NCBI RefSeq assembly: GCF_001650715.1 | Contig: NZ_LWQT01000088.1 | Location: forward strand, 186,001-250,000 | DNA: 64,000 nucleotides | From: Paramagnetospirillum marisnigri | GTDB taxonomy: Bacteria; Pseudomonadota; Alphaproteobacteria; Rhodospirillales; Magnetospirillaceae | Direction: 5' to 3' | Shown: one piece after another, positions 1 through 64,000 of the stretch | Layout of the letters: the number at the start of each line of letters is the position of its first letter | Numbering within the stretch: position 1 is the stretch's first letter | Program-made: the position numbers and the translations under genes | Notes under the pieces: model-generated | Seen by the model: only the letters and a program-made list of their open reading frames with translations | Databases searched by the model: none | Told to the model about the DNA's origin: nothing

Positions 1-1012
1 ATTGCAGGATGGCGTTGGTGGAAACATTGACCGAGGAAATGCCCAGGCCCAGCCCGAAGGCGGCCACCAGGGCCAGGTCCAGACGGCTGGTGGCGGCCAG
101 GGCGGCGAGGCCCAGGGTGGAGATGCCCCAGCCCGCCAGCACCAGTCTCAGCAGCGGCGGGATGCCCTGGCGCGACGCCACCAGCATGGTGGCGGCAAGA
201 GCGCCGCCGCCGGTGGCGCCCAGCAGCCAGCCGAGGGTGCGGGCATCGCCGCCGAACACCTCCTTGGCCAGTACCGGCATCAGCACCAGATAGGCCGAAC
301 CCGTCAGATTGATGGCGGCGACACTGGCCAGCAGCACCCGGATGGGCAGGCTGGAGCGGGCGAAGCCGATGCCTTCGCGCAAGGTCTCCATCAGCCCCCC
401 GCTGGTGGCGGGACGGGGCGGCGAGGGCAGCCGGGCCACCGCCGCCGCCACGCCCAGGAACGAGGCTGCATTGATGGCGAAACAGGCGGCTTCCGAGGTC
501 AGGGCCAGGATCAGACCGGCGAGCGGCGGCCCGACGAAGCGGGCGGAATTGAACAGTGAGGCGTTCAGGGCAATGGCGTTGCGCAGATGTGACCGGTCGT
601 CCACCAACTGGCTCAGCATGGTCTGGCGCAGCGGCGTGTCGACGCTGTTCAGCACGCCGAACACCCCGGCCAGGGCCACCAGATGCCAGGGCTGGACCAT
701 ATCCAGGGCGGTCAGCACCGCCAGGGCGGCGGCCTGGGTGATCATCAGCGCCTGCACCGCCAGGAATAGGCGGCGACGGTCGAAACGGTCGATGATCAGT
801 CCCGCCAGGGGCGAGACCACCAGTTGCGGCGCCTGGGTCAGGAAGGCGGTGACCCCCAGCAGCGCCGCCGAGCCGGTCAGGCGATAGACCAGCCAGCTCA
901 TGGCGACGCTCTGGATCCAGGTGCCCAGGATCGACACCGCCTGGCCGAGGAAATAGCGGCGGTAACGCGGCGCCTCCAGGGCGCGGAAGGTCTTGGGAAG
1001 GCTAATAACCAC
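1..1012 (-). CDS. MFS transporter, partial (C-terminus lost at window edge)
   Basis: About 337 residues of a major facilitator superfamily permease are visible; the C-terminus runs off the left edge. The N-terminus has a YRRYF motif and then a first membrane helix ([20 protein letters not shown]), as in the EntS/MFS_3 branch. A loop reading DRFDRR follows helix 2, the position of the classic MFS motif A, and hydrophobic helices continue throughout. No ATG fits the N-terminus. I chose the GTG at 1012, which overlaps the last codons and stop of hpaI by 11 bases; no clear ribosome binding site is visible, so translational coupling is likely. It is last in the hpa gene row, so import or export of an aromatic acid or intermediate is plausible, but the sequence does not show the substrate. 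Confidence 0.8.
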
Positions 1013-1805
1013 CGCGATCCGCCGGGGCGGGGGCGGCGACATCCTTGAACGTGGCCGCCAGCGCCGCCAGCCCCCGGCTGAGCACCATGGTGTCGATGCC
1101 CACCGCCACGAACCCGGCCCCCGCCGCCAGATATTTGCGCGCCAAGGCCTCGTCGGCGGACAGGATGCCGCTGGGCACCTTCAGCTGCTTCAGCTTGGCC
1201 AGGGCGGTCTCGATGGCGGCCTGGACCTCGGGATGGGAAGGCTGGCCGAGATGGCCCAGCGAGGCGGCCAGATCGGCCGGGCCGATGAAGATGCCGTCGA
1301 CGCCCTCGGTCAGGGCGATGGCCTCCAGATTGTCCAGGCCCCTGGCGGTCTCGATCTGCAACAGCAGGCACAGCTCGTCCGACGCGGTTTTGAGATAGTC
1401 GCCCACCCGGCCCCAGCCCGAGGCCCGCGCCAGCGCCGCGCCGACACCCCGGATGCCGCGCGGCGGGTAGTGCATGGCGGCGACGGTGGCGGCGGCCTGT
1501 TCGGCGCTCTCGATCATGGGCACCAGCAGGGTCTGGGCACCGATATCGAGCATCTGCTTGATCAGGGCGGCGTCGCCGATCACCGGCCGCAGGATGGGAT
1601 GGGAGGGATAGGCCGCCACCGCCTGCAACTGGGCCAGCAGCAGCGGCACGTCGTTGGGGGCGTGCTCGCCATCCAGCAGCAGCCAGTCGAACCCCGCCCC
1701 GGCGCACAGTTCGGCGGTATAGGCATTGGCCAGACCCAGCCACAGGCCGATCTGAGGGCGGCCCTCGGCCAGGGCGCGCTTGAAGGGATTGGCGGCGGGC
1801 GGCAT
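1002..1805 (-). CDS. hpaI: 4-hydroxy-2-oxoheptane-1,7-dioate aldolase HpaI
   Basis: A 267-residue class II aldolase of the HpcH/HpaI family. It cleaves 4-hydroxy-2-oxoheptanedioate to pyruvate and succinic semialdehyde, the last step of homoprotocatechuate meta-cleavage. Family landmarks are present: DGEHAPND at about residues 45-52 (catalytic His/Asp region), QIETARG near 150 (metal-binding Glu) and [10 protein letters not shown] near 175 (metal-binding Asp). The start is the ATG at 1805, preceded by AGGAGAAG six bases upstream. A longer reading frame extends upstream through hpaH but has no support. The gene begins 14 bases after hpaH, and its end overlaps the MFS gene. Succinic semialdehyde made here could be oxidised by the dehydrogenase at 12218-13675. 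Confidence 0.93.
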
Positions 1806-1819
1806 GGGCGTTCTTCTCC

Positions 1820-2626
1820 TTACACGAAGCGGCAGGCGATGGCGCCCAGCGGCCCGTAATCCACATGGAAAGTGTCGCCCGCCCGCGCCGGTACCGGCCG
1901 GGTGAAGGATCCGGCCAGAACCACCTGACCCGGCTCCAGGGCGATGCCGTGGGGGGCGAAGCGCTTGGCTAGCCAGGCGATGCCGTTGCCGGGATGGTTG
2001 AGGACCCCGGCGGCGACTCCGGTTTCCTCGATGACACCGTTGCGATACATGATGGCGGCCACCCAGCGCAAGTCCACGTCCATGGGCCGCACCGGCCGTC
2101 CACCCATGACGATGCCCGCATTGGCGGCGTTGTCGGCGATGGTGTCGAACACCTTGCGCGGGCGCTTGCTGGCGGGATCGATGCGATGGCAGCGGGCGTC
2201 GATGATCTCCAGCGCCGGAATGACATAGTCGGTGGCGGAGAGCACCTGCGGCAGGGTGACGGCCTCGCCTTCCAGCCGGTGCTTCAGGATGAAGGCCAGT
2301 TCCACCTCCACCATGGGGAGGATGAACCGTTCCAGCGGGATATCGGTGCCGTCGGCGAACAGCATGTCGTCGAGCAGGGTGCCGTAATCGGGCTCGTCGA
2401 TCTGCGAGGATTGCTGCATGGCCCGCGAGGTCAGGCCGATCTTGTGGCCGATCACCGCGCGGCCTTCCCTGATCTTGGTATCGACCCAGGCCTTCTGGAC
2501 GGCATAGCCATCGGCGATGGTCATGTCTGGATGGTCCAGGGATATCTGGCCGCACTGGACGCGGCTTTGTTCGGCCTGATGCAGGCGGGCGGCGGCGGTG
2601 GCGATCTGGTCGGGCGAGAGCGGCAT
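1820..2626 (-). CDS. hpaH: 2-oxohept-4-ene-1,7-dioate hydratase HpaH
   Basis: A 268-residue member of the fumarylacetoacetase-like hydratase family (HpaH/MhpD type). It adds water to 2-oxohept-4-enedioate to give the HpaI substrate. The motifs [12 protein letters not shown] (about 63-74), [11 protein letters not shown] (about 104-114, metal-binding Glu pair) and [13 protein letters not shown] are typical of the family. Length matches the usual 265-270 residues. The ATG lies four bases after the stop of hpaF and directly precedes hpaI, so all three are probably translated from one message. The family also contains 2-oxopent-4-enoate hydratases, but the neighbours make HpaH the best assignment. 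Confidence 0.93.
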
Positions 2627-2630
2627 GGGA

Positions 2631-3020
2631 TCAGGCCTTCTTGAAACGGGCGTGGACGTTGTTGTGCTTGTAGGTGGCGCCCTCGTCGAACTCGTATAGC
2701 TCCATGGACAGGGCGAAATATCCGGCGGCGAACAGCGGCGCGAAATGATCCTTCATCATCTCGAACAACTCGTCGCAGGTCTTCTTCTTGACCGCCTCGC
2801 TGCGCCCGGCCCCGATCTTCAATGTGGCGTGGACGAAGGCATAGTCCTCCTGGTCGTCGGCCATGACATAGTCGTGCAGCTCGATGGCCCTGGCCCGAAT
2901 GCCGCCGATGGGATAGATGCCGCCCTGGTCGAGCAGGACACAGGTGACCTTCTTCAGCATTCCCCGGATATCGGCCCGGTCCTTGATGTTGTCGGTGTAC
3001 TCGGCGATGAAGTGGGGCAT
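2631..3020 (-). CDS. hpaF: 5-carboxymethyl-2-hydroxymuconate delta-isomerase HpaF
   Basis: A 129-residue protein of the tautomerase superfamily (HpaF/HpcD, CHMI). It isomerises 5-carboxymethyl-2-hydroxymuconate to the keto form before decarboxylation. Translation begins Met-Pro-His-Phe, so removal of Met would expose Pro as the N-terminal catalytic base, which is diagnostic for the superfamily and fixes the start at 3020. AGAAGGA lies about nine bases upstream. The reading frame stays open further upstream, but that stretch lies in the intergenic hairpin. It is separated from hpaD by a 68-base gap holding that hairpin. Confidence 0.92.
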
Positions 3021-3049
3021 GGCTTGTCGTCCTTCTGGCCTCGGCGTTC

Positions 3050-3076
3050 CCCTCCCCCACCGAAGGCGGGGGAGGG
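3050..3076. repeat. GC-rich hairpin between hpaD and hpaF
   Basis: CCCTCCCCC and GGGGGAGGG form a perfect 9-bp stem around a nine-base loop in the 68-base gap after the hpaD stop. Two relatives lie at 62567-62595 and 62611-62637. There is no T-run, so it is probably a REP-like element or a processing/stability structure rather than a terminator. Confidence 0.6.
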
Positions 3077-3088
3077 AGACAGGGGGGA

Positions 3089-3952
3089 TCAAGCCGCCAC
3101 GGGGAAGACCGCGTTGACCTGGCCGGTACCCGCCGCCTCGAAATACGGCGTGACGATCTCGACCTTCTTGTCATAGCTGTCCCAGCCCAGCGCCCCCAGC
3201 AGCATGGCGGTGTCGTGCATCAGCCCCTCGCCGTGGCAGGTCTTGGCGTAGAGCGGCAGCATGGCGGTGAATTCCTTGAAACGGCCTTCCTTCCACAGGT
3301 CCAGCGCCCGCAGGTCCACCTGCTTGTAGAACTCGTTGGAGATGGTGAAGAAGTGATCCATGGTCTTCAGCGCGGTGTTGGGATGGATGGCGTGCGACAG
3401 CGAGCCCGAGGCGACGATGGCGTAGTTGCCCTCGGATTCCTCGATGGCCTTGCGGATGGCCTTGCCCACCGTGGCCGATTCCATATGGTCGTGGACGGTG
3501 CACAGACAGGCCACCGACACCACCTTGAAGCCGTATTCCTTGGCGCCCATCAGCCACATGGGGATCAGGGTGCCGTATTCCAGCTCCAGGCTGTCGATGT
3601 GGTGCGAGCGCACCGTGACGCCCATCTCCTCGGTGGCGATCTTGGCGATCTTATCGGCCATCTCGGGATTGCCCACATGCTCATAGGGCATGTCGGCAAG
3701 CAGATGGGGGAATTCGTTGGAGGTGAAGACCCCCTTGAAATGGGCATTGCCGTTGATGTGATAGGCGTTGTTGACCAGCCAGTGGGTATCGAGAACGATG
3801 ACGGTCTCGACCCCCAATTCCTTCATGCGGCGTCCCATCTCGCGATGGCCGTCGACGGCGGACTGGCGGCAGCCCTTGAACGGGCCGTCCTGCTCGGACA
3901 GATACATGGTGGGGACGTGAGCGACCTTGGCCGCGAAAACCAGCTTACCCAT
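3089..3952 (-). CDS. hpaD: 3,4-dihydroxyphenylacetate 2,3-dioxygenase HpaD
   Basis: A 287-residue extradiol ring-cleavage dioxygenase of the LigB (type III) superfamily, the ring-opening enzyme for homoprotocatechuate. Expected iron-site elements are visible: AHVP at residues 11-14 (His ligand), DTHW at 55-58 (second His), the Glu in LELEYGTLIPMW near 125, and SGSLSHAIHP near 182-191 with the catalytic acid/base His. The ATG at 3952 has GAGGAGAG five bases upstream. It lies between hpaE and hpaF, matching the biochemical order. No hpaB/hpaC hydroxylase is in this window, so 3,4-dihydroxyphenylacetate must be imported or made elsewhere. Confidence 0.94.
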   Translation of the reverse strand: MGKLVFAAKVAHVPTMYLSEQDGPFKGCRQSAVDGHREMGRRMKELGVETVIVLDTHWLVNNAYHINGNAHFKGVFTSNEFPHLLADMPYEHVGNPEMADKIAKIATEEMGVTVRSHHIDSLELEYGTLIPMWLMGAKEYGFKVVSVACLCTVHDHMESATVGKAIRKAIEESEGNYAIVASGSLSHAIHPNTALKTMDHFFTISNEFYKQVDLRALDLWKEGRFKEFTAMLPLYAKTCHGEGLMHDTAMLLGALGWDSYDKKVEIVTPYFEAAGTGQVNAVFPVAA

Positions 3953-4012
3953 GGGAACTCTCCTCTCTCGTGAAGCTCTGTTGCTGACGGATCCGGTCTT
4001 GGGACCGGTTAT

Positions 4013-5470
4013 TCACACCCCCCAACGGGGGATGTGGTGGCTGCCCTTGGAGACGCAGACATTCTTGACCTCCAGGAAGGCCTCATAGGAGTAGTGGCCG
4101 CCCTCGCGGCCGGTGCCCGAGCCCTTGATGCCGCCGAAGGGCTGGCGCAGGTCGCGGACATTCTGGGAATTGACGAAGACCAGTCCGGCCTCGATACCCT
4201 CGGCCATGCGGATGGCCCGGGCGCCGTTCTCGGTCCAGACATAGGAGGCGAGGCCGTAGGTGGTGGCATTGGCCAGCCGCAGCGCCTCGGCCTCGTCCTT
4301 GAAGCGGATGACGCAGGCGACGGGGCCGAAGATTTCCTCCTGGGCGACGCGCCAGGAATTATCCACATCGGCCAGGACGGTGGGACGGACGAAGTTGCCG
4401 TTCCTCAAATGCGACGCCAAGCCCGGCGGCTCGCCCAATCCGCCCGCCACCACCCGGGCGCCTTCCTTGATCCCCAGTTCGATATAGCTGGTGACCTTCT
4501 TCCAGTGGTCGCGGGTGATCATGGGGCCGACATTGGTGGCCTCCTCCAGCGGGTCGCCCACCACCACCTTCTCGGTGCGCGCCGCTAGGGCGGCCACGAA
4601 GCGGTCGTAGAGGGAGTCCTGCACCAGGATGCGGGTGCCGTTGGTGCAGCTTTCGCCGTTATTGCCATAGACGGCGACGATGGCGGCATCCAGGGCGCGC
4701 TCGAAGTCGCAGTCGTCGAAGATGATGTTGGGCGACTTGCCGCCCAGCTCCATGGAGTACTTCTTCAGCCCGCCCGCCTGGATGATGCGGTTGCCGGTGG
4801 CGGTGGAGCCGGTGAAGGAGACGCCGCGCACATCGGGGTGCTTGACCAGGGCTTCGCCCACCGCCGCGCCATAGCCGTGGACGATGTTGAACACCCCCGC
4901 CGGAATGCCGGCTTCCAGCACCAGCTGGCCCAGCCGGTCGGCCGACAGCGGCGACAGCTCGCTCATCTTCAGCACGGCGGTGTTGCCAAAGGCGAGGCAG
5001 GGCGCCGTCTTCCAGGTGGCGGTCATGAAGGGCACGTTCCACGGCGAGATCAGGCCCACCACCCCCACCGGCTGGTACAAGGTGTAGTTCAGGTGGTCGT
5101 TGGTGGGATAGGTCTCGCCGTCCACATGGCAACAGGTGTCGGCGAAGAAGTAGAAATTGTCGGCGGCGCGCGGCACCAGCATCTTCTTGGTGCGCCAATA
5201 GGACTGCCCGGTATCGGTGCTTTCCAGCTTGGCGATCTCGTCCACATGCTGGTTGATCAGGTCGCCGACCTTGCGCAGCAGCCTGGCGCGTTGGGCGGCG
5301 GGCAGGCCCGCCCATTTGGGAAAGGCGTCCTTGGCGGCGGCGACCGCCTCGGCGACCTCGCGCTCGCCTCCGGCGGCGATCTCGCAGATCACCTCGTTGT
5401 TGGACGGGTTGAGATTGGCGATGGTGGTCGGGCTTTCGACCGAACGGCCGTTGATCAGGTGCTTGATCAT
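4013..5470 (-). CDS. hpaE: 5-carboxymethyl-2-hydroxymuconate semialdehyde dehydrogenase HpaE
   Basis: A 485-residue NAD(P)-dependent aldehyde dehydrogenase that oxidises the ring-cleavage product of HpaD. Visible signatures: SPWNVPFM near 142, the nucleotide-binding FTGSTATG near 219, ELGGKSP with Glu241, and GNNGESCTNGTR with nucleophile Cys275. The start was set at the ATG at 5470 (protein beginning MIKHLING), which has GGAG eight bases upstream and lies four bases past the hpaG2 stop. An in-frame start 33 bases earlier would overlap hpaG2 and add residues unlike the family. Length is as expected. Confidence 0.94.
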   Translation of the reverse strand: MIKHLINGRSVESPTTIANLNPSNNEVICEIAAGGEREVAEAVAAAKDAFPKWAGLPAAQRARLLRKVGDLINQHVDEIAKLESTDTGQSYWRTKKMLVPRAADNFYFFADTCCHVDGETYPTNDHLNYTLYQPVGVVGLISPWNVPFMTATWKTAPCLAFGNTAVLKMSELSPLSADRLGQLVLEAGIPAGVFNIVHGYGAAVGEALVKHPDVRGVSFTGSTATGNRIIQAGGLKKYSMELGGKSPNIIFDDCDFERALDAAIVAVYGNNGESCTNGTRILVQDSLYDRFVAALAARTEKVVVGDPLEEATNVGPMITRDHWKKVTSYIELGIKEGARVVAGGLGEPPGLASHLRNGNFVRPTVLADVDNSWRVAQEEIFGPVACVIRFKDEAEALRLANATTYGLASYVWTENGARAIRMAEGIEAGLVFVNSQNVRDLRQPFGGIKGSGTGREGGHYSYEAFLEVKNVCVSKGSHHIPRWGV

Positions 5471-5474
5471 CGCA

Positions 5475-6236
5475 TCAGCTCCGCTGGAAATAGGTTTCGT
5501 CATCGACGATGGTGTTGAGCAGTCGGCCGACGCCTTCGACCTCGGTGACCACCTGGTCGCCGGGCTTGACGTCGACGATGCCGTCGGGGGTGCCGGTCAG
5601 GATCACGTCGCCGGGCGCCAGCGTCATGAACGAGGACAGGTATTCGATCAGGGCGGGCACGCCGAACACCATGTCGCGTGTATTGCCCGCCTGAACCTGG
5701 ACACCGTTGACGAAGGTGCGGATGTCGAGGGCCATGGGATCGGCCACGTCGTCCCTGTCCACCATCCACGGCCCCAGCACGGTGCAGCCGTCGCGGTTCT
5801 TGGTGCGCAGATTGGGGCGGTAGTAGTTCTGCAGGTAATTGCGGATGGCGTAGTCGTTGGCCACCGAATAGCCCGCCACGAAGTCATAGGCGTCCTTGGC
5901 CTTCACCTCGCGGGCGGTGCGCCCGATGATCACCGCCAGTTCGCATTCGTAATGCATGAACTCGGCATCGGCGGGCTTGCGGGTGACGGCGCGGTGGCCG
6001 ACATAGGTGCCTGGCCCCTTGAGGAAGGCCAGGGGCTTTTCCGGCGCCTTGAAGGCCAGCTCCTTGGCGTGGTCGGCATAGTTGATGGCCAGGGCGAAGG
6101 TGGTGCCGGGCTCGACGGGGGGCAGCCATACCACCCGATCTTCCGCCACGGCGCGGCCATCGGCCAGGATCACCTGGTCGTTCTCGACCCGGGCGTGGTG
6201 AATGGCGCCGTTATAGGCGACGCGGGCGCGCTTCAT
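5475..6236 (-). CDS. hpaG2: HpaG C-terminal-type subunit (FAH-family isomerase/decarboxylase)
   Basis: A 253-residue fumarylacetoacetate hydrolase-family protein. It matches the C-terminal half of the fused enterobacterial HpaG, the 2-hydroxyhepta-2,4-diene-1,7-dioate isomerase / OPET decarboxylase. Landmarks are NYADHAKELAFKAPEKP near 51, a YECELAVIIGR metal-binding segment, GNTRDMVFGVPALIEYLSSF, and LTGTPDGIVDVKPGD near the end. Its ATG overlaps the stop of hpaG1 by four bases (ATGA), so the two halves are probably made in equal amounts and assemble together. The reading frame is open further upstream, but only this ATG gives a family-like N-terminus. Confidence 0.92.
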   Translation of the reverse strand: MKRARVAYNGAIHHARVENDQVILADGRAVAEDRVVWLPPVEPGTTFALAINYADHAKELAFKAPEKPLAFLKGPGTYVGHRAVTRKPADAEFMHYECELAVIIGRTAREVKAKDAYDFVAGYSVANDYAIRNYLQNYYRPNLRTKNRDGCTVLGPWMVDRDDVADPMALDIRTFVNGVQVQAGNTRDMVFGVPALIEYLSSFMTLAPGDVILTGTPDGIVDVKPGDQVVTEVEGVGRLLNTIVDDETYFQRS

Positions 6237-7006
6237 GCCAAGCCCTCCTCGATGGTGCAGTCCAGGGCGCCCAGTCCATCGACCTCGATGCGGATGGAAT
6301 CGCCGCGCCCGGCGGTGGGAACGGCGCCGACCGGATGGCCCAGGGTCAGCACGTCGCCCTCGGCCAGGGTCATGAAGTCGGTGACGTCGGCGATCAGGCG
6401 GGAGGGAGAGCGGACCAGATCGTCGAAGCGGCGTTCGGCCACCAGGCTGCCGTTGACATAGGTCTTCACCACCAGCTTGGCCGGGTCGCCGATGCGGGCG
6501 GCATCCACCACCCAGGGGCCGACCGGGCAGGCGCCGTCGAAGCACTTCTCCTGCACCGGCGGGCGATAGACGCTGGCATTGGGCACGGAGAGGTCGAGCA
6601 CGATGGTATAGCCGCCCACCGCGTCCAGGGCGGTGGCGGGATCGGCCCGGCCGATGGAGCGCCGGAACACCATGCCGATGCTGGCGCCCAGTTCGACCCG
6701 CTCGGAGTAGGCGGGCAGGCGCACCCGTCCGCCATGGCCGAGATGGGTGTTGCGGGGCTTGAAATACAGCACCGGCACCGTGGGCGGTGCCACATAGGGC
6801 TTGTCGTGCAATTGGGGGCCGAAGCGGTCCAGGGTGGCGGACTCGTTCAGCAGCGGGCCATAGATCCAGCCGGTGACGGCGGGGGCGAAGCCGCCATCCG
6901 GGATGGCCACGACGCGGCCGCCCAGGTCAAGGCCCTGTCCGTCATCGGTGACCGGCGCCACCAGCGGTGCCGTCGATCCGGGAAAGTTGATACGTGCCAG
7001 ACGCAT
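6233..7006 (-). CDS. hpaG1: HpaG N-terminal-type subunit (FAH-family decarboxylase/isomerase)
   Basis: A 257-residue FAH-family protein matching the N-terminal half of fused HpaG (5-oxopent-3-ene-1,2,5-tricarboxylate decarboxylase). Typical segments are YFKPRNTHLGHG near 82, a GASIGMVFRRSIGRA metal-site segment, PNASVYRPPVQEKCFDG, CPVGPWVV, and LTLGHPVGAVPTAGRGD near the end. I chose the ATG at 7006, where AAGGA is eight bases upstream; the in-frame ATG at 7012 would leave only about two. In enterobacteria the two halves form one polypeptide; here they are separate overlapping genes. Confidence 0.9.
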   Translation of the reverse strand: MRLARINFPGSTAPLVAPVTDDGQGLDLGGRVVAIPDGGFAPAVTGWIYGPLLNESATLDRFGPQLHDKPYVAPPTVPVLYFKPRNTHLGHGGRVRLPAYSERVELGASIGMVFRRSIGRADPATALDAVGGYTIVLDLSVPNASVYRPPVQEKCFDGACPVGPWVVDAARIGDPAKLVVKTYVNGSLVAERRFDDLVRSPSRLIADVTDFMTLAEGDVLTLGHPVGAVPTAGRGDSIRIEVDGLGALDCTIEEGLA

Positions 7007-7023
7007 GGTCATGATCCTTGGGT

Positions 7024-8352
7024 TCAGCCGGTCACATGGACCAGCCACAGGCAAAGCGGCGGGAAGAACACCAGCACCAGGATTCGGATGAAGTCCGAGG
7101 CCAGGAAGGGCAGCACCCCCAGGGCGGTTTCCTTCAGCGGCACGTCCTTGGCGATCTTGTTGATGACGTAGAGATTCATGCCCACCGGCGGATGGACCAG
7201 GCCGATCTCGACCACCATCAGGGCGACGATGCCGAACCAGATGGATTTGTCTTCCAGGCTCATGCCGTGGAATTCCAGGCCGAGCACCACCGGATAGAAG
7301 ATGGGAATGGTCAGCAGGATCATGGCCAGCGAGTCCATGACGCAGCCCAGCAGCACATAGATGCCGATGATGGTGAACAGGACCAGGACCGGCGGCATGC
7401 CGCTGTTCTTGACCCAATTGGCCAGTTCGGTGGGCATCTGGGTCAGGGCCAGGGCGGAATTCAGCAGATCGGCGCCGATCAGCACCATGAAGATCATGGC
7501 AGTGGCGATGGCGGTACCGAAGATGCTTTGCTTGACGTCCTTGAGCTTCATGCCGCCCGAGGCCACGGCGATGATGCCGCAGGCCGCCGCGCCGATGGAG
7601 GCCGCCTCGGTGGGATTGGCCCAGCCGCCATAGATGCCGACGATCACCACCAGGAAGACCAGCAGCACCGGCAGGATGCCGATCTGGGCCAGCAGCATCT
7701 GCTTCAGCGGCACCCGCTCGGAGGCTGGGCCCGCCTTGGGGTCCAGGGTGACGATGATGCGGATCACCGCCATATAGCCCAGCGCCGCGACCACGCCGGG
7801 AATGACGGCGGCCACGAACAGCTTGCCGATACTTTCCTGGGTCAGCACCGCATAGATCACCAGCGGCACCGAGGGCGGGATCAGGATGCCGAGCGTTCCG
7901 CCCGCCGCCAGGGTGCCGGTGGCCAGACGGCCGGAATAGTTGTGGCGGCGCAGCTCCGGCAGCGCCACCTGCCCCATGGTGGCGGCGGTGGCCAGGGACG
8001 AGCCGCAGATGGCCCCGAAAGCGGCGCAGGCGGCGGTGGCGGCATAGGCCAGCCCACCCCGGAAATGGCCGATCAGGGTTCCGGCGGCATGGAACAGGGC
8101 CTTGGACAAGCCGCCATGGGTGGCGAACTGGCCCATCAGGATGAACAGCGGGATCACCGCCAGGTCGTAATTGGACAGCCGGGCATAGACCAGATTGTTC
8201 AAGGTGAACAGCAAGGCGTTGGTGTCGCCCCGGTTGATCACCAGATAGATGCCGGTGGCGGCCAGGAACATGGCGACGCCGATATGGATGCGGACCACTA
8301 GCATCAGCATCAGGATGCCGAAGGCGATCAGGCCGAGCTCGGTTCCGCTCAT
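7024..8352 (-). CDS. dctM: TRAP transporter large membrane subunit DctM
   Basis: A 442-residue, strongly hydrophobic protein with about twelve predicted membrane segments, typical of the TRAP DctM large subunit (ion-coupled secondary transport driven by a periplasmic binding protein). Family motifs are FAAFGAICGSSLATAATMG-like sequence near 107-124, GTLGILIPPS near 153, and GGWANPTEAASIGA near 240. The C-terminus has the VHPPVGMNLYVI signature. Its start overlaps the dctQ stop by four bases (ATGA). Position directly upstream of hpaG1 suggests import of an aromatic acid such as hydroxyphenylacetate; this is inferred from context. Confidence 0.92.
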   Translation of the reverse strand: MSGTELGLIAFGILMLMLVVRIHIGVAMFLAATGIYLVINRGDTNALLFTLNNLVYARLSNYDLAVIPLFILMGQFATHGGLSKALFHAAGTLIGHFRGGLAYAATAACAAFGAICGSSLATAATMGQVALPELRRHNYSGRLATGTLAAGGTLGILIPPSVPLVIYAVLTQESIGKLFVAAVIPGVVAALGYMAVIRIIVTLDPKAGPASERVPLKQMLLAQIGILPVLLVFLVVIVGIYGGWANPTEAASIGAAACGIIAVASGGMKLKDVKQSIFGTAIATAMIFMVLIGADLLNSALALTQMPTELANWVKNSGMPPVLVLFTIIGIYVLLGCVMDSLAMILLTIPIFYPVVLGLEFHGMSLEDKSIWFGIVALMVVEIGLVHPPVGMNLYVINKIAKDVPLKETALGVLPFLASDFIRILVLVFFPPLCLWLVHVTG

Positions 8353-8882
8353 TTGGGGTCCTCCAGGCCGACGGTGAATTCCACGATGGTGCGGTAGATG
8401 GCGCACAGGCCGGTCAGGGCCAGGCTGGGCACCATCAGCGCCACCGGGATCCACAGCGGCAGGGCCAGCAATGGCGACACCTCGCCGGTGGTGCGGCCGT
8501 CCAGCGCCTGGAAGCCGGTGCGCCAGGCCAATGCCGCCAGCACCAGGGCCAGCAGGGCATCGCCCACGGCGTCGAATTTGCGCTTCACCTCGGGGCGGCA
8601 GCCCTCGGTGAAGAACTCCACCCGCAGATGGTCGCCGCGCAGGGTGCATAGCGGGATGAAGGCGGCGGCCGCGATGGCGCTGCCCATCTGCATCAGTTCC
8701 ACATCGCCGTTGACCGGCTGGAAGCCGAGCTTGCGGCTGATGATGGAAACCAGGGACATCACCACCAGCGCCATCAGGGTGATGCCTCCGGTCCAGGCCA
8801 TGGCCTCGGCGGTACGGTTCAGCCATGCGTCGATGACGTCGTGGGCCGACCGCTCGGCGGGCGGATAAAGCATTTCCGTCAT
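8349..8882 (-). CDS. dctQ: TRAP transporter small membrane subunit DctQ
   Basis: A 177-residue protein with four hydrophobic segments (about residues 24-46, 62-80, 100-117 and 138-160), the layout of the DctQ small subunit that joins DctM to its binding protein. GDHLRVEFFTEG near 83 is typical of the loop after helix 2. The ATG at 8882 has AAGGAA eight bases upstream. Reading frame continues upstream, but that stretch covers the intergenic spacer after dctP. It sits between dctP (49-base gap) and dctM (4-base overlap). Confidence 0.88.
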   Translation of the reverse strand: MTEMLYPPAERSAHDVIDAWLNRTAEAMAWTGGITLMALVVMSLVSIISRKLGFQPVNGDVELMQMGSAIAAAAFIPLCTLRGDHLRVEFFTEGCRPEVKRKFDAVGDALLALVLAALAWRTGFQALDGRTTGEVSPLLALPLWIPVALMVPSLALTGLCAIYRTIVEFTVGLEDPK

Positions 8883-8931
8883 GGGACGATTCCTTCGCGA
8901 AAGAAGGGTTGGCGGCCTAGGCCGCCAGCCG

Positions 8932-9987
8932 TCAGTTCTGGGCGGGGAAGTACTTGGCCGACAGGGCGTGCGCCCCGGCCGCCAGGGCCTTGCCATCCAG
9001 ATTGCGGGCGGAAACGTCCTTCACCCACTCGTCCTCGACCGGCTTGGCGGCGTCACGCATGGCCTGATAGGGCGCGGGCTCCAGATTGGTGACGGTGGTG
9101 CCGGGAATGGTGGCGGCGTATTTCAGATTGGCGGCGGTGACGTCGTCCCACACCTTGCCGAAGGCTTCCACCAGCACCGGGCCGGAATTGCGGTCGATCA
9201 CCGCCTTCAGATCGGCGGGAAGCGAGTCGTATTTGGCCTTGTTCATCAGCACGGACAGAACGGTGGCCACCGGGAAGGGGCGACCGGTGGGCGGCGCGAT
9301 GTGGAACTTGGTGACCTCGTCGATCTTGGTGGGGCGCATCAGCTCCCACGGTAGCAGGCCACCATCCACCACGCCCTTGGCGATGGCGTCGGCCACCTGG
9401 GACGGCGGCATGGACACCGGGACACCGCCCAGGGACTGCAAGGTCTTGGCGGCCAGGCGGGTGGGGGTGCGCAGCTTCAGGCCCTTGACCTCGGCCAGGG
9501 ACTTCACGTCGGTATTGGCGGTGTGGAACAGGCCGCCGCCATCGATATGCACCGCCAGAACCTTGTAGGCGGCGAACTCATCCTTGGCAAACTGGGTGTA
9601 GTAGTCCCAGGTCATGCGGCTGCCGTCCAGGGCGTTGGCCACCATGAAGGGCAGCTCCAGCGCCTCGATGGCGGGGAAGCGACCGGCGGAATAGCCCGGC
9701 GCGGTCCAGACGATGTCGGCGACGCCGTTCCTCACCTGATCCACCAGCTGCGAGGGCGTGCCGCCCAACTGCATGGCCGGGAAGATCTGACACTTGATGC
9801 GATTGGCGGATTCCGCGGCGATCTTGTCGCACCACGGGCCGATGACCTGGGCATGGGCGGGGGCGACGGGGGGCAGGAAATGGGCGAATTTCAGCACCAC
9901 CTCATCGGCCGCCTCGGCCCGGGGGGCGGCGGTGACGGCGCAAAGCGCCAGGGCGGCGAGACTGATGGCAGCGGTCCTGATACGCAT
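8932..9987 (-). CDS. dctP: TRAP transporter periplasmic substrate-binding protein DctP
   Basis: A 351-residue DctP-family binding protein. A signal peptide is clear: basic start MRIR, hydrophobic core to about residue 20, then a probable cleavage after AEA at residue 26. The mature protein opens VVLKFAHFLPPVAPAHAQV, and GLKLRTPTRLAAKTLQSLGG near 172 contains the conserved Arg region that clamps carboxylates in this family. GGAGGAAACC immediately precedes the ATG at 9987. It is the first gene of the minus-strand hpa transcription unit, and its upstream region carries the HpaR-type palindromes at 10071-10110. An aromatic or other carboxylate ligand is likely but not proven. Confidence 0.92.
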   Translation of the reverse strand: MRIRTAAISLAALALCAVTAAPRAEAADEVVLKFAHFLPPVAPAHAQVIGPWCDKIAAESANRIKCQIFPAMQLGGTPSQLVDQVRNGVADIVWTAPGYSAGRFPAIEALELPFMVANALDGSRMTWDYYTQFAKDEFAAYKVLAVHIDGGGLFHTANTDVKSLAEVKGLKLRTPTRLAAKTLQSLGGVPVSMPPSQVADAIAKGVVDGGLLPWELMRPTKIDEVTKFHIAPPTGRPFPVATVLSVLMNKAKYDSLPADLKAVIDRNSGPVLVEAFGKVWDDVTAANLKYAATIPGTTVTNLEPAPYQAMRDAAKPVEDEWVKDVSARNLDGKALAAGAHALSAKYFPAQN

Positions 9988-10070
9988 GGTTTCCTCCGTG
10001 TTTTGCCGTCGACCGGGTCCGGGTGCATGGCCCGGGCCTCTGGCGAATTATTTAACATGCGATATGTAGT

Positions 10071-10080
10071 TAACATGTTA
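10071..10080. promoter_or_regulatory. MarR/HpaR-type operator, proximal palindrome
   Basis: TAACATGTTA is a perfect 10-bp palindrome inside GTTAACATGTTAGC, in the 200-base divergent region between dctP and hpaR. The surrounding DNA is the most AT-rich in the area, as expected of a promoter, and a further copy of TTAACATG lies at 10052-10059. MarR-family dimers typically bind such sites. HpaR as ligand is inferred from position. Confidence 0.6.
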
Positions 10081-10092
10081 GCAAACACCATG

Positions 10093-10110
10093 TCACTATC
10101 ATGTTAGTGA
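10093..10110. promoter_or_regulatory. MarR/HpaR-type operator, distal palindrome
   Basis: TCACTATCATGTTAGTGA is an 18-bp palindrome with one mismatched pair (T99/T104). It shares the CATGTTA core with the site at 10071-10080; the two centres are 26 bases apart. It lies 78 bases upstream of the hpaR start, so it could serve autoregulation of hpaR as well as control of the hpa row. Confidence 0.6.
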
Positions 10111-10187
10111 GTCAACCGTGAAGTTGAGTTGACCCGGGGGGGCGCCTGGGGCAACCATGGCGGCGACCTTTTTCGGGGACGTGTCCG

Positions 10188-10652
10188 TTGAGCCAGGAAA
10201 TCATTGCCCATCCCAATCTGCCGCTGCTGCTGGCCCAGGCCCGCGAGGAGATCATTTCCCGCTTCCGGCCGATCCTGAATCACTTCGGGGTGACCGAGCA
10301 GCAGTGGCGCATCCTGCGGGTGCTGCGCACCCAGGAGCCGCTGGAACCCAAGCAGATCTGCGAGACCTGCCTGTTCCTCAGCCCCAGCCTGGCGGGTGTG
10401 CTGGCCCGCATGGAGGAGATGGGGCTGGTGGTGAAGGAGCGGGTGGAAAGCGATCATCGCCGGGTGCTGGTACGCATGACCCCCCGCAGCCGGGCGCTGG
10501 TGGACGAGGCGCTGCCGCTGATCGCCGAGCAATACCGCCTTCTCGAAAATGTCATCGGCGAACGCCAGACAGCCGAGCTATACGAGGTGCTTCAGCGCCT
10601 GACCGTGTTGCGTGGCGCCGATATTCCCCTGGTCAAACTGCCCGCCAAGTGA
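10188..10652 (+). CDS. hpaR: MarR-family regulator, HpaR type
   Basis: A 154-residue winged-helix protein of the MarR family, best fitting HpaR, the repressor of homoprotocatechuate genes that is relieved by the aromatic ligand. FRPILNHFGVTEQQWRILRVL (dimer helix and start of HTH), EPKQICETCLFLSPSLAGVLARME (recognition helix region) and ERVESDHRRVLVRMT (wing with the conserved D-x-R) lie in order from about 26 to 98. No ATG fits; the start is the TTG at 10188, with GGGGA about nine bases upstream. It faces away from the hpa row across a spacer with two palindromic sites, and an aminotransferase gene follows 11 bases after its stop. Confidence 0.88.
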   Translation: MSQEIIAHPNLPLLLAQAREEIISRFRPILNHFGVTEQQWRILRVLRTQEPLEPKQICETCLFLSPSLAGVLARMEEMGLVVKERVESDHRRVLVRMTPRSRALVDEALPLIAEQYRLLENVIGERQTAELYEVLQRLTVLRGADIPLVKLPAK

Positions 10653-10663
10653 GTCGAGAGCCC

Positions 10664-11839
10664 ATGTTTCCCGCCCATCTGCTTGCCGTCTTCGATCGTG
10701 TCGACATCGCCTTCGAGAGTGGGGAAGGCGCCTGGCTGACCGCCACCGATGGCCGCCGCTTCCTGGATTTCGGCGCGGGAGTCGCCGTCAACAGCCTGGG
10801 CCATGCCCATCCCCGGCTGGTGGCGGCGCTGGACGCCCAGGCGGACAAGCTGTGGCATTGCTCCAACCTGTACCGGGTGCCGGGACAGGAGCGGGTGGCC
10901 AAGCGGCTGACCGATTCCTCCTTCGCCGATACGGTCTTCTTCTGCAATTCCGGCGCCGAGGCCATGGAACTGGTGATCAAGATCGCCCGGCGCTTCCACC
11001 ATGTGGCGGGGCGGCCGGAACGCAATCGCGTCATCGCCTGCACCGGCAGCTTCCACGGCCGCACCATCGCCACCCTGGCCGCCGCCGGGACCGCCAAATA
11101 CCTGGAAGGCTTCGGCCCGGTCGCCGAGGGCTTCGACCATGTTCCCTTCGGCGACCTGGGCGCGGCGCGGGCCGCCATCGGCCCGGCCACGGCGGCGCTG
11201 CTGGTGGAGCCGGTGCAGGGCGAGGGCGGCATCCGTCCGGCCGATCCGGCATATCTGCGCGGCTTGCGGGCGCTGGCCGACGAATTCGGCCTGTTGCTGC
11301 TGATGGACGAGGTCCAGACCGGCATCGGCCGCACCGGCACCCTGTTCGCCCACCAGGACAGCGGCGTGGCGCCCGATGTCATGGCCCTGGCCAAGGGGCT
11401 GGGCGGCGGCTTTCCGGTGGGCGCGGTGCTGGCCAGCGAGCGGGCGGGATCGTGCATGACCGCCGGAACCCATGGCTGCACCTTCGGCGGCAATCCGCTG
11501 GCCATGGCGGTGGCCGAGGCCGTGCTGGACGTGGTGCAGGAGTCCGGATTCCTGGAGCGGGTCCGCGCCATGGGCGAGCGGCTGCGCGCCGGCCTTGACG
11601 ACATTGCCGCCCACCATCCCGGCGTCGTCGCCGAGGTGCGCGGCAAGGGGCTGATGCTGGGACTGAAGACGGTGCCGCTCAATACCGAGGTCAACGGGCG
11701 GCTGTTCCTGAACGGCCTGCTGGCGGTGGGGGCGGGTGACAATGTGGTGCGGCTGGTGCCGCCGCTGATCATCGGCGAGGCCGAGGTGGATCAGGCCCTG
11801 GCCATCATCGACCGGACCTGCGCCAGCTTCAGCGGATGA
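10664..11839 (+). CDS. class III PLP-dependent aminotransferase, ArgD-like
   Basis: A 391-residue fold-type I aminotransferase of class III (ornithine/GABA aminotransferase family). NSGAEAMELVIKIARRFHH (about 98-116), GSFHGRT near 127, the LLMDEVQTGIGRTG cofactor-binding segment near 212 and ALAKGLGGGFPVGAV with the Schiff-base Lys near 245 are all intact. Overall it reads most like acetylornithine aminotransferase (ArgD). Its start at 10664 is 11 bases after hpaR, and its end overlaps the convergent GlcG-like gene by 11 bases. A succinate-semialdehyde dehydrogenase lies on the opposite strand nearby, so a GABA-type transamination feeding it is possible. The substrate cannot be read from sequence alone. 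Confidence 0.85.
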   Translation: MFPAHLLAVFDRVDIAFESGEGAWLTATDGRRFLDFGAGVAVNSLGHAHPRLVAALDAQADKLWHCSNLYRVPGQERVAKRLTDSSFADTVFFCNSGAEAMELVIKIARRFHHVAGRPERNRVIACTGSFHGRTIATLAAAGTAKYLEGFGPVAEGFDHVPFGDLGAARAAIGPATAALLVEPVQGEGGIRPADPAYLRGLRALADEFGLLLLMDEVQTGIGRTGTLFAHQDSGVAPDVMALAKGLGGGFPVGAVLASERAGSCMTAGTHGCTFGGNPLAMAVAEAVLDVVQESGFLERVRAMGERLRAGLDDIAAHHPGVVAEVRGKGLMLGLKTVPLNTEVNGRLFLNGLLAVGAGDNVVRLVPPLIIGEAEVDQALAIIDRTCASFSG

Positions 11840-12221
11840 CGGCCACCCCGGCGGCGGCGATATCACAGTCCTGATCCTCGGTGGCGCCCGACACGCCCAG
11901 GGCGCCCACCAGCACGCCGTCGCGGAACACCGGATGGCCGCCGCCGATGGGAATGAAGCCGTCGCGGCCGTTGAGGCCTTCCAGCAGATGGGCGCGGGCG
12001 CCGATGCGATCCTTCCACACGGCGGTGGGGGTGCCGAATCCGGCCGAGGTTCGCGCCTTGTCGGTGGCCAGGGTGACGCCGTGGAACGGTGCCCCGTCCA
12101 TGCGGATCAGGGCTTTGAGGTGGCCACCCGCATCCACCGCCGCCACGGTGATGCGCAAGTCCTGGTCACGGGCGTGGGCGATGGCGGCCTGCACGGCGGC
12201 CAGGGCGTCTTCCTCCCTCAT
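11829..12221 (-). CDS. GlcG/HbpS family protein
   Basis: A 130-residue protein of the GlcG/HbpS-like (haem-degrading domain) family. Recognisable pieces are ITVAAVDAGGHLKALIRMDGAP near 24-45, the TLATDKARTSAGFG segment, and the glycine-rich GFIPIGGGHPVFRDGVLVGALGVSG near 88-112. Proteins of this family occur beside many oxidative catabolic genes (for example glycolate oxidation), and their role is often unknown; some bind haem. The ATG overlaps the stop of the upstream dehydrogenase by four bases, so the two are co-translated. The reading frame stays open upstream into the dehydrogenase gene, but that is the wrong frame for it. Confidence 0.8.
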   Translation of the reverse strand: MREEDALAAVQAAIAHARDQDLRITVAAVDAGGHLKALIRMDGAPFHGVTLATDKARTSAGFGTPTAVWKDRIGARAHLLEGLNGRDGFIPIGGGHPVFRDGVLVGALGVSGATEDQDCDIAAAGVAVIR

Positions 12222-13675
12222 GACAGGCCTCCGACGCAGACATATTTGACCTCCATGAAGTCGTCGAGGCCGTATTTCGAGCCCTCGCGGCCCAGGCCGG
12301 ACTCCTTGATGCCGCCGAAGGGGGCGACCTCGTTGGAGATCAGCGCCTCGTTGACCCCGACCATGCCGCATTCCAGGGCTTCCGCCACCCGGAACACCCG
12401 GGCGATGTCGCGGGAATAGAAATAGCCCGCCAGGCCGAACTCCGAGTCATTGGCCAGGGCGACCGCCTCGTCCTCGCTGTGGAAGCGGATCAGCGGCGCC
12501 AGCGGGCCGAAGGTCTCCTCGCGGAAGCAGGCCATGGCGGGGGTGACGTCGGCCAGCACGGTGGGCTCGAAGAAATTGCCGCCCAGGGCATGGGGGCGGC
12601 CGCCGGTCAGCACCCGCGCCCCCTTGGCCTTGGCGTCGGCCACATGGGCGGCGACCTTGGCGACGGCGGCGGCATTGATCAGCGGGCCTTGCTGCACCAC
12701 GCCCTTCAGGGCGTGGCCCACCACCAGACCGGCGGCCTTGTCCGCCAGGCGGGTGGCGAAGGCGTCGTAGATGCCGTCCTGGACCAGGAAGCGGTTGGTG
12801 CAGACGCAGGTCTGGCCGGAATTGCGGAACTTCGAGGCCAGGGCGCCCGCCACCGCCGCGTCCAGGTCGCAGTCGTCGAACACGATGAAGGGCGCGTTGC
12901 CGCCCAGTTCCAGGCTGACCTTCTTCACCGTCTCGGCGCATTGGGCCATCAGCAGCTTGCCTACCCGGGTCGAGCCGGTGAAGGACAGCTTGCGCACCAG
13001 CGGATTGGCGGTCATCTCGCCGCCCACCGCGCCGGGTTGGCGGGTGGTGACCACGTTGAACAGTCCCTTGGGCAATCCGGCGCGTTCCGCCAGTTCCGCC
13101 AGGGCCAGGGCCGATAGCGGCGTGTCCTCGGCGGGCTTGACCACTACCGGGCAGCCCGCCGCCAAGGCGGGGGCGCATTTGCGGGTGATCATGGCGTTGG
13201 GGAAGTTCCACGGCGTTACCGCCGCCACCACGCCGATGGACTGTTTCATCACCAGCAGGCGGCGGTCACTGGCGGTGGTGGGGATGATGTCGCCATAGGC
13301 GCGCTTGCCCTCCTCGGCGAACCATTCGATGAACGAGGCGCCATAGGCGATTTCGCCGGTGCTTTCCGCCAGCGACTTGCCCTGTTCCGCCGACAGCAGC
13401 CGGGCCAGGGAGTCCTTGTTGGCCATGATCTGGTCGAACCAGGCCTTCAGCACGGCGGCGCGGTCCTTGGCGGTGCGCGAGCGCCAGCCCTTCCACGCCG
13501 CCTGCGCCGCCGCGATGGCCGCCCTGGTCTCGGCGGCGCCCATGTCGGGAACACTGCCCAGCACCTCGCCGCTGGCGGGGTCCAGCACATCGAAGCGGCG
13601 GCCGTCCTGGGCATCGACCCAGGCGCCGTCCACATAGGCCTGCGACTTGATCAGGGTGGGGTCGATTGCGGTCAC
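12218..13675 (-). CDS. gabD: succinate-semialdehyde dehydrogenase (GabD-like)
   Basis: A 485-residue aldehyde dehydrogenase of the GabD subfamily, oxidising succinic semialdehyde to succinate. Key elements: TPWNFPNAMITRK near 154, FTGSTRVGK near 232, LELGGNAP with Glu257, and GQTCVC with nucleophile Cys290 and a second Cys292, the redox pair typical of GabD. KPAEDTPLSALAL and GREGSKYGLDDF are also GabD-like. The start is GTG at 13675 with GGGAGG eight bases upstream. In this cluster it would handle the semialdehyde released by HpaI. It is collinear with the paralogue at 15645-17105, without gaps for at least the first 300 residues. An operator-like palindrome lies just upstream. Confidence 0.9.
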   Translation of the reverse strand: MTAIDPTLIKSQAYVDGAWVDAQDGRRFDVLDPASGEVLGSVPDMGAAETRAAIAAAQAAWKGWRSRTAKDRAAVLKAWFDQIMANKDSLARLLSAEQGKSLAESTGEIAYGASFIEWFAEEGKRAYGDIIPTTASDRRLLVMKQSIGVVAAVTPWNFPNAMITRKCAPALAAGCPVVVKPAEDTPLSALALAELAERAGLPKGLFNVVTTRQPGAVGGEMTANPLVRKLSFTGSTRVGKLLMAQCAETVKKVSLELGGNAPFIVFDDCDLDAAVAGALASKFRNSGQTCVCTNRFLVQDGIYDAFATRLADKAAGLVVGHALKGVVQQGPLINAAAVAKVAAHVADAKAKGARVLTGGRPHALGGNFFEPTVLADVTPAMACFREETFGPLAPLIRFHSEDEAVALANDSEFGLAGYFYSRDIARVFRVAEALECGMVGVNEALISNEVAPFGGIKESGLGREGSKYGLDDFMEVKYVCVGGLS

Positions 13676-13694
13676 GGCAGGCCTCCCGGTTTAT

Positions 13695-13706
13695 TTAACA
13701 AGTTAA
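13695..13706. promoter_or_regulatory. MarR-type operator-like palindrome upstream of gabD and marR
   Basis: TTAACAAGTTAA matches the TTAACATGTTAA core found between dctP and hpaR, with a mismatch only at the centre. It lies 20 bases upstream of the gabD GTG, in the AT-rich spacer shared with the divergent MarR gene, so either regulator could act here. TTGCTAA follows it, as it also accompanies the 10071 site on the other strand. Confidence 0.5.
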
Positions 13707-13827
13707 TTGCTAATATATTCCTTACATGGCGGTCGGGAATGTGTCAAGGTCTGGCACCCAAGCTTTACGGAACCGGTCGGCAATGACATCATCGCGTGCA
13801 GTCCTCGCCCATACCCCCGGAAGTCGC

Positions 13828-14310
13828 GTGTCGGAGTCCAAAGACAGTCCTGCCTCTTCCTCGGCCTCGGATGATCTGGGGCGGCTGCGGGCGTTCTCGC
13901 GCTCTCTGCCCATGGCGCTGCTGAAGGCGCGGGAAGAGGTGATGGCGGGATTTCGGCCCAATCTGCGCGCCCACAGCCTGACCGAGCAGCAATGGCGGGC
14001 GCTGAAGGCCCTGGCGCAGCATGACGAGATGCGGGCGGGCCAACTGGCGCGGGCCAGCCTGATCAGCATGCCCAGCCTGACCCGCATCCTGCGCACCCTG
14101 GAGGCCCAGGGGCTGATCCGCCGCCGGGCCGAGGAGCGCGACCAGCGCGCCGCTCTGCTGTCGCTGACCCCGGCGGGCCACGCCTTGGTCGTGGCGGTGA
14201 GCAGCGGCGCCGAACTACGTTACGACCAGATCGCCCAGGCCTTTGGCGCGGAGCGTCTGGAGCAGCTTCATCTGCTGCTGGACGAATTGTCCCGCAGCCT
14301 TGGGAAGTAG
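13828..14310 (+). CDS. MarR-family transcriptional regulator
   Basis: About 160 residues of a second HpaR-like MarR protein. FRPNLRAHSLTEQQWRALKAL, then ARASLISMPSLTRILRTLEAQG (recognition helix) and RRAEERDQRAALLSLTPAG (wing) are collinear with the HpaR at 10188. The start is uncertain. The frame is open from an ATG at 13726, but that lies almost on the promoter/operator DNA; other in-frame choices are ATG 13783 and GTG 13828. I prefer GTG 13828 because GGAAG sits just upstream and the length then matches HpaR. It is divergent from gabD and convergent with the iron alcohol dehydrogenase five bases away. Confidence 0.8.
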   Translation: MSESKDSPASSSASDDLGRLRAFSRSLPMALLKAREEVMAGFRPNLRAHSLTEQQWRALKALAQHDEMRAGQLARASLISMPSLTRILRTLEAQGLIRRRAEERDQRAALLSLTPAGHALVVAVSSGAELRYDQIAQAFGAERLEQLHLLLDELSRSLGK

Positions 14311-14315
14311 ATCGG

Positions 14316-15470
14316 CTACAAGATCGAGCGGTACAGCTCCTCCACGTCGGTCTGGGTCATGTCGCGGGGATTGTTGGCCAGCAGGCGCTGGATGCCTACC
14401 GTGACCTCCTGGGCCATGGAAGGGATGTCATCCTCGCTCACTCCCAGTTTGCCCATGCGCATTTCCAGCCCGCCCAGGGCGGCCAGCCGGTCCAGCTCCG
14501 CCACGAAGGCTTCCGCGGCGGCGGAGGCATTGGCGAAGCCCTGTCCCGGCAGTACCGCGCTCGCCAGTTCGGCGTAAAGTCCCGCCGCCACCGGCAGGTT
14601 GAAGCGGAACACCGGCCCCATCACCAGGGCGTTGGAATGGCCGTGGGGCACGTGGAAGCGGGCGCCAAGCGGATAGGCCAGGGCATGGACCGAGGCCACC
14701 GAGGCGTTGATGAAGGCCATGCCGCCCAGCATGGCGCCTTGCAGCATGGCGGCGCGGGCCGCCATGTCGTGACCATTCCGCAGCACCTTGGCATAGTTGC
14801 CGCAGAGCAGGTCCAGCGCCTTGAGGGCCAGGCAATCGGCGATGGGATTCTTGCGGGTGCGGCTGGTATAGGCCTCGACGGCATGGACCATGGCGTCGAG
14901 CGCGGTGGCGGCGGTGACCTTGGGCGGCATGCCCACGGTCAGCTCGGCATCCAGGATGGCGATGTCGGGCAGCAACTGGCGGGAATAGACCGCCTTCTTC
15001 TCGCCCGCCGCATTGGTGACCACCGAGACCCAGGTGACTTCCGACCCGGTTCCAGCGGTGGTTGGAATCTGGATCAGCGGCGACCGCTTGCCGGTGGCGA
15101 GGTCGGTGCCGAACATCTCCTCGATCTTTTGCTCCGAGCGCAGCAGCAAGGCCACCAGCTTGGCGGTATCCAGGCTGGAGCCGCCGCCGAGGCCGGCCAC
15201 GCCGTCGGCGCCGAATTCCCGGGCGGCGTCCACCGCCGCCAGCACCACGGCGACCGGAGGATCGGCCTGGACCCCGTCGTGGATCAGCGGCTCGATTCCG
15301 GCATCACGTAGGCTGGCGGCGGCCTTGGCGGCGAAGCCGCAGGCCCGGATGCCCGCGTCGCAGACCACCACTACCCGCCGTGCCCCCAGACCGGCCATCA
15401 GCTCGCCGGTCCGGGCCAGCCCGCCGATCTCGCAGACCAGCTTGGGCACGCTTTGGAAGACGAAGGACAT
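14316..15470 (-). CDS. iron-containing alcohol dehydrogenase (first copy)
   Basis: A 384-residue group III (iron-activated) alcohol dehydrogenase. The NAD-binding GLGGGSSLDTAKLVALL near 94-110, the TTAGTGSEVT motif near 137, the metal-binding DAMVHAVEAY near 193 and HALAYPLGARFHVPHGHSNA near 262 with two His ligands are present. RBS AGGGAG is about nine bases before the ATG at 15470. It is the last gene of the long minus-strand row that begins at 24271, separated from the dehydrogenase upstream by a palindromic repeat. Relatives include 4-hydroxybutyrate dehydrogenases, which would fit the adjacent succinate-semialdehyde-type enzyme, but substrate assignment is inference. Confidence 0.87.
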   Translation of the reverse strand: MSFVFQSVPKLVCEIGGLARTGELMAGLGARRVVVVCDAGIRACGFAAKAAASLRDAGIEPLIHDGVQADPPVAVVLAAVDAAREFGADGVAGLGGGSSLDTAKLVALLLRSEQKIEEMFGTDLATGKRSPLIQIPTTAGTGSEVTWVSVVTNAAGEKKAVYSRQLLPDIAILDAELTVGMPPKVTAATALDAMVHAVEAYTSRTRKNPIADCLALKALDLLCGNYAKVLRNGHDMAARAAMLQGAMLGGMAFINASVASVHALAYPLGARFHVPHGHSNALVMGPVFRFNLPVAAGLYAELASAVLPGQGFANASAAAEAFVAELDRLAALGGLEMRMGKLGVSEDDIPSMAQEVTVGIQRLLANNPRDMTQTDVEELYRSIL

Positions 15471-15507
15471 GGGGGTTACTCCCTATACCTGTCGGTGTAA
15501 GAAATGA

Positions 15508-15617
15508 CCTGTCATCTCGACGACCATCGGGAGGAGGGATCTCTGCCTGGAATGCGGACGCCAAGTAAGAAATGTCGTTCCAGGATGGGATCCCTCGCTG
15601 CCGCTCGGGATGACAGG
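15508..15617. repeat. dispersed 110-bp palindromic repeat, copy A
   Basis: The ends CCTGTCAT and ATGACAGG are perfect inverted repeats. Inside, GGAGGGATCTCTGCCTGGAA on one arm pairs imperfectly with TTCCAGGATGGGATCCCTC on the other, so the element can fold into one long hairpin. Copies B (37085-37193) and C (40524-40632, opposite orientation) have the same layout. It fills most of the gap between the dehydrogenase and the iron alcohol dehydrogenase. It resembles a small non-autonomous element or bacterial interspersed repeat. Confidence 0.75.
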
Positions 15618-15644
15618 ATGAGTCGGATCAGGCGCCGACCGGTA

Positions 15645-17105
15645 CTACTCCTTGATGCCGCCGAGGCAGAGATATTTGATCTCCAGGAAGTCCTCGACGC
15701 CGTATTTGCTGCCCTCGCGGCCGATGCCGGATTCCTTGACGCCGCCGAAGGGCGCCACCTCGGTGGAGATGATGCCCTCGTTGATGCCGACGATGCCGTA
15801 TTCCAGCTTTTCCGCCACCCGCATCACCCGCGCGACATTGCCCGCGTAGAAATAGGCGGCCAGGCCGAATTCGGTGTCGTTGGCCATGGCGACGGCCTCG
15901 GCCTCGGTGTGGAAGCGGAACAGCGGCGCCACGGGGCCGAAAATCTCTTCCCTCGCCATGGCCATGTCCTTGGTGACATTGGTGACGATGGTGGGTTCGA
16001 AGAAGGTGCGGCCCAAGTCGTGGCGCTTGCCGCCGCAGGCGATAGAGGCGCCCTTGGACAGGGCGTCGGCCAACAGGCGCTCCACCTTCTCGATGGCTTC
16101 CTGGTTGATCAGCGGCCCCTGGGTGGCGTCGGAAGTCAGGCCGGGGCCGACCTTCAGTCCCGCCACCGCCTTGGCCAGGCGCTTGGCGAACTCGTCATAG
16201 ACCCCGTCTTGCACCAGCAGGCGGTTGGCGCAAACGCAGGTCTGACCGGCATTGCGGTATTTGGACGCCATGGCGCCCGCCACCGCCGCGTCCAAATCGG
16301 CATCGTCGAACACGATGAAGGGGGCGTTGCCGCCCAACTCAAGGCTGACCTTCTTCACAGTCTTGGCGCATTGGGCCATCAGCAACTTGCCCACCTCGGT
16401 GGAGCCGGTGAAGGACAGCTTGCGCACCAGCGGATTGGCGGTCAGTTCGCCGCCGATCCCGGCGCCGTGGGCGGCGGTGACGATGTTGATGACGCCCTTG
16501 GGAATGCCCGCCCGCTCGGCCAGCTCGGCGAGCGCCAGGGCGGAGAGCGGCGTGTCCTCGGCGGGCTTGATCACCACCGGGCAGCCCACCGCCAAGGCAG
16601 GGGCGCATTTCCTGGTGATCATGGCATTGGGGAAGTTCCACGGCGTGATGGCGGCGACCACGCCGATGGGCTCCTTCAGCACGATGATGCGCTTGTCGGG
16701 GCCGTGGCCGGGGATGGTGTCGCCATAGACCCGCTTGGCCTCCTCGGCGAACCATTCGATGAAGGCGGCGCCATAGGCGATCTCGCCCCGGGCCTCGGCC
16801 AGCGGCTTGCCCTGTTCGGCGGTCAGCAGGACGGCGAGGTCCTCCTGGTTGGCCATGATCAGGTTGTACCAGGCGCGCAGCAGGTTGCAGCGCTCCTTGG
16901 CGGTCTTGGCCCTCCAGGCGGGCCAGGCGGCGTTGGCGGCCTCGATGGCGGCGCGGGTCTCGGCGGCGCCCATGTCGGGAACCGAGGCCAAAACCTCGCC
17001 CGTGGCCGGATTGGTCACGTCGAAACTGGCGCCCGAGGCGGCGCCGGTCCAGGCGCCGTTCACATAGGCCAGGGTCTTGAGCAGGGAGGAATCCTTGAGC
17101 TTCAT
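15645..17105 (-). CDS. succinate-semialdehyde dehydrogenase-type ALDH (second copy)
   Basis: A 486-residue aldehyde dehydrogenase closely related to the GabD at 12218. TPWNFPNAMITRK, FTGSTEVGK near 232, LELGGNAP with Glu257 and GQTCVC with Cys290/Cys292 occupy the same positions as in the first copy. It lies between two iron alcohol dehydrogenases, 13 bases after the first, so a route from alcohol to semialdehyde to acid is likely. GAAAGG is about nine bases before the ATG at 17105. Context links this copy to the sigma-54 unit, whereas the first copy goes with the hpa genes; related semialdehydes are possible substrates. Confidence 0.87.
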   Translation of the reverse strand: MKLKDSSLLKTLAYVNGAWTGAASGASFDVTNPATGEVLASVPDMGAAETRAAIEAANAAWPAWRAKTAKERCNLLRAWYNLIMANQEDLAVLLTAEQGKPLAEARGEIAYGAAFIEWFAEEAKRVYGDTIPGHGPDKRIIVLKEPIGVVAAITPWNFPNAMITRKCAPALAVGCPVVIKPAEDTPLSALALAELAERAGIPKGVINIVTAAHGAGIGGELTANPLVRKLSFTGSTEVGKLLMAQCAKTVKKVSLELGGNAPFIVFDDADLDAAVAGAMASKYRNAGQTCVCANRLLVQDGVYDEFAKRLAKAVAGLKVGPGLTSDATQGPLINQEAIEKVERLLADALSKGASIACGGKRHDLGRTFFEPTIVTNVTKDMAMAREEIFGPVAPLFRFHTEAEAVAMANDTEFGLAAYFYAGNVARVMRVAEKLEYGIVGINEGIISTEVAPFGGVKESGIGREGSKYGVEDFLEIKYLCLGGIKE

Positions 17106-17118
17106 GGCAAAAGACCTT

Positions 17119-18255
17119 TCAGTACACCTTGGCGTAGATGGCTAGCGCGTCATCATAGGCAACGTCGCGGGGATTGTTCACCAACAGCCTTTGCACCTTC
17201 ATGGCGTCCTCGGCCAGCATGGGCAGGTCGGCCTCCTTGATGCCCACATCGTGCAGCCGCTGCTCCATGGGCATCTCGGCCACCAGTTCGGCGATGGCGT
17301 CCAGCAGGTCGGCGCCCTTGGACTTGCCGGGCAGGATGGCGGCGGCCAACTCGCCATACAACGCCTCGGCGGCGGGCATGTTGAATTCCATCACCGGCAC
17401 CAGCACCAGGGCGTTGGACAGCCCGTGCGGCACATGGAAATGGCCGCCGATGGGATAGGCCAGGGCATGGACGGCGGCGACCGGGGCATTGGCGAAACTG
17501 ATGCCCGCCAGCATGGAGCCCTGCAGCATGGCGGCCCGCGCCGGAGCGTCGGCGCCGTCCTTCACCACCTTGCGGATATTGGCGTAAAGCAGTTGCAGCG
17601 CCTTGACGGCCATGCTGTCGGAAATGGGGTTCTTCTTGTGGCGGGTGGTATAGGCCTCGATGGCGTGGACCATGGCGTCGATGGCGGTCATGGCGGTGAT
17701 GCGGGCGGGCAGGCCCCAGGTCAGGGTCCCGTCCAGCAGCGCCAGATCGGGATAGAGCAAGCCGCTGACCACGCCCTTCTTCTCGTTGCTGGGCGTGGTG
17801 AAGATGGCGATGGGGGTGACCTCGGAGCCGGTTCCGGCGGTGGTCGGCACCTGGATCAGGGGCAAGCGCGGCCCCTTGGCCAGGCCAATGCCATAGATAT
17901 CGGGCAGGGCCTGGGGATTGCCCACCAGCAGCGCCACCAGCTTGGCGGTGTCCATGGAGGAACCGCCGCCGAAGCCGATGACGCCGTCGATCCCGGCCGT
18001 CTTGGCCGCCGCCACCGCGTCCAGTACCGAGGCTTCCGGCGGGTCCATCTTGACGTCGGTGAAGACGGTGGCCTGCATGCCCGCCGCCTTGAAGCCCTCC
18101 AGGGCGGGGGCCAGCAGACCGGCCGCCACCAGCCCGGCATCGGTGACGATCAGGGCGTGAGTGATGCCCAGTTCGCGCGACAACTCGGCCAGCCGGGCCG
18201 AGGACTTGTCCTCGCAGATGATGCGGGGCGTGGTCTCGAAGATAAAATTGCTCAC
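17119..18255 (-). CDS. iron-containing alcohol dehydrogenase (second copy)
   Basis: A 378-residue group III alcohol dehydrogenase, paralogous to the one at 14316. GFGGGSSMDTAKLVALLVG near 94, TTAGTGSEVTPIA near 137, DAMVHAIEAYTTRHKKNP near 192 and HALAYPIGGHFHVPHGLSNA near 262 supply the cofactor and metal sites. The start is GTG at 18255 with AGGAG eight bases upstream. It follows livF by 16 bases and precedes the aldehyde dehydrogenase by 13, so transport and oxidation genes appear to be one unit. Two such enzymes in one operon may differ in chain length or direction of the reaction. Confidence 0.87.
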   Translation of the reverse strand: MSNFIFETTPRIICEDKSSARLAELSRELGITHALIVTDAGLVAAGLLAPALEGFKAAGMQATVFTDVKMDPPEASVLDAVAAAKTAGIDGVIGFGGGSSMDTAKLVALLVGNPQALPDIYGIGLAKGPRLPLIQVPTTAGTGSEVTPIAIFTTPSNEKKGVVSGLLYPDLALLDGTLTWGLPARITAMTAIDAMVHAIEAYTTRHKKNPISDSMAVKALQLLYANIRKVVKDGADAPARAAMLQGSMLAGISFANAPVAAVHALAYPIGGHFHVPHGLSNALVLVPVMEFNMPAAEALYGELAAAILPGKSKGADLLDAIAELVAEMPMEQRLHDVGIKEADLPMLAEDAMKVQRLLVNNPRDVAYDDALAIYAKVY

Positions 18256-18271
18256 GGCGGAATCTCCTGGT

Positions 18272-18919
18272 TCAGCCCGCTGTGACCACGCCCCGCTCGA
18301 TGCGGTAGGCGCGGTCCACCAGATCGGCGGAATGGGTGTCGTCGGATTCGGACAGGATCACGGACAGGCCCTCGGTGCGCAGCTTGGCGATGACCTCGGT
18401 CAGGCGGCGCGACAGCACCGGGGCGACGCCCTCGAACGGCTCGTCCAGCAACAGCAGGCGGCGCCCCGGCATCAGGGCGCGGGCCAGGGCCACCAGCTTC
18501 TGCTGGCCGCCCGACAGTTGCAGGGCGCGGCGGTCGCGAAACACCGCGACCTCGGGCATGATCTCATAGATCCACTCCAGCCGGGGCGCGGCATCCTTGA
18601 TGCCGTTGGCCCAGGCGGGCATCAGGATGTTCTCCTCCACGGTCAGGGCGGGGATCAATCGGCGATCCTCGGGCATGTAGCTGATGCCCAGCCCGGCGCG
18701 CTTGTGGCCGGGCAGGGCCATCAGATCGGCGCCGTCCAGACTGATGGCGCCGGCCTCGGCGGGCAGCAGCCCCATGATGGAACGGATCAGGGTGGTCTTG
18801 CCCGCGCCGTTGCGGCCGATCAGACCGACCATGGTGGCGTCGGGGACCTCCAGGCTGACGCCGCGCAGCACCGGGATCTTGTGGATGGCGACGTCCAGCG
18901 CCGCGATGGATAGGCTCAT
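18272..18919 (-). CDS. livF: branched-chain amino acid-type ABC transporter ATPase LivF
   Basis: A 215-residue ATP-binding subunit of a HAAT/Liv-type importer. Walker A is GRNGAGKTTL near 35, the Q-loop region is YMPEDRRLIPALTVEENIL near 82, the signature LSGGQQKLVALARAL near 134, and Walker B LLLLDEPFEGVAP near 155. It is shorter than most LivF proteins (about 235), and the usual VEQN segment after Walker B is replaced by ILSESDDTHS, an odd H-loop region. The ATG overlaps the livG stop by four bases, with AGGAGG upstream. Neighbouring dehydrogenases suggest a non-amino-acid cargo. Confidence 0.88.
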   Translation of the reverse strand: MSLSIAALDVAIHKIPVLRGVSLEVPDATMVGLIGRNGAGKTTLIRSIMGLLPAEAGAISLDGADLMALPGHKRAGLGISYMPEDRRLIPALTVEENILMPAWANGIKDAAPRLEWIYEIMPEVAVFRDRRALQLSGGQQKLVALARALMPGRRLLLLDEPFEGVAPVLSRRLTEVIAKLRTEGLSVILSESDDTHSADLVDRAYRIERGVVTAG

Positions 18920-19701
18920 GACGACCTCCTGGCGCGGCCGTGGCCGCCGTGCCCGTGGCCCACCACCAGTTCGCGGACCTTGGCATCGTCCAGCACCTGA
19001 TCGGGCGGGCCGTCGGCGATGACCTCGCCCGCATAGAAGGCCAGGATACGGCTGACATACCGGGCGACGATCTCCATGTCGTGCTCCACGAACAGAACGG
19101 TGACGCCGTGGCGACGGACCACCTCCATGACGCTGTCCATCAGGGGGAATTTCTCTTCCACCGCCACTCCGCTGGTGGGTTCGTCCAGCAGCAGCATCTT
19201 GGGGTTGGCGATCAGCGCCATGGCGATGTCCACCAGCTTGCGGGTGCCCTGGGGCACCGCCGTCACCTGATGGTCGCGGAAGGCGGCGACGCCGAATTCC
19301 TTCAAGGTGGCCTCGGCCTTTTCCACCCGCTCAGGCGTCCGCAACGGGCGCAGGAAGGACGGCAGCGGGCTTTCGGCGATGGACAGCGCCACCAGCATGT
19401 TGTCCAGCACCGTCAGTTCCGGGAACAGCTGCGCCACCTGGAACGAGCGGGCCATGCCCATGCGGGTGATCTTGCGCGGCGCCAGACCTAAGATGGAGCG
19501 GCCGTTGAACATGATCTCGCCCGCGCTGGGGGGCAGGAAGCCGGTGACCATGTTGATGAAGGTGGTCTTGCCCGCTCCGTTGGAGCCGATCACGCCCACC
19601 ACCTCGCCGGCATGGATGGCGACATTGATGTCCTTGGCCGCCACCACCGCGCCGAAGGTGCGGTGCAGCGAGCGGGATTCGAGAATGGGGGTCTGGCTCA
19701 T
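18916..19701 (-). CDS. livG: branched-chain amino acid-type ABC transporter ATPase LivG
   Basis: A 261-residue ATPase subunit. Walker A GSNGAGKTTF lies near 38, and the LivG-type insert (GMARSFQVAQLFPELTVLDNM) follows. Walker B reads MLLLDEPTSGV. The ABC signature is not LSGGQ but VPQGTRKLVDIAMAL; comparable variants are known in some LivG proteins. The C-terminus ends in a His/Gly/Arg-rich tail (GHGHGGHGRARR). The start at 19701 overlaps the livM stop by four bases. The reading frame is open upstream through livM but has no support there. Confidence 0.88.
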   Translation of the reverse strand: MSQTPILESRSLHRTFGAVVAAKDINVAIHAGEVVGVIGSNGAGKTTFINMVTGFLPPSAGEIMFNGRSILGLAPRKITRMGMARSFQVAQLFPELTVLDNMLVALSIAESPLPSFLRPLRTPERVEKAEATLKEFGVAAFRDHQVTAVPQGTRKLVDIAMALIANPKMLLLDEPTSGVAVEEKFPLMDSVMEVVRRHGVTVLFVEHDMEIVARYVSRILAFYAGEVIADGPPDQVLDDAKVRELVVGHGHGGHGRARRSS

Positions 19702-20642
19702 ACCCGGGCCTCCGCCTTCCTGGTGCGTTTGAACAGGCTCCACAATCCCTTGGGCAGGAAGATGATGATGCCCAGCAGCACGAAGCCCAGGATCATCTGC
19801 CAGGAATGGGGAACGAACTGGATGGCATAGGTGCGGACCGTCGAGAACAGGCTGGCGGCCACGAAGGGCGCCGCCACATGGCCGATGCCGCCCAGCAGGG
19901 CGATGAAGACGAACTCGCCCGATGTGGTCCAATAGGCCATCTCGGGGTCCACATGGCCGGTGGCCATGCCGGTCAGCCCGCCGCCCAGGGCCGAGACCGC
20001 CGCCGCCAGCACATAGGTGGAATACAGCGTCCAACGGGGCGAGGCGCCCAGATATTCCACCCGGACCTCGTTCTCGCGGATGGCCTCGCAGACATAGCCG
20101 ACGCTGGACTTGGACAGGCGGTGCAGGAACACCGCCGCCACCGCCGCGATACCGCAGGTCAGCACATAGACGAACATCTTGCCGCTGGAACCAGGAGTCC
20201 AGCCCAGCGCGGTGATGCCGTGGACGTTGAAGCCGTCGGTGCTGCCCAGCGATTGGCTCTTGGCCAGGACCCCATACAGGATCATGGAAAAGGCGAGCGT
20301 CAGCATGGCGAAGAAGATCTCGCGATAGCGGGTCAGCAGCAGCCCCAGCACCATGGCGACCACCGCCGCCGCAACCATGGACAGCGCCAGCAGTACGAAG
20401 GCGTCGTGGACGCCCAGCCATTGCCCGCCCATGCCGACGGTGTAGCCGCCGATGCAGTAGTAGAGGCCCTGGCCGAAGGACACCAGTCCGGCCCGCATCT
20501 GCACCACCACACCCTGGACCACCAGTCCCTTGGCGAAGGCGATGGTCAGCAGGAAGGTCAGCCAGTTGGGCAGGACGAAGACACCCAGCGCCAAGACCAC
20601 GCCGGAGGCCAGCAGCCAGAGTTCGGTTCGATCGAGGCGCAT
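19698..20642 (-). CDS. livM: branched-chain amino acid-type ABC transporter permease LivM
   Basis: A 314-residue permease with about nine hydrophobic segments. It carries the LivM pattern GLVSFGQGLYYCIGGYTVGM near 52-71 and the conserved cytoplasmic coupling region IRENEVRVEYLGAS near 197. GGGLTGMATGHVDPE near 224 is also typical. It starts two bases after the livH stop and ends in an overlap with livG. Together with LivH it forms the membrane channel of the importer. Confidence 0.9.
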   Translation of the reverse strand: MRLDRTELWLLASGVVLALGVFVLPNWLTFLLTIAFAKGLVVQGVVVQMRAGLVSFGQGLYYCIGGYTVGMGGQWLGVHDAFVLLALSMVAAAVVAMVLGLLLTRYREIFFAMLTLAFSMILYGVLAKSQSLGSTDGFNVHGITALGWTPGSSGKMFVYVLTCGIAAVAAVFLHRLSKSSVGYVCEAIRENEVRVEYLGASPRWTLYSTYVLAAAVSALGGGLTGMATGHVDPEMAYWTTSGEFVFIALLGGIGHVAAPFVAASLFSTVRTYAIQFVPHSWQMILGFVLLGIIIFLPKGLWSLFKRTRKAEARV

Positions 20643-20644
20643 GA

Positions 20645-21544
20645 TCAGATCTTCCTCACGAGGGTGCGGCCGAACAGCCCTTGCGGGCGCACCGCCAGGA
20701 CCAGCGACATGACGCTGTAGATGACGAACAGTTCAAGCTCGGGGGCGAGATGCACCGCCATGGCCCGGGTCAGCCCCACCAGAACCGCTCCGGCGGCGGC
20801 GCCGCCGATGGAGCCCATGCCGCCCACCACCACCACGGCGAAGGCCAGAACGATGACCTCGACGCCGATGCCGGGGGAAACCGAGATGGCCGGCGCGGTC
20901 AGGGCTCCGGCCAGGGCGCCCAGGGTGGCGCCGACGGCGAAGGTGACGGCGAACATGGCCTTGACGTTGACGCCCATGGCCACCGCCACCTCGCGGTCAT
21001 GGATGACGGCGCGCAGCAGCTTGCCCTTGTGGGTCTTGTTCAGGATCAGCCACAGGCTGATGCCGATGGCCAGCGACACCCCCACCAGGCCCAGGTCGTA
21101 GATGGCGAAGGTCAGGCCGCCGAAGGTGGAGCGGCCCATCAGGGAATAGGGCTGATAGGTGAAATAGGGATCGACGCCCCACACCAGCTTGACCGCGTCC
21201 TCGAGGATCAGCAGCAGGGCATAGGTGATGATCACCATCAGGATCTCGTCCTTGCCATACATGCGGCGCAGCAGGGCGAATTCGACCACCAGTCCCACCA
21301 CCAGGCCGGACACCAGGGCGGCGCCCACCAGCAGCAGGTAGCTGACGTAAGGATTGCCGCCCACTCCGGTGAACCACCAGCCCACCAGCGAGGCGGCCGA
21401 ATAGGCGCCGATGGCGTAGAAGCTGCCATGGGCCATGTTGAGGATGCGCATGACGCCGTAGATCACGGTCAGTCCGGCCGCGACCAGGAACAGCCACGAG
21501 GCGTAGATGGACCCGTCCACCAGGATGGCGAGAAGCGTTGTCAT
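20645..21544 (-). CDS. livH: branched-chain amino acid-type ABC transporter permease LivH
   Basis: A 299-residue permease with about eight membrane segments. ILNMAHGSFYAIGAYSAA near 35-52 is the hallmark of LivH, followed by LLRRMYGKDEILMVIITYALLLI and AVIHDREVAVAMGVN near 180. GGMGSIGGAAAGAVLVGL near 240 is also conserved. GGAGC is seven bases before the ATG at 21544. It follows the binding-protein gene by 66 bases and is joined to livM. Confidence 0.9.
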   Translation of the reverse strand: MTTLLAILVDGSIYASWLFLVAAGLTVIYGVMRILNMAHGSFYAIGAYSAASLVGWWFTGVGGNPYVSYLLLVGAALVSGLVVGLVVEFALLRRMYGKDEILMVIITYALLLILEDAVKLVWGVDPYFTYQPYSLMGRSTFGGLTFAIYDLGLVGVSLAIGISLWLILNKTHKGKLLRAVIHDREVAVAMGVNVKAMFAVTFAVGATLGALAGALTAPAISVSPGIGVEVIVLAFAVVVVGGMGSIGGAAAGAVLVGLTRAMAVHLAPELELFVIYSVMSLVLAVRPQGLFGRTLVRKI

Positions 21545-21610
21545 GGAAAGCTCCGCTCAGGCAAGGACCCGGCGGCGGGACATATCCGCCGCCGGGGAGA
21601 GGTCAAAGGA

Positions 21611-22918
21611 TCAATCGCACTTGGCGCCGGGCATGCCCGCCTTGATCCATTCCTGGCCGTTGGTCCCATCCGGCGGGGTGACGCAGGTGTCGGCGTAGGA
21701 CTTGACGTTCTTCAGAACGGCCCGGCCGCTTTCATAGTGGTATTCGCCATAGGCGATGCCCTGCATGGCCTGATGGCCGCTGGCGCGGGCCATCTTGACA
21801 GTACCCGAGGGCGATTCGAAAGTGATGCCGGTCATGGCGGCGACGATCTGGTCCGAGCTCGGCTGCTTGCCAGCGGGGGCGGCCTTTTCCACGGCGGTCT
21901 TCAGGGCCAGGATGGCCTGGGCCATCTTGAACGACGGATAGATGGGCTCATCGCTCCACTTGGCGCGATAGGCGGTCCGCAGCCAATCGGACAGGGCGTT
22001 CTTGGGGGCGAAGGCGCCGAACGGCCCACGTCCGCCGATCACCGTGCCGTTGGGAGCCTGGCCCTTGTAGCGCTCGATGCCGGTCTCGCCGCAGGTCAGC
22101 ACCAGGGTCTTGCCGTCGTACAGGCCACGGGCGCCGCCCTGCAGCACCAGGGCTTCCATGTCGCCACCCCAGAAGCTGGAATGGATGACGTCGGGCTTGG
22201 CCACCGACAGGGCGGAGATTTCGGCGCCGTACTGGCCCTGGAAAATCTTGGGGAACTGTTCGGCCGCCACCTTGGCGGTGGGCTTGACATGCTTCATGGC
22301 TTCGACGAAGTCGACCCAGGAATCCTGGCCCCAGGCGTAGTTCTGCTGGATACCGGCGAAGCTGGCCATCTTTGGGCGGGTGTCGGCCAGATAGCGGGCG
22401 GCGCCCACATTGTCGACCACGGCGTCGAGGCCGGTACGGAAGACGTATTTGGGGGCCTTGTTCTCGACGAACAGCCGCGAGGTGCCGCAGTCATACATGA
22501 TGGTCGGGATCTTCAGTTCCTCGGCCACCGGGCTGATGGCGAGACAGTCGCCCGACGAGATATAGCCGATGACGGCGTCCACCTTCTGGCGCTCCACCAG
22601 ATTGCGGAACTCTTCCACCTGCTTGGTGGCGCCGCCGTTCTCGTCGATGATGACGGCCTCGATCTCCATGCCGTTGATGCCCTTGGTGTTATAGGGGGCA
22701 GGCAACTGGCCCTTGTTGAGGGCGTCGATGACGGTCTCGGCGGCATGGGCCGAGGGAACGCCGAACGGACCGGCGGCGGCGCCGGACAGGAAGGTCACGA
22801 TGCCGACGCGGAACTTGCCGTTCTCGGCGGCCTGGGCGGTGGTGGCCGAGGCCAGGGCGGCGGTGGCCACGGCGGCGGTCAGGGCCCGGCGGGCGATGGA
22901 GGATTGGGTCATCTTCAC
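21611..22918 (-). CDS. Liv-type periplasmic substrate-binding protein (second of two)
   Basis: A 435-residue type I periplasmic binding protein of the HAAT family. The signal peptide has a basic start and hydrophobic core to about residue 28, with likely cleavage at AQA. The mature part begins FRVGIVTFLSGAAAGPFG, then NGMEIEAVIIDENGGATKQVEEFRNLV, the usual first-lobe pattern. GYISSGDCLAISPVAEE corresponds to the ligand-contact loop. The start is GTG at 22918 with GGGAG seven bases upstream; the next ATG is two codons later and poorly spaced. It lies between another binding protein and livHMGF, so it is probably a partner of that permease. Ligand unknown. Confidence 0.87.
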   Translation of the reverse strand: MKMTQSSIARRALTAAVATAALASATTAQAAENGKFRVGIVTFLSGAAAGPFGVPSAHAAETVIDALNKGQLPAPYNTKGINGMEIEAVIIDENGGATKQVEEFRNLVERQKVDAVIGYISSGDCLAISPVAEELKIPTIMYDCGTSRLFVENKAPKYVFRTGLDAVVDNVGAARYLADTRPKMASFAGIQQNYAWGQDSWVDFVEAMKHVKPTAKVAAEQFPKIFQGQYGAEISALSVAKPDVIHSSFWGGDMEALVLQGGARGLYDGKTLVLTCGETGIERYKGQAPNGTVIGGRGPFGAFAPKNALSDWLRTAYRAKWSDEPIYPSFKMAQAILALKTAVEKAAPAGKQPSSDQIVAAMTGITFESPSGTVKMARASGHQAMQGIAYGEYHYESGRAVLKNVKSYADTCVTPPDGTNGQEWIKAGMPGAKCD

Positions 22919-22954
22919 GGTTTCACTCCCTTGTGCTTGTTATAACTCGGGTAC

Positions 22955-24271
22955 TCACGGTTTCCCGCCCATGACGGCCCGGCGTCTGCGCACCAGTTCG
23001 GGCGGGGGAATCAGGTCCTCGGCGGCATAGACCCGCCAGTCGGCCAGCATGACCTTGGCGGGGGGAAAGGCGGCATTGGGCACCACCTTGCCGATGGCCA
23101 TGGGCTGGACGATCTGATGGGTGGACTTGTCGATATAGGAGGTGAAGCCGTCCGGGTCCTTGGGCAGCTTCAGGCGCAGGGTCTCCAGGGCGTCGACCAT
23201 GGCCTCGACATCGTGGCGCGGCGCACTGGCCGTGACCGCGCTGGCGATGGCCATGATGCCGCTATAGGCCCCGGCGGCGGCATAGGTGGGGTAGCGTCCC
23301 TCGGAGGCATGGAAGCCGGTGACGAAGGCGCGGTTGCCCTCGGTCTCGGGCCAGTTGTTGTGGTGGCGCGCCGACAAGATCAGCCCCGGCGGCGGATTGG
23401 ACCCCAGGGCCAGCATCACCTCGTAATTGCCGCCGGTGTCGAAATTGGCCAGCCGGGAGGACTCGAAGAAGCTGGTGGTGGCGGCCTGACGCAGGAAGGC
23501 GACGAAATCGCCGCCCCACAGGGCGGTGACCACGATATCGGGCTTGGTCTCGACGATGGCGCTGATATAGGCGGAATAGTCGGGCTCATAGAGCTTGGGC
23601 CAGAACTCGCCCACATTGTCGTAGGCGACACCCAGCAACTGCAGGCTTTCGCGCAGATCGGTCCAGGAGGCATGGCCGTAATCGTAGTCGGGACCGATGA
23701 AGGCCATGCGCTTCCAGCCGGTTTCCTTCTGCAATTCGGCCAGATAGCGGGCTCCGGCGGCGTTGGAGGTCCAGGAATCGTTGCTGACGCGGAAATAGTA
23801 GCGGTGCAGGGCATCCATGGTCAGGCGCGACGAGGCATGGTCGGTGCCGACCATGATCACCTTCTGGGTGCGGGCCACCTCGCTGACCGCCTGGGCGACG
23901 CCCGAGCTGACCATGCCGCAGAAGAACTTGGCCTTGTCCTGGCGCACGAAGTCCTCGGCGATGCGCACGGCATAGGCGGCCTTGGAGCGGTCGTCCTCGA
24001 CGATGATGCGAAGCTTCGGGGGCTTGGGACCCAGCGTGCCCGCCTTCAGGTCGGCCAGGGCCAGCTTGATCCCCGCCACGCTGTCCTTGCCGTAGATGGC
24101 GGCGCGGCCCGACATGGGATACATGCAGCCGATGGTGACCTCGGCCTCGGCCGCCGGGGCGCCCAACTCGATGCGGGCCTGGGCGGCGGGCGCCAGCGTG
24201 GCCAGACCCAGCAGCGCGAACGCGGCTCGGGCAAGGCCGTGCAGACAGAGTCCGGGCAGGCTTTTCGGCAT
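22955..24271 (-). CDS. Liv-type periplasmic substrate-binding protein (first of two)
   Basis: A 438-residue HAAT-family binding protein. A signal peptide runs to about residue 32 (core AFALLGLATLAPAAQA), and the mature lobe shows VTIGCMYPMSGRAAIYGKDSVAGIKLAL and IIVEDDRSKAAYAVRIAEDFV. The start is set at the ATG at 24271. The frame is open to an ATG at 24334, but that one sits within the sigma-54 promoter at 24330-24345 and would not be in the transcript. It is the first gene of the long minus-strand unit. Two different binding proteins for one permease suggest two ligands or two affinities. Confidence 0.88.
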   Translation of the reverse strand: MPKSLPGLCLHGLARAAFALLGLATLAPAAQARIELGAPAAEAEVTIGCMYPMSGRAAIYGKDSVAGIKLALADLKAGTLGPKPPKLRIIVEDDRSKAAYAVRIAEDFVRQDKAKFFCGMVSSGVAQAVSEVARTQKVIMVGTDHASSRLTMDALHRYYFRVSNDSWTSNAAGARYLAELQKETGWKRMAFIGPDYDYGHASWTDLRESLQLLGVAYDNVGEFWPKLYEPDYSAYISAIVETKPDIVVTALWGGDFVAFLRQAATTSFFESSRLANFDTGGNYEVMLALGSNPPPGLILSARHHNNWPETEGNRAFVTGFHASEGRYPTYAAAGAYSGIMAIASAVTASAPRHDVEAMVDALETLRLKLPKDPDGFTSYIDKSTHQIVQPMAIGKVVPNAAFPPAKVMLADWRVYAAEDLIPPPELVRRRRAVMGGKP

Positions 24272-24329
24272 CCTCGACGTTTCCCCGCGCGACCGTGTTC
24301 CAGTCGCATTTATTATCGGATCATGAAAC

Positions 24330-24345
24330 TGCAACCCCCATGCCA
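24330..24345 (-). promoter_or_regulatory. sigma-54 (-24/-12) promoter
   Basis: On the minus strand TGGCATGGGGGTTGCA matches the consensus TGGCACRNNNNTTGCW at every defined position but one, with the exact GG/GC spacing. It lies about 60 bases upstream of the binding-protein ATG at 24271 and just downstream of an NtrC-type regulator gene, with palindromic sites at 24384-24446 in the position of activator sites. Confidence 0.85.
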
Positions 24346-24383
24346 GCGGATCGAGTCAGGAGGGCATTGTGGTTTTCCGATAG

Positions 24384-24396
24384 TGAGCGGCGCTCA
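24384..24396. promoter_or_regulatory. activator-site palindrome, promoter-proximal
   Basis: TGAGCGGCGCTCA is a perfect 6-1-6 palindrome about 39 bases upstream of the -24 element. It shares the TGAGCG half-site with the site at 24430-24446. Two direct copies of ACCGCTCAC at 24406-24414 and 24416-24424 lie between them. Confidence 0.6.
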
Positions 24397-24401
24397 TGCG
24401 C

Positions 24402-24446
24402 GGAAACCGCTCACAACCGCTCACGATGATGAGCGGTTTCCGCTCA
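24402..24446. promoter_or_regulatory. upstream activating sequence cluster overlapping the regulator gene's 3' end
   Basis: It holds a perfect 17-bp palindrome TGAGCGGTTTCCGCTCA (24430-24446), two direct repeats ACCGCTCAC ten bases apart, and a perfect 12-bp inverted repeat (GGAAACCGCTCA at 24402-24413 with TGAGCGGTTTCC at 24430-24441). The 17-bp palindrome lies inside the last codons of the response regulator (encoding about MSGNRSS). NtrC-type dimers binding here could loop to the promoter at 24330-24345. Confidence 0.7.
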
Positions 24447-25794
24447 TCAATCCCAGGCGCTGGAGGCGGCGCTTGAAGGCGTGGCGCGAGATGCCCAGCA
24501 GTTCGGCGGCGCGGCCCTTCTGCCCCCCGGCCCGGGCCAGGGCCTCGGTCAGCAGCACCCGCTCGCTGGCGTCCAGGCTGTCGGGCAGGCTCTGGCGCCG
24601 GTCGTCACCGCCTGCCATGCGGGGCTCCCGCGCCATGTCGGCGGGCAGTTCCGCGGGGGTGGCGGTCTGGCCGGGATGCAGGATGGTCAGGCGCTCGATC
24701 AGGTTCTTCAACTCGCGCACATTGCCCGGCCAGGAATAGCTGGCGAACAGGCGCTCGACCTCGGGGGCGAAGCTCACCGGCGGACAGCCGCTCTCGGCGG
24801 CGTAGCGCCGGGCGAAATAGCGGGCCAGGTCGAGGGCGTCGCCGCCGCGCTCGCGCAGGGCGGGCAGGCGCAACTGGATGACGTTGAGGCGGTAATAGAG
24901 GTCTTCCCGGAAGCGCCCGGCCTTGACGTCGGCGGCCAGGTCGCGATTGGTGGCGGCGACGATACGCACATCGGCGGTCTTGCCCTGGGTGGCGCCGATG
25001 GCGCGGTAATTGCCATTCTCCAGGAAGTGCAGGAACTTGGCCTGCAGCGCCAGGGGAAGCTCGCCGATCTCGTCCAGGAACAAGGTGCCGCCATCGGCCA
25101 GGGCCACCAGTCCGACCCGGCGCTGATGCGCCCCGGTATAGGCGCCCTTCTCGGCGCCGAACAGCTCGGCCTCGATCAGCTGTTCCGGCAGCGAGGCGCA
25201 GTTGACCTCGACGAAGGCGCCCCGGGCGCGGCTGCTCTGGTTATGGATGGAGCGGGCCACCAGTCCCTTGCCGGTGCCGGATTCCCCCAGCAGCAGCACC
25301 CGCGACGCGCTGGATGCGGCGATGCGGGCCACGGTGGCGATCAGGTCGGCCATGATTGGGCTGTCGCCGATGACGCCGTCGCCGCCCACCACGGATTTGC
25401 GGTGATAGGCGACCTCGGCCGCCAGCCTTTCCCGCTCCAGGGTGGTGCGGATGACATGGATCAGGTCGTCCAGTTCGAACGGCTTGGTCAGGTAGTCCGA
25501 CGCCCCCGCCTTGACCGCCTGCACCGCCGCCCTGGTGTCGCCATGGGCCGAGATCATCACCACCGGCAGGGTGGACTGGCGCTTGCGCAGCTGCTCCAGC
25601 ACCGCGATGCCCAGCATGTCGGGCAGGCGCTGGTCCAGCAGCACCAGATCGGGCGGGCGGCGCTCGATCTCGTCGAGCCCCTCGGCGCCGCTATGGACGC
25701 CCCAGGCGGCGATTCCCTCTCCCTTCAGGGCGAACACCACCGAACGCACCAGTTGGACCTCGTCGTCGATGATCAGGACGGAGATGTCAGCCAA
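24421..25794 (-). CDS. NtrC-family sigma-54-dependent response regulator
   Basis: A 457-residue activator with three domains. The receiver (1-120) has acidic D10/D11, phospho-acceptor D54 and K104 in LTKPF. The AAA+ domain (about 140-375) has Walker A GESGTGKG at 170-177, the sigma-54 contact loop GAYTGA at 217-222 (Tyr for the usual Phe, a common variant) and Walker B GTLFLDEIGELP. A Fis-type HTH (about 415-455, GRAAELLGISRHAFKRRLQRLG) closes it. The start is TTG at 25794, with GGGAG six bases upstream, overlapping the kinase gene by eight bases. It probably activates the sigma-54 promoter about 75 bases past its own stop. Confidence 0.93.
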   Translation of the reverse strand: MADISVLIIDDEVQLVRSVVFALKGEGIAAWGVHSGAEGLDEIERRPPDLVLLDQRLPDMLGIAVLEQLRKRQSTLPVVMISAHGDTRAAVQAVKAGASDYLTKPFELDDLIHVIRTTLERERLAAEVAYHRKSVVGGDGVIGDSPIMADLIATVARIAASSASRVLLLGESGTGKGLVARSIHNQSSRARGAFVEVNCASLPEQLIEAELFGAEKGAYTGAHQRRVGLVALADGGTLFLDEIGELPLALQAKFLHFLENGNYRAIGATQGKTADVRIVAATNRDLAADVKAGRFREDLYYRLNVIQLRLPALRERGGDALDLARYFARRYAAESGCPPVSFAPEVERLFASYSWPGNVRELKNLIERLTILHPGQTATPAELPADMAREPRMAGGDDRRQSLPDSLDASERVLLTEALARAGGQKGRAAELLGISRHAFKRRLQRLGLMSGNRSSS

Positions 25795-27475
25795 GGCGGT
25801 CTCCCGATCGCATCAGCGGCAGGCGGAGCGTCACGGTGGTGCCCTTGCCCGGCTCGCTGGCGATATGGATGTCACCGCCGTTCACCTCGGTCAACTGGCG
25901 ACAGATGCTGAGGCCCAATCCGGTGCCCAGCGCCCGGGTGGTGAAGAAGGGGTCCATGACCTTGGGCAGGTCGTCGTCGGCGATGCCGCCGCCGGTATCG
26001 GAGACCTCGATCAGCCCCCAATTGTCCTCCGAACGGGCCAGCAGGGTGATGGCGCCGTCCGGCGCGGTGGCCTGCATGGCGTTGACCACCAGATTGATCA
26101 GGATCTGCATGACATGGTCGCGATCGGCCAGCAGTACCAGATCGGCGCTGCCCATGACGCCCAGATGCAGCCCCTGGCGCTCGGCCTCGGGGCTGACCAG
26201 GGCATTGACCCGGCGGAACAGGTCGCGCACCGGCACCGGCCCGGTCTCGGGCGGGCGGGGGCGGCCGTATTCCAGCAGGTCCTCCATCACCCGGGTCAGG
26301 CGGTCGATCTCGGAACTGACGCCGTTGAGGATTTCCAGCCGCTCCAGGTCGCCTTCCTGGCGGGCCAGGGCCTGGACGCTGGTCTTGATGGTGGCCATGG
26401 GATTGCGCACCTCGTGGGCGACGCCGGTGGCGAACTTACCCAGCACCGCCATTTTCTCGATGCTGACGGTACGCTCGATCATCTGCGACAGCTTGCGCGA
26501 CATGCCGTTGAAGGCGCGCGACACCACGTTGATCTCGTCATTGCCGGTCTCGGGCAGGCGATAATCCAACTGCCCGGCCGACACCGCGTCGGCGCCGATC
26601 ACCAACTGGCGCAGGCGGCGGCGCAGCTTGGACGACAGCCGCAGGAACAGGATCGCCACGGCGGCCACCGAGCTGAAGACCAGCATGTACAGCCAGTGCC
26701 GGGCCTGATTGAACGGTCCCAGCAAGGCGTCGGGCTGGATCACCAGCGCCGCCTGCCAGCCCGGCGCGATCTCGGGGCCGGGCATCAGTTCGCCGCGCAT
26801 CCGCGCCACATGGCCCACGGTGTCGAACACGCCGCCGCCCGGGGTGGTCAGTACCGGCTGGATCAGGCTGCCGATCTCGGGGGCGCCCATCAGTTCGGTG
26901 ACCGAGGCCAGCCGCACATGCAAGGCGATGGTGCCGCTGTCCTCGCCGCTACGGGGATCGCGGAGCACCTGACGCATCAGGAACCAGCCGGGCGCGCCGT
27001 CCCTGGGCGCCACCGGGCCGATGATCTCGGTGCCGCCCACCTTGACCCGGGGCAGGCGCGAGATGTCGGGGGCCTCGCCGCCCCAATAGGGCGGACCCGA
27101 CGCCGCCTGGCCCGCGATCACTCGCGCCAGCCGCCCGGTGGCATTGAAGAACCAGATGCCGTAGAGGTCGGGCACGTCGGCCTCGATGCGCAACAGGGCG
27201 CTGATCTCGGGATCGTCGCGATCGGGACGGCCGACATAGGAGGCCAGCGACGGATAGTTGGACAAAGTGTCCAACTGGTAGATGCGGGTGTCGAAGAACG
27301 AGCCCAGCCGCGAGGCGGTGGCGGTCAGTTGCGCCGACAGGCGCTGGCCGGTGAGCGCCCGCAGGATGTCCTGGGCATAGCTGTCATAGAGATAGCCCAC
27401 TGCCGCCAGCGGCACCACGGCGGCCACCAGCGAGACGACGAAATAGCGAGACACCAGCGAGCGCGGCAGCATCAT
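25787..27475 (-). CDS. two-component sensor histidine kinase (NtrB/DctB-like)
   Basis: A 562-residue membrane kinase. A first membrane helix (about 11-30) and a second (about 262-281) bracket a roughly 230-residue periplasmic part that reads like a Cache-type sensor (SRLGSFFDTRIYQLDTLSNYP; GIWFFNATGRLARVI). HAMP follows near 280-335. The H box is GVAHEVRNPMATIK with His354, then N box NLVVNAMQA, G1 DTGGGIADDD, F box DPFFTTRALGTGLGL. Two adjacent ATGs (27475, 27472) can start it. It overlaps the response regulator by eight bases, so the pair is a cognate system. The periplasmic sensor could detect the same ligand the Liv-type binding proteins carry. Confidence 0.92.
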   Translation of the reverse strand: MMLPRSLVSRYFVVSLVAAVVPLAAVGYLYDSYAQDILRALTGQRLSAQLTATASRLGSFFDTRIYQLDTLSNYPSLASYVGRPDRDDPEISALLRIEADVPDLYGIWFFNATGRLARVIAGQAASGPPYWGGEAPDISRLPRVKVGGTEIIGPVAPRDGAPGWFLMRQVLRDPRSGEDSGTIALHVRLASVTELMGAPEIGSLIQPVLTTPGGGVFDTVGHVARMRGELMPGPEIAPGWQAALVIQPDALLGPFNQARHWLYMLVFSSVAAVAILFLRLSSKLRRRLRQLVIGADAVSAGQLDYRLPETGNDEINVVSRAFNGMSRKLSQMIERTVSIEKMAVLGKFATGVAHEVRNPMATIKTSVQALARQEGDLERLEILNGVSSEIDRLTRVMEDLLEYGRPRPPETGPVPVRDLFRRVNALVSPEAERQGLHLGVMGSADLVLLADRDHVMQILINLVVNAMQATAPDGAITLLARSEDNWGLIEVSDTGGGIADDDLPKVMDPFFTTRALGTGLGLSICRQLTEVNGGDIHIASEPGKGTTVTLRLPLMRSGDRLG

Positions 27476-27512
27476 GGCCCGACTATATCAGCGGGCGGCG
27501 GGATTTGAAGGC

Positions 27513-27528
27513 CCCGCCACCCGGCGGG
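27513..27528 (-). terminator. possible hairpin terminator after giant protein gene 1
   Basis: CCCGCC and GGCGGG form a 6-bp stem with a 4-base loop, four bases past the stop of the 27533-32647 gene and 38 bases before the kinase start. The T-run after it is weak, so efficiency is doubtful. Confidence 0.4.
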
Positions 27529-27532
27529 TTCG

Positions 27533-30500
27533 TCAGACGATATGAATATCGGCCGCTGTGACCGTTGCCGGAGTGCTCGTATTGCTGTGAATGACAGCCA
27601 CGGCAGAGGATGTGCTGCCATCAGGGGTGGCACTATAGTAGAGAGTGCCATCTGTCGTATTGTAAACAAAGTGACGCGTGGCATCCGCTGTAAGTCCAGC
27701 CCCGGACACAAAGTCGCTTGCATTTAGGATGTTTGATGTGGCGTCAGTAGTAAATGCGGTGGTGAATTGAAGGTAGTCAGAAGCGTACTGCTTGAAGTAA
27801 TTGATGGTATCAGAGTTAACGTTGCCGACTGCTGTTACCTCTGAAACGCTGGAATAGTGAATTACCTCACCATTTCCAGTTTCAAAGGTATCGTGACCCT
27901 CTCCGCCAATTAATGTTCCATTTGTAAGGTATCTTGACAGCGTGTCGGCGCCAGTGCCGCCAATAATAGTCTCCCAGGCGCCGACAGAAATAGTGTTTCC
28001 ACCATTCGCGAGCACCAATACCTCGGTATGTCCGCCACCGATTGATCCTGAAACCTGGGCATTTGAAATGGAGTTCTGGATTGTAAGTGTATTTGTTGCG
28101 CCAGGTGCCTGTATCCCAATCAACTCTATGTTATAAATTGAAGCTGAGTTGTCTCCTGCATTGAATGCTAGGACGTCACTAGATCCTGCGCCAAAATCAA
28201 AAACGCCGCCGGTTACGTTGGTTCCAAGTACAACCGTATCGTTTCCGGTGCTCCCGGTAATAGTCTCGATATTGTTAGCGGTAAGGTTGTTGACACCATT
28301 GGCCAATGTTAGCCAGTCACTTCCGCCTGCCAAATCCAGGGTTCCACTGGTCATAACCGATCCTAGGGTAATGGTATCGGCTCCGGTCCCGCCGGTAATG
28401 GTTTCCGTGTAGGTGACAGTGAAGGAGTTGCCCCCGGCGGCCATGGTTAATATGTCGATTCCGGCGCCAAGGTCGATGGTGCCCGAGGTCTGGGAGGCAC
28501 TCAGGGTGATGGTGTCTGCGCCGGTGCCGCCGGTGATGGTTTCCGCGTCGCTCACGCTCAGGGAATTGGTGGCGTCATACAGGGTCAGGACATCCGTGCC
28601 AGCCGACATGGCGATGCTGGCGCCGGTCACCGCCCCGGTCAGGGTGATGGTGTCGCTGCCAATGCCGCTGTCGATGGTGATCAGCCCCGCTCCGGCGGTG
28701 ATGACGTCGGCGCCGCCGCCGCTGAAGATGGAATCCGCGCCGCCGCCGCCGTTGATGGTATCGTCGCCGCCATAGGTGGTGATGACATTGACGCCCGAAC
28801 TTCCGGTGATGGTGTTGGCATGGATCGAGGAGTGGGCGGTTACGTTCTCGATGTTGGACAGGGTGATGACATTGCCATTCTGGCTCGCCGTCCCGCTGGT
28901 CAAGTTGACAGTGGCGCCCGGCAGGTTGTTCAGATTGATCAGGTCGGTGCCGATGCCGCCGTCGATGGAGGTGGAGCCGCCAAAGCCACTGAACAAGAAG
29001 GTGTCATTGCCCGAACCGGCCAATACGGTATAGGCGTTTGCCGCCAGGGTGAAAGTATCGTTGTAGTTTGAACCGATCACCCGCGAGACGTTGGAAAGAT
29101 AGTCGGCCGACGAGTATCCGTCGGTGTAGTTGCCCGTGCTGTAATTGATATTTATCGCGGCGGTATCATTGGCATAGCTCATGAAATTCTCGCCAGTGCC
29201 TCCGGTGATGGTATCGGCGCCCGTGCTGTTGAAGATGGTGTCGACATTGGAAACGGAGAGCGTGTTGGCCCCGTTGGCCAGATACAGCACATCAACGCCC
29301 GCGCCGCCGTCGATGCTGACGCCACTGACCACGCCCGCCAGGGTGATGGTGTCGGCATTGGTGCCGCCGGTCAGTGATTCGATATTGGCGAGGGTGATGG
29401 TATTGGCGAAATTGCCCAGGATCAGCGCGTCGGTGCCGCCCGCCAGATCGATGGAGCCGCTGGTCCAGGCGGTGCCCAGGGTGACGGTGTCGCCGCTGGT
29501 TCCGCCGACAATGGATTCGACATTGGTGGCGGTCAGGCTGTTGGTGAAATTGCCCAGGTTCAGGATGTCGGTGCCGCCCGCCAGGTCGATGGTGCCGCCG
29601 GAGATGGCCGCGTTCAGGGTGATGGTGTCGGCGCCGGTGCCGCCGGTCACCGCTTCCACATTGCTGACGGTGATGGAGTTGACGCCGTTGGCCAGGGTGA
29701 GCGAGTCGCTGCCGCCCGCCAGATCGATGGTGGTGCCGGTGATGGCGCCGCCCAGGGTGACGACGTCGGCGCCGTTGTTGCCGTTGATCAATTCGATGCT
29801 GCTGACGGTCAGCGAGTTGCCGCCGCTGCTCAGATCAATCCGGTCATTGGCGGCACCGGTGCCGGTCACGGTGGCACCGGATAGCGAGGCGTTGAAAACG
29901 AGAGTGTTTTGCGTGCCGCCGCTGCTCATGGTGATGGTATCGACACCACTGCTGGTCAGGCTATGGGTGCCATTGGTCAGGGTGAGCGAATCATTGCTGC
30001 CCGCCCCGCCGCTGACGGTCAAGGTGGCGGCCGAGGCCAGCACGGTGATGTCGGTGTCGGCGAAGGGGACGGTGACGGAGGCGGCGTTGCTGTCGGTGGT
30101 GCTGGTGTCGGTCTCGCCGTTGAAGCTGGACAGAACCTGGATGGTGGCGACGCTGGTGGGCAGGGCGGCGGTGATGGTCTGCAGCGCGCCGCCGCCGGTG
30201 ATGTAAAGGGTGGTCAGGTCGCTGCTGAAATTGCTGGCATCCAGGCGGGTGGTCTGCGAGCCGAAACCGGCTCCGCTGCCCGGATGGGCAAAGATGGTCA
30301 AGGTCTCGACGCTGGTCAGGGTGGGCGCCAAATCAACCTCGTAGGGACCGCTGCCCAGGGCTTCGGTCTGCAATACCACCGAGTCGTTGCCGCTGCCGCC
30401 GATCACGGTTTCCACCGAGGAAACGGTCAGCGAATTGAAGACGCTGGCTAAGCGCAGGATGTCGGTGCCGCTGCCGCCCGTCACCGAAAGCCCGTTGAGG

Positions 30501-32647
30501 GAGTGCTGGAAGGTGATGTCGGTGCCGCTGGGAGCCAGGGTCAGGGCTTCCACCCCGGTCAGGGTCAGGGTATGTGATCCGCTGGTCTGAAGGCTGAGAG
30601 TGTCAGTGCCGCCGCCCATGTCGAAGGCGTCGCCGCTGGCCACATTGCCGACGATGTTCCAGGTCTGGGCGCCGCTTCCGGCCGACATCAGGGTCTCGTA
30701 GCCGGTGATCGGCTGCGAGGTGATGTCGTCATCGGCATTGGGGCTCAATATGATGGTGGTGGTGCCATAGCTGCCGATGGCGATGTTGTTGCTGTCGGAT
30801 GTCGCCTGAAGGTCGATGGTTTCCACATTGGCGGCGTAGAAGATGTTGGGCCCGTTGGACAGGATCAGCTTGTCGGCGTCGGAACTCTCGAAATCGATCA
30901 TGCCGTCGCCCGCGCCCATGCTGCCCAGGACGGTGACGGTGTTGCCCATCATGGTGCCGACGATGCTGTCGTTGACGCCCGAGGTGGTGGTGACGTTCTC
31001 CGCGCCATGGGTCAGTTGATGGGTGACGGTCCCCTGGTGCTGCGCCTGCTCGATGATGTTTTGGACTTCCCGGTCGATCTGCTGCTGGATGGCGTTTTCG
31101 AAGGCATTGAAGATGGCGTCTTGCTGCGCCAGCAGGGTCTGGGCCAACTGCTCGCCGAACTGGCCTTGTTCGAAGGCGTTGTTCAGGGCGTTGGCGAAGG
31201 CATCCGCCACATTCATCAGGGTGTCGATGGCCTGTTCCACGTTGTTGGCGCCGTTGGGGCCGAACAGATTGGCTCCTTCGCCGCCCAGCAGGGCGGTGGC
31301 CTGATTCAGCATGGCGTTGGTCGGGCCGAACAGGCCCTGGCCGGATTCGGTTCCCGGCCCCAGCAGTCCCTGGGGACCCAGCAGACCCTGGGGACCCTGA
31401 GGCCCGATGGGGCCTTGTGGACCGACAGGCCCCTGCGGTCCGGTCTCGCCCTGCGGCCCGGCCGGTCCTTGCGGCCCTCCCTGGCCTTGCGGCGCCCCTT
31501 CGGGGCCGGTGGGCGCCACGGGGGCGGCGGGGGGCGGCGCGGTGCCGGTCTTGGCGGCCTCGGTCTGGACCTTGGCGGCGGCGGCGGCCTTGGCATCGGC
31601 GGCGGCCTTGGCGGCCTCGGCCGGGGTCATGGATTTGGCGGCCTCACTCTTTTGCTGTAGCTGCTGTTGCTGCTGGCGCATCTGGGGCGAGGCCGGGGGC
31701 TCGGTGCGCTGCTGCAACGGCGGCTGGGCCGGGGCCATGCTCTGGACGGCGCTGCCGAAATTCTGCTGGATTTGCTGCGGGCTCATCACCACCGGCGGCG
31801 GCGGCGCCTGGTTGAAGCTGGTCAGCTGGATGGCCTGGTTGGGCTGGCTGATCACCTGGGTGCCCGCGCCGGTCTTGACCGCTACCTGGCCGACGGTGCC
31901 GCTGGCATCGGGCAGCAGCGCCACGGTGTTGTTGCCGCCCTCGGCGGCGGCCTGGCCCGCCACGGTGGTGCCGCGCACGCCGATGGTCAGGACCGGCGTC
32001 TTCACCGTCATGGCGTCGGGCGTGGTCTTGGCGATTTCACCGGATGTGAAGCTGAACGGCCCGTTGGTCATGGCCAGGGTGCTGGTGCCGGTATTGGTGG
32101 CCGGGTCGTAGGACAGCTGTTCCAGCACGGCGCGGGCGTTGTTGCCCACCGCGAAGGTGGAACCGTCGATGAAGACGATGCCGACGCTGCCGCCGCCGCC
32201 GGTGGTGACAATGTCGCCCTCGAACACCGCCATGCCCTTGACGGCGGGTTCGCTGGTGCCGTCGGCGTGGCGGATCTGGGCGGTGCCGGTGGCCTTGTCC
32301 ACTTCGCCGATGGGAGCCGGGCCAGCGGGGGCGGCATCGCTGGCGGTGGTGGCGGCCTGGGCGACCTGGCCGGGCGCCAGCGGTCCCGCCAGCCGCATGG
32401 CCAGATCGCCGGGGATCATGGTCCCCGCCGGGGTGACCAGGGTCGGCGGCGCGGGCAGGGCGTAGAAGTCGCTGACCACCACCTGGGCGCCATTCTGGGC
32501 GGTGATGAGCAGGTTGGGGCCGAAGCGGGAAAAGTCGGCGGCGGCAAGGCCAAAGCCATCGGGCATGGTCAATACCGGGCCGGAAGCTCCATCCACGACG
32601 ACGGGAGCCGAGCCCCCACGCTCTGTCATCACCGACTGTGTCCGCAT
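27533..32647 (-). CDS. giant FecR-domain, collagen-like, RTX-type repeat protein (1704 aa)
   Basis: A probable type I-secreted surface or extracellular protein. Order of parts: leader 1-110; FecR-like domain about 112-235, ending in [11 protein letters not shown] as in the giant protein at 40658; Pro/Gln/Ala linker 280-380; 14 uninterrupted G-X-Y triplets at 391-432; a helical stretch about 445-550 rich in Ala/Gln/Asn; then about 1000 residues of repeats of the type [10 protein letters not shown] separated by SLTVSNVETI-like strands, related to RTX/calcium-binding repeats. There is no Sec signal peptide, and the C-terminus ([15 protein letters not shown], ending in hydrophobic residues) fits a C-terminal secretion signal. 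AGGGGAAG precedes the ATG at 32647. It is divergent from a TolC/ABC/HlyD set, its likely exporter. Function (adhesin or matrix protein) is inferred. Confidence 0.82.
31352..31477 (-). repeat. collagen-like GXY tract encoded within giant protein 1
   Basis: Residues 391-432 read as 14 consecutive Gly-X-Y triplets, mostly [12 protein letters not shown], then GLL. Pro is frequent in X and Gln in Y, as in bacterial collagen-like proteins. It lies between a flexible linker and a helical segment that might trimerise. Confidence 0.85.
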
Positions 32648-32770
32648 CTTCTTCCCCTGACCATGGCTAGCCCCGCCAGCAGCGGGATGCCGATCTGCGG
32701 CATCTACCTATGGTAAATCTCGCAATCGCAATATATCATCTTGGCGTACTGAATCGAAGGGGGTATCTCC

Positions 32771-34063
32771 ATGACGTCCGGGAAGTCTTTTGCCTTGGCG
32801 GCGGCGCTGTTTTGCTCTGTGGGGGTGACTTCAGCCCAAGCCGACGACTTGAGAATGCTTCTCGATGACCTTCTAAAGAGCAGTGACCGCCTTGTCGCCG
32901 CCGATGCCGATGTGGAAGGCGCCCGCAATTCCCTGGAAGTGGCGCGCGGCGGTTGGTATCCGACCCTGACTCCCACGGTCAACTATGGCTACGAGAAGCA
33001 GAACAAGCCCAGCTTCTCCCAGGATACCGCCGCCTACCGCAACGAATACTCCGCGTCTCTCAAGCAACTGGTCTGGGACTTTGGCGCTACCAACGCCAGC
33101 ATCGACAAGGCCGCCGCCACCCATCAGCAAAGCCAGTCGGTCCGCGACGGCACCCGCCAGAGCCTGATGCTGGAGGCGCTGAGCGCCTATACCAATCTGG
33201 TCCGCACCCTGCAGCAGTTGAAATACGCCCGCGACTCCGAGGCCAATATCCGCAAGCAGACCGGTCTGGAAGAGGCCAAGGTGGACCTGGGCTCGGGGCT
33301 GTCGTCCGACGTGCTGCAGGCCAAGACCCAGTTGGCGGGTGCCCAGGCCAACCGCATCCAGGCGGAATTCTCCCTGGCCCAGGCCCAGAACCGCTTCCGC
33401 AACGTGTTCAACAAGCCCATGCAGGATGCCAAGAGCATGGTGCTGCCCAAGGTCCCGGTGGACATGCTGCCCGCCACCCTGGCCGATGCCCTGGTCACGG
33501 CACGGGCCAACAGCCCCTCTATCAAGGCGGCCAGTTTCGCGGTGGAAGCCGCCCGCAGCCAGATGGAAGCCACCCGCGCCCAGGGCTTCATGCCCAAGGT
33601 CGAAGCGGTGGGCGAGGCCCGCAACAAGCGTAATGTCGGCGGCACCATGGGCACCCAGCAGGAATTCCTGGCCAAGGTCGAGGTGTCCATGCCCTTCAAC
33701 CTGGGCTTCACCGCCGTCAACAGCCTGAAGGCGTCAGAAAGCTCGGTGGTCTCGTCGGAACGCCGCCTGGCCGAGGGCCGCGACCAGATCGAGGAGCAGG
33801 TGGGCAATGCCTGGGAAAACTACATGCATCAGAAGGCCCGCGCCGAGATGCTGAAGAATCAGGCCAATCTGGCCAACGAATTCCTGGAACTGGCCCGCAA
33901 GGAACGTTCGCTGGGCAATCGCTCGCTGATCGACGTGCTGGCGGGCGAAACCGCCCTGATCGGCGCCCAGAGCCAGGCCGCCTCGGCCCAGGCCGACGTG
34001 GTGATCGCGTCTTATACCGTGCTGGCGGTCATCGGCGCCCTGGAGCCCCCCGCCGTTCGATAA
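32771..34063 (+). CDS. TolC-family outer membrane protein of type I secretion (locus 1)
   Basis: A 430-residue outer membrane efflux protein. The signal peptide covers about residues 1-24 (cleavage near AQA). Two related halves follow: ARGGWYPTLTPTVNYGYEKQ near 59 with VWDFGATNAS near 97, and a second half with FMPKVEAVGEARNKRN and MPFNLGFTAVNSLKASE. Coiled helical segments in each half are expected for the TolC barrel-tunnel. GGGGGTAT precedes the ATG. The gene is divergent from giant protein 1 across a 123-base spacer and is followed 28 bases later by an ABC exporter gene, which identifies it as the outer-membrane channel of that secretion system. Confidence 0.88.
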   Translation: MTSGKSFALAAALFCSVGVTSAQADDLRMLLDDLLKSSDRLVAADADVEGARNSLEVARGGWYPTLTPTVNYGYEKQNKPSFSQDTAAYRNEYSASLKQLVWDFGATNASIDKAAATHQQSQSVRDGTRQSLMLEALSAYTNLVRTLQQLKYARDSEANIRKQTGLEEAKVDLGSGLSSDVLQAKTQLAGAQANRIQAEFSLAQAQNRFRNVFNKPMQDAKSMVLPKVPVDMLPATLADALVTARANSPSIKAASFAVEAARSQMEATRAQGFMPKVEAVGEARNKRNVGGTMGTQQEFLAKVEVSMPFNLGFTAVNSLKASESSVVSSERRLAEGRDQIEEQVGNAWENYMHQKARAEMLKNQANLANEFLELARKERSLGNRSLIDVLAGETALIGAQSQAASAQADVVIASYTVLAVIGALEPPAVR

Positions 34064-34091
34064 GGGGGACGCAAGGCAAGGGGCGGCTTCG

Positions 34092-35768
34092 ATGAATGAA
34101 CTTTTGCGTCGTCTGTTCGCCCATCCGGTAATCCTGGGCGAATTGCTGGCGGCCACGCTGTTCATCAACCTGCTGGGGCTGGCCTCCACCTTGTTCGTCA
34201 TGCTGGTGCTGAACCGCTATGTCCCCTATGCGGTCGACGCCACCCTGGTGACCCTGACCACCGGCGTGCTGCTGGCCTGCGCCCTGGAATTCGGCTTCCG
34301 CGAGGCCCGTATCCGCCTTGCCGCCGCCGTGACCGGCCCGGCCGAGGCGCTGCGGGGCGAAAGCGCCTTTTCCGCCCTGGCCCAGGCGCGGGTAGCGGTG
34401 CTGGAGCGCCTGCCCGGGGGATTGCTGCAGGAAATCATGCGCGGTCTCGACCAGATCGACCGCATCTTCACGCCCTCCAATCTTTGCGCCGCCCTGGACG
34501 TGCCCTTCGCGGTCCTGACCGTGATCGCCCTGGCCTTCCTCAGTCCGCTTCTGGCCGCCATCGCCCTGTTCTTCATGGGGCTGTCGGTGGCCACGGTGCT
34601 GGTGGGGGATCGCCTGCTGAAGGATGTGGTCCGCGGTGCCGCCGAGGGCGAGACCGAGGTGCAGGCCGCCCTGGATGCCGCCATTCACAGCGCCGATACC
34701 CTGCGGGCCTTCAACGCCGCCGGGCGCACCTTCGGCCTGTGGCGGATGGCGCGGGCGCGGGTCCTGGCGGCGCGGCGACGCCTGGGCGAGCGGCAAAGCC
34801 TGGTCCAATCCATCACCCAGACCGTGGGCGTGCTGCAGGGCATCGTCATCGTCACCGTCGGCGCCGTGCTGGCGGTCAAGGGCGAGATGTCGGTGGGCGG
34901 GCTGGTGGGCGCCAATATCCTGGCGGCCAGGGCGCTGGGTCCCATCAACCGGCTGGCGGGCATGGCCGAGATGTTCGCCCGCGCCGATCTGGCGCTGCGC
35001 CGGGTGCACGACTTCATGCGCCTGCCGCGCGAACAGCAATCGGGCATGGCGCTGAAGGCGGTGACCGGGCGCCTGGAACTGGTGGACGTGGCCTTCGCCC
35101 ATCCCGGCTCCAGCGGCCCCTTGGCCGAGCATCTGTCCATCCGGCTCGATCCGGGGCAGGTGCTGGCGGTGTCAGGCCCCAACGGCAGCGGCAAGACCAC
35201 CCTGGCCCGGCTGCTGATGGGGCTGATCGAGCCGGCGCGCGGCCAGATCCTGGTGGATGGCGTCGAGCTGCGGCAGCTGTCCATGGAATGGTGGCGCAAG
35301 CAGGTGTCATACCTGCCGCAGGAACCGGAACTGCTGGACGGGACCATCGAACAGGTGGTGCGCTCGGCCAATCCCGATATGGGCGAGGACGAACTCAACC
35401 GGGTGATGCGCGCCGCCGGGCTGCGGGGCTGGCTGGATTCCTCGCGCGATGGCATGGGCACGGCGATCAGCAATGGCGGGCGAAATCTGGCGCTTGGCGT
35501 CCGCCGCCGCATCGCCCTGGCTCGCGCCCTGGCCACCGGCGGCCGCTTCGTCATCTTCGACGAGCCCACCGAATCCCTGGATGTCGAGGGGCGCGCCGCC
35601 GTCTATGTGGCCATGAACGAACTGGCCAAGGAGGGGCGTACCATCATCGTCTTCTCCCACGACGCGCTGGTGATCCGGGGCGCCACCTGGATGCTGGACA
35701 TGGGGGTCAAGCCGGTTCCGGCCCTGACCGGGCCGCTCAAGCGGGAGGCGGCCGATGGCGGAGCTTGA
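34092..35768 (+). CDS. type I secretion ABC exporter (locus 1), atypical signature motif
   Basis: A 558-residue fused membrane/ATPase protein of the PrtD/HlyB class. Six membrane segments occupy about 1-310 and the nucleotide-binding domain about 330-550. Walker A is GPNGSGKTTL near 362, Q-loop SYLPQEPELLDG near 408, Walker B FVIFDEPTESLD near 483 and the switch His is in IIVFSHD. The ABC signature is unusual: NLALGVRRRIALARAL in place of NLSGGQRQRIALARAL, losing the Ser-Gly-Gly-Gln core. It has no N-terminal C39-like domain, unlike the locus 2 exporter. Its end overlaps the HlyD-family gene by 14 bases. Confidence 0.88.
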   Translation: MNELLRRLFAHPVILGELLAATLFINLLGLASTLFVMLVLNRYVPYAVDATLVTLTTGVLLACALEFGFREARIRLAAAVTGPAEALRGESAFSALAQARVAVLERLPGGLLQEIMRGLDQIDRIFTPSNLCAALDVPFAVLTVIALAFLSPLLAAIALFFMGLSVATVLVGDRLLKDVVRGAAEGETEVQAALDAAIHSADTLRAFNAAGRTFGLWRMARARVLAARRRLGERQSLVQSITQTVGVLQGIVIVTVGAVLAVKGEMSVGGLVGANILAARALGPINRLAGMAEMFARADLALRRVHDFMRLPREQQSGMALKAVTGRLELVDVAFAHPGSSGPLAEHLSIRLDPGQVLAVSGPNGSGKTTLARLLMGLIEPARGQILVDGVELRQLSMEWWRKQVSYLPQEPELLDGTIEQVVRSANPDMGEDELNRVMRAAGLRGWLDSSRDGMGTAISNGGRNLALGVRRRIALARALATGGRFVIFDEPTESLDVEGRAAVYVAMNELAKEGRTIIVFSHDALVIRGATWMLDMGVKPVPALTGPLKREAADGGA

Positions 35769-37053
35769 GACCGTCCCGCCCGAGATCGACCCGGTGTCCA
35801 GGGCCACCCATCTGTTCGTGCGCCTGGCGGGCGGCTTGATCCTCGCTTTCCTGGTCTGGGCCCATTTCGGCGTGCTGGACGTGGTCAGCCAGGCGCTCGG
35901 CGAGGTGGTGCCGTTCAGCCAGCTGAAGTCGGTGCAGCATCTGGAAGGCGGCATCGTCTCGGAAATCCAGGTGCGCGAGGGCGAAGCCGTCACCCGTGAC
36001 CAGCCCTTGGTGGTGCTGCAATCCACCGCCAGCGGCGCCGATTTCAACGAATTGTCCATTCGCCTCGCCACTTTGCGGGTGGCCCTGGCCCGGCTGGAGG
36101 CCGAGGCCGCCGACAGTTCCAAGCCCGCCTATCCCGCCGATGTGGTCCAGGCCCATCCCGATCTGGTGGATGCCGCCGAGGCGCTGTTCCGCTCGCGCCG
36201 TTCGCGCCTGGACTCCGCCCTGGGCGGCTTGCAGAACGCGCTCACCCAGCGCGAGCAGGCGGTGGGCGAGGTGGAGGCGCGGCTGCGCAACGCCCGCAAT
36301 ACCCTAACCCATCTCAACGAGCAGGTTTCCATCAGCGAGTCCATGATCCGCGAAGGCCTGTCCAACCGTTATACCCATCTGGCGCTGCTGAAGGAGCAGT
36401 CCAACCTGCGTTCGCGCATCGACGAGGACGAGGCCGGGCTGCGTCGCACCCAGGCCGGGATCAAGGAGGCGAGAGCCCAGATCGAGACCACCCGGCAGGC
36501 CTATCGCCAGGAGGTGGGCGAGCAGATGGCCTCGGCCCGGCGTGACCTGGAAGAGCTGTCGCAGCGCTTCAGCAAGATCAGCGACAATCTGGACCGCACG
36601 GTGATCCGCTCGCCGGTGGACGGGGTGGTCAAGACCCTCTACGTCGCCACCCAGGGCGGCGTGGTCAAGCCCGGCGGCACCGTGGTCGATATCGTCCCGG
36701 CGGGCGATCGCCTGATCGTCGAGGCGCGGCTGCCCACCTACGATATCGGCTATGTCTCGGTGGGGCAGTCGGCCAAGATCAAGCTGGCTTCGCAGGATTC
36801 GGTGCGGTTCGGCAGCATCGACGGCACCGTCATCCATGTGGGGGCCGATACCAACCTCACCGACAAGGGCAGCGCCTTTTACAAGGTGCGCATCGAGACC
36901 GCCAGCGACCATTTCCGCCATAATGCCCAGGTCTACCGCCTGTATCCCGGCATGCAGGTGATTGCCAATATCCGCACCGGCCAGCGCACCGTGCTGGCCT
37001 ATATCCTGGAGCCCTTCATCGGCGCCGCCGATACCGCCCTGCACGAACGCTGA
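35755..37053 (+). CDS. HlyD-family membrane fusion protein (locus 1)
   Basis: A 432-residue periplasmic adaptor for type I secretion. One membrane helix lies at about 22-40, then the biotinyl-lipoyl-like strand (SVQHLEGGIVSEIQVREGEAV near 60), a long coiled coil at about 90-280 (QREQAVGEVEARLRNARNTL; QIETTRQAYRQEVGE), and the returning lipoyl half IRSPVDGVVKTLYVATQGGVVKPGGTVVDIVP near 284-315. The ATG at 35755 lies within the end of the exporter gene with GGGAGG seven bases upstream. It connects the inner-membrane exporter and the TolC-like protein. Confidence 0.9.
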   Translation: MAELETVPPEIDPVSRATHLFVRLAGGLILAFLVWAHFGVLDVVSQALGEVVPFSQLKSVQHLEGGIVSEIQVREGEAVTRDQPLVVLQSTASGADFNELSIRLATLRVALARLEAEAADSSKPAYPADVVQAHPDLVDAAEALFRSRRSRLDSALGGLQNALTQREQAVGEVEARLRNARNTLTHLNEQVSISESMIREGLSNRYTHLALLKEQSNLRSRIDEDEAGLRRTQAGIKEARAQIETTRQAYRQEVGEQMASARRDLEELSQRFSKISDNLDRTVIRSPVDGVVKTLYVATQGGVVKPGGTVVDIVPAGDRLIVEARLPTYDIGYVSVGQSAKIKLASQDSVRFGSIDGTVIHVGADTNLTDKGSAFYKVRIETASDHFRHNAQVYRLYPGMQVIANIRTGQRTVLAYILEPFIGAADTALHER

Positions 37054-37084
37054 GGTGAATTATACCGGCCGACGGATGAAATAA

Positions 37085-37193
37085 CCTGTCATCCCGACGA
37101 CCACCGGAAGGAGGGATCTCCGCCTGGAGTGCTGGTTTCAAGCCGGAAAAGTCGTTCCAGGATGAGGTCCCTCGCTGTCGCTCGGGATGACAT
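37085..37193. repeat. dispersed 109-bp palindromic repeat, copy B
   Basis: It begins CCTGTCATCCCGACGACCAC and ends CGCTCGGGATGACAT, foldable into one long imperfect hairpin like copy A. It is nearly identical to copy C at 40524-40632, which is in the opposite orientation. It lies just after the HlyD-family gene of locus 1. Confidence 0.8.
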
Positions 37194-37221
37194 GGCGAGT
37201 TGGATCACGCGTGGCGAGGTA

Positions 37222-38262
37222 TTAGCGGTCTCGATGGGCGGCATGACGCGTGGCGCTATCCACACCGCGTGGTGCCAGGCAGACGCTGCCCAGGGACTGC
37301 GCCAGAGAAACCAGCGTATCGGCGGCAGGGGCGGTGCCCCAGGTCCAATGGGCCAGCAGATGGCCCTGGGTCCCCACCAGGAACTGGCTGCCCTCCAATC
37401 CCTCGGGGGACTGGGCGGAAGCGATGGAATAGGCGGTGCGCGCCGAGGCCGGGTCTTCCACCGCGCACCAGGGCGAAGCCGGGTCGGTGGCCGGGCCACC
37501 GCCAATCCGAAAAGCGGGATTGGTTCCCGCCTCGGGCAACGGCGTTTTGTCGGCCACCAGCAGATGCACGGGCTGGCCCGACAACTGCCGCAATTGAACC
37601 CGCCGCCCGTCGCCACAGACCGCCACCAGATCGGGGGCATCGATGACATGGGTCCACAAGCCGATCTGAACCAGATCGGCCCCGGCGGCATTGGCGTGCA
37701 GGAAGTCGATCAGCTCCCAACGCTCGACCTCGCTCAGCCGGTCGGCGAAACCGGGCATGGATGGACGGCCGTCGGGCGCGGTCATGCCCCGACTGATCCA
37801 CCAGAACATTTCGCCCAGCGGATGATCCCACAGATGTTCGGCGGTCAGATCAGCGGGCGGGATGGGCTGCCTGGCGGCCTCGGGGCCGTCGCCATGGCCT
37901 TCGGCGCCGTGGCACGACTGGCAATGGCGGGCATAGATCCCCTCGCCCCGGGCGATGGCGGCGGCGGAGAACCCGGTGGGCGAGGCGCGGAAACTGGTGG
38001 GATAGGCCGGGACGAACAGCAGGTCGATGCGCGGCCAGGCCAGCAGGGCCGCGACCAGCGCCGCCGCCGCCAGCAGGCCGAGGCGAAAGCGTCGGCGCAG
38101 CGGCGCCAGGGCGGCCAGCGCCAGGACCAGGGCCGCCGCCGCCCAGCCCAGGCCCCAATGGATGTCACCGGCCAAGCGGGGCTCGTCGAGGACGGCGAGT
38201 CCAAGACGGAATGGCAGGGGCCAGGGCAGCCAGGCGGGCAGGATGAGATCGGGAACCGGCAT
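37222..38262 (-). CDS. membrane-anchored c-type cytochrome domain protein
   Basis: A 346-residue protein. Two membrane helices are predicted near 38-55 and 60-77, and a single haem c site CQSCHG lies at 114-119, followed by [20 protein letters not shown] near 165 with a likely Met ligand. The remaining about 150 residues contain no motif I recognise; [16 protein letters not shown] and [15 protein letters not shown] look like a small beta domain. The C-terminus has His/Arg-rich tail. Cytochrome domains linked to copper-handling membrane proteins look similar, but a copper role is not supported here by Cu-binding motifs. It follows the thioesterase gene on the same strand with a 31-base gap. 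Confidence 0.7.
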
Positions 38263-38293
38263 GGCGTCAGATGCTCTTTCGCTGCCGTTACTG

Positions 38294-38731
38294 TCAAGGG
38301 GCGAGCAGGACGCCTTCAGGCGATTCGCTGCCGGTGCGATAGCGGAAGCTGCCCTCGCCCATGGCGATCAGGCGGCCGTCCTCGTCCAGAATCTCGGCCG
38401 AGCAGAACACGATTTTGCTGCCGCCCGCCTTCTTGTGACCGATGGCGCGAAGGGTGCCGTGACGGGCCTGGCCGGTGAAGCTGCAGGTCAGTTGCAGCGT
38501 CACTACCCGTCTTACCCGTCCGGGATGGGGACAGAAGGTGGCGGCGAAGCCGCAGGAGGTGTCGATCAGGGTGGCCAGGACGCCGCCATGCACCAGACCG
38601 GCCCGGTTGCAGTGGCGCCGCTCGATGCTCAGCTCCAGCACCGCCCGGTCCTGGGACCATTCGCTCAGATGGTAGTCCAGCAGTTCCTGGAAACCTGACT
38701 TCGGTTCGCCATCCAGCAGGTCGCGGCTCAT
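38294..38731 (-). CDS. PaaI-family (hotdog-fold) thioesterase
   Basis: A 145-residue hotdog-fold protein. The HGG signature is present in [20 protein letters not shown] near 45-64, with the aspartate/threonine helix that follows in PaaI-type acyl-CoA thioesterases. [19 protein letters not shown] is the next strand pair. GGAGGATTGAA precedes the ATG at 38731, which overlaps the stop of the IclR gene by four bases. A role in releasing CoA from aromatic acyl-CoA is common for this family, but no pathway partner lies alongside. Confidence 0.83.
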
Positions 38732-39528
38732 TTCAATCCTCCCAGCGCCAGCTCGATCCTTCGCGCCACCGACACCAGCCGAGGCCCCAGGTCCTGTTCC
38801 AGGCGCTGGCGCGGCAGCAGGAAAGCGGCGCCACCACAATTCAGCGCCATCACCTCGCCGGTGGCGGGGTGGGTCACCGGCACGCCCACGGCGTGGACAT
38901 CGCCGTGCCAGTCGCCCAGGGACAGGACGAAGCCGTGTTGGCCCAGGTCGAGGACCGCCTGGTCGATGCCTGTGGCCATGGTGGTCCAGCCGTTGCCGTG
39001 GCGACGGCGAAGCTCGTCCAGGATGGGGGCGCGGCTCGCCTGGGGCAGGGCGGCGAGATAGGCGCGGCCCATGGCCGATGTGGCCACCGGCAGACGCGAG
39101 CCCACCGACAGGCCGATGGTGAGCGCCCCCTTGCCCCGGCAGCTTTCCACATAGATCATGGCGTCGCGGTCGAAACTGCCCAGCGACACCGCCACATCGG
39201 AATAATCCGCCAGATCCTGCATCAGCGGCCGCGCCACCTGGCGGATATCCATGGCCGCCAGGGCGGTATAGCCCAGGGACAGGGCCCCACTGCCCAGCTT
39301 GTACTTGCCCAGGCGCTCCAGGTAGTCGAGATAGCCCAGCCGGGTCAGGGTATGGGTCAGGCGCGACACCGTCGGCTTGGGCAGGCCGGTGCGCTGCGCG
39401 ATGTCCTGGTTGCCCAGCACGAAGTCCTCGGCCCGGAAACAGCGCAGCACGTCGAGGCCACGGGCCAGGGCGACCACGAAACGGCGGTCCTGGGCGAGTT
39501 CATCGCGGTGGCGCGGGGCATCGGTCAT
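38728..39528 (-). CDS. IclR-family transcriptional regulator
   Basis: A 266-residue regulator. An N-terminal winged helix (about 17-80: RGLDVLRCFRAEDFVLGNQDIAQRTGLPKPTVSRL, recognition helix ending THTLTRLGYLDYLE) precedes the IclR effector domain (PVATSAMGRAYLAALP, then ALNCGGAAFLLPRQRLEQDLGP at the end). IclR proteins of this subgroup often control aromatic catabolism (PcaR/PobR type). The ATG at 39528 gives the expected N-terminus; no good ribosome binding site is visible. It is first in a three-gene row with the thioesterase and cytochrome. Confidence 0.88.
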   Translation of the reverse strand: MTDAPRHRDELAQDRRFVVALARGLDVLRCFRAEDFVLGNQDIAQRTGLPKPTVSRLTHTLTRLGYLDYLERLGKYKLGSGALSLGYTALAAMDIRQVARPLMQDLADYSDVAVSLGSFDRDAMIYVESCRGKGALTIGLSVGSRLPVATSAMGRAYLAALPQASRAPILDELRRRHGNGWTTMATGIDQAVLDLGQHGFVLSLGDWHGDVHAVGVPVTHPATGEVMALNCGGAAFLLPRQRLEQDLGPRLVSVARRIELALGGLK

Positions 39529-39561
39529 GGCGGTGTCTGGCGAACAGGGGAGGGGGAGGCG

Positions 39562-39591
39562 ACCTAACCATGGCGAGGCTCGGCCTGTCAA
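39562..39591 (-). promoter_or_regulatory. possible sigma-70 promoter for the iclR gene
   Basis: TTGACA (39591-39586) is followed after an 18-base spacer by TTAGGT (39567-39562), 34 bases upstream of the ATG at 39528. The -35 box is perfect and the -10 box is poor, so this is tentative. Confidence 0.35.
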
Positions 39592-39747
39592 CAAGACGCG
39601 GAACCGAGTTCCGCCAGTCGGAATTGCCAGCCATGCAGGGCAGGAGCGCGTTTTTTCCGGGGCGGGGCTGCTTTGCGTGGGGCTGGCGGGCGACGGCCAC
39701 CGGGAGTATCATCACGGATATGGGGCGGCATCCCATGGGAGAGCGCC

Positions 39748-40452
39748 ATGACAACCAATATCCTGACAGTCATCTCCGCCTTGGCCGAAGTGGCGACCGT
39801 GCCACGCCAGGGTGAGCATCTTCACCCTCGTCAACCGGTCATCACCCTGTCGCGCGACTTCGGTTCGGGCGGTGACGTGATCGCCACCCGCCTGTGCCAG
39901 CGCCTCGACTTGCCTTTGTATGACGAGGATCTTCTGCGTCAGGTGGCGGCGCGTCTCCAGGACGACCCGGCCATCGTCCGCCTGCTGGACGAAGGCTTTG
40001 GCCGCGCCAAGGACATGTGGCTCTACCGCCTGTTCTCGGGCAAGGACATCAGCCCCGATGCCTATCGCGACACCCTGGTCAAGGTGGTGATGAGCCTGGG
40101 CCGCCTGGGCGGCCTGATCGTCGGCCGTGGCGCCCATGTGATCCTGGCCGAGGAATGCGCGCTTCGTGTCCGCATCGCCGGAACGCCCGAGGTCTGCGCC
40201 CACCGCATGGCGGCGTCGGGACACGGCCGCGAGGCCGACCTGCTGGCCCATGCCCGCGAGGTCAACCACCGTCGCGGCAAGTTCGTGTGGGAAGTGTTCC
40301 ATTCCCGCCTGTCCGACGCCAGCCAGTTCGACATCACGGTCAATACCGACCGCATGGAGGACTTCGAGGACGTGGTCGACATGATCGTCATCATGGCCAA
40401 GGCGGTCCATAGCGGCCGGGTGCTGCGCGGCGACCTGAAGAAGGTTGCCTGA
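39748..40452 (+). CDS. cytidylate kinase-like family protein
   Basis: A 234-residue protein of the cytidylate-kinase-like group. A P-loop variant ITLSRDFGSGGDVIATRLCQ at about 32-51 replaces the usual Cmk loop, followed by LPLYDEDLLRQVAARL and GLIVGRGAHVILAE near 125. REVNHRRGKFVWEVFHSRLSDASQFDITVNTD near 190-220 corresponds to the lid and the final strand of the family. True CMP kinase is unlikely, since this group occurs beside regulators and unrelated genes. The ATG at 39748 has GGGAGAG five bases upstream. A strong hairpin terminator follows. Confidence 0.78.
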   Translation: MTTNILTVISALAEVATVPRQGEHLHPRQPVITLSRDFGSGGDVIATRLCQRLDLPLYDEDLLRQVAARLQDDPAIVRLLDEGFGRAKDMWLYRLFSGKDISPDAYRDTLVKVVMSLGRLGGLIVGRGAHVILAEECALRVRIAGTPEVCAHRMAASGHGREADLLAHAREVNHRRGKFVWEVFHSRLSDASQFDITVNTDRMEDFEDVVDMIVIMAKAVHSGRVLRGDLKKVA

Positions 40453-40462
40453 TCCGGACGAG

Positions 40463-40485
40463 AAGGGGCGGTTCGCCGCCCCTTT
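40463..40485 (+). terminator. rho-independent terminator after the kinase-like gene
   Basis: A 7-bp GGGGCGG/CCGCCCC stem closed by a stable TTCG tetraloop, extended by A/T pairs and followed by TTT, starts 11 bases after the stop at 40452. Confidence 0.8.
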
Positions 40486-40523
40486 CTCAGTATGATACCG
40501 CGCGGCGGGTGATCCGAGGCGTC

Positions 40524-40632
40524 ATGTCATCCCGAGCGACAGCGAGGGACCTCATCCTGGAACGACTTTTCCGGCCTGAAACCGGCATTCCAGGCGGAGA
40601 TCCCTCCTTCCGGTGGTCGTCGGGATGACAGG
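40524..40632. repeat. dispersed 109-bp palindromic repeat, copy C (inverted relative to B)
   Basis: Read on the minus strand it starts CCTGTCATCCCGACGACCAC, as copy B does, and continues nearly identically to the end. It lies 26 bases past the end of giant protein 2. Copies B and C face each other across the 3.3-kb block 37194-40523. Confidence 0.8.
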
Positions 40633-40657
40633 TCGTTTCATACGTCTGCCGCTGGTG

Positions 40658-43600
40658 TCAAACCGCCAGATGGAAGGCGGTATTGTCCAGCGCCGAGGTG
40701 TTGACGCCGCTCAAAGTGGCGACCTGATGGGAATTGGCGGTGGTGGCCGCTTCCATGGCGGTGGTGTGCCACAGTTCCACCGACCCGCCATTATCGATGG
40801 CGATGATGCCGCTGCCAGTATTGCCGCCGCCGTAATCCACCGATGACGCCGACATGGCGGTGGCGCTCTCGGCGTAGTCGGATGCCGACAAGGTCCCCGA
40901 ACTGCCGAACGAGAACTGGGCATCGGACAGGCCGATGCTGTCGCTGCCGGTGCCGTAATCGGTAACGGTGGTGACGCCGCCGCTGGCATGCATCATGAAC
41001 AGGTCGTCGCCCAAGCCGCCGGTTACCATATTGGAGCCCGATCCGGCGATGACGGTGTCGTTGCCCGATCCGGCGTTGATGCTTTCCGAACCGGTGCCGC
41101 CGGTGATGGTATCGGCGTGGCTCGATCCGTTCAGATAGGTGAAATTGCTGAAGCTGTCGGTGGAACCACCGCCATCGGTGGCGGTGCCGCTGGTCAGGTT
41201 GACCGTCACCCCCGCGTCGTCGCGGGAGTAGTCCAGTGTATTGGTGCCCGCGCCGCCGTTCAGGGTGTCGGCGCCGCCCATGCCATAGATCACATCGTTA
41301 TTGGTGCCGCCGGTAATGATGTCGGCAAAATCCGAGCCGATGGCACCGCGGATATAGGTCAGGCTGTCGGTATAAGCGCCGTGGGTTGCGGTTCCGGCTC
41401 CCAGATCGACGGTGACGCCAGCCAACTGGTCGGCGTAGGAGGCGGTGCTGAAGCCGCCGGTACCGTCCAGGGTATTGTTGCCATCGCCACCCGTAAACGA
41501 ATTGAAGCCGGCGCCGCCAATCAGGGTGTCGTCGCCGCTGCCGCCGCGCACCGCGTCGATGTCGAACAGGTTAATGGTGGTGCCTGAAATGGTGGCGGTT
41601 CCATTGGACAGGTCGGCGACCACGGCGGTGGCGGCATGGCGGAAATCCGCCGTGTCGGTTCCGGTGGCGCCACCATCCATATCGACGACGCCCGAGATCC
41701 ACAGCAAGGTGTCGTCGCCGGTATTGCCGGTCAGGGTGGTGTCTCCCGCCTGGCCGACCACCATGTAGCCGACCCCGGCCGAACTGGCGCCCCCGGCGGC
41801 CACCACATGCTGAAGTTGACTTCCCTCGCCAATGGTGATGTCGGCGGCGCCCTGGACGGTGACGGTGCTGCCGCCCTGCATGGTCATGGCCAGATTGGTG
41901 CCGGACCAGGCCATGTCGCGAATGACCGATTCGGCGCCACGGCCGGTGATGGCCATGGTCAAGGCGGTGGTGGTATTGGTCGAGGCATCGATCACCAGGT
42001 CACTGCCGGGAAGTTCCGCAAGGCTGAAGGTATCGTTGCCGGCGCCAGCAATGACGGTGGTCACCGTGCCACCGCCGAAGGCGATGCTGTCGTCGTGGTC
42101 GGTGGCTTCGAGCACCTCCACATTGGTGATCTGGTCGACACCGCTGCTGCCGTGATCGACCAGGGTGATGGTGCCGCTCTGGGTGACCGTGATGCCGGTG
42201 GCGGCGGTGATATAGCTGGCCGTATCGAAATCGGCGCCACCATCGATGACGAGGTTGCCGTTGCCGATCGCGATACTGTCATTGCCCGCGCCGCCGGTGA
42301 CCGTGGTGATCCAGTTGCTGGTGGCCGAGCCGCTGATGGCCAGGATGTCGGCTCCGGCGCCCAGATCCACGGTGCCCACCCCCGAGGCCACCGCCAGGGT
42401 GTCATCCAGGGCGGTGCCCGCCAGGGTCAGGGGTTCGGTGGCGAAGCCATTGGCGTCGAAGCGGCGGGAATAGATGCCGAGCAGGTCGCCGTCCTGGCCG
42501 TTGGACTGCCAGGTGACCACGAAACCGCCATCGGGTAAGGCGGAAATGGCGGGCGATTCCTGGTTGCCCGAGGTGGTGGAGTTGACCAGCTGCTCGGTGC
42601 CGAGGGCGTTGCCGCTGGCATCGAAGACCCGGGCGACCACGGCATTGCCCGAACCATCCTGGGTGGAATCCTGCCAGACCACGGCGAAGCCGCCGCCTTC
42701 CAGGGCCGTCACCTGGGGCGACTGCTGATCCCCGGCGGTGGTGGTGTTGATGGTGAACTGGCTGCCCTGGGCGGTGCCGCTGGCGTCGTAGACCCGGCCG
42801 CAGACGGCATTGCTGGCATCCACATTGGCCGAGGTCCACACCACCACGAAGCCGCCATTGTCCAGCGCCGCCACCGAGGGAGAGATCTGATCGCCGGTGA
42901 CCATGGAGGGAATCTCGAACTCGTCGCCGAGGAAGGTGCCGGAACTGGTCATCAGGCGGCCCATCACCGCCCGGCTGCTGTCGCCGGTGTCCTGGGTATC
43001 CGAGCGCCAGACGATGACAACGTTGCCATTGACCAGTTGGACGGCATCGGACTCACTTTGGTGCTGGTTGGTGTACTGGTTGACCTGGACGTCCGAAGCG
43101 GTGGTCGCCGTGTTGGGCGCGGTGAAGATACGGACTCTCACTCCCGAATAATTGGCGTCGTCCACATTATAGGTGAACAGCATATTGCCGTCGGCGAGAA
43201 CCAGCGCCTTGCCGTCGCTCTGGTCGCCGCTGGTGGTGTAATTGACGATGAATTCGGAACTGTCCGGGCTGCCGGTGGAATCGAATTTGCGGGCGATGAC
43301 GCCGCCATAGCTGCCGTCCTGGCCCGCGCCCCCAGAGCCCCATTGCAGCCATGTGGCGACGAAGCCGCCATCGGCGGTGGCGGCCAGGGTGACGTCGGAC
43401 TCCTCGCCGCCGACAGTGGAGTTCAGGCGGAACTCCGTGCCGCGCGGATTACCGTTGGCCTCGAAGATCTGGCCATAGACGCCCCAACTGTCGCCGTCCT
43501 GGCCGTTGGACTGCCAGGCGATGACATAGCCGCCATCGCTCAGGGTCGTGATCTTGGGAGCCTTCTGGTCCAGCGTGGCATAGGTGTTGACCAGGGTCTC

Positions 43601-46600
43601 GGCATTGGCCGAGCCGCCCGATACCGTCAGGTCCCGATCGCCGAAGCGCAGGGTCTCGATACCCTTGAGCGAGTCGGTGCCGTTGGTGCCGACCAGATCG
43701 GCCACGGCGATGGCGCCGTTGGAGGCCAGGAAGGCATGGTCGGCGGCGTTGCCGCCGAATACCGCCACATCGGCGCCGCTGCCGCCGATCATGGTGTCGT
43801 TGCCCGTGCCGCCGATGAAGCTGTTGCCCTGGTTGTTGCCGATGAAGGTGAGGTTGAGGCCGGTATAGGCGGGATTCGCGGCCACGTCGTCGGCGGCCTG
43901 CAGCACGATGCTCTCGATATAGCTGGTCGACACGCCGCTGATGTCGAGCGTGCCGCCCTGGGTCTGGTAGTAGAAGATGGCGGCGTCGTTGTCGCCGCTG
44001 GCGGCGTCGCCATCCACGATCATGGCGGCGCCCGGCGCGCTGATATCGTCGAAGGCCACGGAATCGGCCACGCCCGCGCCGAGCGAGATGGTCTGGATCG
44101 AGGTCAGCGAAATGCCGGTCAGGTCGAGATGGCTGCCGCTGTCGGTCAGGGCGATGGTGTCGGTCCCGGCGCCGCCGACGATGGAGGTGAATTGCTGCGG
44201 ATCGGCGCCGCCGCCCAGGATGGCGGTATTGCCGCTGGCCGACATCACGATCTTCTCGATGCCGCTGATGGTCCCCGCCGCCAGGTCCACCGTGCCGGTG
44301 GTGCCGAGCGACAGGATGTCCACATTGCCCGGATCATTGCCGGTATCGGTGATGCTGTCCCCGGCAGCGAAGGTCGAGGGGGCCACCGCATAGGTGTTGG
44401 AGCCGTCGCCGCCGTCCATGGTGTCCACCCCACCCGTGGCGGTCAGGGTATTGTCCAGGACGCTGACCTGGATGGTCTGGGTCAGGGCGGTGGTGTGGAA
44501 AATGCCGTCGCTCAGGGTCAGCGATACCTCCCGGTCGTCGGAACTCATGGCCGGGTTGGTATTGGCATAGGTGATCGATGTCACCGCCGTCTGGTAGTTG
44601 GCCAGGGTAGCGGCGCCGGACAGGGTCAGCACGCCGGTGGTGCCGTTATAGCTGCCGGTGATGCCATTCTGATCCGTGAAGGCGAGAACATCGCCGGACT
44701 GGAAATTGGTCAGGCTGATGGTGGCCGAGGCCAGACTGGCGCTGTCGGCGTCGGTGACCGACAGGCCCGTGAACAGCGGTGTCGCCGCGCCGTTCTCGGT
44801 ATAGCTGGGACCGGTCAGCATGGTGTTGAGGTAGAACTTAGTATTGGCGCCGTTATTGCTGAGATCGACGAAATCCACGTCGCCGTCCTTGTCGAAATCG
44901 GCGGCCAGGATGTCGGTGTTATAGCTGGTGTCCAGGGTATCGCCGTGCATGACGAAGGTGCCGTCGCCATTACCCAGGAGAATTTCGTCATTGCCCTCGG
45001 TGGCCAGGATGATGTCCAGGTTGCCGTCATTGTTGACGTCGGCCACGGCACCGCCCGAGCGGATGGTCTGGTTGCCGCTGCTGGCGCCATAGCCCGCCGC
45101 CTGCTTGGTCAGGGCGCCAGTGCCGTCGTTGAGATAGACCATGCTCTCGGTATAGCGATTGGCCAGGAAGACGTCGGTGTCGCCGTCATTGTCGAAGTCG
45201 CCCACATGCACTTCCAGCGTCGAGCCCACATCGCCGGGGACCGCGATGCCGTTGACGTTCAGGCTTTGGCTCAGGGAGAAGGTTCCGCTGGCGGTGCCGT
45301 CATTCATGTAGACCTGGGCGGCGCCGCCCCAGTTGCCCACCACGATATCCTTGTCGCCGTCGCCGTCGAGATCGGTGAAGGTGGCTGAAGTGGCTCCCGA
45401 TGCGGTCAGGGTGCTTCCGGCGGTTAGAACGGCGCCAGCCCCGCCCAGGTGGAGTTCATGGGCATAGCCGGTGCTGCGCAGCACCAGGATGTCGTCATAG
45501 CCGTCATTGTTGACGTCGCCCACGGCGGCATAGGGGGCATAGGTCCGCGCGATGGTGTTCGCGGTGGCGGTGAAGGTTCCCGACCCATTGTTGGTCAGGA
45601 TGGTATCCACCTCCGAGGTGGTATTGATGGTCAGGATGTCCTGGTCGCCGTCGCCATCGAAATCACCGACGGTGTAGCGGCCGGTATGGGCCGAGACGGT
45701 GGAATAGGAAAAGCCGCTGGGGCCGAAGCCGCTGCCGTTGTTCAGCCCCAGCACCATGCCGGAGACCGAATTGGTGAACATGATGTCGGTCAGGCCGTCA
45801 CCGTTGAAGTCGGCGGCGAAGCCCGTCGAGTCCGACGAGGACGGGGCCTGGACATGGGTTCCCATCAGCGACGGCGCGAAGGTGCCGGTCAGATGGGCCA
45901 CGGGGGCGATGGAGGAAACCGTGATATCGCCGTCGCTGAACCGCAAGGTCTCGATACCGGTCAGGGTATCGGTGCCGTCGGTACCGCTCAACGCGGTGAT
46001 CGTCAGGGTGCCGGAACTGGAGATGACGGAATAGTTGGCGGCATTGCCCGAGAATATGGCGATATCGGTTCCCATTCCGCCGATCACGCTGTCGTTGCCG
46101 TCGCCGCCGGTCAGGGTGTCACCGCCGAGACCGCCGTCCAGGGTATCGCGGCCCGCCCCACCCACCAGGGTGTCGGTGCCTGCGGTGCCGAGAATCTCGA
46201 AATCCAGGTCGGCGGCGTTGATGTCGGTGGCGCTGCCGATCACATAGTCGCTCGTGGCGTTGATGTTGGCGGTCCCGCCGGTCACGTAGATATAGAAGGC
46301 ATCATCCAAGGTGGAATAGAAGCCCTCGCCCGCCAGCACTCCGCCACTGGAAATGGCCGTCTGTCCGGCATTGTAGCTCCCCACCACGGAAAACCCCGAC
46401 ACATCCACATGGGTTCCGGTCAGGGATATCCGCAGATGATCGGTGCCGGTGACAAAATCCATGAGCTTGTCACGGTCGCCCATCGCATCGAGGGACTGGG
46501 ACGGCGAGGTATAGATGAAGATGTCGGAACCACTGCCGCCGGTCAGGGTATCGCCGCCGACTCCGCCCGTGATGGTATCGGCCCCGGAGCCACCGGTGAT

Positions 46601-48580
46601 GATGTCGGTGCCACTGCCGCCCGTGACGGTCAGGTTCTGGCTCGATCCGCTGGCGCTGATGGTGACGCCGCCGGTGGTGCCCGAGGCATCCACCGCGAAC
46701 AGGCCGGTCGCGGTGGCATTGGCCCCCAGCACGGCGCCTTGGGTCCCGGTGGCGGCATCGAAGATCAGGGAATCGACGCCGGTGAACCCGGTGAAATCCG
46801 CGTCCACCAGATTGGTGGCGCTGGTCGAATGCAGCGCGGAGCCGCTCTGGGTCAGGGGGCCGGAGGCATTGGCCAGGGTCAGCGAGGCGGTGCCGGGGAC
46901 CGTGCCGCCGTTGCCGTCGATGATGGTGTAGGCGAAGGCCACCGGGCCGTCGTAATTGGCGGTGGGGGTGAAGGTGAAGGTGCCGTCGTTGTTGTCCACC
47001 ACCGTGCCGTGGTTGGAGGTGACGCCGGTCACGTCCAGGGCATCGTTGTCGGCGGGATCGTCGGCATTGGCCAGCAACGCCGCCTTGGTGATGATCTGGG
47101 CGACATTCTCGCTGCCGTTGGTCAGGGTGACGGCGCCGGAATTGATGGGCGCGTCGTTGACGGCGGCGATGCCCAGGGTGGCGGTTCCATCGGCATGGCC
47201 GCCCTTGCCGTCTTCCACCACATAGGTCAGGGCCACCGGGCCGTGAAAATCGGCGGCGGGGGTGAAGGTGTAGCTGCCATCCGGATTCTGGGTCAGGGTG
47301 CCGTGGGCGGGGTTGACCAGGGCAAGGTTCCGGACCGTCAGCGGATTGCCATCGGGGTCGGTGGCATTGGCCAGCAGTTGCGACGGGGTGATGATCCGCG
47401 CCGTATCCTCGGAGCCGGGCGACAGGGTTACATGATTGGTGGAAGGGTCACGGTTCTGCTGGGCGGGATTGGTATTGCCGGTGCCCGTGTTACCCTGGCC
47501 GAAGCCGTTGCCGGTATTGCCCTGGCCGCCGGGACCGGTTCCACCGGTTCCGCCACCGCCGGTTCCTCCGGCGCCTACGCCATCGGCCGGGCCGGTCTTG
47601 GCGCCGCCATCATTGGCGGCGGCGATCTTGGGCAGGGGCGGCGGTTCAGCCGCGACCACCTGCTGCGGGCCGGCATCCACCGGTCCGGTCTGCTGCGCCG
47701 CAGTCTGCGGGCCTTGGGCGGCGGCGGCCGGTTGGGCGGCGGCCGCTGGTTGGGCTGCCGCTGCCGCCGGTTGAGCTGCGGCGGCGGCCTGGGCATTGGC
47801 TCCGGCGGCGGCGCCTCCGGTTCCGGCAGGGGCGGCGGCGGGAGCGGCGGGCAGGGCGGGCGGCGTGGCGGGCGGCGGCGGCGGAGCGGGAATGCTGGCG
47901 GCCACCGAGGCTCCGGCATTGGACGCCACCGACCAGGATCCGCCCGAAGTGGCGCCGACGATACCCGACCCGGCGGCATTGATGGTGACGGCCTCGCCGC
48001 CGCCGGGGCGCGACACCGCGATCTCGCCGACGAAGTTGGAGCCGGGATCGGGCAACAGGGCCACCGAGGTATTGCCATCGGAGCCGACGGTTCCGGCCAC
48101 GGTGGTGCCCCGGATGCCCATGGTCATCACCGGGGTGGCGATGCGGGCGGCGTCGGGCTGGGTCTTGGCGATGTCGCCGGACACGAAGCTGAAGCCGCCT
48201 TCGTCCACCTTGAAGCTTTCATGGCCGGTCTTGCTGGCGGGGTCGTAGGAGAATTCCTCCATGGACACCTTGCCCTTGTCTTTCAGGGCAAAGGTGGAGC
48301 GGTCGGCGAAGACCAGGGAAATCTGGGCGCCCGCATTGGTTTCGACCGTGTCGCCCTCGGTCACCGCCATCTCGGCCTTGGCCGGTATCTTCTGGCCATT
48401 GTGAATGACCCAGGCCTCGCCCTGGACGGTCACCACCTTGCCGATCACCTTGGTGGAGGCGGTGGGCTTGGCTTCGACCGGAGCAGAATCGGCGGCCTGG
48501 GCAAGCTGGGTGGGCGCACCATCGGCGACGGAGGTCGCGACGGACTTGGCGGGGGGTATGTTTGTCATTCTGACATCCAT
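40658..48580 (-). CDS. giant FecR-domain RTX/FG-GAP/cadherin-type repeat protein (2640 aa)
   Basis: Probable type I-secreted adhesin or matrix protein. Order: FecR-like domain about 45-165 ending MGIRGTTVAG; Ala/Pro/Gln then Gly-rich linker 228-375; two tandem cadherin/VCBS-like domains about 385-570 (NPDGSYTFTPAADFHGPVAL; NNDGTFTFTPTANYDGPVAF); RTX nonapeptides about 655-695 ([11 protein letters not shown]...) and again near 800-840; seven FG-GAP-type calcium loops of the DxDxDG kind about 925-1235; another Ig/cadherin-like domain; a block of GG(F/Y)VV(T/V)W repeats about 1685-2035; and RTX repeats from about 2100 to 2580. No Sec signal. It is last in the row after tolC, ABC and HlyD genes, 24 bases from HlyD. 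The start could also be the ATG four codons on. Confidence 0.85.
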   Translation of the reverse strand: MDVRMTNIPPAKSVATSVADGAPTQLAQAADSAPVEAKPTASTKVIGKVVTVQGEAWVIHNGQKIPAKAEMAVTEGDTVETNAGAQISLVFADRSTFALKDKGKVSMEEFSYDPASKTGHESFKVDEGGFSFVSGDIAKTQPDAARIATPVMTMGIRGTTVAGTVGSDGNTSVALLPDPGSNFVGEIAVSRPGGGEAVTINAAGSGIVGATSGGSWSVASNAGASVAASIPAPPPPPATPPALPAAPAAAPAGTGGAAAGANAQAAAAAQPAAAAAQPAAAAQPAAAAQGPQTAAQQTGPVDAGPQQVVAAEPPPLPKIAAANDGGAKTGPADGVGAGGTGGGGTGGTGPGGQGNTGNGFGQGNTGTGNTNPAQQNRDPSTNHVTLSPGSEDTARIITPSQLLANATDPDGNPLTVRNLALVNPAHGTLTQNPDGSYTFTPAADFHGPVALTYVVEDGKGGHADGTATLGIAAVNDAPINSGAVTLTNGSENVAQIITKAALLANADDPADNDALDVTGVTSNHGTVVDNNDGTFTFTPTANYDGPVAFAYTIIDGNGGTVPGTASLTLANASGPLTQSGSALHSTSATNLVDADFTGFTGVDSLIFDAATGTQGAVLGANATATGLFAVDASGTTGGVTISASGSSQNLTVTGGSGTDIITGGSGADTITGGVGGDTLTGGSGSDIFIYTSPSQSLDAMGDRDKLMDFVTGTDHLRISLTGTHVDVSGFSVVGSYNAGQTAISSGGVLAGEGFYSTLDDAFYIYVTGGTANINATSDYVIGSATDINAADLDFEILGTAGTDTLVGGAGRDTLDGGLGGDTLTGGDGNDSVIGGMGTDIAIFSGNAANYSVISSSGTLTITALSGTDGTDTLTGIETLRFSDGDITVSSIAPVAHLTGTFAPSLMGTHVQAPSSSDSTGFAADFNGDGLTDIMFTNSVSGMVLGLNNGSGFGPSGFSYSTVSAHTGRYTVGDFDGDGDQDILTINTTSEVDTILTNNGSGTFTATANTIARTYAPYAAVGDVNNDGYDDILVLRSTGYAHELHLGGAGAVLTAGSTLTASGATSATFTDLDGDGDKDIVVGNWGGAAQVYMNDGTASGTFSLSQSLNVNGIAVPGDVGSTLEVHVGDFDNDGDTDVFLANRYTESMVYLNDGTGALTKQAAGYGASSGNQTIRSGGAVADVNNDGNLDIILATEGNDEILLGNGDGTFVMHGDTLDTSYNTDILAADFDKDGDVDFVDLSNNGANTKFYLNTMLTGPSYTENGAATPLFTGLSVTDADSASLASATISLTNFQSGDVLAFTDQNGITGSYNGTTGVLTLSGAATLANYQTAVTSITYANTNPAMSSDDREVSLTLSDGIFHTTALTQTIQVSVLDNTLTATGGVDTMDGGDGSNTYAVAPSTFAAGDSITDTGNDPGNVDILSLGTTGTVDLAAGTISGIEKIVMSASGNTAILGGGADPQQFTSIVGGAGTDTIALTDSGSHLDLTGISLTSIQTISLGAGVADSVAFDDISAPGAAMIVDGDAASGDNDAAIFYYQTQGGTLDISGVSTSYIESIVLQAADDVAANPAYTGLNLTFIGNNQGNSFIGGTGNDTMIGGSGADVAVFGGNAADHAFLASNGAIAVADLVGTNGTDSLKGIETLRFGDRDLTVSGGSANAETLVNTYATLDQKAPKITTLSDGGYVIAWQSNGQDGDSWGVYGQIFEANGNPRGTEFRLNSTVGGEESDVTLAATADGGFVATWLQWGSGGAGQDGSYGGVIARKFDSTGSPDSSEFIVNYTTSGDQSDGKALVLADGNMLFTYNVDDANYSGVRVRIFTAPNTATTASDVQVNQYTNQHQSESDAVQLVNGNVVIVWRSDTQDTGDSSRAVMGRLMTSSGTFLGDEFEIPSMVTGDQISPSVAALDNGGFVVVWTSANVDASNAVCGRVYDASGTAQGSQFTINTTTAGDQQSPQVTALEGGGFAVVWQDSTQDGSGNAVVARVFDASGNALGTEQLVNSTTSGNQESPAISALPDGGFVVTWQSNGQDGDLLGIYSRRFDANGFATEPLTLAGTALDDTLAVASGVGTVDLGAGADILAISGSATSNWITTVTGGAGNDSIAIGNGNLVIDGGADFDTASYITAATGITVTQSGTITLVDHGSSGVDQITNVEVLEATDHDDSIAFGGGTVTTVIAGAGNDTFSLAELPGSDLVIDASTNTTTALTMAITGRGAESVIRDMAWSGTNLAMTMQGGSTVTVQGAADITIGEGSQLQHVVAAGGASSAGVGYMVVGQAGDTTLTGNTGDDTLLWISGVVDMDGGATGTDTADFRHAATAVVADLSNGTATISGTTINLFDIDAVRGGSGDDTLIGGAGFNSFTGGDGNNTLDGTGGFSTASYADQLAGVTVDLGAGTATHGAYTDSLTYIRGAIGSDFADIITGGTNNDVIYGMGGADTLNGGAGTNTLDYSRDDAGVTVNLTSGTATDGGGSTDSFSNFTYLNGSSHADTITGGTGSESINAGSGNDTVIAGSGSNMVTGGLGDDLFMMHASGGVTTVTDYGTGSDSIGLSDAQFSFGSSGTLSASDYAESATAMSASSVDYGGGNTGSGIIAIDNGGSVELWHTTAMEAATTANSHQVATLSGVNTSALDNTAFHLAV

Positions 48581-48604
48581 GGCTTAAACCCCAAGGCCCG
48601 TATT

Positions 48605-50008
48605 TCAGGGCGTCGTTCGTCCCGGCAGGGGCAAGTCCAGTCCACCGGGAAAGTTCAGTGTGAACGATTTCAGTGAAAAAATCATTTCATTCCGCAGCAC
48701 AGGGTCGAGCACCATACGAAGGATGGACTTCCGACCCACCACGATGGAGGCGGTTCCCGCCATGCCGGATCGAACCGGATAGGTATTGCCCTTGGCGTCG
48801 GTCAGCGCCCCCTTTTCGGAATGGATCAGCACCTTGTAATAGGTGGTGCTGGCATTGCCCCGGGTTTCCTCGATGGAATCGGCGCCGACCATCATCACCC
48901 GACCATTGAGATGGCCGAAGCGGAACTGGTCATAGGCCGACAGGCGGATGGAGGCGGGCAGACCTTCACGCAGATGGCCGATATCCTGGGGCGGCACCTT
49001 GACCTCCACCACCAGGGCGTCGTCCAGCGGCACGATGTCCATCAAGGTGTCGCCGGGCCGCGCCACTTGTCCCACATTGGTAATGGCCGCCATTTTGACC
49101 ACGCCCCGGACCGGTGAGCGCACCTCGGAGCGGGATTCGCGGTCGCTGGCCACTTCCATGGTGGCCCTCAGCGCCGCCAGTTCGGCCTCGACCTTGCCGA
49201 TCTCGTCCAGCACCCCGGCGCGCCAGCCCGACTCGAATTCGGCCAGCTTGGCCTCGGCCTCGCGCGACTGGGCGCGCAGCCGGGCGATGGTATCGCGCGA
49301 TGTGCTGACCTCGGTATCGAGCATCAGCACCTCGCGTTCCAGCTTGACGATCTCCTGGTTGCCCACCACCCCGGCCTCATAGGCCTTGCGCTTGATCTTC
49401 ATCTCCTCGACGCCCTTGGCCTGGGCGCGGGTCAGGCCGGTGGACTTGGTCTCGATCTCGGTGACCTCGCGGCGGCGGCGCTCGATCTCGCGGGCGATGA
49501 CATTGGCCTGCTCGGCCTTGTGGCCCAGGCGTTCCAGATGGGTGCTGATCTCGCGCCGACGAGTCTCGGCGTCGATCTCCACCCCCTTGGGCCAGGCGAT
49601 GTCGCGGGTACCGTCCAGGTCGGCCTTCAGGCGGGCGGCACGGGCCTGGAAGGCGGACCAGCGGGCGCGCTTGTCGGCAAGGTCGCCGGCGCCTTGCGAA
49701 TTGATCAGGCGGACCAGCACATCGCCGACGCCGACGAAGGTACCCTCGTGGACCAGCACCTCCTGGATGGTGCCACCCTCGAAATGCTGGACATGGCGAA
49801 CCTGTCCCGAGGGCTCGATGCGGGCGGGGGCGGTCACCACCTCGTCCAGTTCCAGCAGGGCGGCGGCGCCCAGCATCACGACGAAGGCGATTGTGGACCA
49901 GGCCAGCAGCCACGAGGCCGAGGGCGGCGTCAGCTTGGGCGCGATGCCGTGGATGGGGCTGCGGAAGGCGTCCACCGCCTGCTCCTTTGGGTCGGGACGG
50001 CGAATCAT
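48605..50008 (-). CDS. HlyD-family membrane fusion protein (locus 2)
   Basis: A 467-residue type I secretion adaptor. A single membrane helix lies at about 32-52, followed by HVQHFEGGTIQEVLVHEGTFVGVGD (lipoyl half), a long coiled coil about 110-290, then VRSPVRGVVKMAAITNVGQVARPGDTLMDIVP and the beta domain with DQFRFGHLNGRVMMVGADS. The C-terminus holds the conserved YPVRSGMAGTASIVVGRKSILRMVLDP segment. Its ATG overlaps the exporter stop by four bases, and the giant protein gene follows 24 bases later. Confidence 0.92.
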   Translation of the reverse strand: MIRRPDPKEQAVDAFRSPIHGIAPKLTPPSASWLLAWSTIAFVVMLGAAALLELDEVVTAPARIEPSGQVRHVQHFEGGTIQEVLVHEGTFVGVGDVLVRLINSQGAGDLADKRARWSAFQARAARLKADLDGTRDIAWPKGVEIDAETRRREISTHLERLGHKAEQANVIAREIERRRREVTEIETKSTGLTRAQAKGVEEMKIKRKAYEAGVVGNQEIVKLEREVLMLDTEVSTSRDTIARLRAQSREAEAKLAEFESGWRAGVLDEIGKVEAELAALRATMEVASDRESRSEVRSPVRGVVKMAAITNVGQVARPGDTLMDIVPLDDALVVEVKVPPQDIGHLREGLPASIRLSAYDQFRFGHLNGRVMMVGADSIEETRGNASTTYYKVLIHSEKGALTDAKGNTYPVRSGMAGTASIVVGRKSILRMVLDPVLRNEMIFSLKSFTLNFPGGLDLPLPGRTTP

Positions 50009-52026
50009 CGTCCGCCTCCCGGTTGCGGCTGGACGCGCTGGGTGATGCCCGCCACCTTGCCCCGGTCAAGCTGAACCACCCGCTGGGCCAGGGCCACCAC
50101 CGCCTGGCGATGGGAAATGACGATCAGGCTGCGCCGTCCCACGGCGCGATGGATACCGGCGATGGCCCGCTTCTCGGTGGCGTCGTCCATGGCGGCGGTG
50201 GGCTCGTCCAGGATGGTGACCGGCGCGGCCTTCAACAGGGCGCGGGCCAGGGCCACCATCTGGCGCTGGCCGCCCGACAGGTTGCGGCCGCCCTCCATCA
50301 CCTCGAAGTCCAGCCCCATGCCCAGCGGCATGACGCCGCCCGCGCCCAGCGCGTTCATCATCTGCACCATATCCTCGTCGGACACGGTACCGTCGAAGGA
50401 CAGGTTGGAGCGCAGGCTGCCGGAATAGAGCGGTGGTGTCTGGGGACACACGGCGATATGGCGGCGGAGATCGGCGGGGTCGATCAGGGAAATGTCGACG
50501 CCGTCCAGCATCACCCGGCCGCGCGCCGGGCGGATGACGCCGGTCAGCACCTTTTCCAGGGTGGTCTTGCCCGATCCCGATGGTCCCACCACCGCCAGGC
50601 GGCCGCCCGCCTCCAGGACGAGGTCGATGCCGTCCAGCACCGGATGGGGCGAGCCGGGATAGCGGGCCTCGACGCCTTCCACCGCCATGGCCCCCGCCGC
50701 CACCGGCCGGTGGATCAGGGCGGTGCCCTCGGGGCGCTCGGTGGGGCGGCCGGTGACGCTTTTCAGCGCGTCCAGCGAGGCGATCGCCGACAGGGTCTGG
50801 GGCACCACCGACACCAGTTGCATGGTGGCGCCGGTGAAGCGGGTGGCCAGCATGGTGGCGGCCAGGATAACGCCCGCGCTCATGCCGCCGTCCACCGCCT
50901 TCCAGGCGCCCAGGCCCACCGCCAGCAGCATGGCGCCGTTCTGGGCCAGCATGGACAGGTTGCCGCGCGCCGCCGACAGGGTGCGGATGGCCCGGGCGGC
51001 GGCGGCGTAGAGCACGGTTCCGTGGCGGAAGCGGGCCTGGAGATAGGCTCCGGCGCCGACCCGGCGCACGGTCTCCGGGTCCATGAAGCTTTCCTGGGCC
51101 GCCTGGGCGCGGTTGGTGGCGGCCCGCGACAGCTCCTTGTAGAGCAGGCGCTGGCGGTGGATGGAGATCAGGGTGGCGGCCGCGATCAGCAGGTTCATGA
51201 CCAGGATGGCCAGGGCGATCAGCGGATCGCACAGGAACAGGCCCAGCAGGAACAGCAGCATGAAGGGCAGGTCGGCCAGCAAGGACACCGCCGCCGCGCC
51301 GAAGCCGTCACGGATGGAATCGAAGTCCTGCAGCATGCGCATCAGGTGGCCGGACGGGGCCGAGGCGCCATCGAAGCGGGTTTCCAGGATGCGGCGGTGC
51401 ATGTCCATGGCGAGGCGGACATTGCCCTCGTGCAGGGCGTCTTCCACGAACAGGGCGCGCAGGCGGCGGAATACCTGCTCGAACAGGGCGGCGCCCAGGA
51501 ACATCAGCGCCATGGCCACCAGGGAATCCAGCAAGCCGTGGGGCAGTACCCGGTCATAGACCTGGGCCGAGAAGATCGGACCGGCGAGTGCAAGGACATT
51601 GGCCAGCATGCCCGCCAGTCCGGCGCGCACCACCATGGGCTTCCATGACGACAGCAAAGCGGGCCAGGAGGTGGGTAGCGCCTGGGCCTCGCGGTCCAGC
51701 CGTGGGCGTAGGAACAAGACGGTGGCGGGCTCGGCCTCGCGCGGGGCAAGGGTCAGGGCGCGGGGCTCGTCCGGTCCCAGGCTGACGCAGGGAAACAGGT
51801 CGGCTCCCAATGTGGCGGGGTTGATTCCCTGTTCCATATGGGCGGCGATGCCATAGCGCGACAGGGCGGCCAGCCAGGGACTGGCGGCGCCATCGGCTTC
51901 GGCCATGCGGTAGGAATCCTTGAGGGCGGTGGCGGCCACCGCGTGGCCCAGGCCCCGCAGGCAGGCGGAAATGGCCCTGGCCTCGGCCTCGATGATGGCG
52001 GCCTCAGCCTGTGGCGGGCGTGGCAT
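50005..52026 (-). CDS. type I secretion ABC exporter, LapB-like (locus 2)
   Basis: A 673-residue exporter. The first 130 residues look like a degenerate C39-peptidase-like domain with no catalytic Cys, as in RTX/LapB-type exporters. Membrane helices follow (about 135-410). The ATPase domain is complete: Walker A GPSGSGKTTLEK near 475, Q-loop VCPQTPPLYSG near 522, an intact signature NLSGGQRQMVALARAL near 590, Walker B VTILDEPTAAMD and switch VISHR. Its start overlaps the end of the TolC-family gene by 23 bases and its end overlaps HlyD by four, so stoichiometric expression is likely. The intact signature contrasts with the exporter of locus 1. Confidence 0.92.
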   Translation of the reverse strand: MPRPPQAEAAIIEAEARAISACLRGLGHAVAATALKDSYRMAEADGAASPWLAALSRYGIAAHMEQGINPATLGADLFPCVSLGPDEPRALTLAPREAEPATVLFLRPRLDREAQALPTSWPALLSSWKPMVVRAGLAGMLANVLALAGPIFSAQVYDRVLPHGLLDSLVAMALMFLGAALFEQVFRRLRALFVEDALHEGNVRLAMDMHRRILETRFDGASAPSGHLMRMLQDFDSIRDGFGAAAVSLLADLPFMLLFLLGLFLCDPLIALAILVMNLLIAAATLISIHRQRLLYKELSRAATNRAQAAQESFMDPETVRRVGAGAYLQARFRHGTVLYAAAARAIRTLSAARGNLSMLAQNGAMLLAVGLGAWKAVDGGMSAGVILAATMLATRFTGATMQLVSVVPQTLSAIASLDALKSVTGRPTERPEGTALIHRPVAAGAMAVEGVEARYPGSPHPVLDGIDLVLEAGGRLAVVGPSGSGKTTLEKVLTGVIRPARGRVMLDGVDISLIDPADLRRHIAVCPQTPPLYSGSLRSNLSFDGTVSDEDMVQMMNALGAGGVMPLGMGLDFEVMEGGRNLSGGQRQMVALARALLKAAPVTILDEPTAAMDDATEKRAIAGIHRAVGRRSLIVISHRQAVVALAQRVVQLDRGKVAGITQRVQPQPGGGR

Positions 52027-53659
52027 CGGCGGCGGGCTCGGGGAGGGGGCGCGACTCGGCGGGTGGTTCCGCCCTCGGCTCGGCCTTGGGCTCGGCTGGG
52101 GCGTCGGTGGAAGACTCGGACGGGACTTCCACCGCTGGCGGTTCGGGCGGCAGGGCTATGGGCTGGGCTTCGGGGGGCGGGGCCGGTGGAACCGTCGGAG
52201 CCGGTGGCGGGGAGGTCGCGGGCGCCGCCTCGGCCTCCTTTTCCTTGTCCTTGGGCTGGGACGGGTCGATGCCCATGGCGGAGTTCAGCCGCGCCCGGGC
52301 GGCCTGGAGATCGGAATAGAGGATGAAGCGCCGCAGGGTGGACAGCATGCCCGCCGCCTCGGCCTTGATTTCCTCCATGGCGCTGCCGCTGCCCGCCTGC
52401 TTGGACTTGGACGCCAGACCGGAAATGCGGCGGTCGATGGCGGCCATCTGCTCGGTCAGGCGGTATTCCTTCAGGGAATGGCGATACTGGATGTCGGCCA
52501 CATGCACCTGGGTCACCACCGCCATGCCTAAGGCCAGACGCCGCGCGCGGGTGACCTCGGCCACGTTCTTGGCCTGGCCGATGCGCTTTGGGGTGCTGAT
52601 CATGTCGATCAGGTTCCAGGCCATGTGCAGGCCCGCATCGGCCCAGGCGTTGTATTTGATGAAGGTGCTGGAATCGTAGTGGCCGCCCATGAAGGGGCCG
52701 ATGCCGGGCAGGGATTTCAGCAGTTCGGTGCGGACATCCTTCACATCGATGCGGAACTGGGCTTCCTCGCTCCGGAGTTCCGGCCGGTTGGCCAGGGCGG
52801 TGATCTCCATGGCCTCGACGGCTTCCGCCGCCTCGACCACGTTGAGGAAGGAATCGTCCTTCAACTCCAGCAGCCGGTAGCCGGAGGCCGACGGAAGCCC
52901 CATCAGTCCCGCCAGTTCGGCCCGGGCGGGTGCGGTCTGGCGCTGCAGTTCGGCGATCTGGCGCATGGTGTCGACGATGGCGCGCTGGTGAGCCAGCATC
53001 TGCATGGGGTCGCCGACCCGGTTGCGCTCGGCCTCCTCGGCATCGGCCACCGACTTGATCAGCCGTTGCTCCAGCGAGATGTACTTCTTTTCCGCGTACT
53101 CGTTGATCACGGCCTTCCAGTAAGCGGCCTGGACATCCTGGATCAGCAGATGCAGGGCGCGGCGGCGCTTTTCCATCACCAGCTTGACCCGGTCTTCCTC
53201 CTGGTCCGAGCGCAGCATGGCGATGCCGAAATCCACCAGATTCCAGGTGGCGGTCAGGTCGCCGGTGCGGCTGATCTGGTCCTCGCCCACGCTGAAATTG
53301 CCCATGGAACCGGTATTGGTGTCGCGCGACGCCGTCAGTTTCTTGGTGTTGCGCTTGGTCCAGCCGCCCTTCAGCGCCAGTTCCGGCAGCATGGCGAACT
53401 GGGACAGGTCGGCCTTGCCCGCCGCCAGCACCTCTTCCATTTCCTTGACGCGGGCATCCAGGTTGTTGGCCACCGCCAGGGCGATGGCGTCATCCACGGT
53501 CAGCGGCTTTTGCAGACGTTCCTGGGGCATGGCCTCGGCATGCCGGTTCAGCTCCTGACGGATTTCGCCAAGATCGGGGGGCGTCACCGAGCAGCCCGAC
53601 AGGGTGGCCAGGGCGGTAGTGGTGAGCGCCAGACGCTTCAGGATGCTGGAATTGGACAC
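52004..53659 (-). CDS. TolC-family outer membrane lipoprotein of type I secretion (locus 2)
   Basis: A 551-residue outer membrane efflux protein with a lipobox (LATLSGC, Cys23), so it is probably lipidated. Core TolC landmarks are TVDDAIALAVANNLDARVKE near 54, VAVNEYA-type helices and a second half starting ALANRPELRSEEAQFRID near 288. The last about 85 residues (from the SMGIDPSQPK region) are almost wholly Pro/Glu/Ala and make a long disordered tail. The start is GTG at 53659, which has a GGGAGG just upstream; the in-frame ATG at 53683 lacks one and would add eight residues before the signal. It is the first gene of the locus 2 row and is divergent from a cupin gene. Confidence 0.85.
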   Translation of the reverse strand: MSNSSILKRLALTTTALATLSGCSVTPPDLGEIRQELNRHAEAMPQERLQKPLTVDDAIALAVANNLDARVKEMEEVLAAGKADLSQFAMLPELALKGGWTKRNTKKLTASRDTNTGSMGNFSVGEDQISRTGDLTATWNLVDFGIAMLRSDQEEDRVKLVMEKRRRALHLLIQDVQAAYWKAVINEYAEKKYISLEQRLIKSVADAEEAERNRVGDPMQMLAHQRAIVDTMRQIAELQRQTAPARAELAGLMGLPSASGYRLLELKDDSFLNVVEAAEAVEAMEITALANRPELRSEEAQFRIDVKDVRTELLKSLPGIGPFMGGHYDSSTFIKYNAWADAGLHMAWNLIDMISTPKRIGQAKNVAEVTRARRLALGMAVVTQVHVADIQYRHSLKEYRLTEQMAAIDRRISGLASKSKQAGSGSAMEEIKAEAAGMLSTLRRFILYSDLQAARARLNSAMGIDPSQPKDKEKEAEAAPATSPPPAPTVPPAPPPEAQPIALPPEPPAVEVPSESSTDAPAEPKAEPRAEPPAESRPLPEPAADATPATG

Positions 53660-53735
53660 GTCCCCTCCCTCAGGGGATTGCATTTGTAAGCCATTTCAGC
53701 ATTTTGATGCGAGAGTCTGAAGTTCTGGTAAAGGA

Positions 53736-54239
53736 ATGTTCCAATTGAAGATCCTTTCATCCGACCGTCTGGCCGCCCTGGTCGCCGCCGCGGGAAGCGC
53801 GCCGCGTCGCCGCGCCCACCTCAACATCCATGACGACACCAATGAGCCCATCAACCGCCTGCTCATTGCCCTGGAGCCCGACACCTATATCCGGCCGCAC
53901 CGCCATCCCGGCAAGTTCGAGATGTTCGTTCTGCTGGAAGGAACCGCCTCGCTGTTGTCCTTTGATGACCAGGGCAGGGTCGCCGAGCGGATCGAGGCGG
54001 GGGCGACCGGTCCGCGCATCGTCGAATTCCCGGCGGGAAGCTGGCATACGGTGGTGGCGGGCAAAAGCGGAGCGCTGATGCTGGAGGTCAAGGCCGGTCC
54101 CTATGCGCCAACGCCGGAATCCGACTTTGCCGCATGGGCGCCGCCGGAAGGGAGCGAACAGTCGGCGGCATGTCGCGACTGGCTGCGCTTCCAGGCAAGG
54201 CCAGGGGGTGCATGGATCGTGCAAGGAAAAGGACAGTAA
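53736..54239 (+). CDS. WbuC-family cupin protein
   Basis: A 167-residue cupin-fold protein matching the WbuC family often found with O-antigen or surface polysaccharide genes. RRRAHLNIHDDTNEPINRLLIALEPDTYIRPHRHP near 25-57 holds the first metal-binding cupin motif (HRHP), and EFPAGSWHTVVAG near 97-109 the second. The catalytic role is not known. AAGGA lies immediately before the ATG, closer than normal, so the start is somewhat uncertain. It is divergent from the locus 2 tolC gene and may belong with the glycan genes at 55006-57724. Confidence 0.8.
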   Translation: MFQLKILSSDRLAALVAAAGSAPRRRAHLNIHDDTNEPINRLLIALEPDTYIRPHRHPGKFEMFVLLEGTASLLSFDDQGRVAERIEAGATGPRIVEFPAGSWHTVVAGKSGALMLEVKAGPYAPTPESDFAAWAPPEGSEQSAACRDWLRFQARPGGAWIVQGKGQ

Positions 54240-54450
54240 GTCTGGCAAAACTTTCATATGCATTTTCTTCTGGCCTGGGCGCCCCAAAAGTTACGCTGCA
54301 ATGCAGCAAGGCAATGCTGTGGTGCGCTTTGTGCGGATTTCCAACCTTCCCCCTTTCATTGATGGCAATCCTGTCCTACTCTTGCAGGGCTGCTGGTCCC
54401 GGGCGGGTGGTCTGCGGGCTGTCGGCGATGGATTTCCACAGGAGGGATTA

Positions 54451-54927
54451 ATGAAGAAGTGGATTGCTCCGGCCCTGATCGCCGCCGCCGCCATGGTTGG
54501 ACTGAGCGGGGAGGCCAAGGCCGAAGGTGGTGGTGTTCTCGGTATCCTGAGCTGCTCCAAGACCGGCACCGGGACGACCTATGTCCTGCATTCCCGCAAC
54601 CCCGTCGAGTGCACCTATGACGGCATCGGCGGCCCGCAGAAATATACCGGCATCGACGGCATCCTGCTGGGTATCGACCTGGAAATCGAGAACAAGGCCG
54701 TGATGGGCTATCTCGTGCTCGGCGGCACCTGGAAGGACAAGAACAGCCTGGAAGGCTACTTCGTCGGCGCCAAGGCTTCGGCGACCCTGGGTGTCGGCAT
54801 TGCCGCCCAGGCGGGTCTGGCCGGCATCGGCAACGATATCACCCTGGTTCCCATCGGCCTGGGTGGCCAGATCGGCATCGGCGCCACCGGCGGCATCAGC
54901 TACCTGGCCATCAACGGCGCCAAGTAA
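54451..54927 (+). CDS. DUF992 family exported protein
   Basis: A 158-residue protein with a classical signal peptide (MKKWIAPALIAAAAMVGLSG, cleavage near AKA at about residue 24). The mature part fits the DUF992 family: GILSCSKTG near 30, GPQKYTGIDGILLGIDLEIE, and ASATLGVGIAAQAGLAGIGNDITL, then GGQIGIGATGGISYL. The two Cys (about 35 and 54) may form a disulfide. No function is known; a periplasmic or outer surface place is likely. GGAGGGATTA just before the ATG at 54451 is a strong ribosome binding site and fixes the start; the longer upstream frame has no support. A terminator follows at 54951. Confidence 0.85.
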   Translation: MKKWIAPALIAAAAMVGLSGEAKAEGGGVLGILSCSKTGTGTTYVLHSRNPVECTYDGIGGPQKYTGIDGILLGIDLEIENKAVMGYLVLGGTWKDKNSLEGYFVGAKASATLGVGIAAQAGLAGIGNDITLVPIGLGGQIGIGATGGISYLAINGAK

Positions 54928-54950
54928 GTCTGGCCCAAGGGCAAAAGGAT

Positions 54951-54982
54951 AAAGGCGGCCCCCTAAGGGACCGCCTTTTTTC
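54951..54982 (+). terminator. rho-independent terminator after the DUF992 gene
   Basis: AAAGGCGG and CCGCCTTT form an 8-bp stem, with CCC/GGG pairs inside it, followed by TTTTT. It starts 24 bases after the stop at 54927 and can also serve the convergent heptose kinase gene. Confidence 0.85.
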
Positions 54983-55005
54983 TTGGCGCTGACCGCTGCC
55001 GCCGA

Positions 55006-56013
55006 TCAGCTGTATTCCAGGCCGTTGGGCTCGTAGACCACGATCTTGCTACCCGACGTGTCCACGTCGAAATCCACGTGGATCAGGTTCTTCAGGCGCT
55101 CGCGCACCTTGGCCTGGTTCTCGGGGCGCACATAGAACAGCATGAAGCCGCCACCGCCCGCGCCCAGCAGCTTGCCGCCGATGGCGCCCGCGTCCATGGC
55201 CGCCTGATAGATCTCGTCGATCTCCGGGGTGCTGACCGCGTCGGCCAGTTCCCGCTTCAGCAGCCAGCTTTCATGCAGCAGTTTGCCCAGGTCGTCCAGC
55301 GGCCGGTCGACCGGGGCGCTCATGATGGAAATGGCTTCGTCCACCATGGCGGCCATCTTGTGGATATGGGCGCGGCGGTTGTCCATATTGGCGATCTGCT
55401 TGGCCGCCACCTTGTCGGCGAAGCGCGAGAAGCCGGTGAAGAACAGCATCAGCGAGCCGATCATGGCCTTGCGGCGCTCGGTGGCGATGATCAGTGGCGC
55501 TACGTCGAAGCTGCCGTCGTGCAGGAAGGAGATGCGGTTCATGCCGCCATAGGCGGCCCAGACCTGATCCTGCGATCCCACATTCTCGCCAATCACCTGC
55601 TGCTCGATGCGGATCGCCTCCTCGGCCAGCTGCTTCTTGGTGGCCATGCGACCTTGCTTGGCCAGCAGGGTGTTGATCAGACCGACAGTGAAGGAGGACG
55701 ACGAGCCCATGCCCGAGCGGGCGGGCAGATCGCCGTCATGGTGGATTTCGACACCGGAATCCACTCCCATTTCCGCCAGAACGGCGCGCACCGCCGGATG
55801 CTGGATCTCGGAAATCTCGTTGACGTTTTCCACCTGGGAATAAGCGATGCGGTGCCTGTGGGCGAAGAAGGGCGGCAGTGACCGCAGGGTGATGTAGCAG
55901 TACTTGTTGATGGCGAAGCCCACCACCTGACCGCCGAACTGCTTGAACCAGGTGGGGTAGTCGGAACCACCGCCGAACAGGGATACACGAAAAGGGGTGC
56001 GGCTGATGATCAT
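55006..56013 (-). CDS. hddA: GHMP kinase, D-glycero-D-manno-heptose 7-phosphate kinase-like (HddA)
   Basis: A 335-residue GHMP-family sugar kinase. RTPFRVSLFGGGSDYPTWF at 5-23 is the substrate region typical of HddA and related heptose kinases. GDLPARSGMGSSSSFTVGL near 94-112 is the ATP motif, and GGKLLGAGGGGFMLFYV near 288-304 is the third GHMP motif. Expected reaction: phosphorylation of D-glycero-D-manno-heptose 7-phosphate at C1 on the way to a GDP-heptose. The ATG overlaps the nucleotidyltransferase stop by four bases, which supports a shared pathway. Other members act on fucose or other sugars, so substrate is inferred. Confidence 0.82.
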   Translation of the reverse strand: MIISRTPFRVSLFGGGSDYPTWFKQFGGQVVGFAINKYCYITLRSLPPFFAHRHRIAYSQVENVNEISEIQHPAVRAVLAEMGVDSGVEIHHDGDLPARSGMGSSSSFTVGLINTLLAKQGRMATKKQLAEEAIRIEQQVIGENVGSQDQVWAAYGGMNRISFLHDGSFDVAPLIIATERRKAMIGSLMLFFTGFSRFADKVAAKQIANMDNRRAHIHKMAAMVDEAISIMSAPVDRPLDDLGKLLHESWLLKRELADAVSTPEIDEIYQAAMDAGAIGGKLLGAGGGGFMLFYVRPENQAKVRERLKNLIHVDFDVDTSGSKIVVYEPNGLEYS

Positions 56014-56759
56014 GCCTTGGGCTTTCCTGCGGCCGGGGTCGTCTGTTGCGGAAGCACGCCGCCGGCCTCGGCCAGGCTGTCGGGGGTGCCGATATCGATG
56101 AAGGCCGCGCCCTCGGCCCGCCAGCCGAAGATCCACCCGTCCGGAGCCTCGCCCAGGAAGTCGCGTTCCAGCGAGGCGCCGGTTCCGGCGGCGAGGCGCT
56201 GCAGCGCCTGGGCCGACAACAGCAAGGCGCCGCCATTGATCCAACCCGGACCGGCCAGGGCCGGGTCCTTCTCGGCGAAGCGGGTGACGTTTCCATCGGG
56301 CTCCATCTCCACCCGACCATAGCGTGAAACATCGTCCACGGCGACACACAAGAGCGATATCGGTCGGCCGGCCATGCGGTGGGCCGCCAGGAACGCCCCG
56401 AAATCGGCTTCCAGCCAGGTGTCGCCGTTCATCACCATCACCGGCTCGCCCGTCAGGGAAGGCATGACATGGCGCACGGCGCCACCGGTCCCCTGCGGCG
56501 CCGGTTCCACCACCGGCACCACCGGCAGCGGATAGATTCGCTGGTTCAGGTGGTCGATCACCTGTCCGGCTCCCACGCCCAGGGACAGCACCGCCCGCCC
56601 GGCGCCGAGGGCGGCCAGATGATCCAGCAGATGGTCGAGGAAGGGACGGCCGTTGATGGGGGCCAGCACCTTGGGGGTATCGCCCAGCACGCCCCGGATA
56701 CGGGTGCCCAGGCCACCGGCCAGGACGATGACGTCGATGCCGTCGAGGCCCTTGCTCAT
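56010..56759 (-). CDS. hddC: sugar-1-phosphate nucleotidyltransferase, HddC-like
   Basis: A 249-residue nucleotidyltransferase of the NTP_transferase fold. The pyrophosphorylase motif VIVLAGGLGTRIRGVLGDTPKVLAPINGRPF (about 10-40) has the usual G-x-G-T-R and PK elements. VMVMNGDTWLEADFG near 106 carries the metal-binding Asp, followed by RYGRVEMEPDGNVTRFAEK. The best fit is HddC, D-glycero-alpha-D-manno-heptose 1-phosphate guanylyltransferase, in keeping with the kinase next to it. The ATG at 56759 overlaps the glycosyltransferase stop by four bases. No gmhA or gmhB is seen nearby, so the other heptose steps must be elsewhere. Confidence 0.82.
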   Translation of the reverse strand: MSKGLDGIDVIVLAGGLGTRIRGVLGDTPKVLAPINGRPFLDHLLDHLAALGAGRAVLSLGVGAGQVIDHLNQRIYPLPVVPVVEPAPQGTGGAVRHVMPSLTGEPVMVMNGDTWLEADFGAFLAAHRMAGRPISLLCVAVDDVSRYGRVEMEPDGNVTRFAEKDPALAGPGWINGGALLLSAQALQRLAAGTGASLERDFLGEAPDGWIFGWRAEGAAFIDIGTPDSLAEAGGVLPQQTTPAAGKPKA

Positions 56760-57724
56760 GACGGCCCCATCACGGCGCGGTCGGGGACGATGTCCAGGCC
56801 TTCCGCCTCGGCGACGATCCAGCGTGGCCGACCACGTACTTCCTTGTAGATCCGCACGATATAGAGGCCGACGGCCCCCAGGGCGGTCATGACGCTGCCC
56901 CACAGGAAGAAGGCCAGGGCGGCGATCAGCCAGCCCGAGACACCGCCCCCCAGCCCCCAGGCGACCAGGGCGGCCAGCAGCAGCACCGGCACCAGGGCCG
57001 AGCCCGCCAGTCCGGCGCATAGGGTGAGGTAGATGGGTAGGAAGGAGAAGGAGGTGATGCCCGCCACCGTGGCCTTGAAGGCGTTGCGGTGCAGGCCGGT
57101 GAACTTGCTTTCGCCGCAATGCCTCGCCTGACGCTCGTAGTCAACGAAGGCCTGCTTGAAGCCCAGCCATACCGCCAGGCCACGGATATAGGGGTCATGC
57201 TCGCGCAGGGACAGCAGATGCTGCGCGGCACGGCGCGACAGCAGCTTGAAATCGCCGGATTCGATGGGCATCTGCCCGCGCGAGGTCCAGTTGATGATCT
57301 GGTAGGCGCGCCGGGTCAGCCACATGCGCACCGGGTCCTCGCCATGCCGGGCGATGCGGCGGGTATGGACCACGTCGCAGCCGTCGCGCCAATGGGCCAG
57401 CAGGGTCGGCAGCAGTTCTGGCGGGTCCTGCAGGTCGCAATCCATGTAGATCAGGGCGTCGCCGGTCGCGGCGGCCAGCCCGGCCAGCACACCTTCCGAC
57501 GGCCCGGCCCGGCGCGCGGTGGTCAGGAACTTGACGCGGGGGTCCTTGGCGCGGGCCTCGACAAGAATCTCGCGCGAACGGTCGCACGAGCAATCGTTGA
57601 CGAAGATGAATTCATAGCCCTCGGGCTGGGAATCGGCCATCAGGGTCAGCCTGCGGATCAATTCCGGCAGATTGTCCTCTTCGTTCCGAAACGAGAGGAT
57701 GATGGACACCAAATCCGACTTCAT
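56756..57724 (-). CDS. family 2 glycosyltransferase, DPM1/GtrB-like, membrane-anchored
   Basis: A 322-residue GT2 enzyme. It opens VSIILSFRNEEDNLPELIRRL, and the DxD-type acidic motif is MDCDLQDPPELLPTLLAHW near 93. Two hydrophobic helices follow at about 230-255 and 262-285, as in polyprenyl-phosphate glycosyltransferases (GtrB/ArnC/DPM1). The start at 57724 gives the usual short N-terminus; the frame is open upstream through the intergenic region. It heads the operon with hddC and hddA. Transfer of a sugar to undecaprenyl phosphate, for surface polysaccharide, is likely. Confidence 0.86.
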   Translation of the reverse strand: MKSDLVSIILSFRNEEDNLPELIRRLTLMADSQPEGYEFIFVNDCSCDRSREILVEARAKDPRVKFLTTARRAGPSEGVLAGLAAATGDALIYMDCDLQDPPELLPTLLAHWRDGCDVVHTRRIARHGEDPVRMWLTRRAYQIINWTSRGQMPIESGDFKLLSRRAAQHLLSLREHDPYIRGLAVWLGFKQAFVDYERQARHCGESKFTGLHRNAFKATVAGITSFSFLPIYLTLCAGLAGSALVPVLLLAALVAWGLGGGVSGWLIAALAFFLWGSVMTALGAVGLYIVRIYKEVRGRPRWIVAEAEGLDIVPDRAVMGPS

Positions 57725-57890
57725 GTCAAACCGCCGACCCAGACCCGTAAAAAGCGCGGGCGCACTGTAGGGAATGGGGGCGGGCTTTTCAACCTTCGCC
57801 ACCCGCTTCGGCGGGGCGGGGCATGACTTTATTGCTTTTTGGCCCGCCGCCGGGGTATTTCGATCACTTCCAACCTGCTTCGAGGTGGCC

Positions 57891-59366
57891 GTGGCCAAGA
57901 TTCTGTTCATCAGCGACAACCTGCTCAACGAGGGGTTGGGCATCATGTCGCTCAGCTCCTACGTCAAGGCCAAGGGGCACGCCGTCGATCTCACCATGCT
58001 CACCGACCATCCCACCACCGAGTCGGTGCTGGCCCATATCCGGGCGTCCAAGCCCGATCTGGTCGGTTTCTCGGTGATGACGCCGCAGGTGGAGGCCTTC
58101 CGGCCGCTGACCGCCGTCATCAAGGAAAAGCTGGGCCTGCCCATCATCTGGGGCGGGGCGCACTGCATGTTCATGACCGAGCAGGTGGCCACCTATCCCG
58201 GCATCGACTACATCTGCATCGGCGAGGGCGAGGAAGCCCTGCTCGACGTCATGGACCGGCTGGGCTCGGGCCGCGACTGCCTCGACGTGGCGGGGCTGTG
58301 GTCGCGCCGCGAGGACGGCGCCTGGCAGAAGAACCCGGTGGGCAACCTGGAGCCGCTGGACCAGTATCCGCCGCCCGACCGCGAACTGTATTACGACCGC
58401 TATCCGCTGCTGGCGGGCATGGGGGTCAAGCGCTTCATGACCCAGCGCGGCTGCCCCTACAAGTGCTCCTACTGCTTCGAGCCCGCCATGGCCGACATGT
58501 ATGACGGCAAGGGCAAGCTGGTGCGCCGCCGCTCGGTGGATCTGGTGCTGGAGGAAATCAAGGCGACGGTGACCAAGTACCCCACCCGCCAGGTCCATTT
58601 CTCCGACGATACCTTCAACCTGAACAAGAAGTGGGTGCACGAGTTCTGCTCCCGCTACAAACAGGCCATCGGCCTGCCGTTCTCGTGCAACATCTCGGTC
58701 CAGATCATCGACGAGCCGCTGGTGGCGGCGCTGAAGGCGGCGGGCTGCCGCGGCGTGGTGTTCGGCCTGGAGACGGGGGTCGAGGAGACCCGCATGAAGA
58801 CGCTGAGCAAGCCGATCCCCAACGCCACCTATCTCGAGACCTGCCGCCTGTTGCGCAAATACGGCATCCACTACGTCTCCAACATCATGTTCGCCCTGCC
58901 CAACGAGACGCTGGAACACGCCATCGAGAGCATCAAGTTCAACCGCGAACTGAAGCCGCTGGGCACCAAGACCTGCATCTTGAAGATGTACAAGGGCACC
59001 AAGCTGGCCGACGAGGCCCTGGCCAAGAACTGGTGCGAGGCCGAGGGCGAATTCACCTACAAGTCCCGCGACGTGGACGGCAGCCATCCCCATCTGGAAA
59101 ACATCCTGTGGGCGGGCTATCTGCTGGTGGTGATCCCCGGCCTGATCCATTTCGCCAAGCCCATCCTGACCAGCCGCTGGTCCAGGTATTTCCGCTGGCT
59201 GATCCTGGTGCAGCACATCCAGGACCTGATCTTGTTCAACATCACCCCGATCCAGGCGCTGGTATTCTTCTGGAAGTCGCGCAAGACCTTCCTGCACGGC
59301 ATCGCGGGCCGGCAGGACGACGACTACCAGGAGCAGGGCCGGGCGGACGACAAGAAGGCCGCCTGA
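57891..59366 (+). CDS. radical SAM protein with N-terminal B12-binding-like domain
   Basis: A 491-residue protein of the B12-binding/radical SAM class. N-terminal Rossmann-like domain: ILFISDNLLNEGLGIMSLSSYV, then VGFSVMTPQVEAF and IIWGGAHCMFM; it lacks a DxHxxG cobalamin motif. RGCPYKCSYC near 187-196 carries the Cys188/192/195 4Fe-4S motif, followed by VHFSDDTFNLNKKW, GLETGVEETRMKTL and SNIMFALPNETLE. The C-terminal about 90 residues are hydrophobic, with YLLVVIPGLIHFAKPIL and ILVQHIQDLILFNITP, so it may be membrane-associated. The start is GTG at 57891, six bases after GAGG. Divergent from the heptose operon across 166 bases. The reaction is unknown. Confidence 0.85.
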   Translation: MAKILFISDNLLNEGLGIMSLSSYVKAKGHAVDLTMLTDHPTTESVLAHIRASKPDLVGFSVMTPQVEAFRPLTAVIKEKLGLPIIWGGAHCMFMTEQVATYPGIDYICIGEGEEALLDVMDRLGSGRDCLDVAGLWSRREDGAWQKNPVGNLEPLDQYPPPDRELYYDRYPLLAGMGVKRFMTQRGCPYKCSYCFEPAMADMYDGKGKLVRRRSVDLVLEEIKATVTKYPTRQVHFSDDTFNLNKKWVHEFCSRYKQAIGLPFSCNISVQIIDEPLVAALKAAGCRGVVFGLETGVEETRMKTLSKPIPNATYLETCRLLRKYGIHYVSNIMFALPNETLEHAIESIKFNRELKPLGTKTCILKMYKGTKLADEALAKNWCEAEGEFTYKSRDVDGSHPHLENILWAGYLLVVIPGLIHFAKPILTSRWSRYFRWLILVQHIQDLILFNITPIQALVFFWKSRKTFLHGIAGRQDDDYQEQGRADDKKAA

Positions 59367-59389
59367 GCGGGCAGGATGCCCGCTCAGGC
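59361..59389 (+). terminator. 12-bp perfect hairpin spanning the radical SAM stop codon
   Basis: GCCTGAGCGGGC and GCCCGCTCAGGC pair perfectly around a five-base loop; the TGA stop (59364-59366) is inside the left arm. There is no T-run, so termination may be rho-dependent or the structure may serve mRNA stability. It may also act for the convergent gene at 59433. Confidence 0.6.
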
Positions 59390-59432
59390 CTCACCTCAAT
59401 TATAGAAGCGCGGCCGTTCCTGCCGCCTGGGG

Positions 59433-59753
59433 TCACACCCCCCTCGGCTTGCCTCCCAGGGCGGGAAGGATGTCGGCCAGCCGGTCGGCGCGGGCCAGTT
59501 CGCGCCCGCCGGACCGTACCACCCAGCCCTTGCGGCGGCGGTCCTTGGCGATGGTGAATAGCGGCCGTTCCAGGGTATGGCGATAGACCGAGAAGGCGGC
59601 CTCGTCCGGGCCGATATCGATGGCGTAGTCGCGCCAGTCGCCATTGGCGACCCGCCCGGCGTAAAGCGCCAGGATCTGGCTGAGTTCGGATTTCTCGAAG
59701 CGGACGAAGCCGGGCTTCGCTTTGTATTCGGCCATGCGCACCAGGGTGGACAT
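59433..59753 (-). CDS. DUF2794 family protein
   Basis: A 106-residue protein matching the alphaproteobacterial DUF2794 family. FEKSELSQILALYAGRVANGDWRDYAIDIGPDEAAFSVYRHTLERPLFTI covers the conserved block at about 19-68, followed by the strand GWVVRSGGRELARA. Function is not known. No cysteine pair, signal or membrane segment is present. It follows the lipoprotein gene on the same strand by 14 bases. Confidence 0.83.
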   Translation of the reverse strand: MSTLVRMAEYKAKPGFVRFEKSELSQILALYAGRVANGDWRDYAIDIGPDEAAFSVYRHTLERPLFTIAKDRRRKGWVVRSGGRELARADRLADILPALGGKPRGV

Positions 59754-59767
59754 GACCGGCCCGCCCG

Positions 59768-60145
59768 TCAGCGGATGGGGGTCGAGGCCGGAACGAAGCC
59801 GATCAGGTGATCATTGCCTTCGTTATAGGGCTGCGAATAGCAGCTGGGCCTGGCCAGGGTGGTGTAGCAATAGACCTGGGGCGGCGGCGCGGGCTTGCCC
59901 GGCCAGTCGCGGCAATACTCCTCGCCCCGCTCGGCGCGCGGGCTGGAACAATCCTTGTCGGCGATCCAGCCGATGATGTGGTCGCCGATGGTCTTGTGGG
60001 TGTTGATGAGGCTGAGCGCCTCCAACTGGAAGAAGGTGTAGGGATTGGGCAGGGGCTTGGGCGCGTCGCCGATTCCGGCGCGGCTGACATAGCCGCACCC
60101 ACCGAGGACCAGAACCAATGCCAAAACGGCGTAACGCCCGATCAT
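59768..60145 (-). CDS. small putative lipoprotein
   Basis: A 125-residue protein with a lipoprotein signal (MIGRYAVLALVLVLGGC, lipobox VLGGC with Cys at about 17). The mature part has Cys-rich stretches (DKDCSSPRAERGEEYCRDWPG; YCYTTLARPSCYSQPY), giving four Cys that could form disulfides. No family recognised. The start at 60145 places the Cys at a normal position; a longer frame upstream runs into the divergent gene. It is 14 bases upstream of the DUF2794 gene. It sits on the opposite strand to the thioredoxin-fold gene that starts at 60237. Confidence 0.7.
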   Translation of the reverse strand: MIGRYAVLALVLVLGGCGYVSRAGIGDAPKPLPNPYTFFQLEALSLINTHKTIGDHIIGWIADKDCSSPRAERGEEYCRDWPGKPAPPPQVYCYTTLARPSCYSQPYNEGNDHLIGFVPASTPIR

Positions 60146-60236
60146 TTCTATGATCCTTGAACCTGCTTCCAGGGTATTCTGTGACTCGTGGGGTGCGGAA
60201 TCAATGGGCAGTTTCTGCCCATCGGGGAGGACGACA

Positions 60237-60788
60237 ATGGCGGTCGAGACACCTTGCGGCGAACTGGGCCAGACGGCCCCGGATTTCACCTTGCCCGGCA
60301 TCGACGGCAAAATGTGGTCCCTGGCGGATAAGGCCGGGCCGCGCGGTACCCTGGTGGCCTTCATCTGCAACCACTGCCCCTATGTGGTGGCCATCATCGA
60401 CCGGCTGGCGCGCGACGCCGCCGAACTGTCGACCCTGGGCATCGGCGTGGTAGCGATCAATGCCAACGACGCCATCCAGTATCCCGAGGATTCCTTCGCC
60501 GCCATGAAGGAGTTCGCGGCTCGCCATCGCCTGGGCTTTCCCTATCTCCATGACGAAAGCCAGGAGGTGGCGCGGGCCTATGGCGCGGTGTGCACCCCCG
60601 ACTTCTTCGGCTATGACAAGGATCTGCGGCTTTGCTATCGCGGGCGGCTGGACGCCTCGGGCCGCCTGCCCGGGGCGCCGGATGCGCGGCGCGAGCTGTT
60701 CGAGGCCATGCGCCAGGTGGCGGAAACCGGTATGGCGCCCACGGAGCAGGTGCCCTGCATGGGGTGCTCCATCAAGTGGAGGTACTGA
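60237..60788 (+). CDS. thioredoxin-fold (AhpC/TSA, TlpA-like) protein
   Basis: A 183-residue cytoplasmic thioredoxin-fold protein. LGQTAPDFTLPGIDGKMWSL near 10-29 is the usual AhpC/TlpA opening, then FICNHCPYVVAIIDRL near 43-58 with a CNHC motif in place of a peroxiredoxin VCP site. GVCTP-like AVCTPDFFGYDKD holds the conserved cis-Pro, and CMGCSIKWRY near the end has another CxxC. It is probably a thioredoxin-like oxidoreductase; the partner is unknown. GGAGG is seven bases before the ATG at 60237. Its end overlaps the convergent permease gene by 17 bases. Confidence 0.83.
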   Translation: MAVETPCGELGQTAPDFTLPGIDGKMWSLADKAGPRGTLVAFICNHCPYVVAIIDRLARDAAELSTLGIGVVAINANDAIQYPEDSFAAMKEFAARHRLGFPYLHDESQEVARAYGAVCTPDFFGYDKDLRLCYRGRLDASGRLPGAPDARRELFEAMRQVAETGMAPTEQVPCMGCSIKWRY

Positions 60789-61611
60789 CCAGCTTCGGGT
60801 CCAGCCGCTTCTGCAACCCGTCGCCCAGCAGGTTGAAGGCCAGCACGGTCAGCAAGATGGCGGCGCCCGGCCATACCGCCAGGGCGGGGGTGCTCCACAC
60901 CACGTCCATGGCGCCGGTCAGCATGTTGCCCCAGGACGCCAGCGGTGGGCGGATGCCAAGGCCGAGAAAGGACAGCGCGCTCTCGATCAGGATGATGTGG
61001 CCCACCGATATGGTGGTGGAGACCACCACGGGCGAGGCGATATTGGGCAGGATGTGGCGGCGCATGATGCGTCCGGGACTGGCGCCCGCCACCACCGCCG
61101 CCCGCACATAGTCGCGCGAGCGCAGCGACAGCGCCGAGGCCCGCACCAGCCGCGCCACCGTGGTCCAGCCGACGCAGCCGATGATGACGGCGAGGCGGGC
61201 CACGGCGAAGCCCTCGCTGGCGGCCAGTTCGGGGTCGAGGCCCAGCCGGGCGGGATCGGCGGCGGCCAGCACGATCAGCAGCGGCAGCAGCGGCAGAGCC
61301 ATCACCCCATCGGTCAGACGCATCAGCACCGCGTCGGCCCATCCGCCATGGAACCCCGCCAGCAGGCCGATGCCGGTGCCGATGATCGCCGCCAGCACGG
61401 CGGTGACGGCGGCCACCGCCAGTGAGACGCGCCCGCCATGCAGCAGTCGGGCGGCGAGGTCGCGGCCCAGCTCGTCGGTGCCCAGGGGATGCTCCCAGGA
61501 GGGCGGGGCGTAGCGGGCGGCGAGGTCCAGGGCCTCGGGGGCGGGCAGCACCAGCGGCCCCAGCGCCACCGCCAGCAGCAATAGGACCAGCAGGGCGGCT
61601 CCGGCCCTCAT
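60772..61611 (-). CDS. peptide/nickel-type ABC transporter permease, DppC-like
   Basis: A 279-residue BPD-type permease of the DppC/OppC family. The conserved HPLGTDELGRDLAARLLHGGRVSLAVA near 50-77 is the family signature, and the cytoplasmic EAA-type loop is RDYVRAAVVAGASPGRIMRRHILPN near 165-189. ESALSFLGLGIRPPLASWG follows near 207. The start at 61611 overlaps the partner permease stop by four bases. It lies after that permease and the binding-protein gene. A peptide, nickel or other small-molecule cargo cannot be told apart. Confidence 0.9.
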   Translation of the reverse strand: MRAGAALLVLLLLAVALGPLVLPAPEALDLAARYAPPSWEHPLGTDELGRDLAARLLHGGRVSLAVAAVTAVLAAIIGTGIGLLAGFHGGWADAVLMRLTDGVMALPLLPLLIVLAAADPARLGLDPELAASEGFAVARLAVIIGCVGWTTVARLVRASALSLRSRDYVRAAVVAGASPGRIMRRHILPNIASPVVVSTTISVGHIILIESALSFLGLGIRPPLASWGNMLTGAMDVVWSTPALAVWPGAAILLTVLAFNLLGDGLQKRLDPKLVSTST

Positions 61612-62552
61612 CGGACCCGCACCCGGGGATCGAGGCGCCAATAGGCGAAGTCGGCCAGCACCGAGCCCAGCAGGGTCATCACCGTGGCCAGCAGCAGGCC
61701 CGACAGCGCCAGATTGAAGTCGTTGCCCATCACCGCCTCATAGATCAGGCGGCCCATGCCGGGCCAGGCGAATACCGTCTCGGTGATCAGGGCGCCGGAA
61801 AACAGCCCGCCCAGTTCCAGCGCCACGATGGTCACCACCGGGATCAGGGCGTTGCGCAACTGGTGATGCAGCAGCACCCGGGCGGGGCCGCAGCCCTTGG
61901 CCCGGGCGGTGCGGATATAGTCGGCTCCGGCCTCGGCCAGCATGGCGGCCCGCATATGCCGGGCGTACTGCCCCAGCCCGGCCAGGGCGAGGGCGCTTCC
62001 CGGCAGGATCAGGTGGATCAGGCGGCCACCGCCGCCGGTCTCGCCCATGCCACCGGCCGGCAGCCAGCCCAGGGTGACGGCGAAGACCACGATCAGCATC
62101 AGCCCCAGCCAGAACACCGGCACCGATACCGAGGCGGTGGCCAGCACGGTCACCAGCCGGTCGGTCCATGATCCGGGGCGCAAGGAGGCCAGGATGCCCA
62201 GCGGCAGCCCCAGGGCGAGGGCGAGGGCGAGGCTGGTCAGCATCAGCAGGGCGGTATTGACCATGGCCGGGGCCATGGTGTCGGCCACCGGCCGGGCATA
62301 AAGGCGGGAATAGCCCAACTCGCCCCGGGCCACCTGCGCCAGCCATCGGACCCAGCGCTCGGTCCAGGGCTGGTCCAGCCCGTAGAGCGCCTTGAGCCGC
62401 AGGGCGTCCTCGGCGGTCAGGCGGGGATCGGCGGCGATCATCAGGTCGATGGGATCGCCCGGCATCAGCCCCATCAGGCCGTAGACCACGAAGGACATGG
62501 CCAGCAGAACCAGGGCGGACTGGAGGAGGCGACGGGAGATGATGCCGATCAT
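61608..62552 (-). CDS. peptide/nickel-type ABC transporter permease, DppB-like
   Basis: A 314-residue permease of the DppB/OppB family. It opens IISRRLLQSALVLLAMSFVVYGLMGLMPGDP near 3-33, typical of this subunit. The EAA-type loop YIRTARAKGCGPARVLLHHQLRNALIP lies near 215-241, and ALITETVFAWPGMGRLIYEAVMGNDF near 253-278 is also conserved. Start at ATG 62552; an upstream in-frame GTG (62561) adds three residues and cannot be excluded. The 97 bases to the binding-protein stop hold two GC-rich hairpins. Confidence 0.9.
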   Translation of the reverse strand: MIGIISRRLLQSALVLLAMSFVVYGLMGLMPGDPIDLMIAADPRLTAEDALRLKALYGLDQPWTERWVRWLAQVARGELGYSRLYARPVADTMAPAMVNTALLMLTSLALALALGLPLGILASLRPGSWTDRLVTVLATASVSVPVFWLGLMLIVVFAVTLGWLPAGGMGETGGGGRLIHLILPGSALALAGLGQYARHMRAAMLAEAGADYIRTARAKGCGPARVLLHHQLRNALIPVVTIVALELGGLFSGALITETVFAWPGMGRLIYEAVMGNDFNLALSGLLLATVMTLLGSVLADFAYWRLDPRVRVR

Positions 62553-62566
62553 GGCCCCCACCCCGG

Positions 62567-62595
62567 CCCTCCCCCACGCGCCGCGCGGGGGAGGG
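62567..62595. repeat. GC-rich hairpin, downstream copy 1
   Basis: CCCTCCCCC and GGGGGAGGG form a perfect 9-bp stem around an eleven-base GC-rich core. It matches the hairpin at 3050-3076 and its neighbour at 62611-62637, between the binding-protein and permease genes. Confidence 0.6.
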
Positions 62596-62610
62596 GGACG
62601 TCAAGCGGCT

Positions 62611-62637
62611 CCCTCCCCCGGCTTTGCCGGGGGAGGG
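62611..62637. repeat. GC-rich hairpin, downstream copy 2
   Basis: CCCTCCCCCGGC and GCCGGGGGAGGG pair perfectly as 12 bp around a TTT loop, 21 bases after the stop at 62659 in transcript direction. Such a structure after the binding-protein gene often sets a higher level of that mRNA than of the permeases. Confidence 0.65.
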
Positions 62638-62658
62638 TTGGGGAGGGGGCGAGACCCG

Positions 62659-64000
62659 TCACTCCCACCGCCAGGCCTCCACCCAATAGGGCGACGGGTC
62701 CTGGTGGCCGGTGGGGACAAGCCCCTTCAGCGCCTTGGGCAGGATGAAGGAATCCGCCTTGAACACCAGCGGCAGGGCGGGCAGGTCCTCGGCGTAGAGC
62801 ACCTGCAACTGGCGCCACAGCGCCTTGCGTTTGGTTCGGTCCAACTCGGTCTCGATGGCACCCAGCAAGGCGTCCATGGCCGGGTTGGCATAGCCGGTAT
62901 AATTCTGCCCCGACCAGGAATTCCCGGCGGTGGGGATGGAGTCGGAATGGAGCGTCGAGCGCGGCACGCTTTCCGGCGCCGAATACCAGGCGAACATGGC
63001 CATGTGGGGGAATTTGCGCTTGGTCACCGTCTCGCCGAACAGCACGCGCGGCGGCTCGGCCTTCAGGCGCAGCTCGACGCCGATCTTGCGCCATTGCGCC
63101 TGCAAGACCTGGGAGACCAGTTCGCGCGAGCGGTTGCCCGCCGTGGTGACCAACTCCAATGCCAGCTTGTCGCCCGCCGCGTTGGCGCGGATGCCGCCGG
63201 GGCCGGGCTTCCATCCCGCCTCGTCCAGCAGGGCGCCCGCCCGGGCTGGATCGAACGGGTATTTGGCGATGTCGTCGGCATGGACCCAGTCCAGCGGCGG
63301 CACCAGGGAATGGGCCACCGGCTGGCGGCCCTCGAACAGTTGGCGGGTCAGGGACTCGCGGTCGAGGCCCAGCAGCAGTGCCTGCCTGACCCGGCGATCG
63401 GCGAGCGCGGGGGCGCCCAGATTGAGGTCGAGATGCTCGTAGGTCAGGCTGGGCTTGGTGATGACATTGAAACGGGCGCCGTGGCGCTTTTCGAAGGCCA
63501 GCGACTGCTCCAACGGCAGGCCCAACTCGCCCGCAATCATGTCGATGCCGCCCGACAGTAGATTGGCCTCCAGCGAGGCGGTGTTCTCGATGGCGCGGAT
63601 CACCACCCGCTTGAAGGCGGGCTTCGGCCCGGTCCAATGGGGGTTGGGCTCCAGCGCCACATGGCTGCCCTGGGTCACCTGAGCGATGCGATAGGGGCCG
63701 TTGTACAGGCCGGGATTGGTGGTGTCCTGGTCATAGGCGGTGCGGTTGCGGTACTCGGCCGGAGCGGCCTCGAAGCGGGGGCGCTCCAGATGGGCGGGCA
63801 GCAGCCGCAGGTCATTGATGGCGTTATAGTCGAACGTCACCCGATCCAGGTGCAGGATGAAGGTCCGCGCGTCCTTGATCTCCACCCGGGGGATGCGGCG
63901 ATACAATTCGGCGCTGGCGATGCCCGACTGGGGATGGCGGCCCACCGTCCAGGTGAAGGCGACGTCGTCGCTGGTCACCGGCGTGCCGTCGCCCCATTTG
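62659..64000 (-). CDS. peptide/nickel-type ABC transporter substrate-binding protein, partial (N-terminus outside window)
   Basis: About 447 residues of a family 5 extracellular solute-binding protein (SBP_bac_5, DppA/OppA type) are seen; the N-terminus with its signal peptide lies beyond the right edge. The fragment begins near KWGDGTPVTSDDVAFTW, a conserved early segment of the mature protein. NPGLYNGPYRIAQVTQGSHVALEPNPHW and RRVRQALLLGLDRESL are family motifs. It ends AWRWE before the stop at 62659. It is followed by the two permeases on the same strand; the ATPase subunits are not in the window. Confidence 0.88.
   Translation of the reverse strand, partial: KWGDGTPVTSDDVAFTWTVGRHPQSGIASAELYRRIPRVEIKDARTFILHLDRVTFDYNAINDLRLLPAHLERPRFEAAPAEYRNRTAYDQDTTNPGLYNGPYRIAQVTQGSHVALEPNPHWTGPKPAFKRVVIRAIENTASLEANLLSGGIDMIAGELGLPLEQSLAFEKRHGARFNVITKPSLTYEHLDLNLGAPALADRRVRQALLLGLDRESLTRQLFEGRQPVAHSLVPPLDWVHADDIAKYPFDPARAGALLDEAGWKPGPGGIRANAAGDKLALELVTTAGNRSRELVSQVLQAQWRKIGVELRLKAEPPRVLFGETVTKRKFPHMAMFAWYSAPESVPRSTLHSDSIPTAGNSWSGQNYTGYANPAMDALLGAIETELDRTKRKALWRQLQVLYAEDLPALPLVFKADSFILPKALKGLVPTGHQDPSPYWVEAWRWE

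Follow-up and report, generated by a model that had tools for sequence, protein, structure and literature searches.

The window, a 64,000-nucleotide stretch of the Paramagnetospirillum marisnigri genome, probably contains a dedicated sigma-54 operon that is controlled by its own kinase-regulator pair through two copies of a palindrome. Based on comparison with relatives, we give this reading a probability of about 0.9. It would be an ordinary kind of control system in which the overlap of the enhancer with the end of the activator gene is unusual and evolutionarily mobile, which we regard as a well-supported prediction. The conservation of the site pair together with the promoter, the occurrence of held-out pairs in front of other genes of the cluster and the co-conservation of the regulator's recognition helix point to an enhancer-binding protein that is dedicated to a sigma-54 operon of its own. 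The features are the following:

14316..15470, minus strand: iron-containing alcohol dehydrogenase 2
15645..17105, minus strand: aldehyde dehydrogenase of the succinate-semialdehyde dehydrogenase subfamily (TIGR01780, 736 bits, cut-off 646)
17119..18255, minus strand: iron-containing alcohol dehydrogenase 1
18272..18919, minus strand: LivF-type ATPase
18916..19701, minus strand: LivG-type ATPase, assigned by similarity and synteny (run on 18916-19680), with an ATG at 19701 predicted from the sequence
19698..20642, minus strand: LivM-type permease
20645..21544, minus strand: LivH-type permease
21611..22918, minus strand: second periplasmic binding protein (Peripla_BP_6)
22955..24271, minus strand: first periplasmic binding protein (Peripla_BP_6), first gene of the target operon
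24331..24345, minus strand: predicted -24/-12 sigma-54 promoter, TGGCATGGGGGTTGC, with a match at the same place in relatives
24384..24396, minus strand: 6-1-6 palindrome, TGAGCGCCGCTCA
24397..24413, minus strand: UAS2, proximal putative activator site, TGAGCGGTTTCCGCGCA, one mismatch to the 17-mer
24417..24423, minus strand: extra half-site TGAGCGG between UAS1 and UAS2, its TGA being the regulator stop codon
24430..24446, minus strand: UAS1, distal putative activator site, TGAGCGGAAACCGCTCA, a perfect 17-mer within the last codons of the regulator
24421..25794, minus strand: NtrC-type response regulator with a receiver, an AAA+ domain with GAYTGA and a Fis-type helix-turn-helix (HTH), the presumed activator
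25787..27475, minus strand: sensor histidine kinase with HAMP, HisKA and HATPase_c domains

The sigma-54 promoter consensus is TGGCACG-N4-TTGCW, from which TGGCATGGGGGTTGCA at 24345-24330 on the minus strand deviates at one position. The original prediction had placed a -24/-12 element upstream of the ATG of the first binding-protein gene, and the element is indeed found at 24345-24331, with 60 bases from the C of its -12 part (24331) to the ATG at 24271. On its own such a match is weak evidence, as the pattern with up to one mismatch occurs at 32 places in the genome itself and at 21 in the reversed control. It is convincing because its position is conserved in relatives: TGGCA(C/T)-N5-TTGC occurs at the matching place in 29 of the 33 genomes with the binding-protein gene. 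Spaced by ten bases, the GG (-24) and GC (-12) of the element occupy this conserved place, and rpoN is present in the genome (TIGR02395, E 8.6e-128, above the cut-off). The comparison supports the predicted sigma-54 promoter of the binding-protein gene, from which transcription would start near 24319. The short gene start at 24271, which had been preferred to a longer one at 24334, is favoured because the TTG at 24334 belongs to the -12 element itself and because, in 10 of 29 loci, a stop codon interrupts the frame between the -12 position and the start codon.

Upstream of the -24/-12 element, the motif TGAGCGG-N3-CCGCTCA occurs in two copies on the minus strand. UAS1 is the perfect 17-bp palindrome that had been reported as the outermost one inside the regulator's last codons; it lies at 24446-24430, and its arms extend to a 10-3-10 palindrome. 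Direct repeats had also been reported, but the region is better described by the repeated 17-mer, whose second copy at 24413-24397 (UAS2) had not been recognised as the same motif. The two sites are 33 bp apart from centre to centre, and UAS2 lies 74 bp (7.05 turns of 10.5 bp) from the C of the -12 part. If up to one mismatch is allowed, the 17-mer is found at only three places in the 4.62 Mb genome, two of which are UAS1 and UAS2, and two sites with at most two mismatches in the 220-bp upstream region were seen in none of 200 dinucleotide shuffles for the window. At looser settings the motif loses this specificity. Matches to the 17-bp palindrome with three mismatches were not enriched in the window's own genome (283 versus 513 per strand in the reversed control), for which reason a genome-wide regulon of the motif was rejected there. 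The paired pattern at three mismatches gave 3 matches versus 3 in the control in this genome, and GAGCG-N5-CGCTC gave 9 places versus 5. A literature search with four spellings of the motif found no match, a result that applies to the papers searched and to those spellings only.

The predicted 6-1-6 palindrome is present at 24396-24384, but was rejected as a conserved site, as just one of 29 loci has the full element. In several relatives the right half-site alone is matched, by a CGCTC at +50/+51 relative to the centre of UAS1. Five loci (G000, G007, G073, G197 and G198) have GAGCG or CGCTC at +18 from UAS1. Extra half-sites such as those at 24384-24423 recur at these fixed distances from UAS1 across several lineages, and may be further weak contacts.

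The conservation of the 17-bp site in relatives, which had been suggested as a check, was assessed with the first binding protein as a query. Within the same order, 32 of 317 genomes had a match at E 1e-100 or better, and a search of 385 genomes of the class with a limit of 1e-90 added a single new match, G614, from outside the order. The loci compared were thirty of the 32, plus G258 and G259, which were fetched separately. Both the site pair and the -24/-12 element precede the binding-protein gene in 28 of the 32 same-order genomes and in G614, that is, in 29 of 33 genomes. When the pair spacing could be chosen freely between 20 and 59 bp, it came out at 33 bp for 26 loci and at 32 bp for the other 3. 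Only one site was found at up to two mismatches in L138, L152 and L159, which was equalled by 2, 1 and 0 of 200 shuffles, respectively. The arrangement is absent before the binding-protein gene in G076, G169, G258 and G259, where sites occur elsewhere and are weaker. Since 19 of the 29 loci belong to one genus (g104, which may be Thalassospira-like), they represent about nine independent lineages by our grouping. Within g104, every one of the 19 genomes with the binding protein had a paired match, with up to three mismatches and anywhere in the genome, as opposed to 0 of the 10 lacking it. This result is telling only within g104 because the same pattern was found in 149 of 317 genomes of the whole order, mostly as background, with the reversed control often being higher. 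In the scan of genome contigs, relatives were at 33-47% among the matches listed.

The strongest support for one regulon comes from pairs that had been held out. With a site matrix built from 14 loci, 335,883 bases from 16 sources were scanned at all spacings of 18-60 bp, using thresholds (total over 17, each site over 5) that were set after a looser scan at spacings of 31-35. The scan returned 24 pairs, 4 at 31 bp, 7 at 32 bp and 13 at 33 bp, and none at the other 40 spacings, versus a single pair, at 48 bp, in the reversed sequences. Ten of the 24 were already known binding-protein promoters, and the other 14, unused in the matrix, are located 90-236 bp before a match to a gene of the cluster or its neighbour. 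They precede the kinase in G076, G077, G258, G169 and G259, the second binding protein in G258, G169, G259 and the S. meliloti plasmid, dehydrogenase 1 in G258, G169 and G259, and, in the g104 genomes G288 and G268, a gene bordering the cluster. For 12 of these 14, the interval between pair and gene contains a -24/-12 element that agrees at 8 or more of the 11 fixed positions, a score equalled in no more than 6 of 500 base shuffles. The two exceptions are G076 and the S. meliloti plasmid cluster, whose pairs precede the gene without a -24/-12 element that stands out; in G076 the pair score itself, 17.2, is barely above the threshold. The held-out pairs tie the dehydrogenases and the transporter to the same sites, even where these form separate transcription units. 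The predicted regulon of the two-component system, both binding proteins, livHMGF and the dehydrogenases is in this way supported by comparison.

The second promoter in g104 (L168 2508-3594, L179 2877-3018) has paired sites and a -24/-12 element, and the gene beyond the cluster in G288 (L168) encodes a PF04199 cyclase-family protein whose N-terminus looks secreted. In genus g88, a strong -24/-12 element lies before the kinase (L169 11577 on the minus strand, L170 2557 on the plus strand), near the AT-rich GTTATAACATA; no paired-palindrome match was found in these kinase promoters.

The gene order was compared with tblastn in 14 longer loci. The order kinase, regulator, first and second binding protein, livH, livM, livG, livF, dehydrogenase 1, aldehyde dehydrogenase and dehydrogenase 2 is kept in G007, G033, G073, G198, G288, G268 and G614, and the block is cut by the contig end in G197. 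Other loci are rearranged. G191 has no aldehyde dehydrogenase match and its regulator is about 6 kb away, the site pair having stayed with the operon. In G258, G259 and G169, dehydrogenase 1 and the aldehyde dehydrogenase form a separate, oppositely directed unit and dehydrogenase 2 has no match, while in G076 and G077 only the kinase and the regulator were found, with the first binding protein facing them in G076. Plasmid pC of S. meliloti LMB1 (L215 8919-22047) carries a cluster in the same order among transposases and integrases, for which reason this cluster may move between bacteria. An Azospirillum plasmid with the nearest dehydrogenase 1 was considered as a relative and rejected, as it carries a different cluster without the pair.

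Two further observations concern the surroundings of the operon. The 26-bp dispersed element GTCATCCCGAGCGNCAGCGAGGGATC occurs at 15589-15614, 37166-37191 and 40526-40551 with at most one mismatch, and in none of 100 shuffles; one copy lies between the aldehyde dehydrogenase and dehydrogenase 2 of the operon. On the same strand as the kinase and ending 57 bases before it, 27533-32647 encodes a protein of 1704 amino acids that contains a FecR domain and weakly matches an RTX-type repeat.

The adjacent two-component system had been named as the likely activator, which the comparison supports. The regulator contains PF00072, PF00158 and PF02954 above the cut-offs, and its sigma-54 loop reads GAYTGA, a variant of the GAFTGA that is the rule in NtrC-type enhancer-binding proteins. 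Its best family matches are the AtoC and NtrC equivalogs of NCBIfam with 410.4 and 401.4 bits; since these scores are far below the curated cut-offs for AtoC (714) and NtrC/NR-I (558.6), it was not filed as either equivalog. The HTH recognition helix SR(H/Y)(A/S)(L/F)KRR(L/M) is shared by all 17 cluster regulators, even at an overall identity as low as 50%, and by none of the 22 further NtrC-type regulators from the order included in the alignment. This alignment drew on L022-L048 and left out L028, L029, L034 and L037, whose match ends before the HTH, and L035, which has an internal stop. The pairs are conserved together with this helix in the cluster regulators, which are predicted to bind them. 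A search with the regulator at a limit of E 1e-130 gave matches in 7 of 398 genomes, including the window's own and three of g104; the regulator is at 59-60% identity in three g473 genomes, which belong to the same phylum and not to the same class. In one of these, G847, a pair at 33 bp lies directly behind the regulator stop codon; no pair was found within the 1.5-kb regulator flanks of the other two.

The palindromes could alternatively be bound by another DNA-binding protein. A MarR-family gene lies beyond the operon at 13726-14310, and G191 illustrates that the regulator gene need not adjoin the sites. This alternative is very unlikely given that the recognition helix is conserved in the regulators accompanying the sites and absent from the 22 others, and that the sites follow the regulator cluster through rearrangement, to the S. 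meliloti plasmid and to the distant genome G847. The MarR protein itself had no match at E 1e-10 in the loci of 14 relatives, although these loci may end before its position.

The distal site had further been predicted to be under a dual constraint, as a DNA site and as coding sequence for the regulator tail MSGNRSS. The first part holds, as the DNA site is conserved. The constraint on the protein is not supported, the translated tail not being conserved: among 28 loci with an adjacent regulator, the reading frame is translated into UAS1 in only three (G000, G007 and G073). In G075, G033, G068 and G198, the TGA stop codon of the regulator forms the first three bases of UAS1, and the gene stops short of it in G197, in G614 and in the 19 g104 loci. 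For the regulator in the window, the half-site TGAGCGG at 24423-24417 supplies the TGA stop codon. Because both the frame across UAS1 and the gene end vary, the tail looks like a by-product of a conserved DNA element. An explanation in which UAS1 is kept for its protein product, with the tail mattering for the regulator and the palindrome being incidental, could invoke the SGNRS- or SENRS-like tails common to the three genomes with a translated site. Its probability is close to negligible, since regulator orthologs end at LGLQ, LGLS, LGMD, LGL and similar, the DNA site is kept outside the coding sequence, and the reading frame across it differs between lineages.

At the same place, another use of the sequence has to be considered. 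A longer hairpin encloses UAS1 in G614 and in all 19 g104 loci; it has 12-15 pairs, uninterrupted or beyond one loop-side mismatch, in 17 of 20 loci, and more interruptions in L148, L152 and L167. By our count, at least five T occur in the next eight bases in 16 of 20 loci. A terminator scan picks this hairpin in L143, L149 and L167, and UAS1 of the window folds at -17.2 kcal/mol (33 bases). Based on these properties and on a covarying outer stem, the palindromes could be RNA hairpins that end or trim the kinase-regulator transcript, as a terminator or a 3'-end stem, and not protein sites. Against this stands the fact that the inner GAGCG/CGCTC arms are invariant in sequence, beyond what pairing alone would require, that the second palindrome is at a fixed distance from the first and that pairs precede genes not following the regulator. 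The scan counts are not clearly above those of shuffles either, with 1 hairpin found versus shuffle means of 0.8 and 0.9 in two of the three loci, and 2 versus 0.4 in the third. No terminator-like hairpin was found by the scan in the window at 24200-24600 or in G288, and a terminator at UAS1 was rejected for the window, where the hairpin has neither a T-tract nor a scan match, and for G288 as far as the scan goes. Taken as a replacement for protein binding, the RNA explanation is quite improbable.

Protein binding can be reconciled with the hairpin by the covariation computed over 10 sequences that differ in the stem region. While the inner GAGCG/CGCTC pairs never vary, 25 cells of the outer stem changed on both sides versus 8.5 in shuffles (0 of 500 as high), with a covariation score of 0.508, whereas slid versions reached no more than 0.147. 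Pairs with a double change, 5 versus 4.8 in shuffles (321 of 500), were not in excess. The natural reading is that two constraints may act on one element, protein binding on the inside and RNA pairing on the outside. In g104 and G614, the hairpin would then act as a terminator, and both functions might interact. A rather unlikely extension of this reading is that UAS1 generally has two uses, as the enhancer of the next operon and as the end of the regulator gene, where the bound regulator could be a roadblock that affects how its own transcript ends, and polymerase coming out of the regulator gene could strip it off the enhancer, thereby coupling the transcription units. The role at the gene end would in this case be that of a nested intrinsic terminator in g104 and G614, a stop codon in others and a translated tail in the window.

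A further line of evidence is the distance of the sites from the promoter. For the binding-protein promoters, one per lineage, the distance from the UAS2 centre to the -12 C is 63, 74, 75, 84, 85, 86, 108, 108 and 178 bp, and for the other promoters 63, 73, 73, 74, 83, 85, 91, 94, 94, 96 and 175 bp. Most of these distances are near whole turns at 10.5 bp. For 20 promoters, phasing as strong was reached in 5 of 20,000 cases at 10.5 bp and in 7 of 20,000 with a period free between 10 and 11 bp; collapsed to ten values, the counts are 121 and 211 of 20,000, respectively. With the first nine promoters, for which 224 of 20,000 were obtained, and 2,462 of 20,000 after collapsing to five, the result had been suggestive. 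The null, uniform over 55-180 bp, and the collapsing of related promoters were our choices, and we regard the evidence for whole-turn phasing as moderate. The phasing is compatible with looping-based activation on a single helix face that needs no integration host factor (IHF): between UAS2 and -24 in the window, the best candidate site has 4 mismatches to the IHF consensus.

A possible course of events is as follows. The kinase (25787-27475) would sense a compound and phosphorylate the regulator (24421-25794), of which two dimers would bind at 24430-24446 and 24397-24413. The palindromes are on the same face of the DNA because they are three helical turns apart, and the assembled AAA+ ring could reach the sigma-54 polymerase at -24/-12 through a short DNA loop with no recognisable IHF site. 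Sigma-54-dependent transcription would begin near 24319, and the transcript would span the two binding proteins, livHMGF, the two alcohol dehydrogenases and the aldehyde dehydrogenase. In the lineage of the window, the frame through the distal site would yield a presumably dispensable tail, SGNRSSS.

The substrate is the least certain part. Judged by analogy, it may be a 4-hydroxybutyrate-like hydroxy acid or its lactone, a tentative assignment with somewhat less than even odds. Solved relatives of the first binding protein did not discriminate between substrates, and both alcohol dehydrogenases match several families far below the cut-offs. The S. meliloti cluster adds a lactonase-like MBL hydrolase between the dehydrogenase and the succinate-semialdehyde dehydrogenase; it matches the AttM (BlcC) model weakly with 34 bits (cut-off 390) and AidB better, with 142 bits (cut-off 360). 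The Agrobacterium blcABC operon comprises three genes under the repressor BlcR and converts gamma-butyrolactone to succinate (PMC3907764). The Fe-type alcohol dehydrogenase and the succinate-semialdehyde dehydrogenase suggest a possibly shared chemistry. Unlike the cluster in the window, blcABC is described without a kinase, an enhancer-binding protein or a liv transporter (PMC3907764).

With this arrangement, a kinase-regulator pair gains a specific, testable DNA motif, a target operon and a spacing rule. The enhancer distances that vary by nearly whole turns are good natural test systems for face-of-helix activation, and an enhancer nested in a covarying terminator-like hairpin is a good system for studying the coupling of neighbouring transcription units. 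In a sigma-54 regulome study, coding conservation is stated to have precluded the computational prediction of enhancers within genes (PMC4641369). Here, constraints on DNA and protein are separable because the site lies outside the coding sequence in other lineages, and comparison across relatives can reveal an enhancer inside coding sequence.

As in other NtrC-type enhancer-binding proteins, the regulator has the receiver-AAA+-HTH architecture, and paired palindromes lie upstream of a -24/-12 promoter. The NtrC sites of glnA are likewise spaced by about three turns. The system also matches the general UAS logic of sigma-54 activators (PMC7175178, PMC4641369). In contrast to other NtrC-type systems, it has its own 17-bp motif, apparently for one cluster, and no IHF-like site in the window, and its distal site lies in the coding end of the regulator or, in relatives, at its stop codon or in a terminator-like hairpin.
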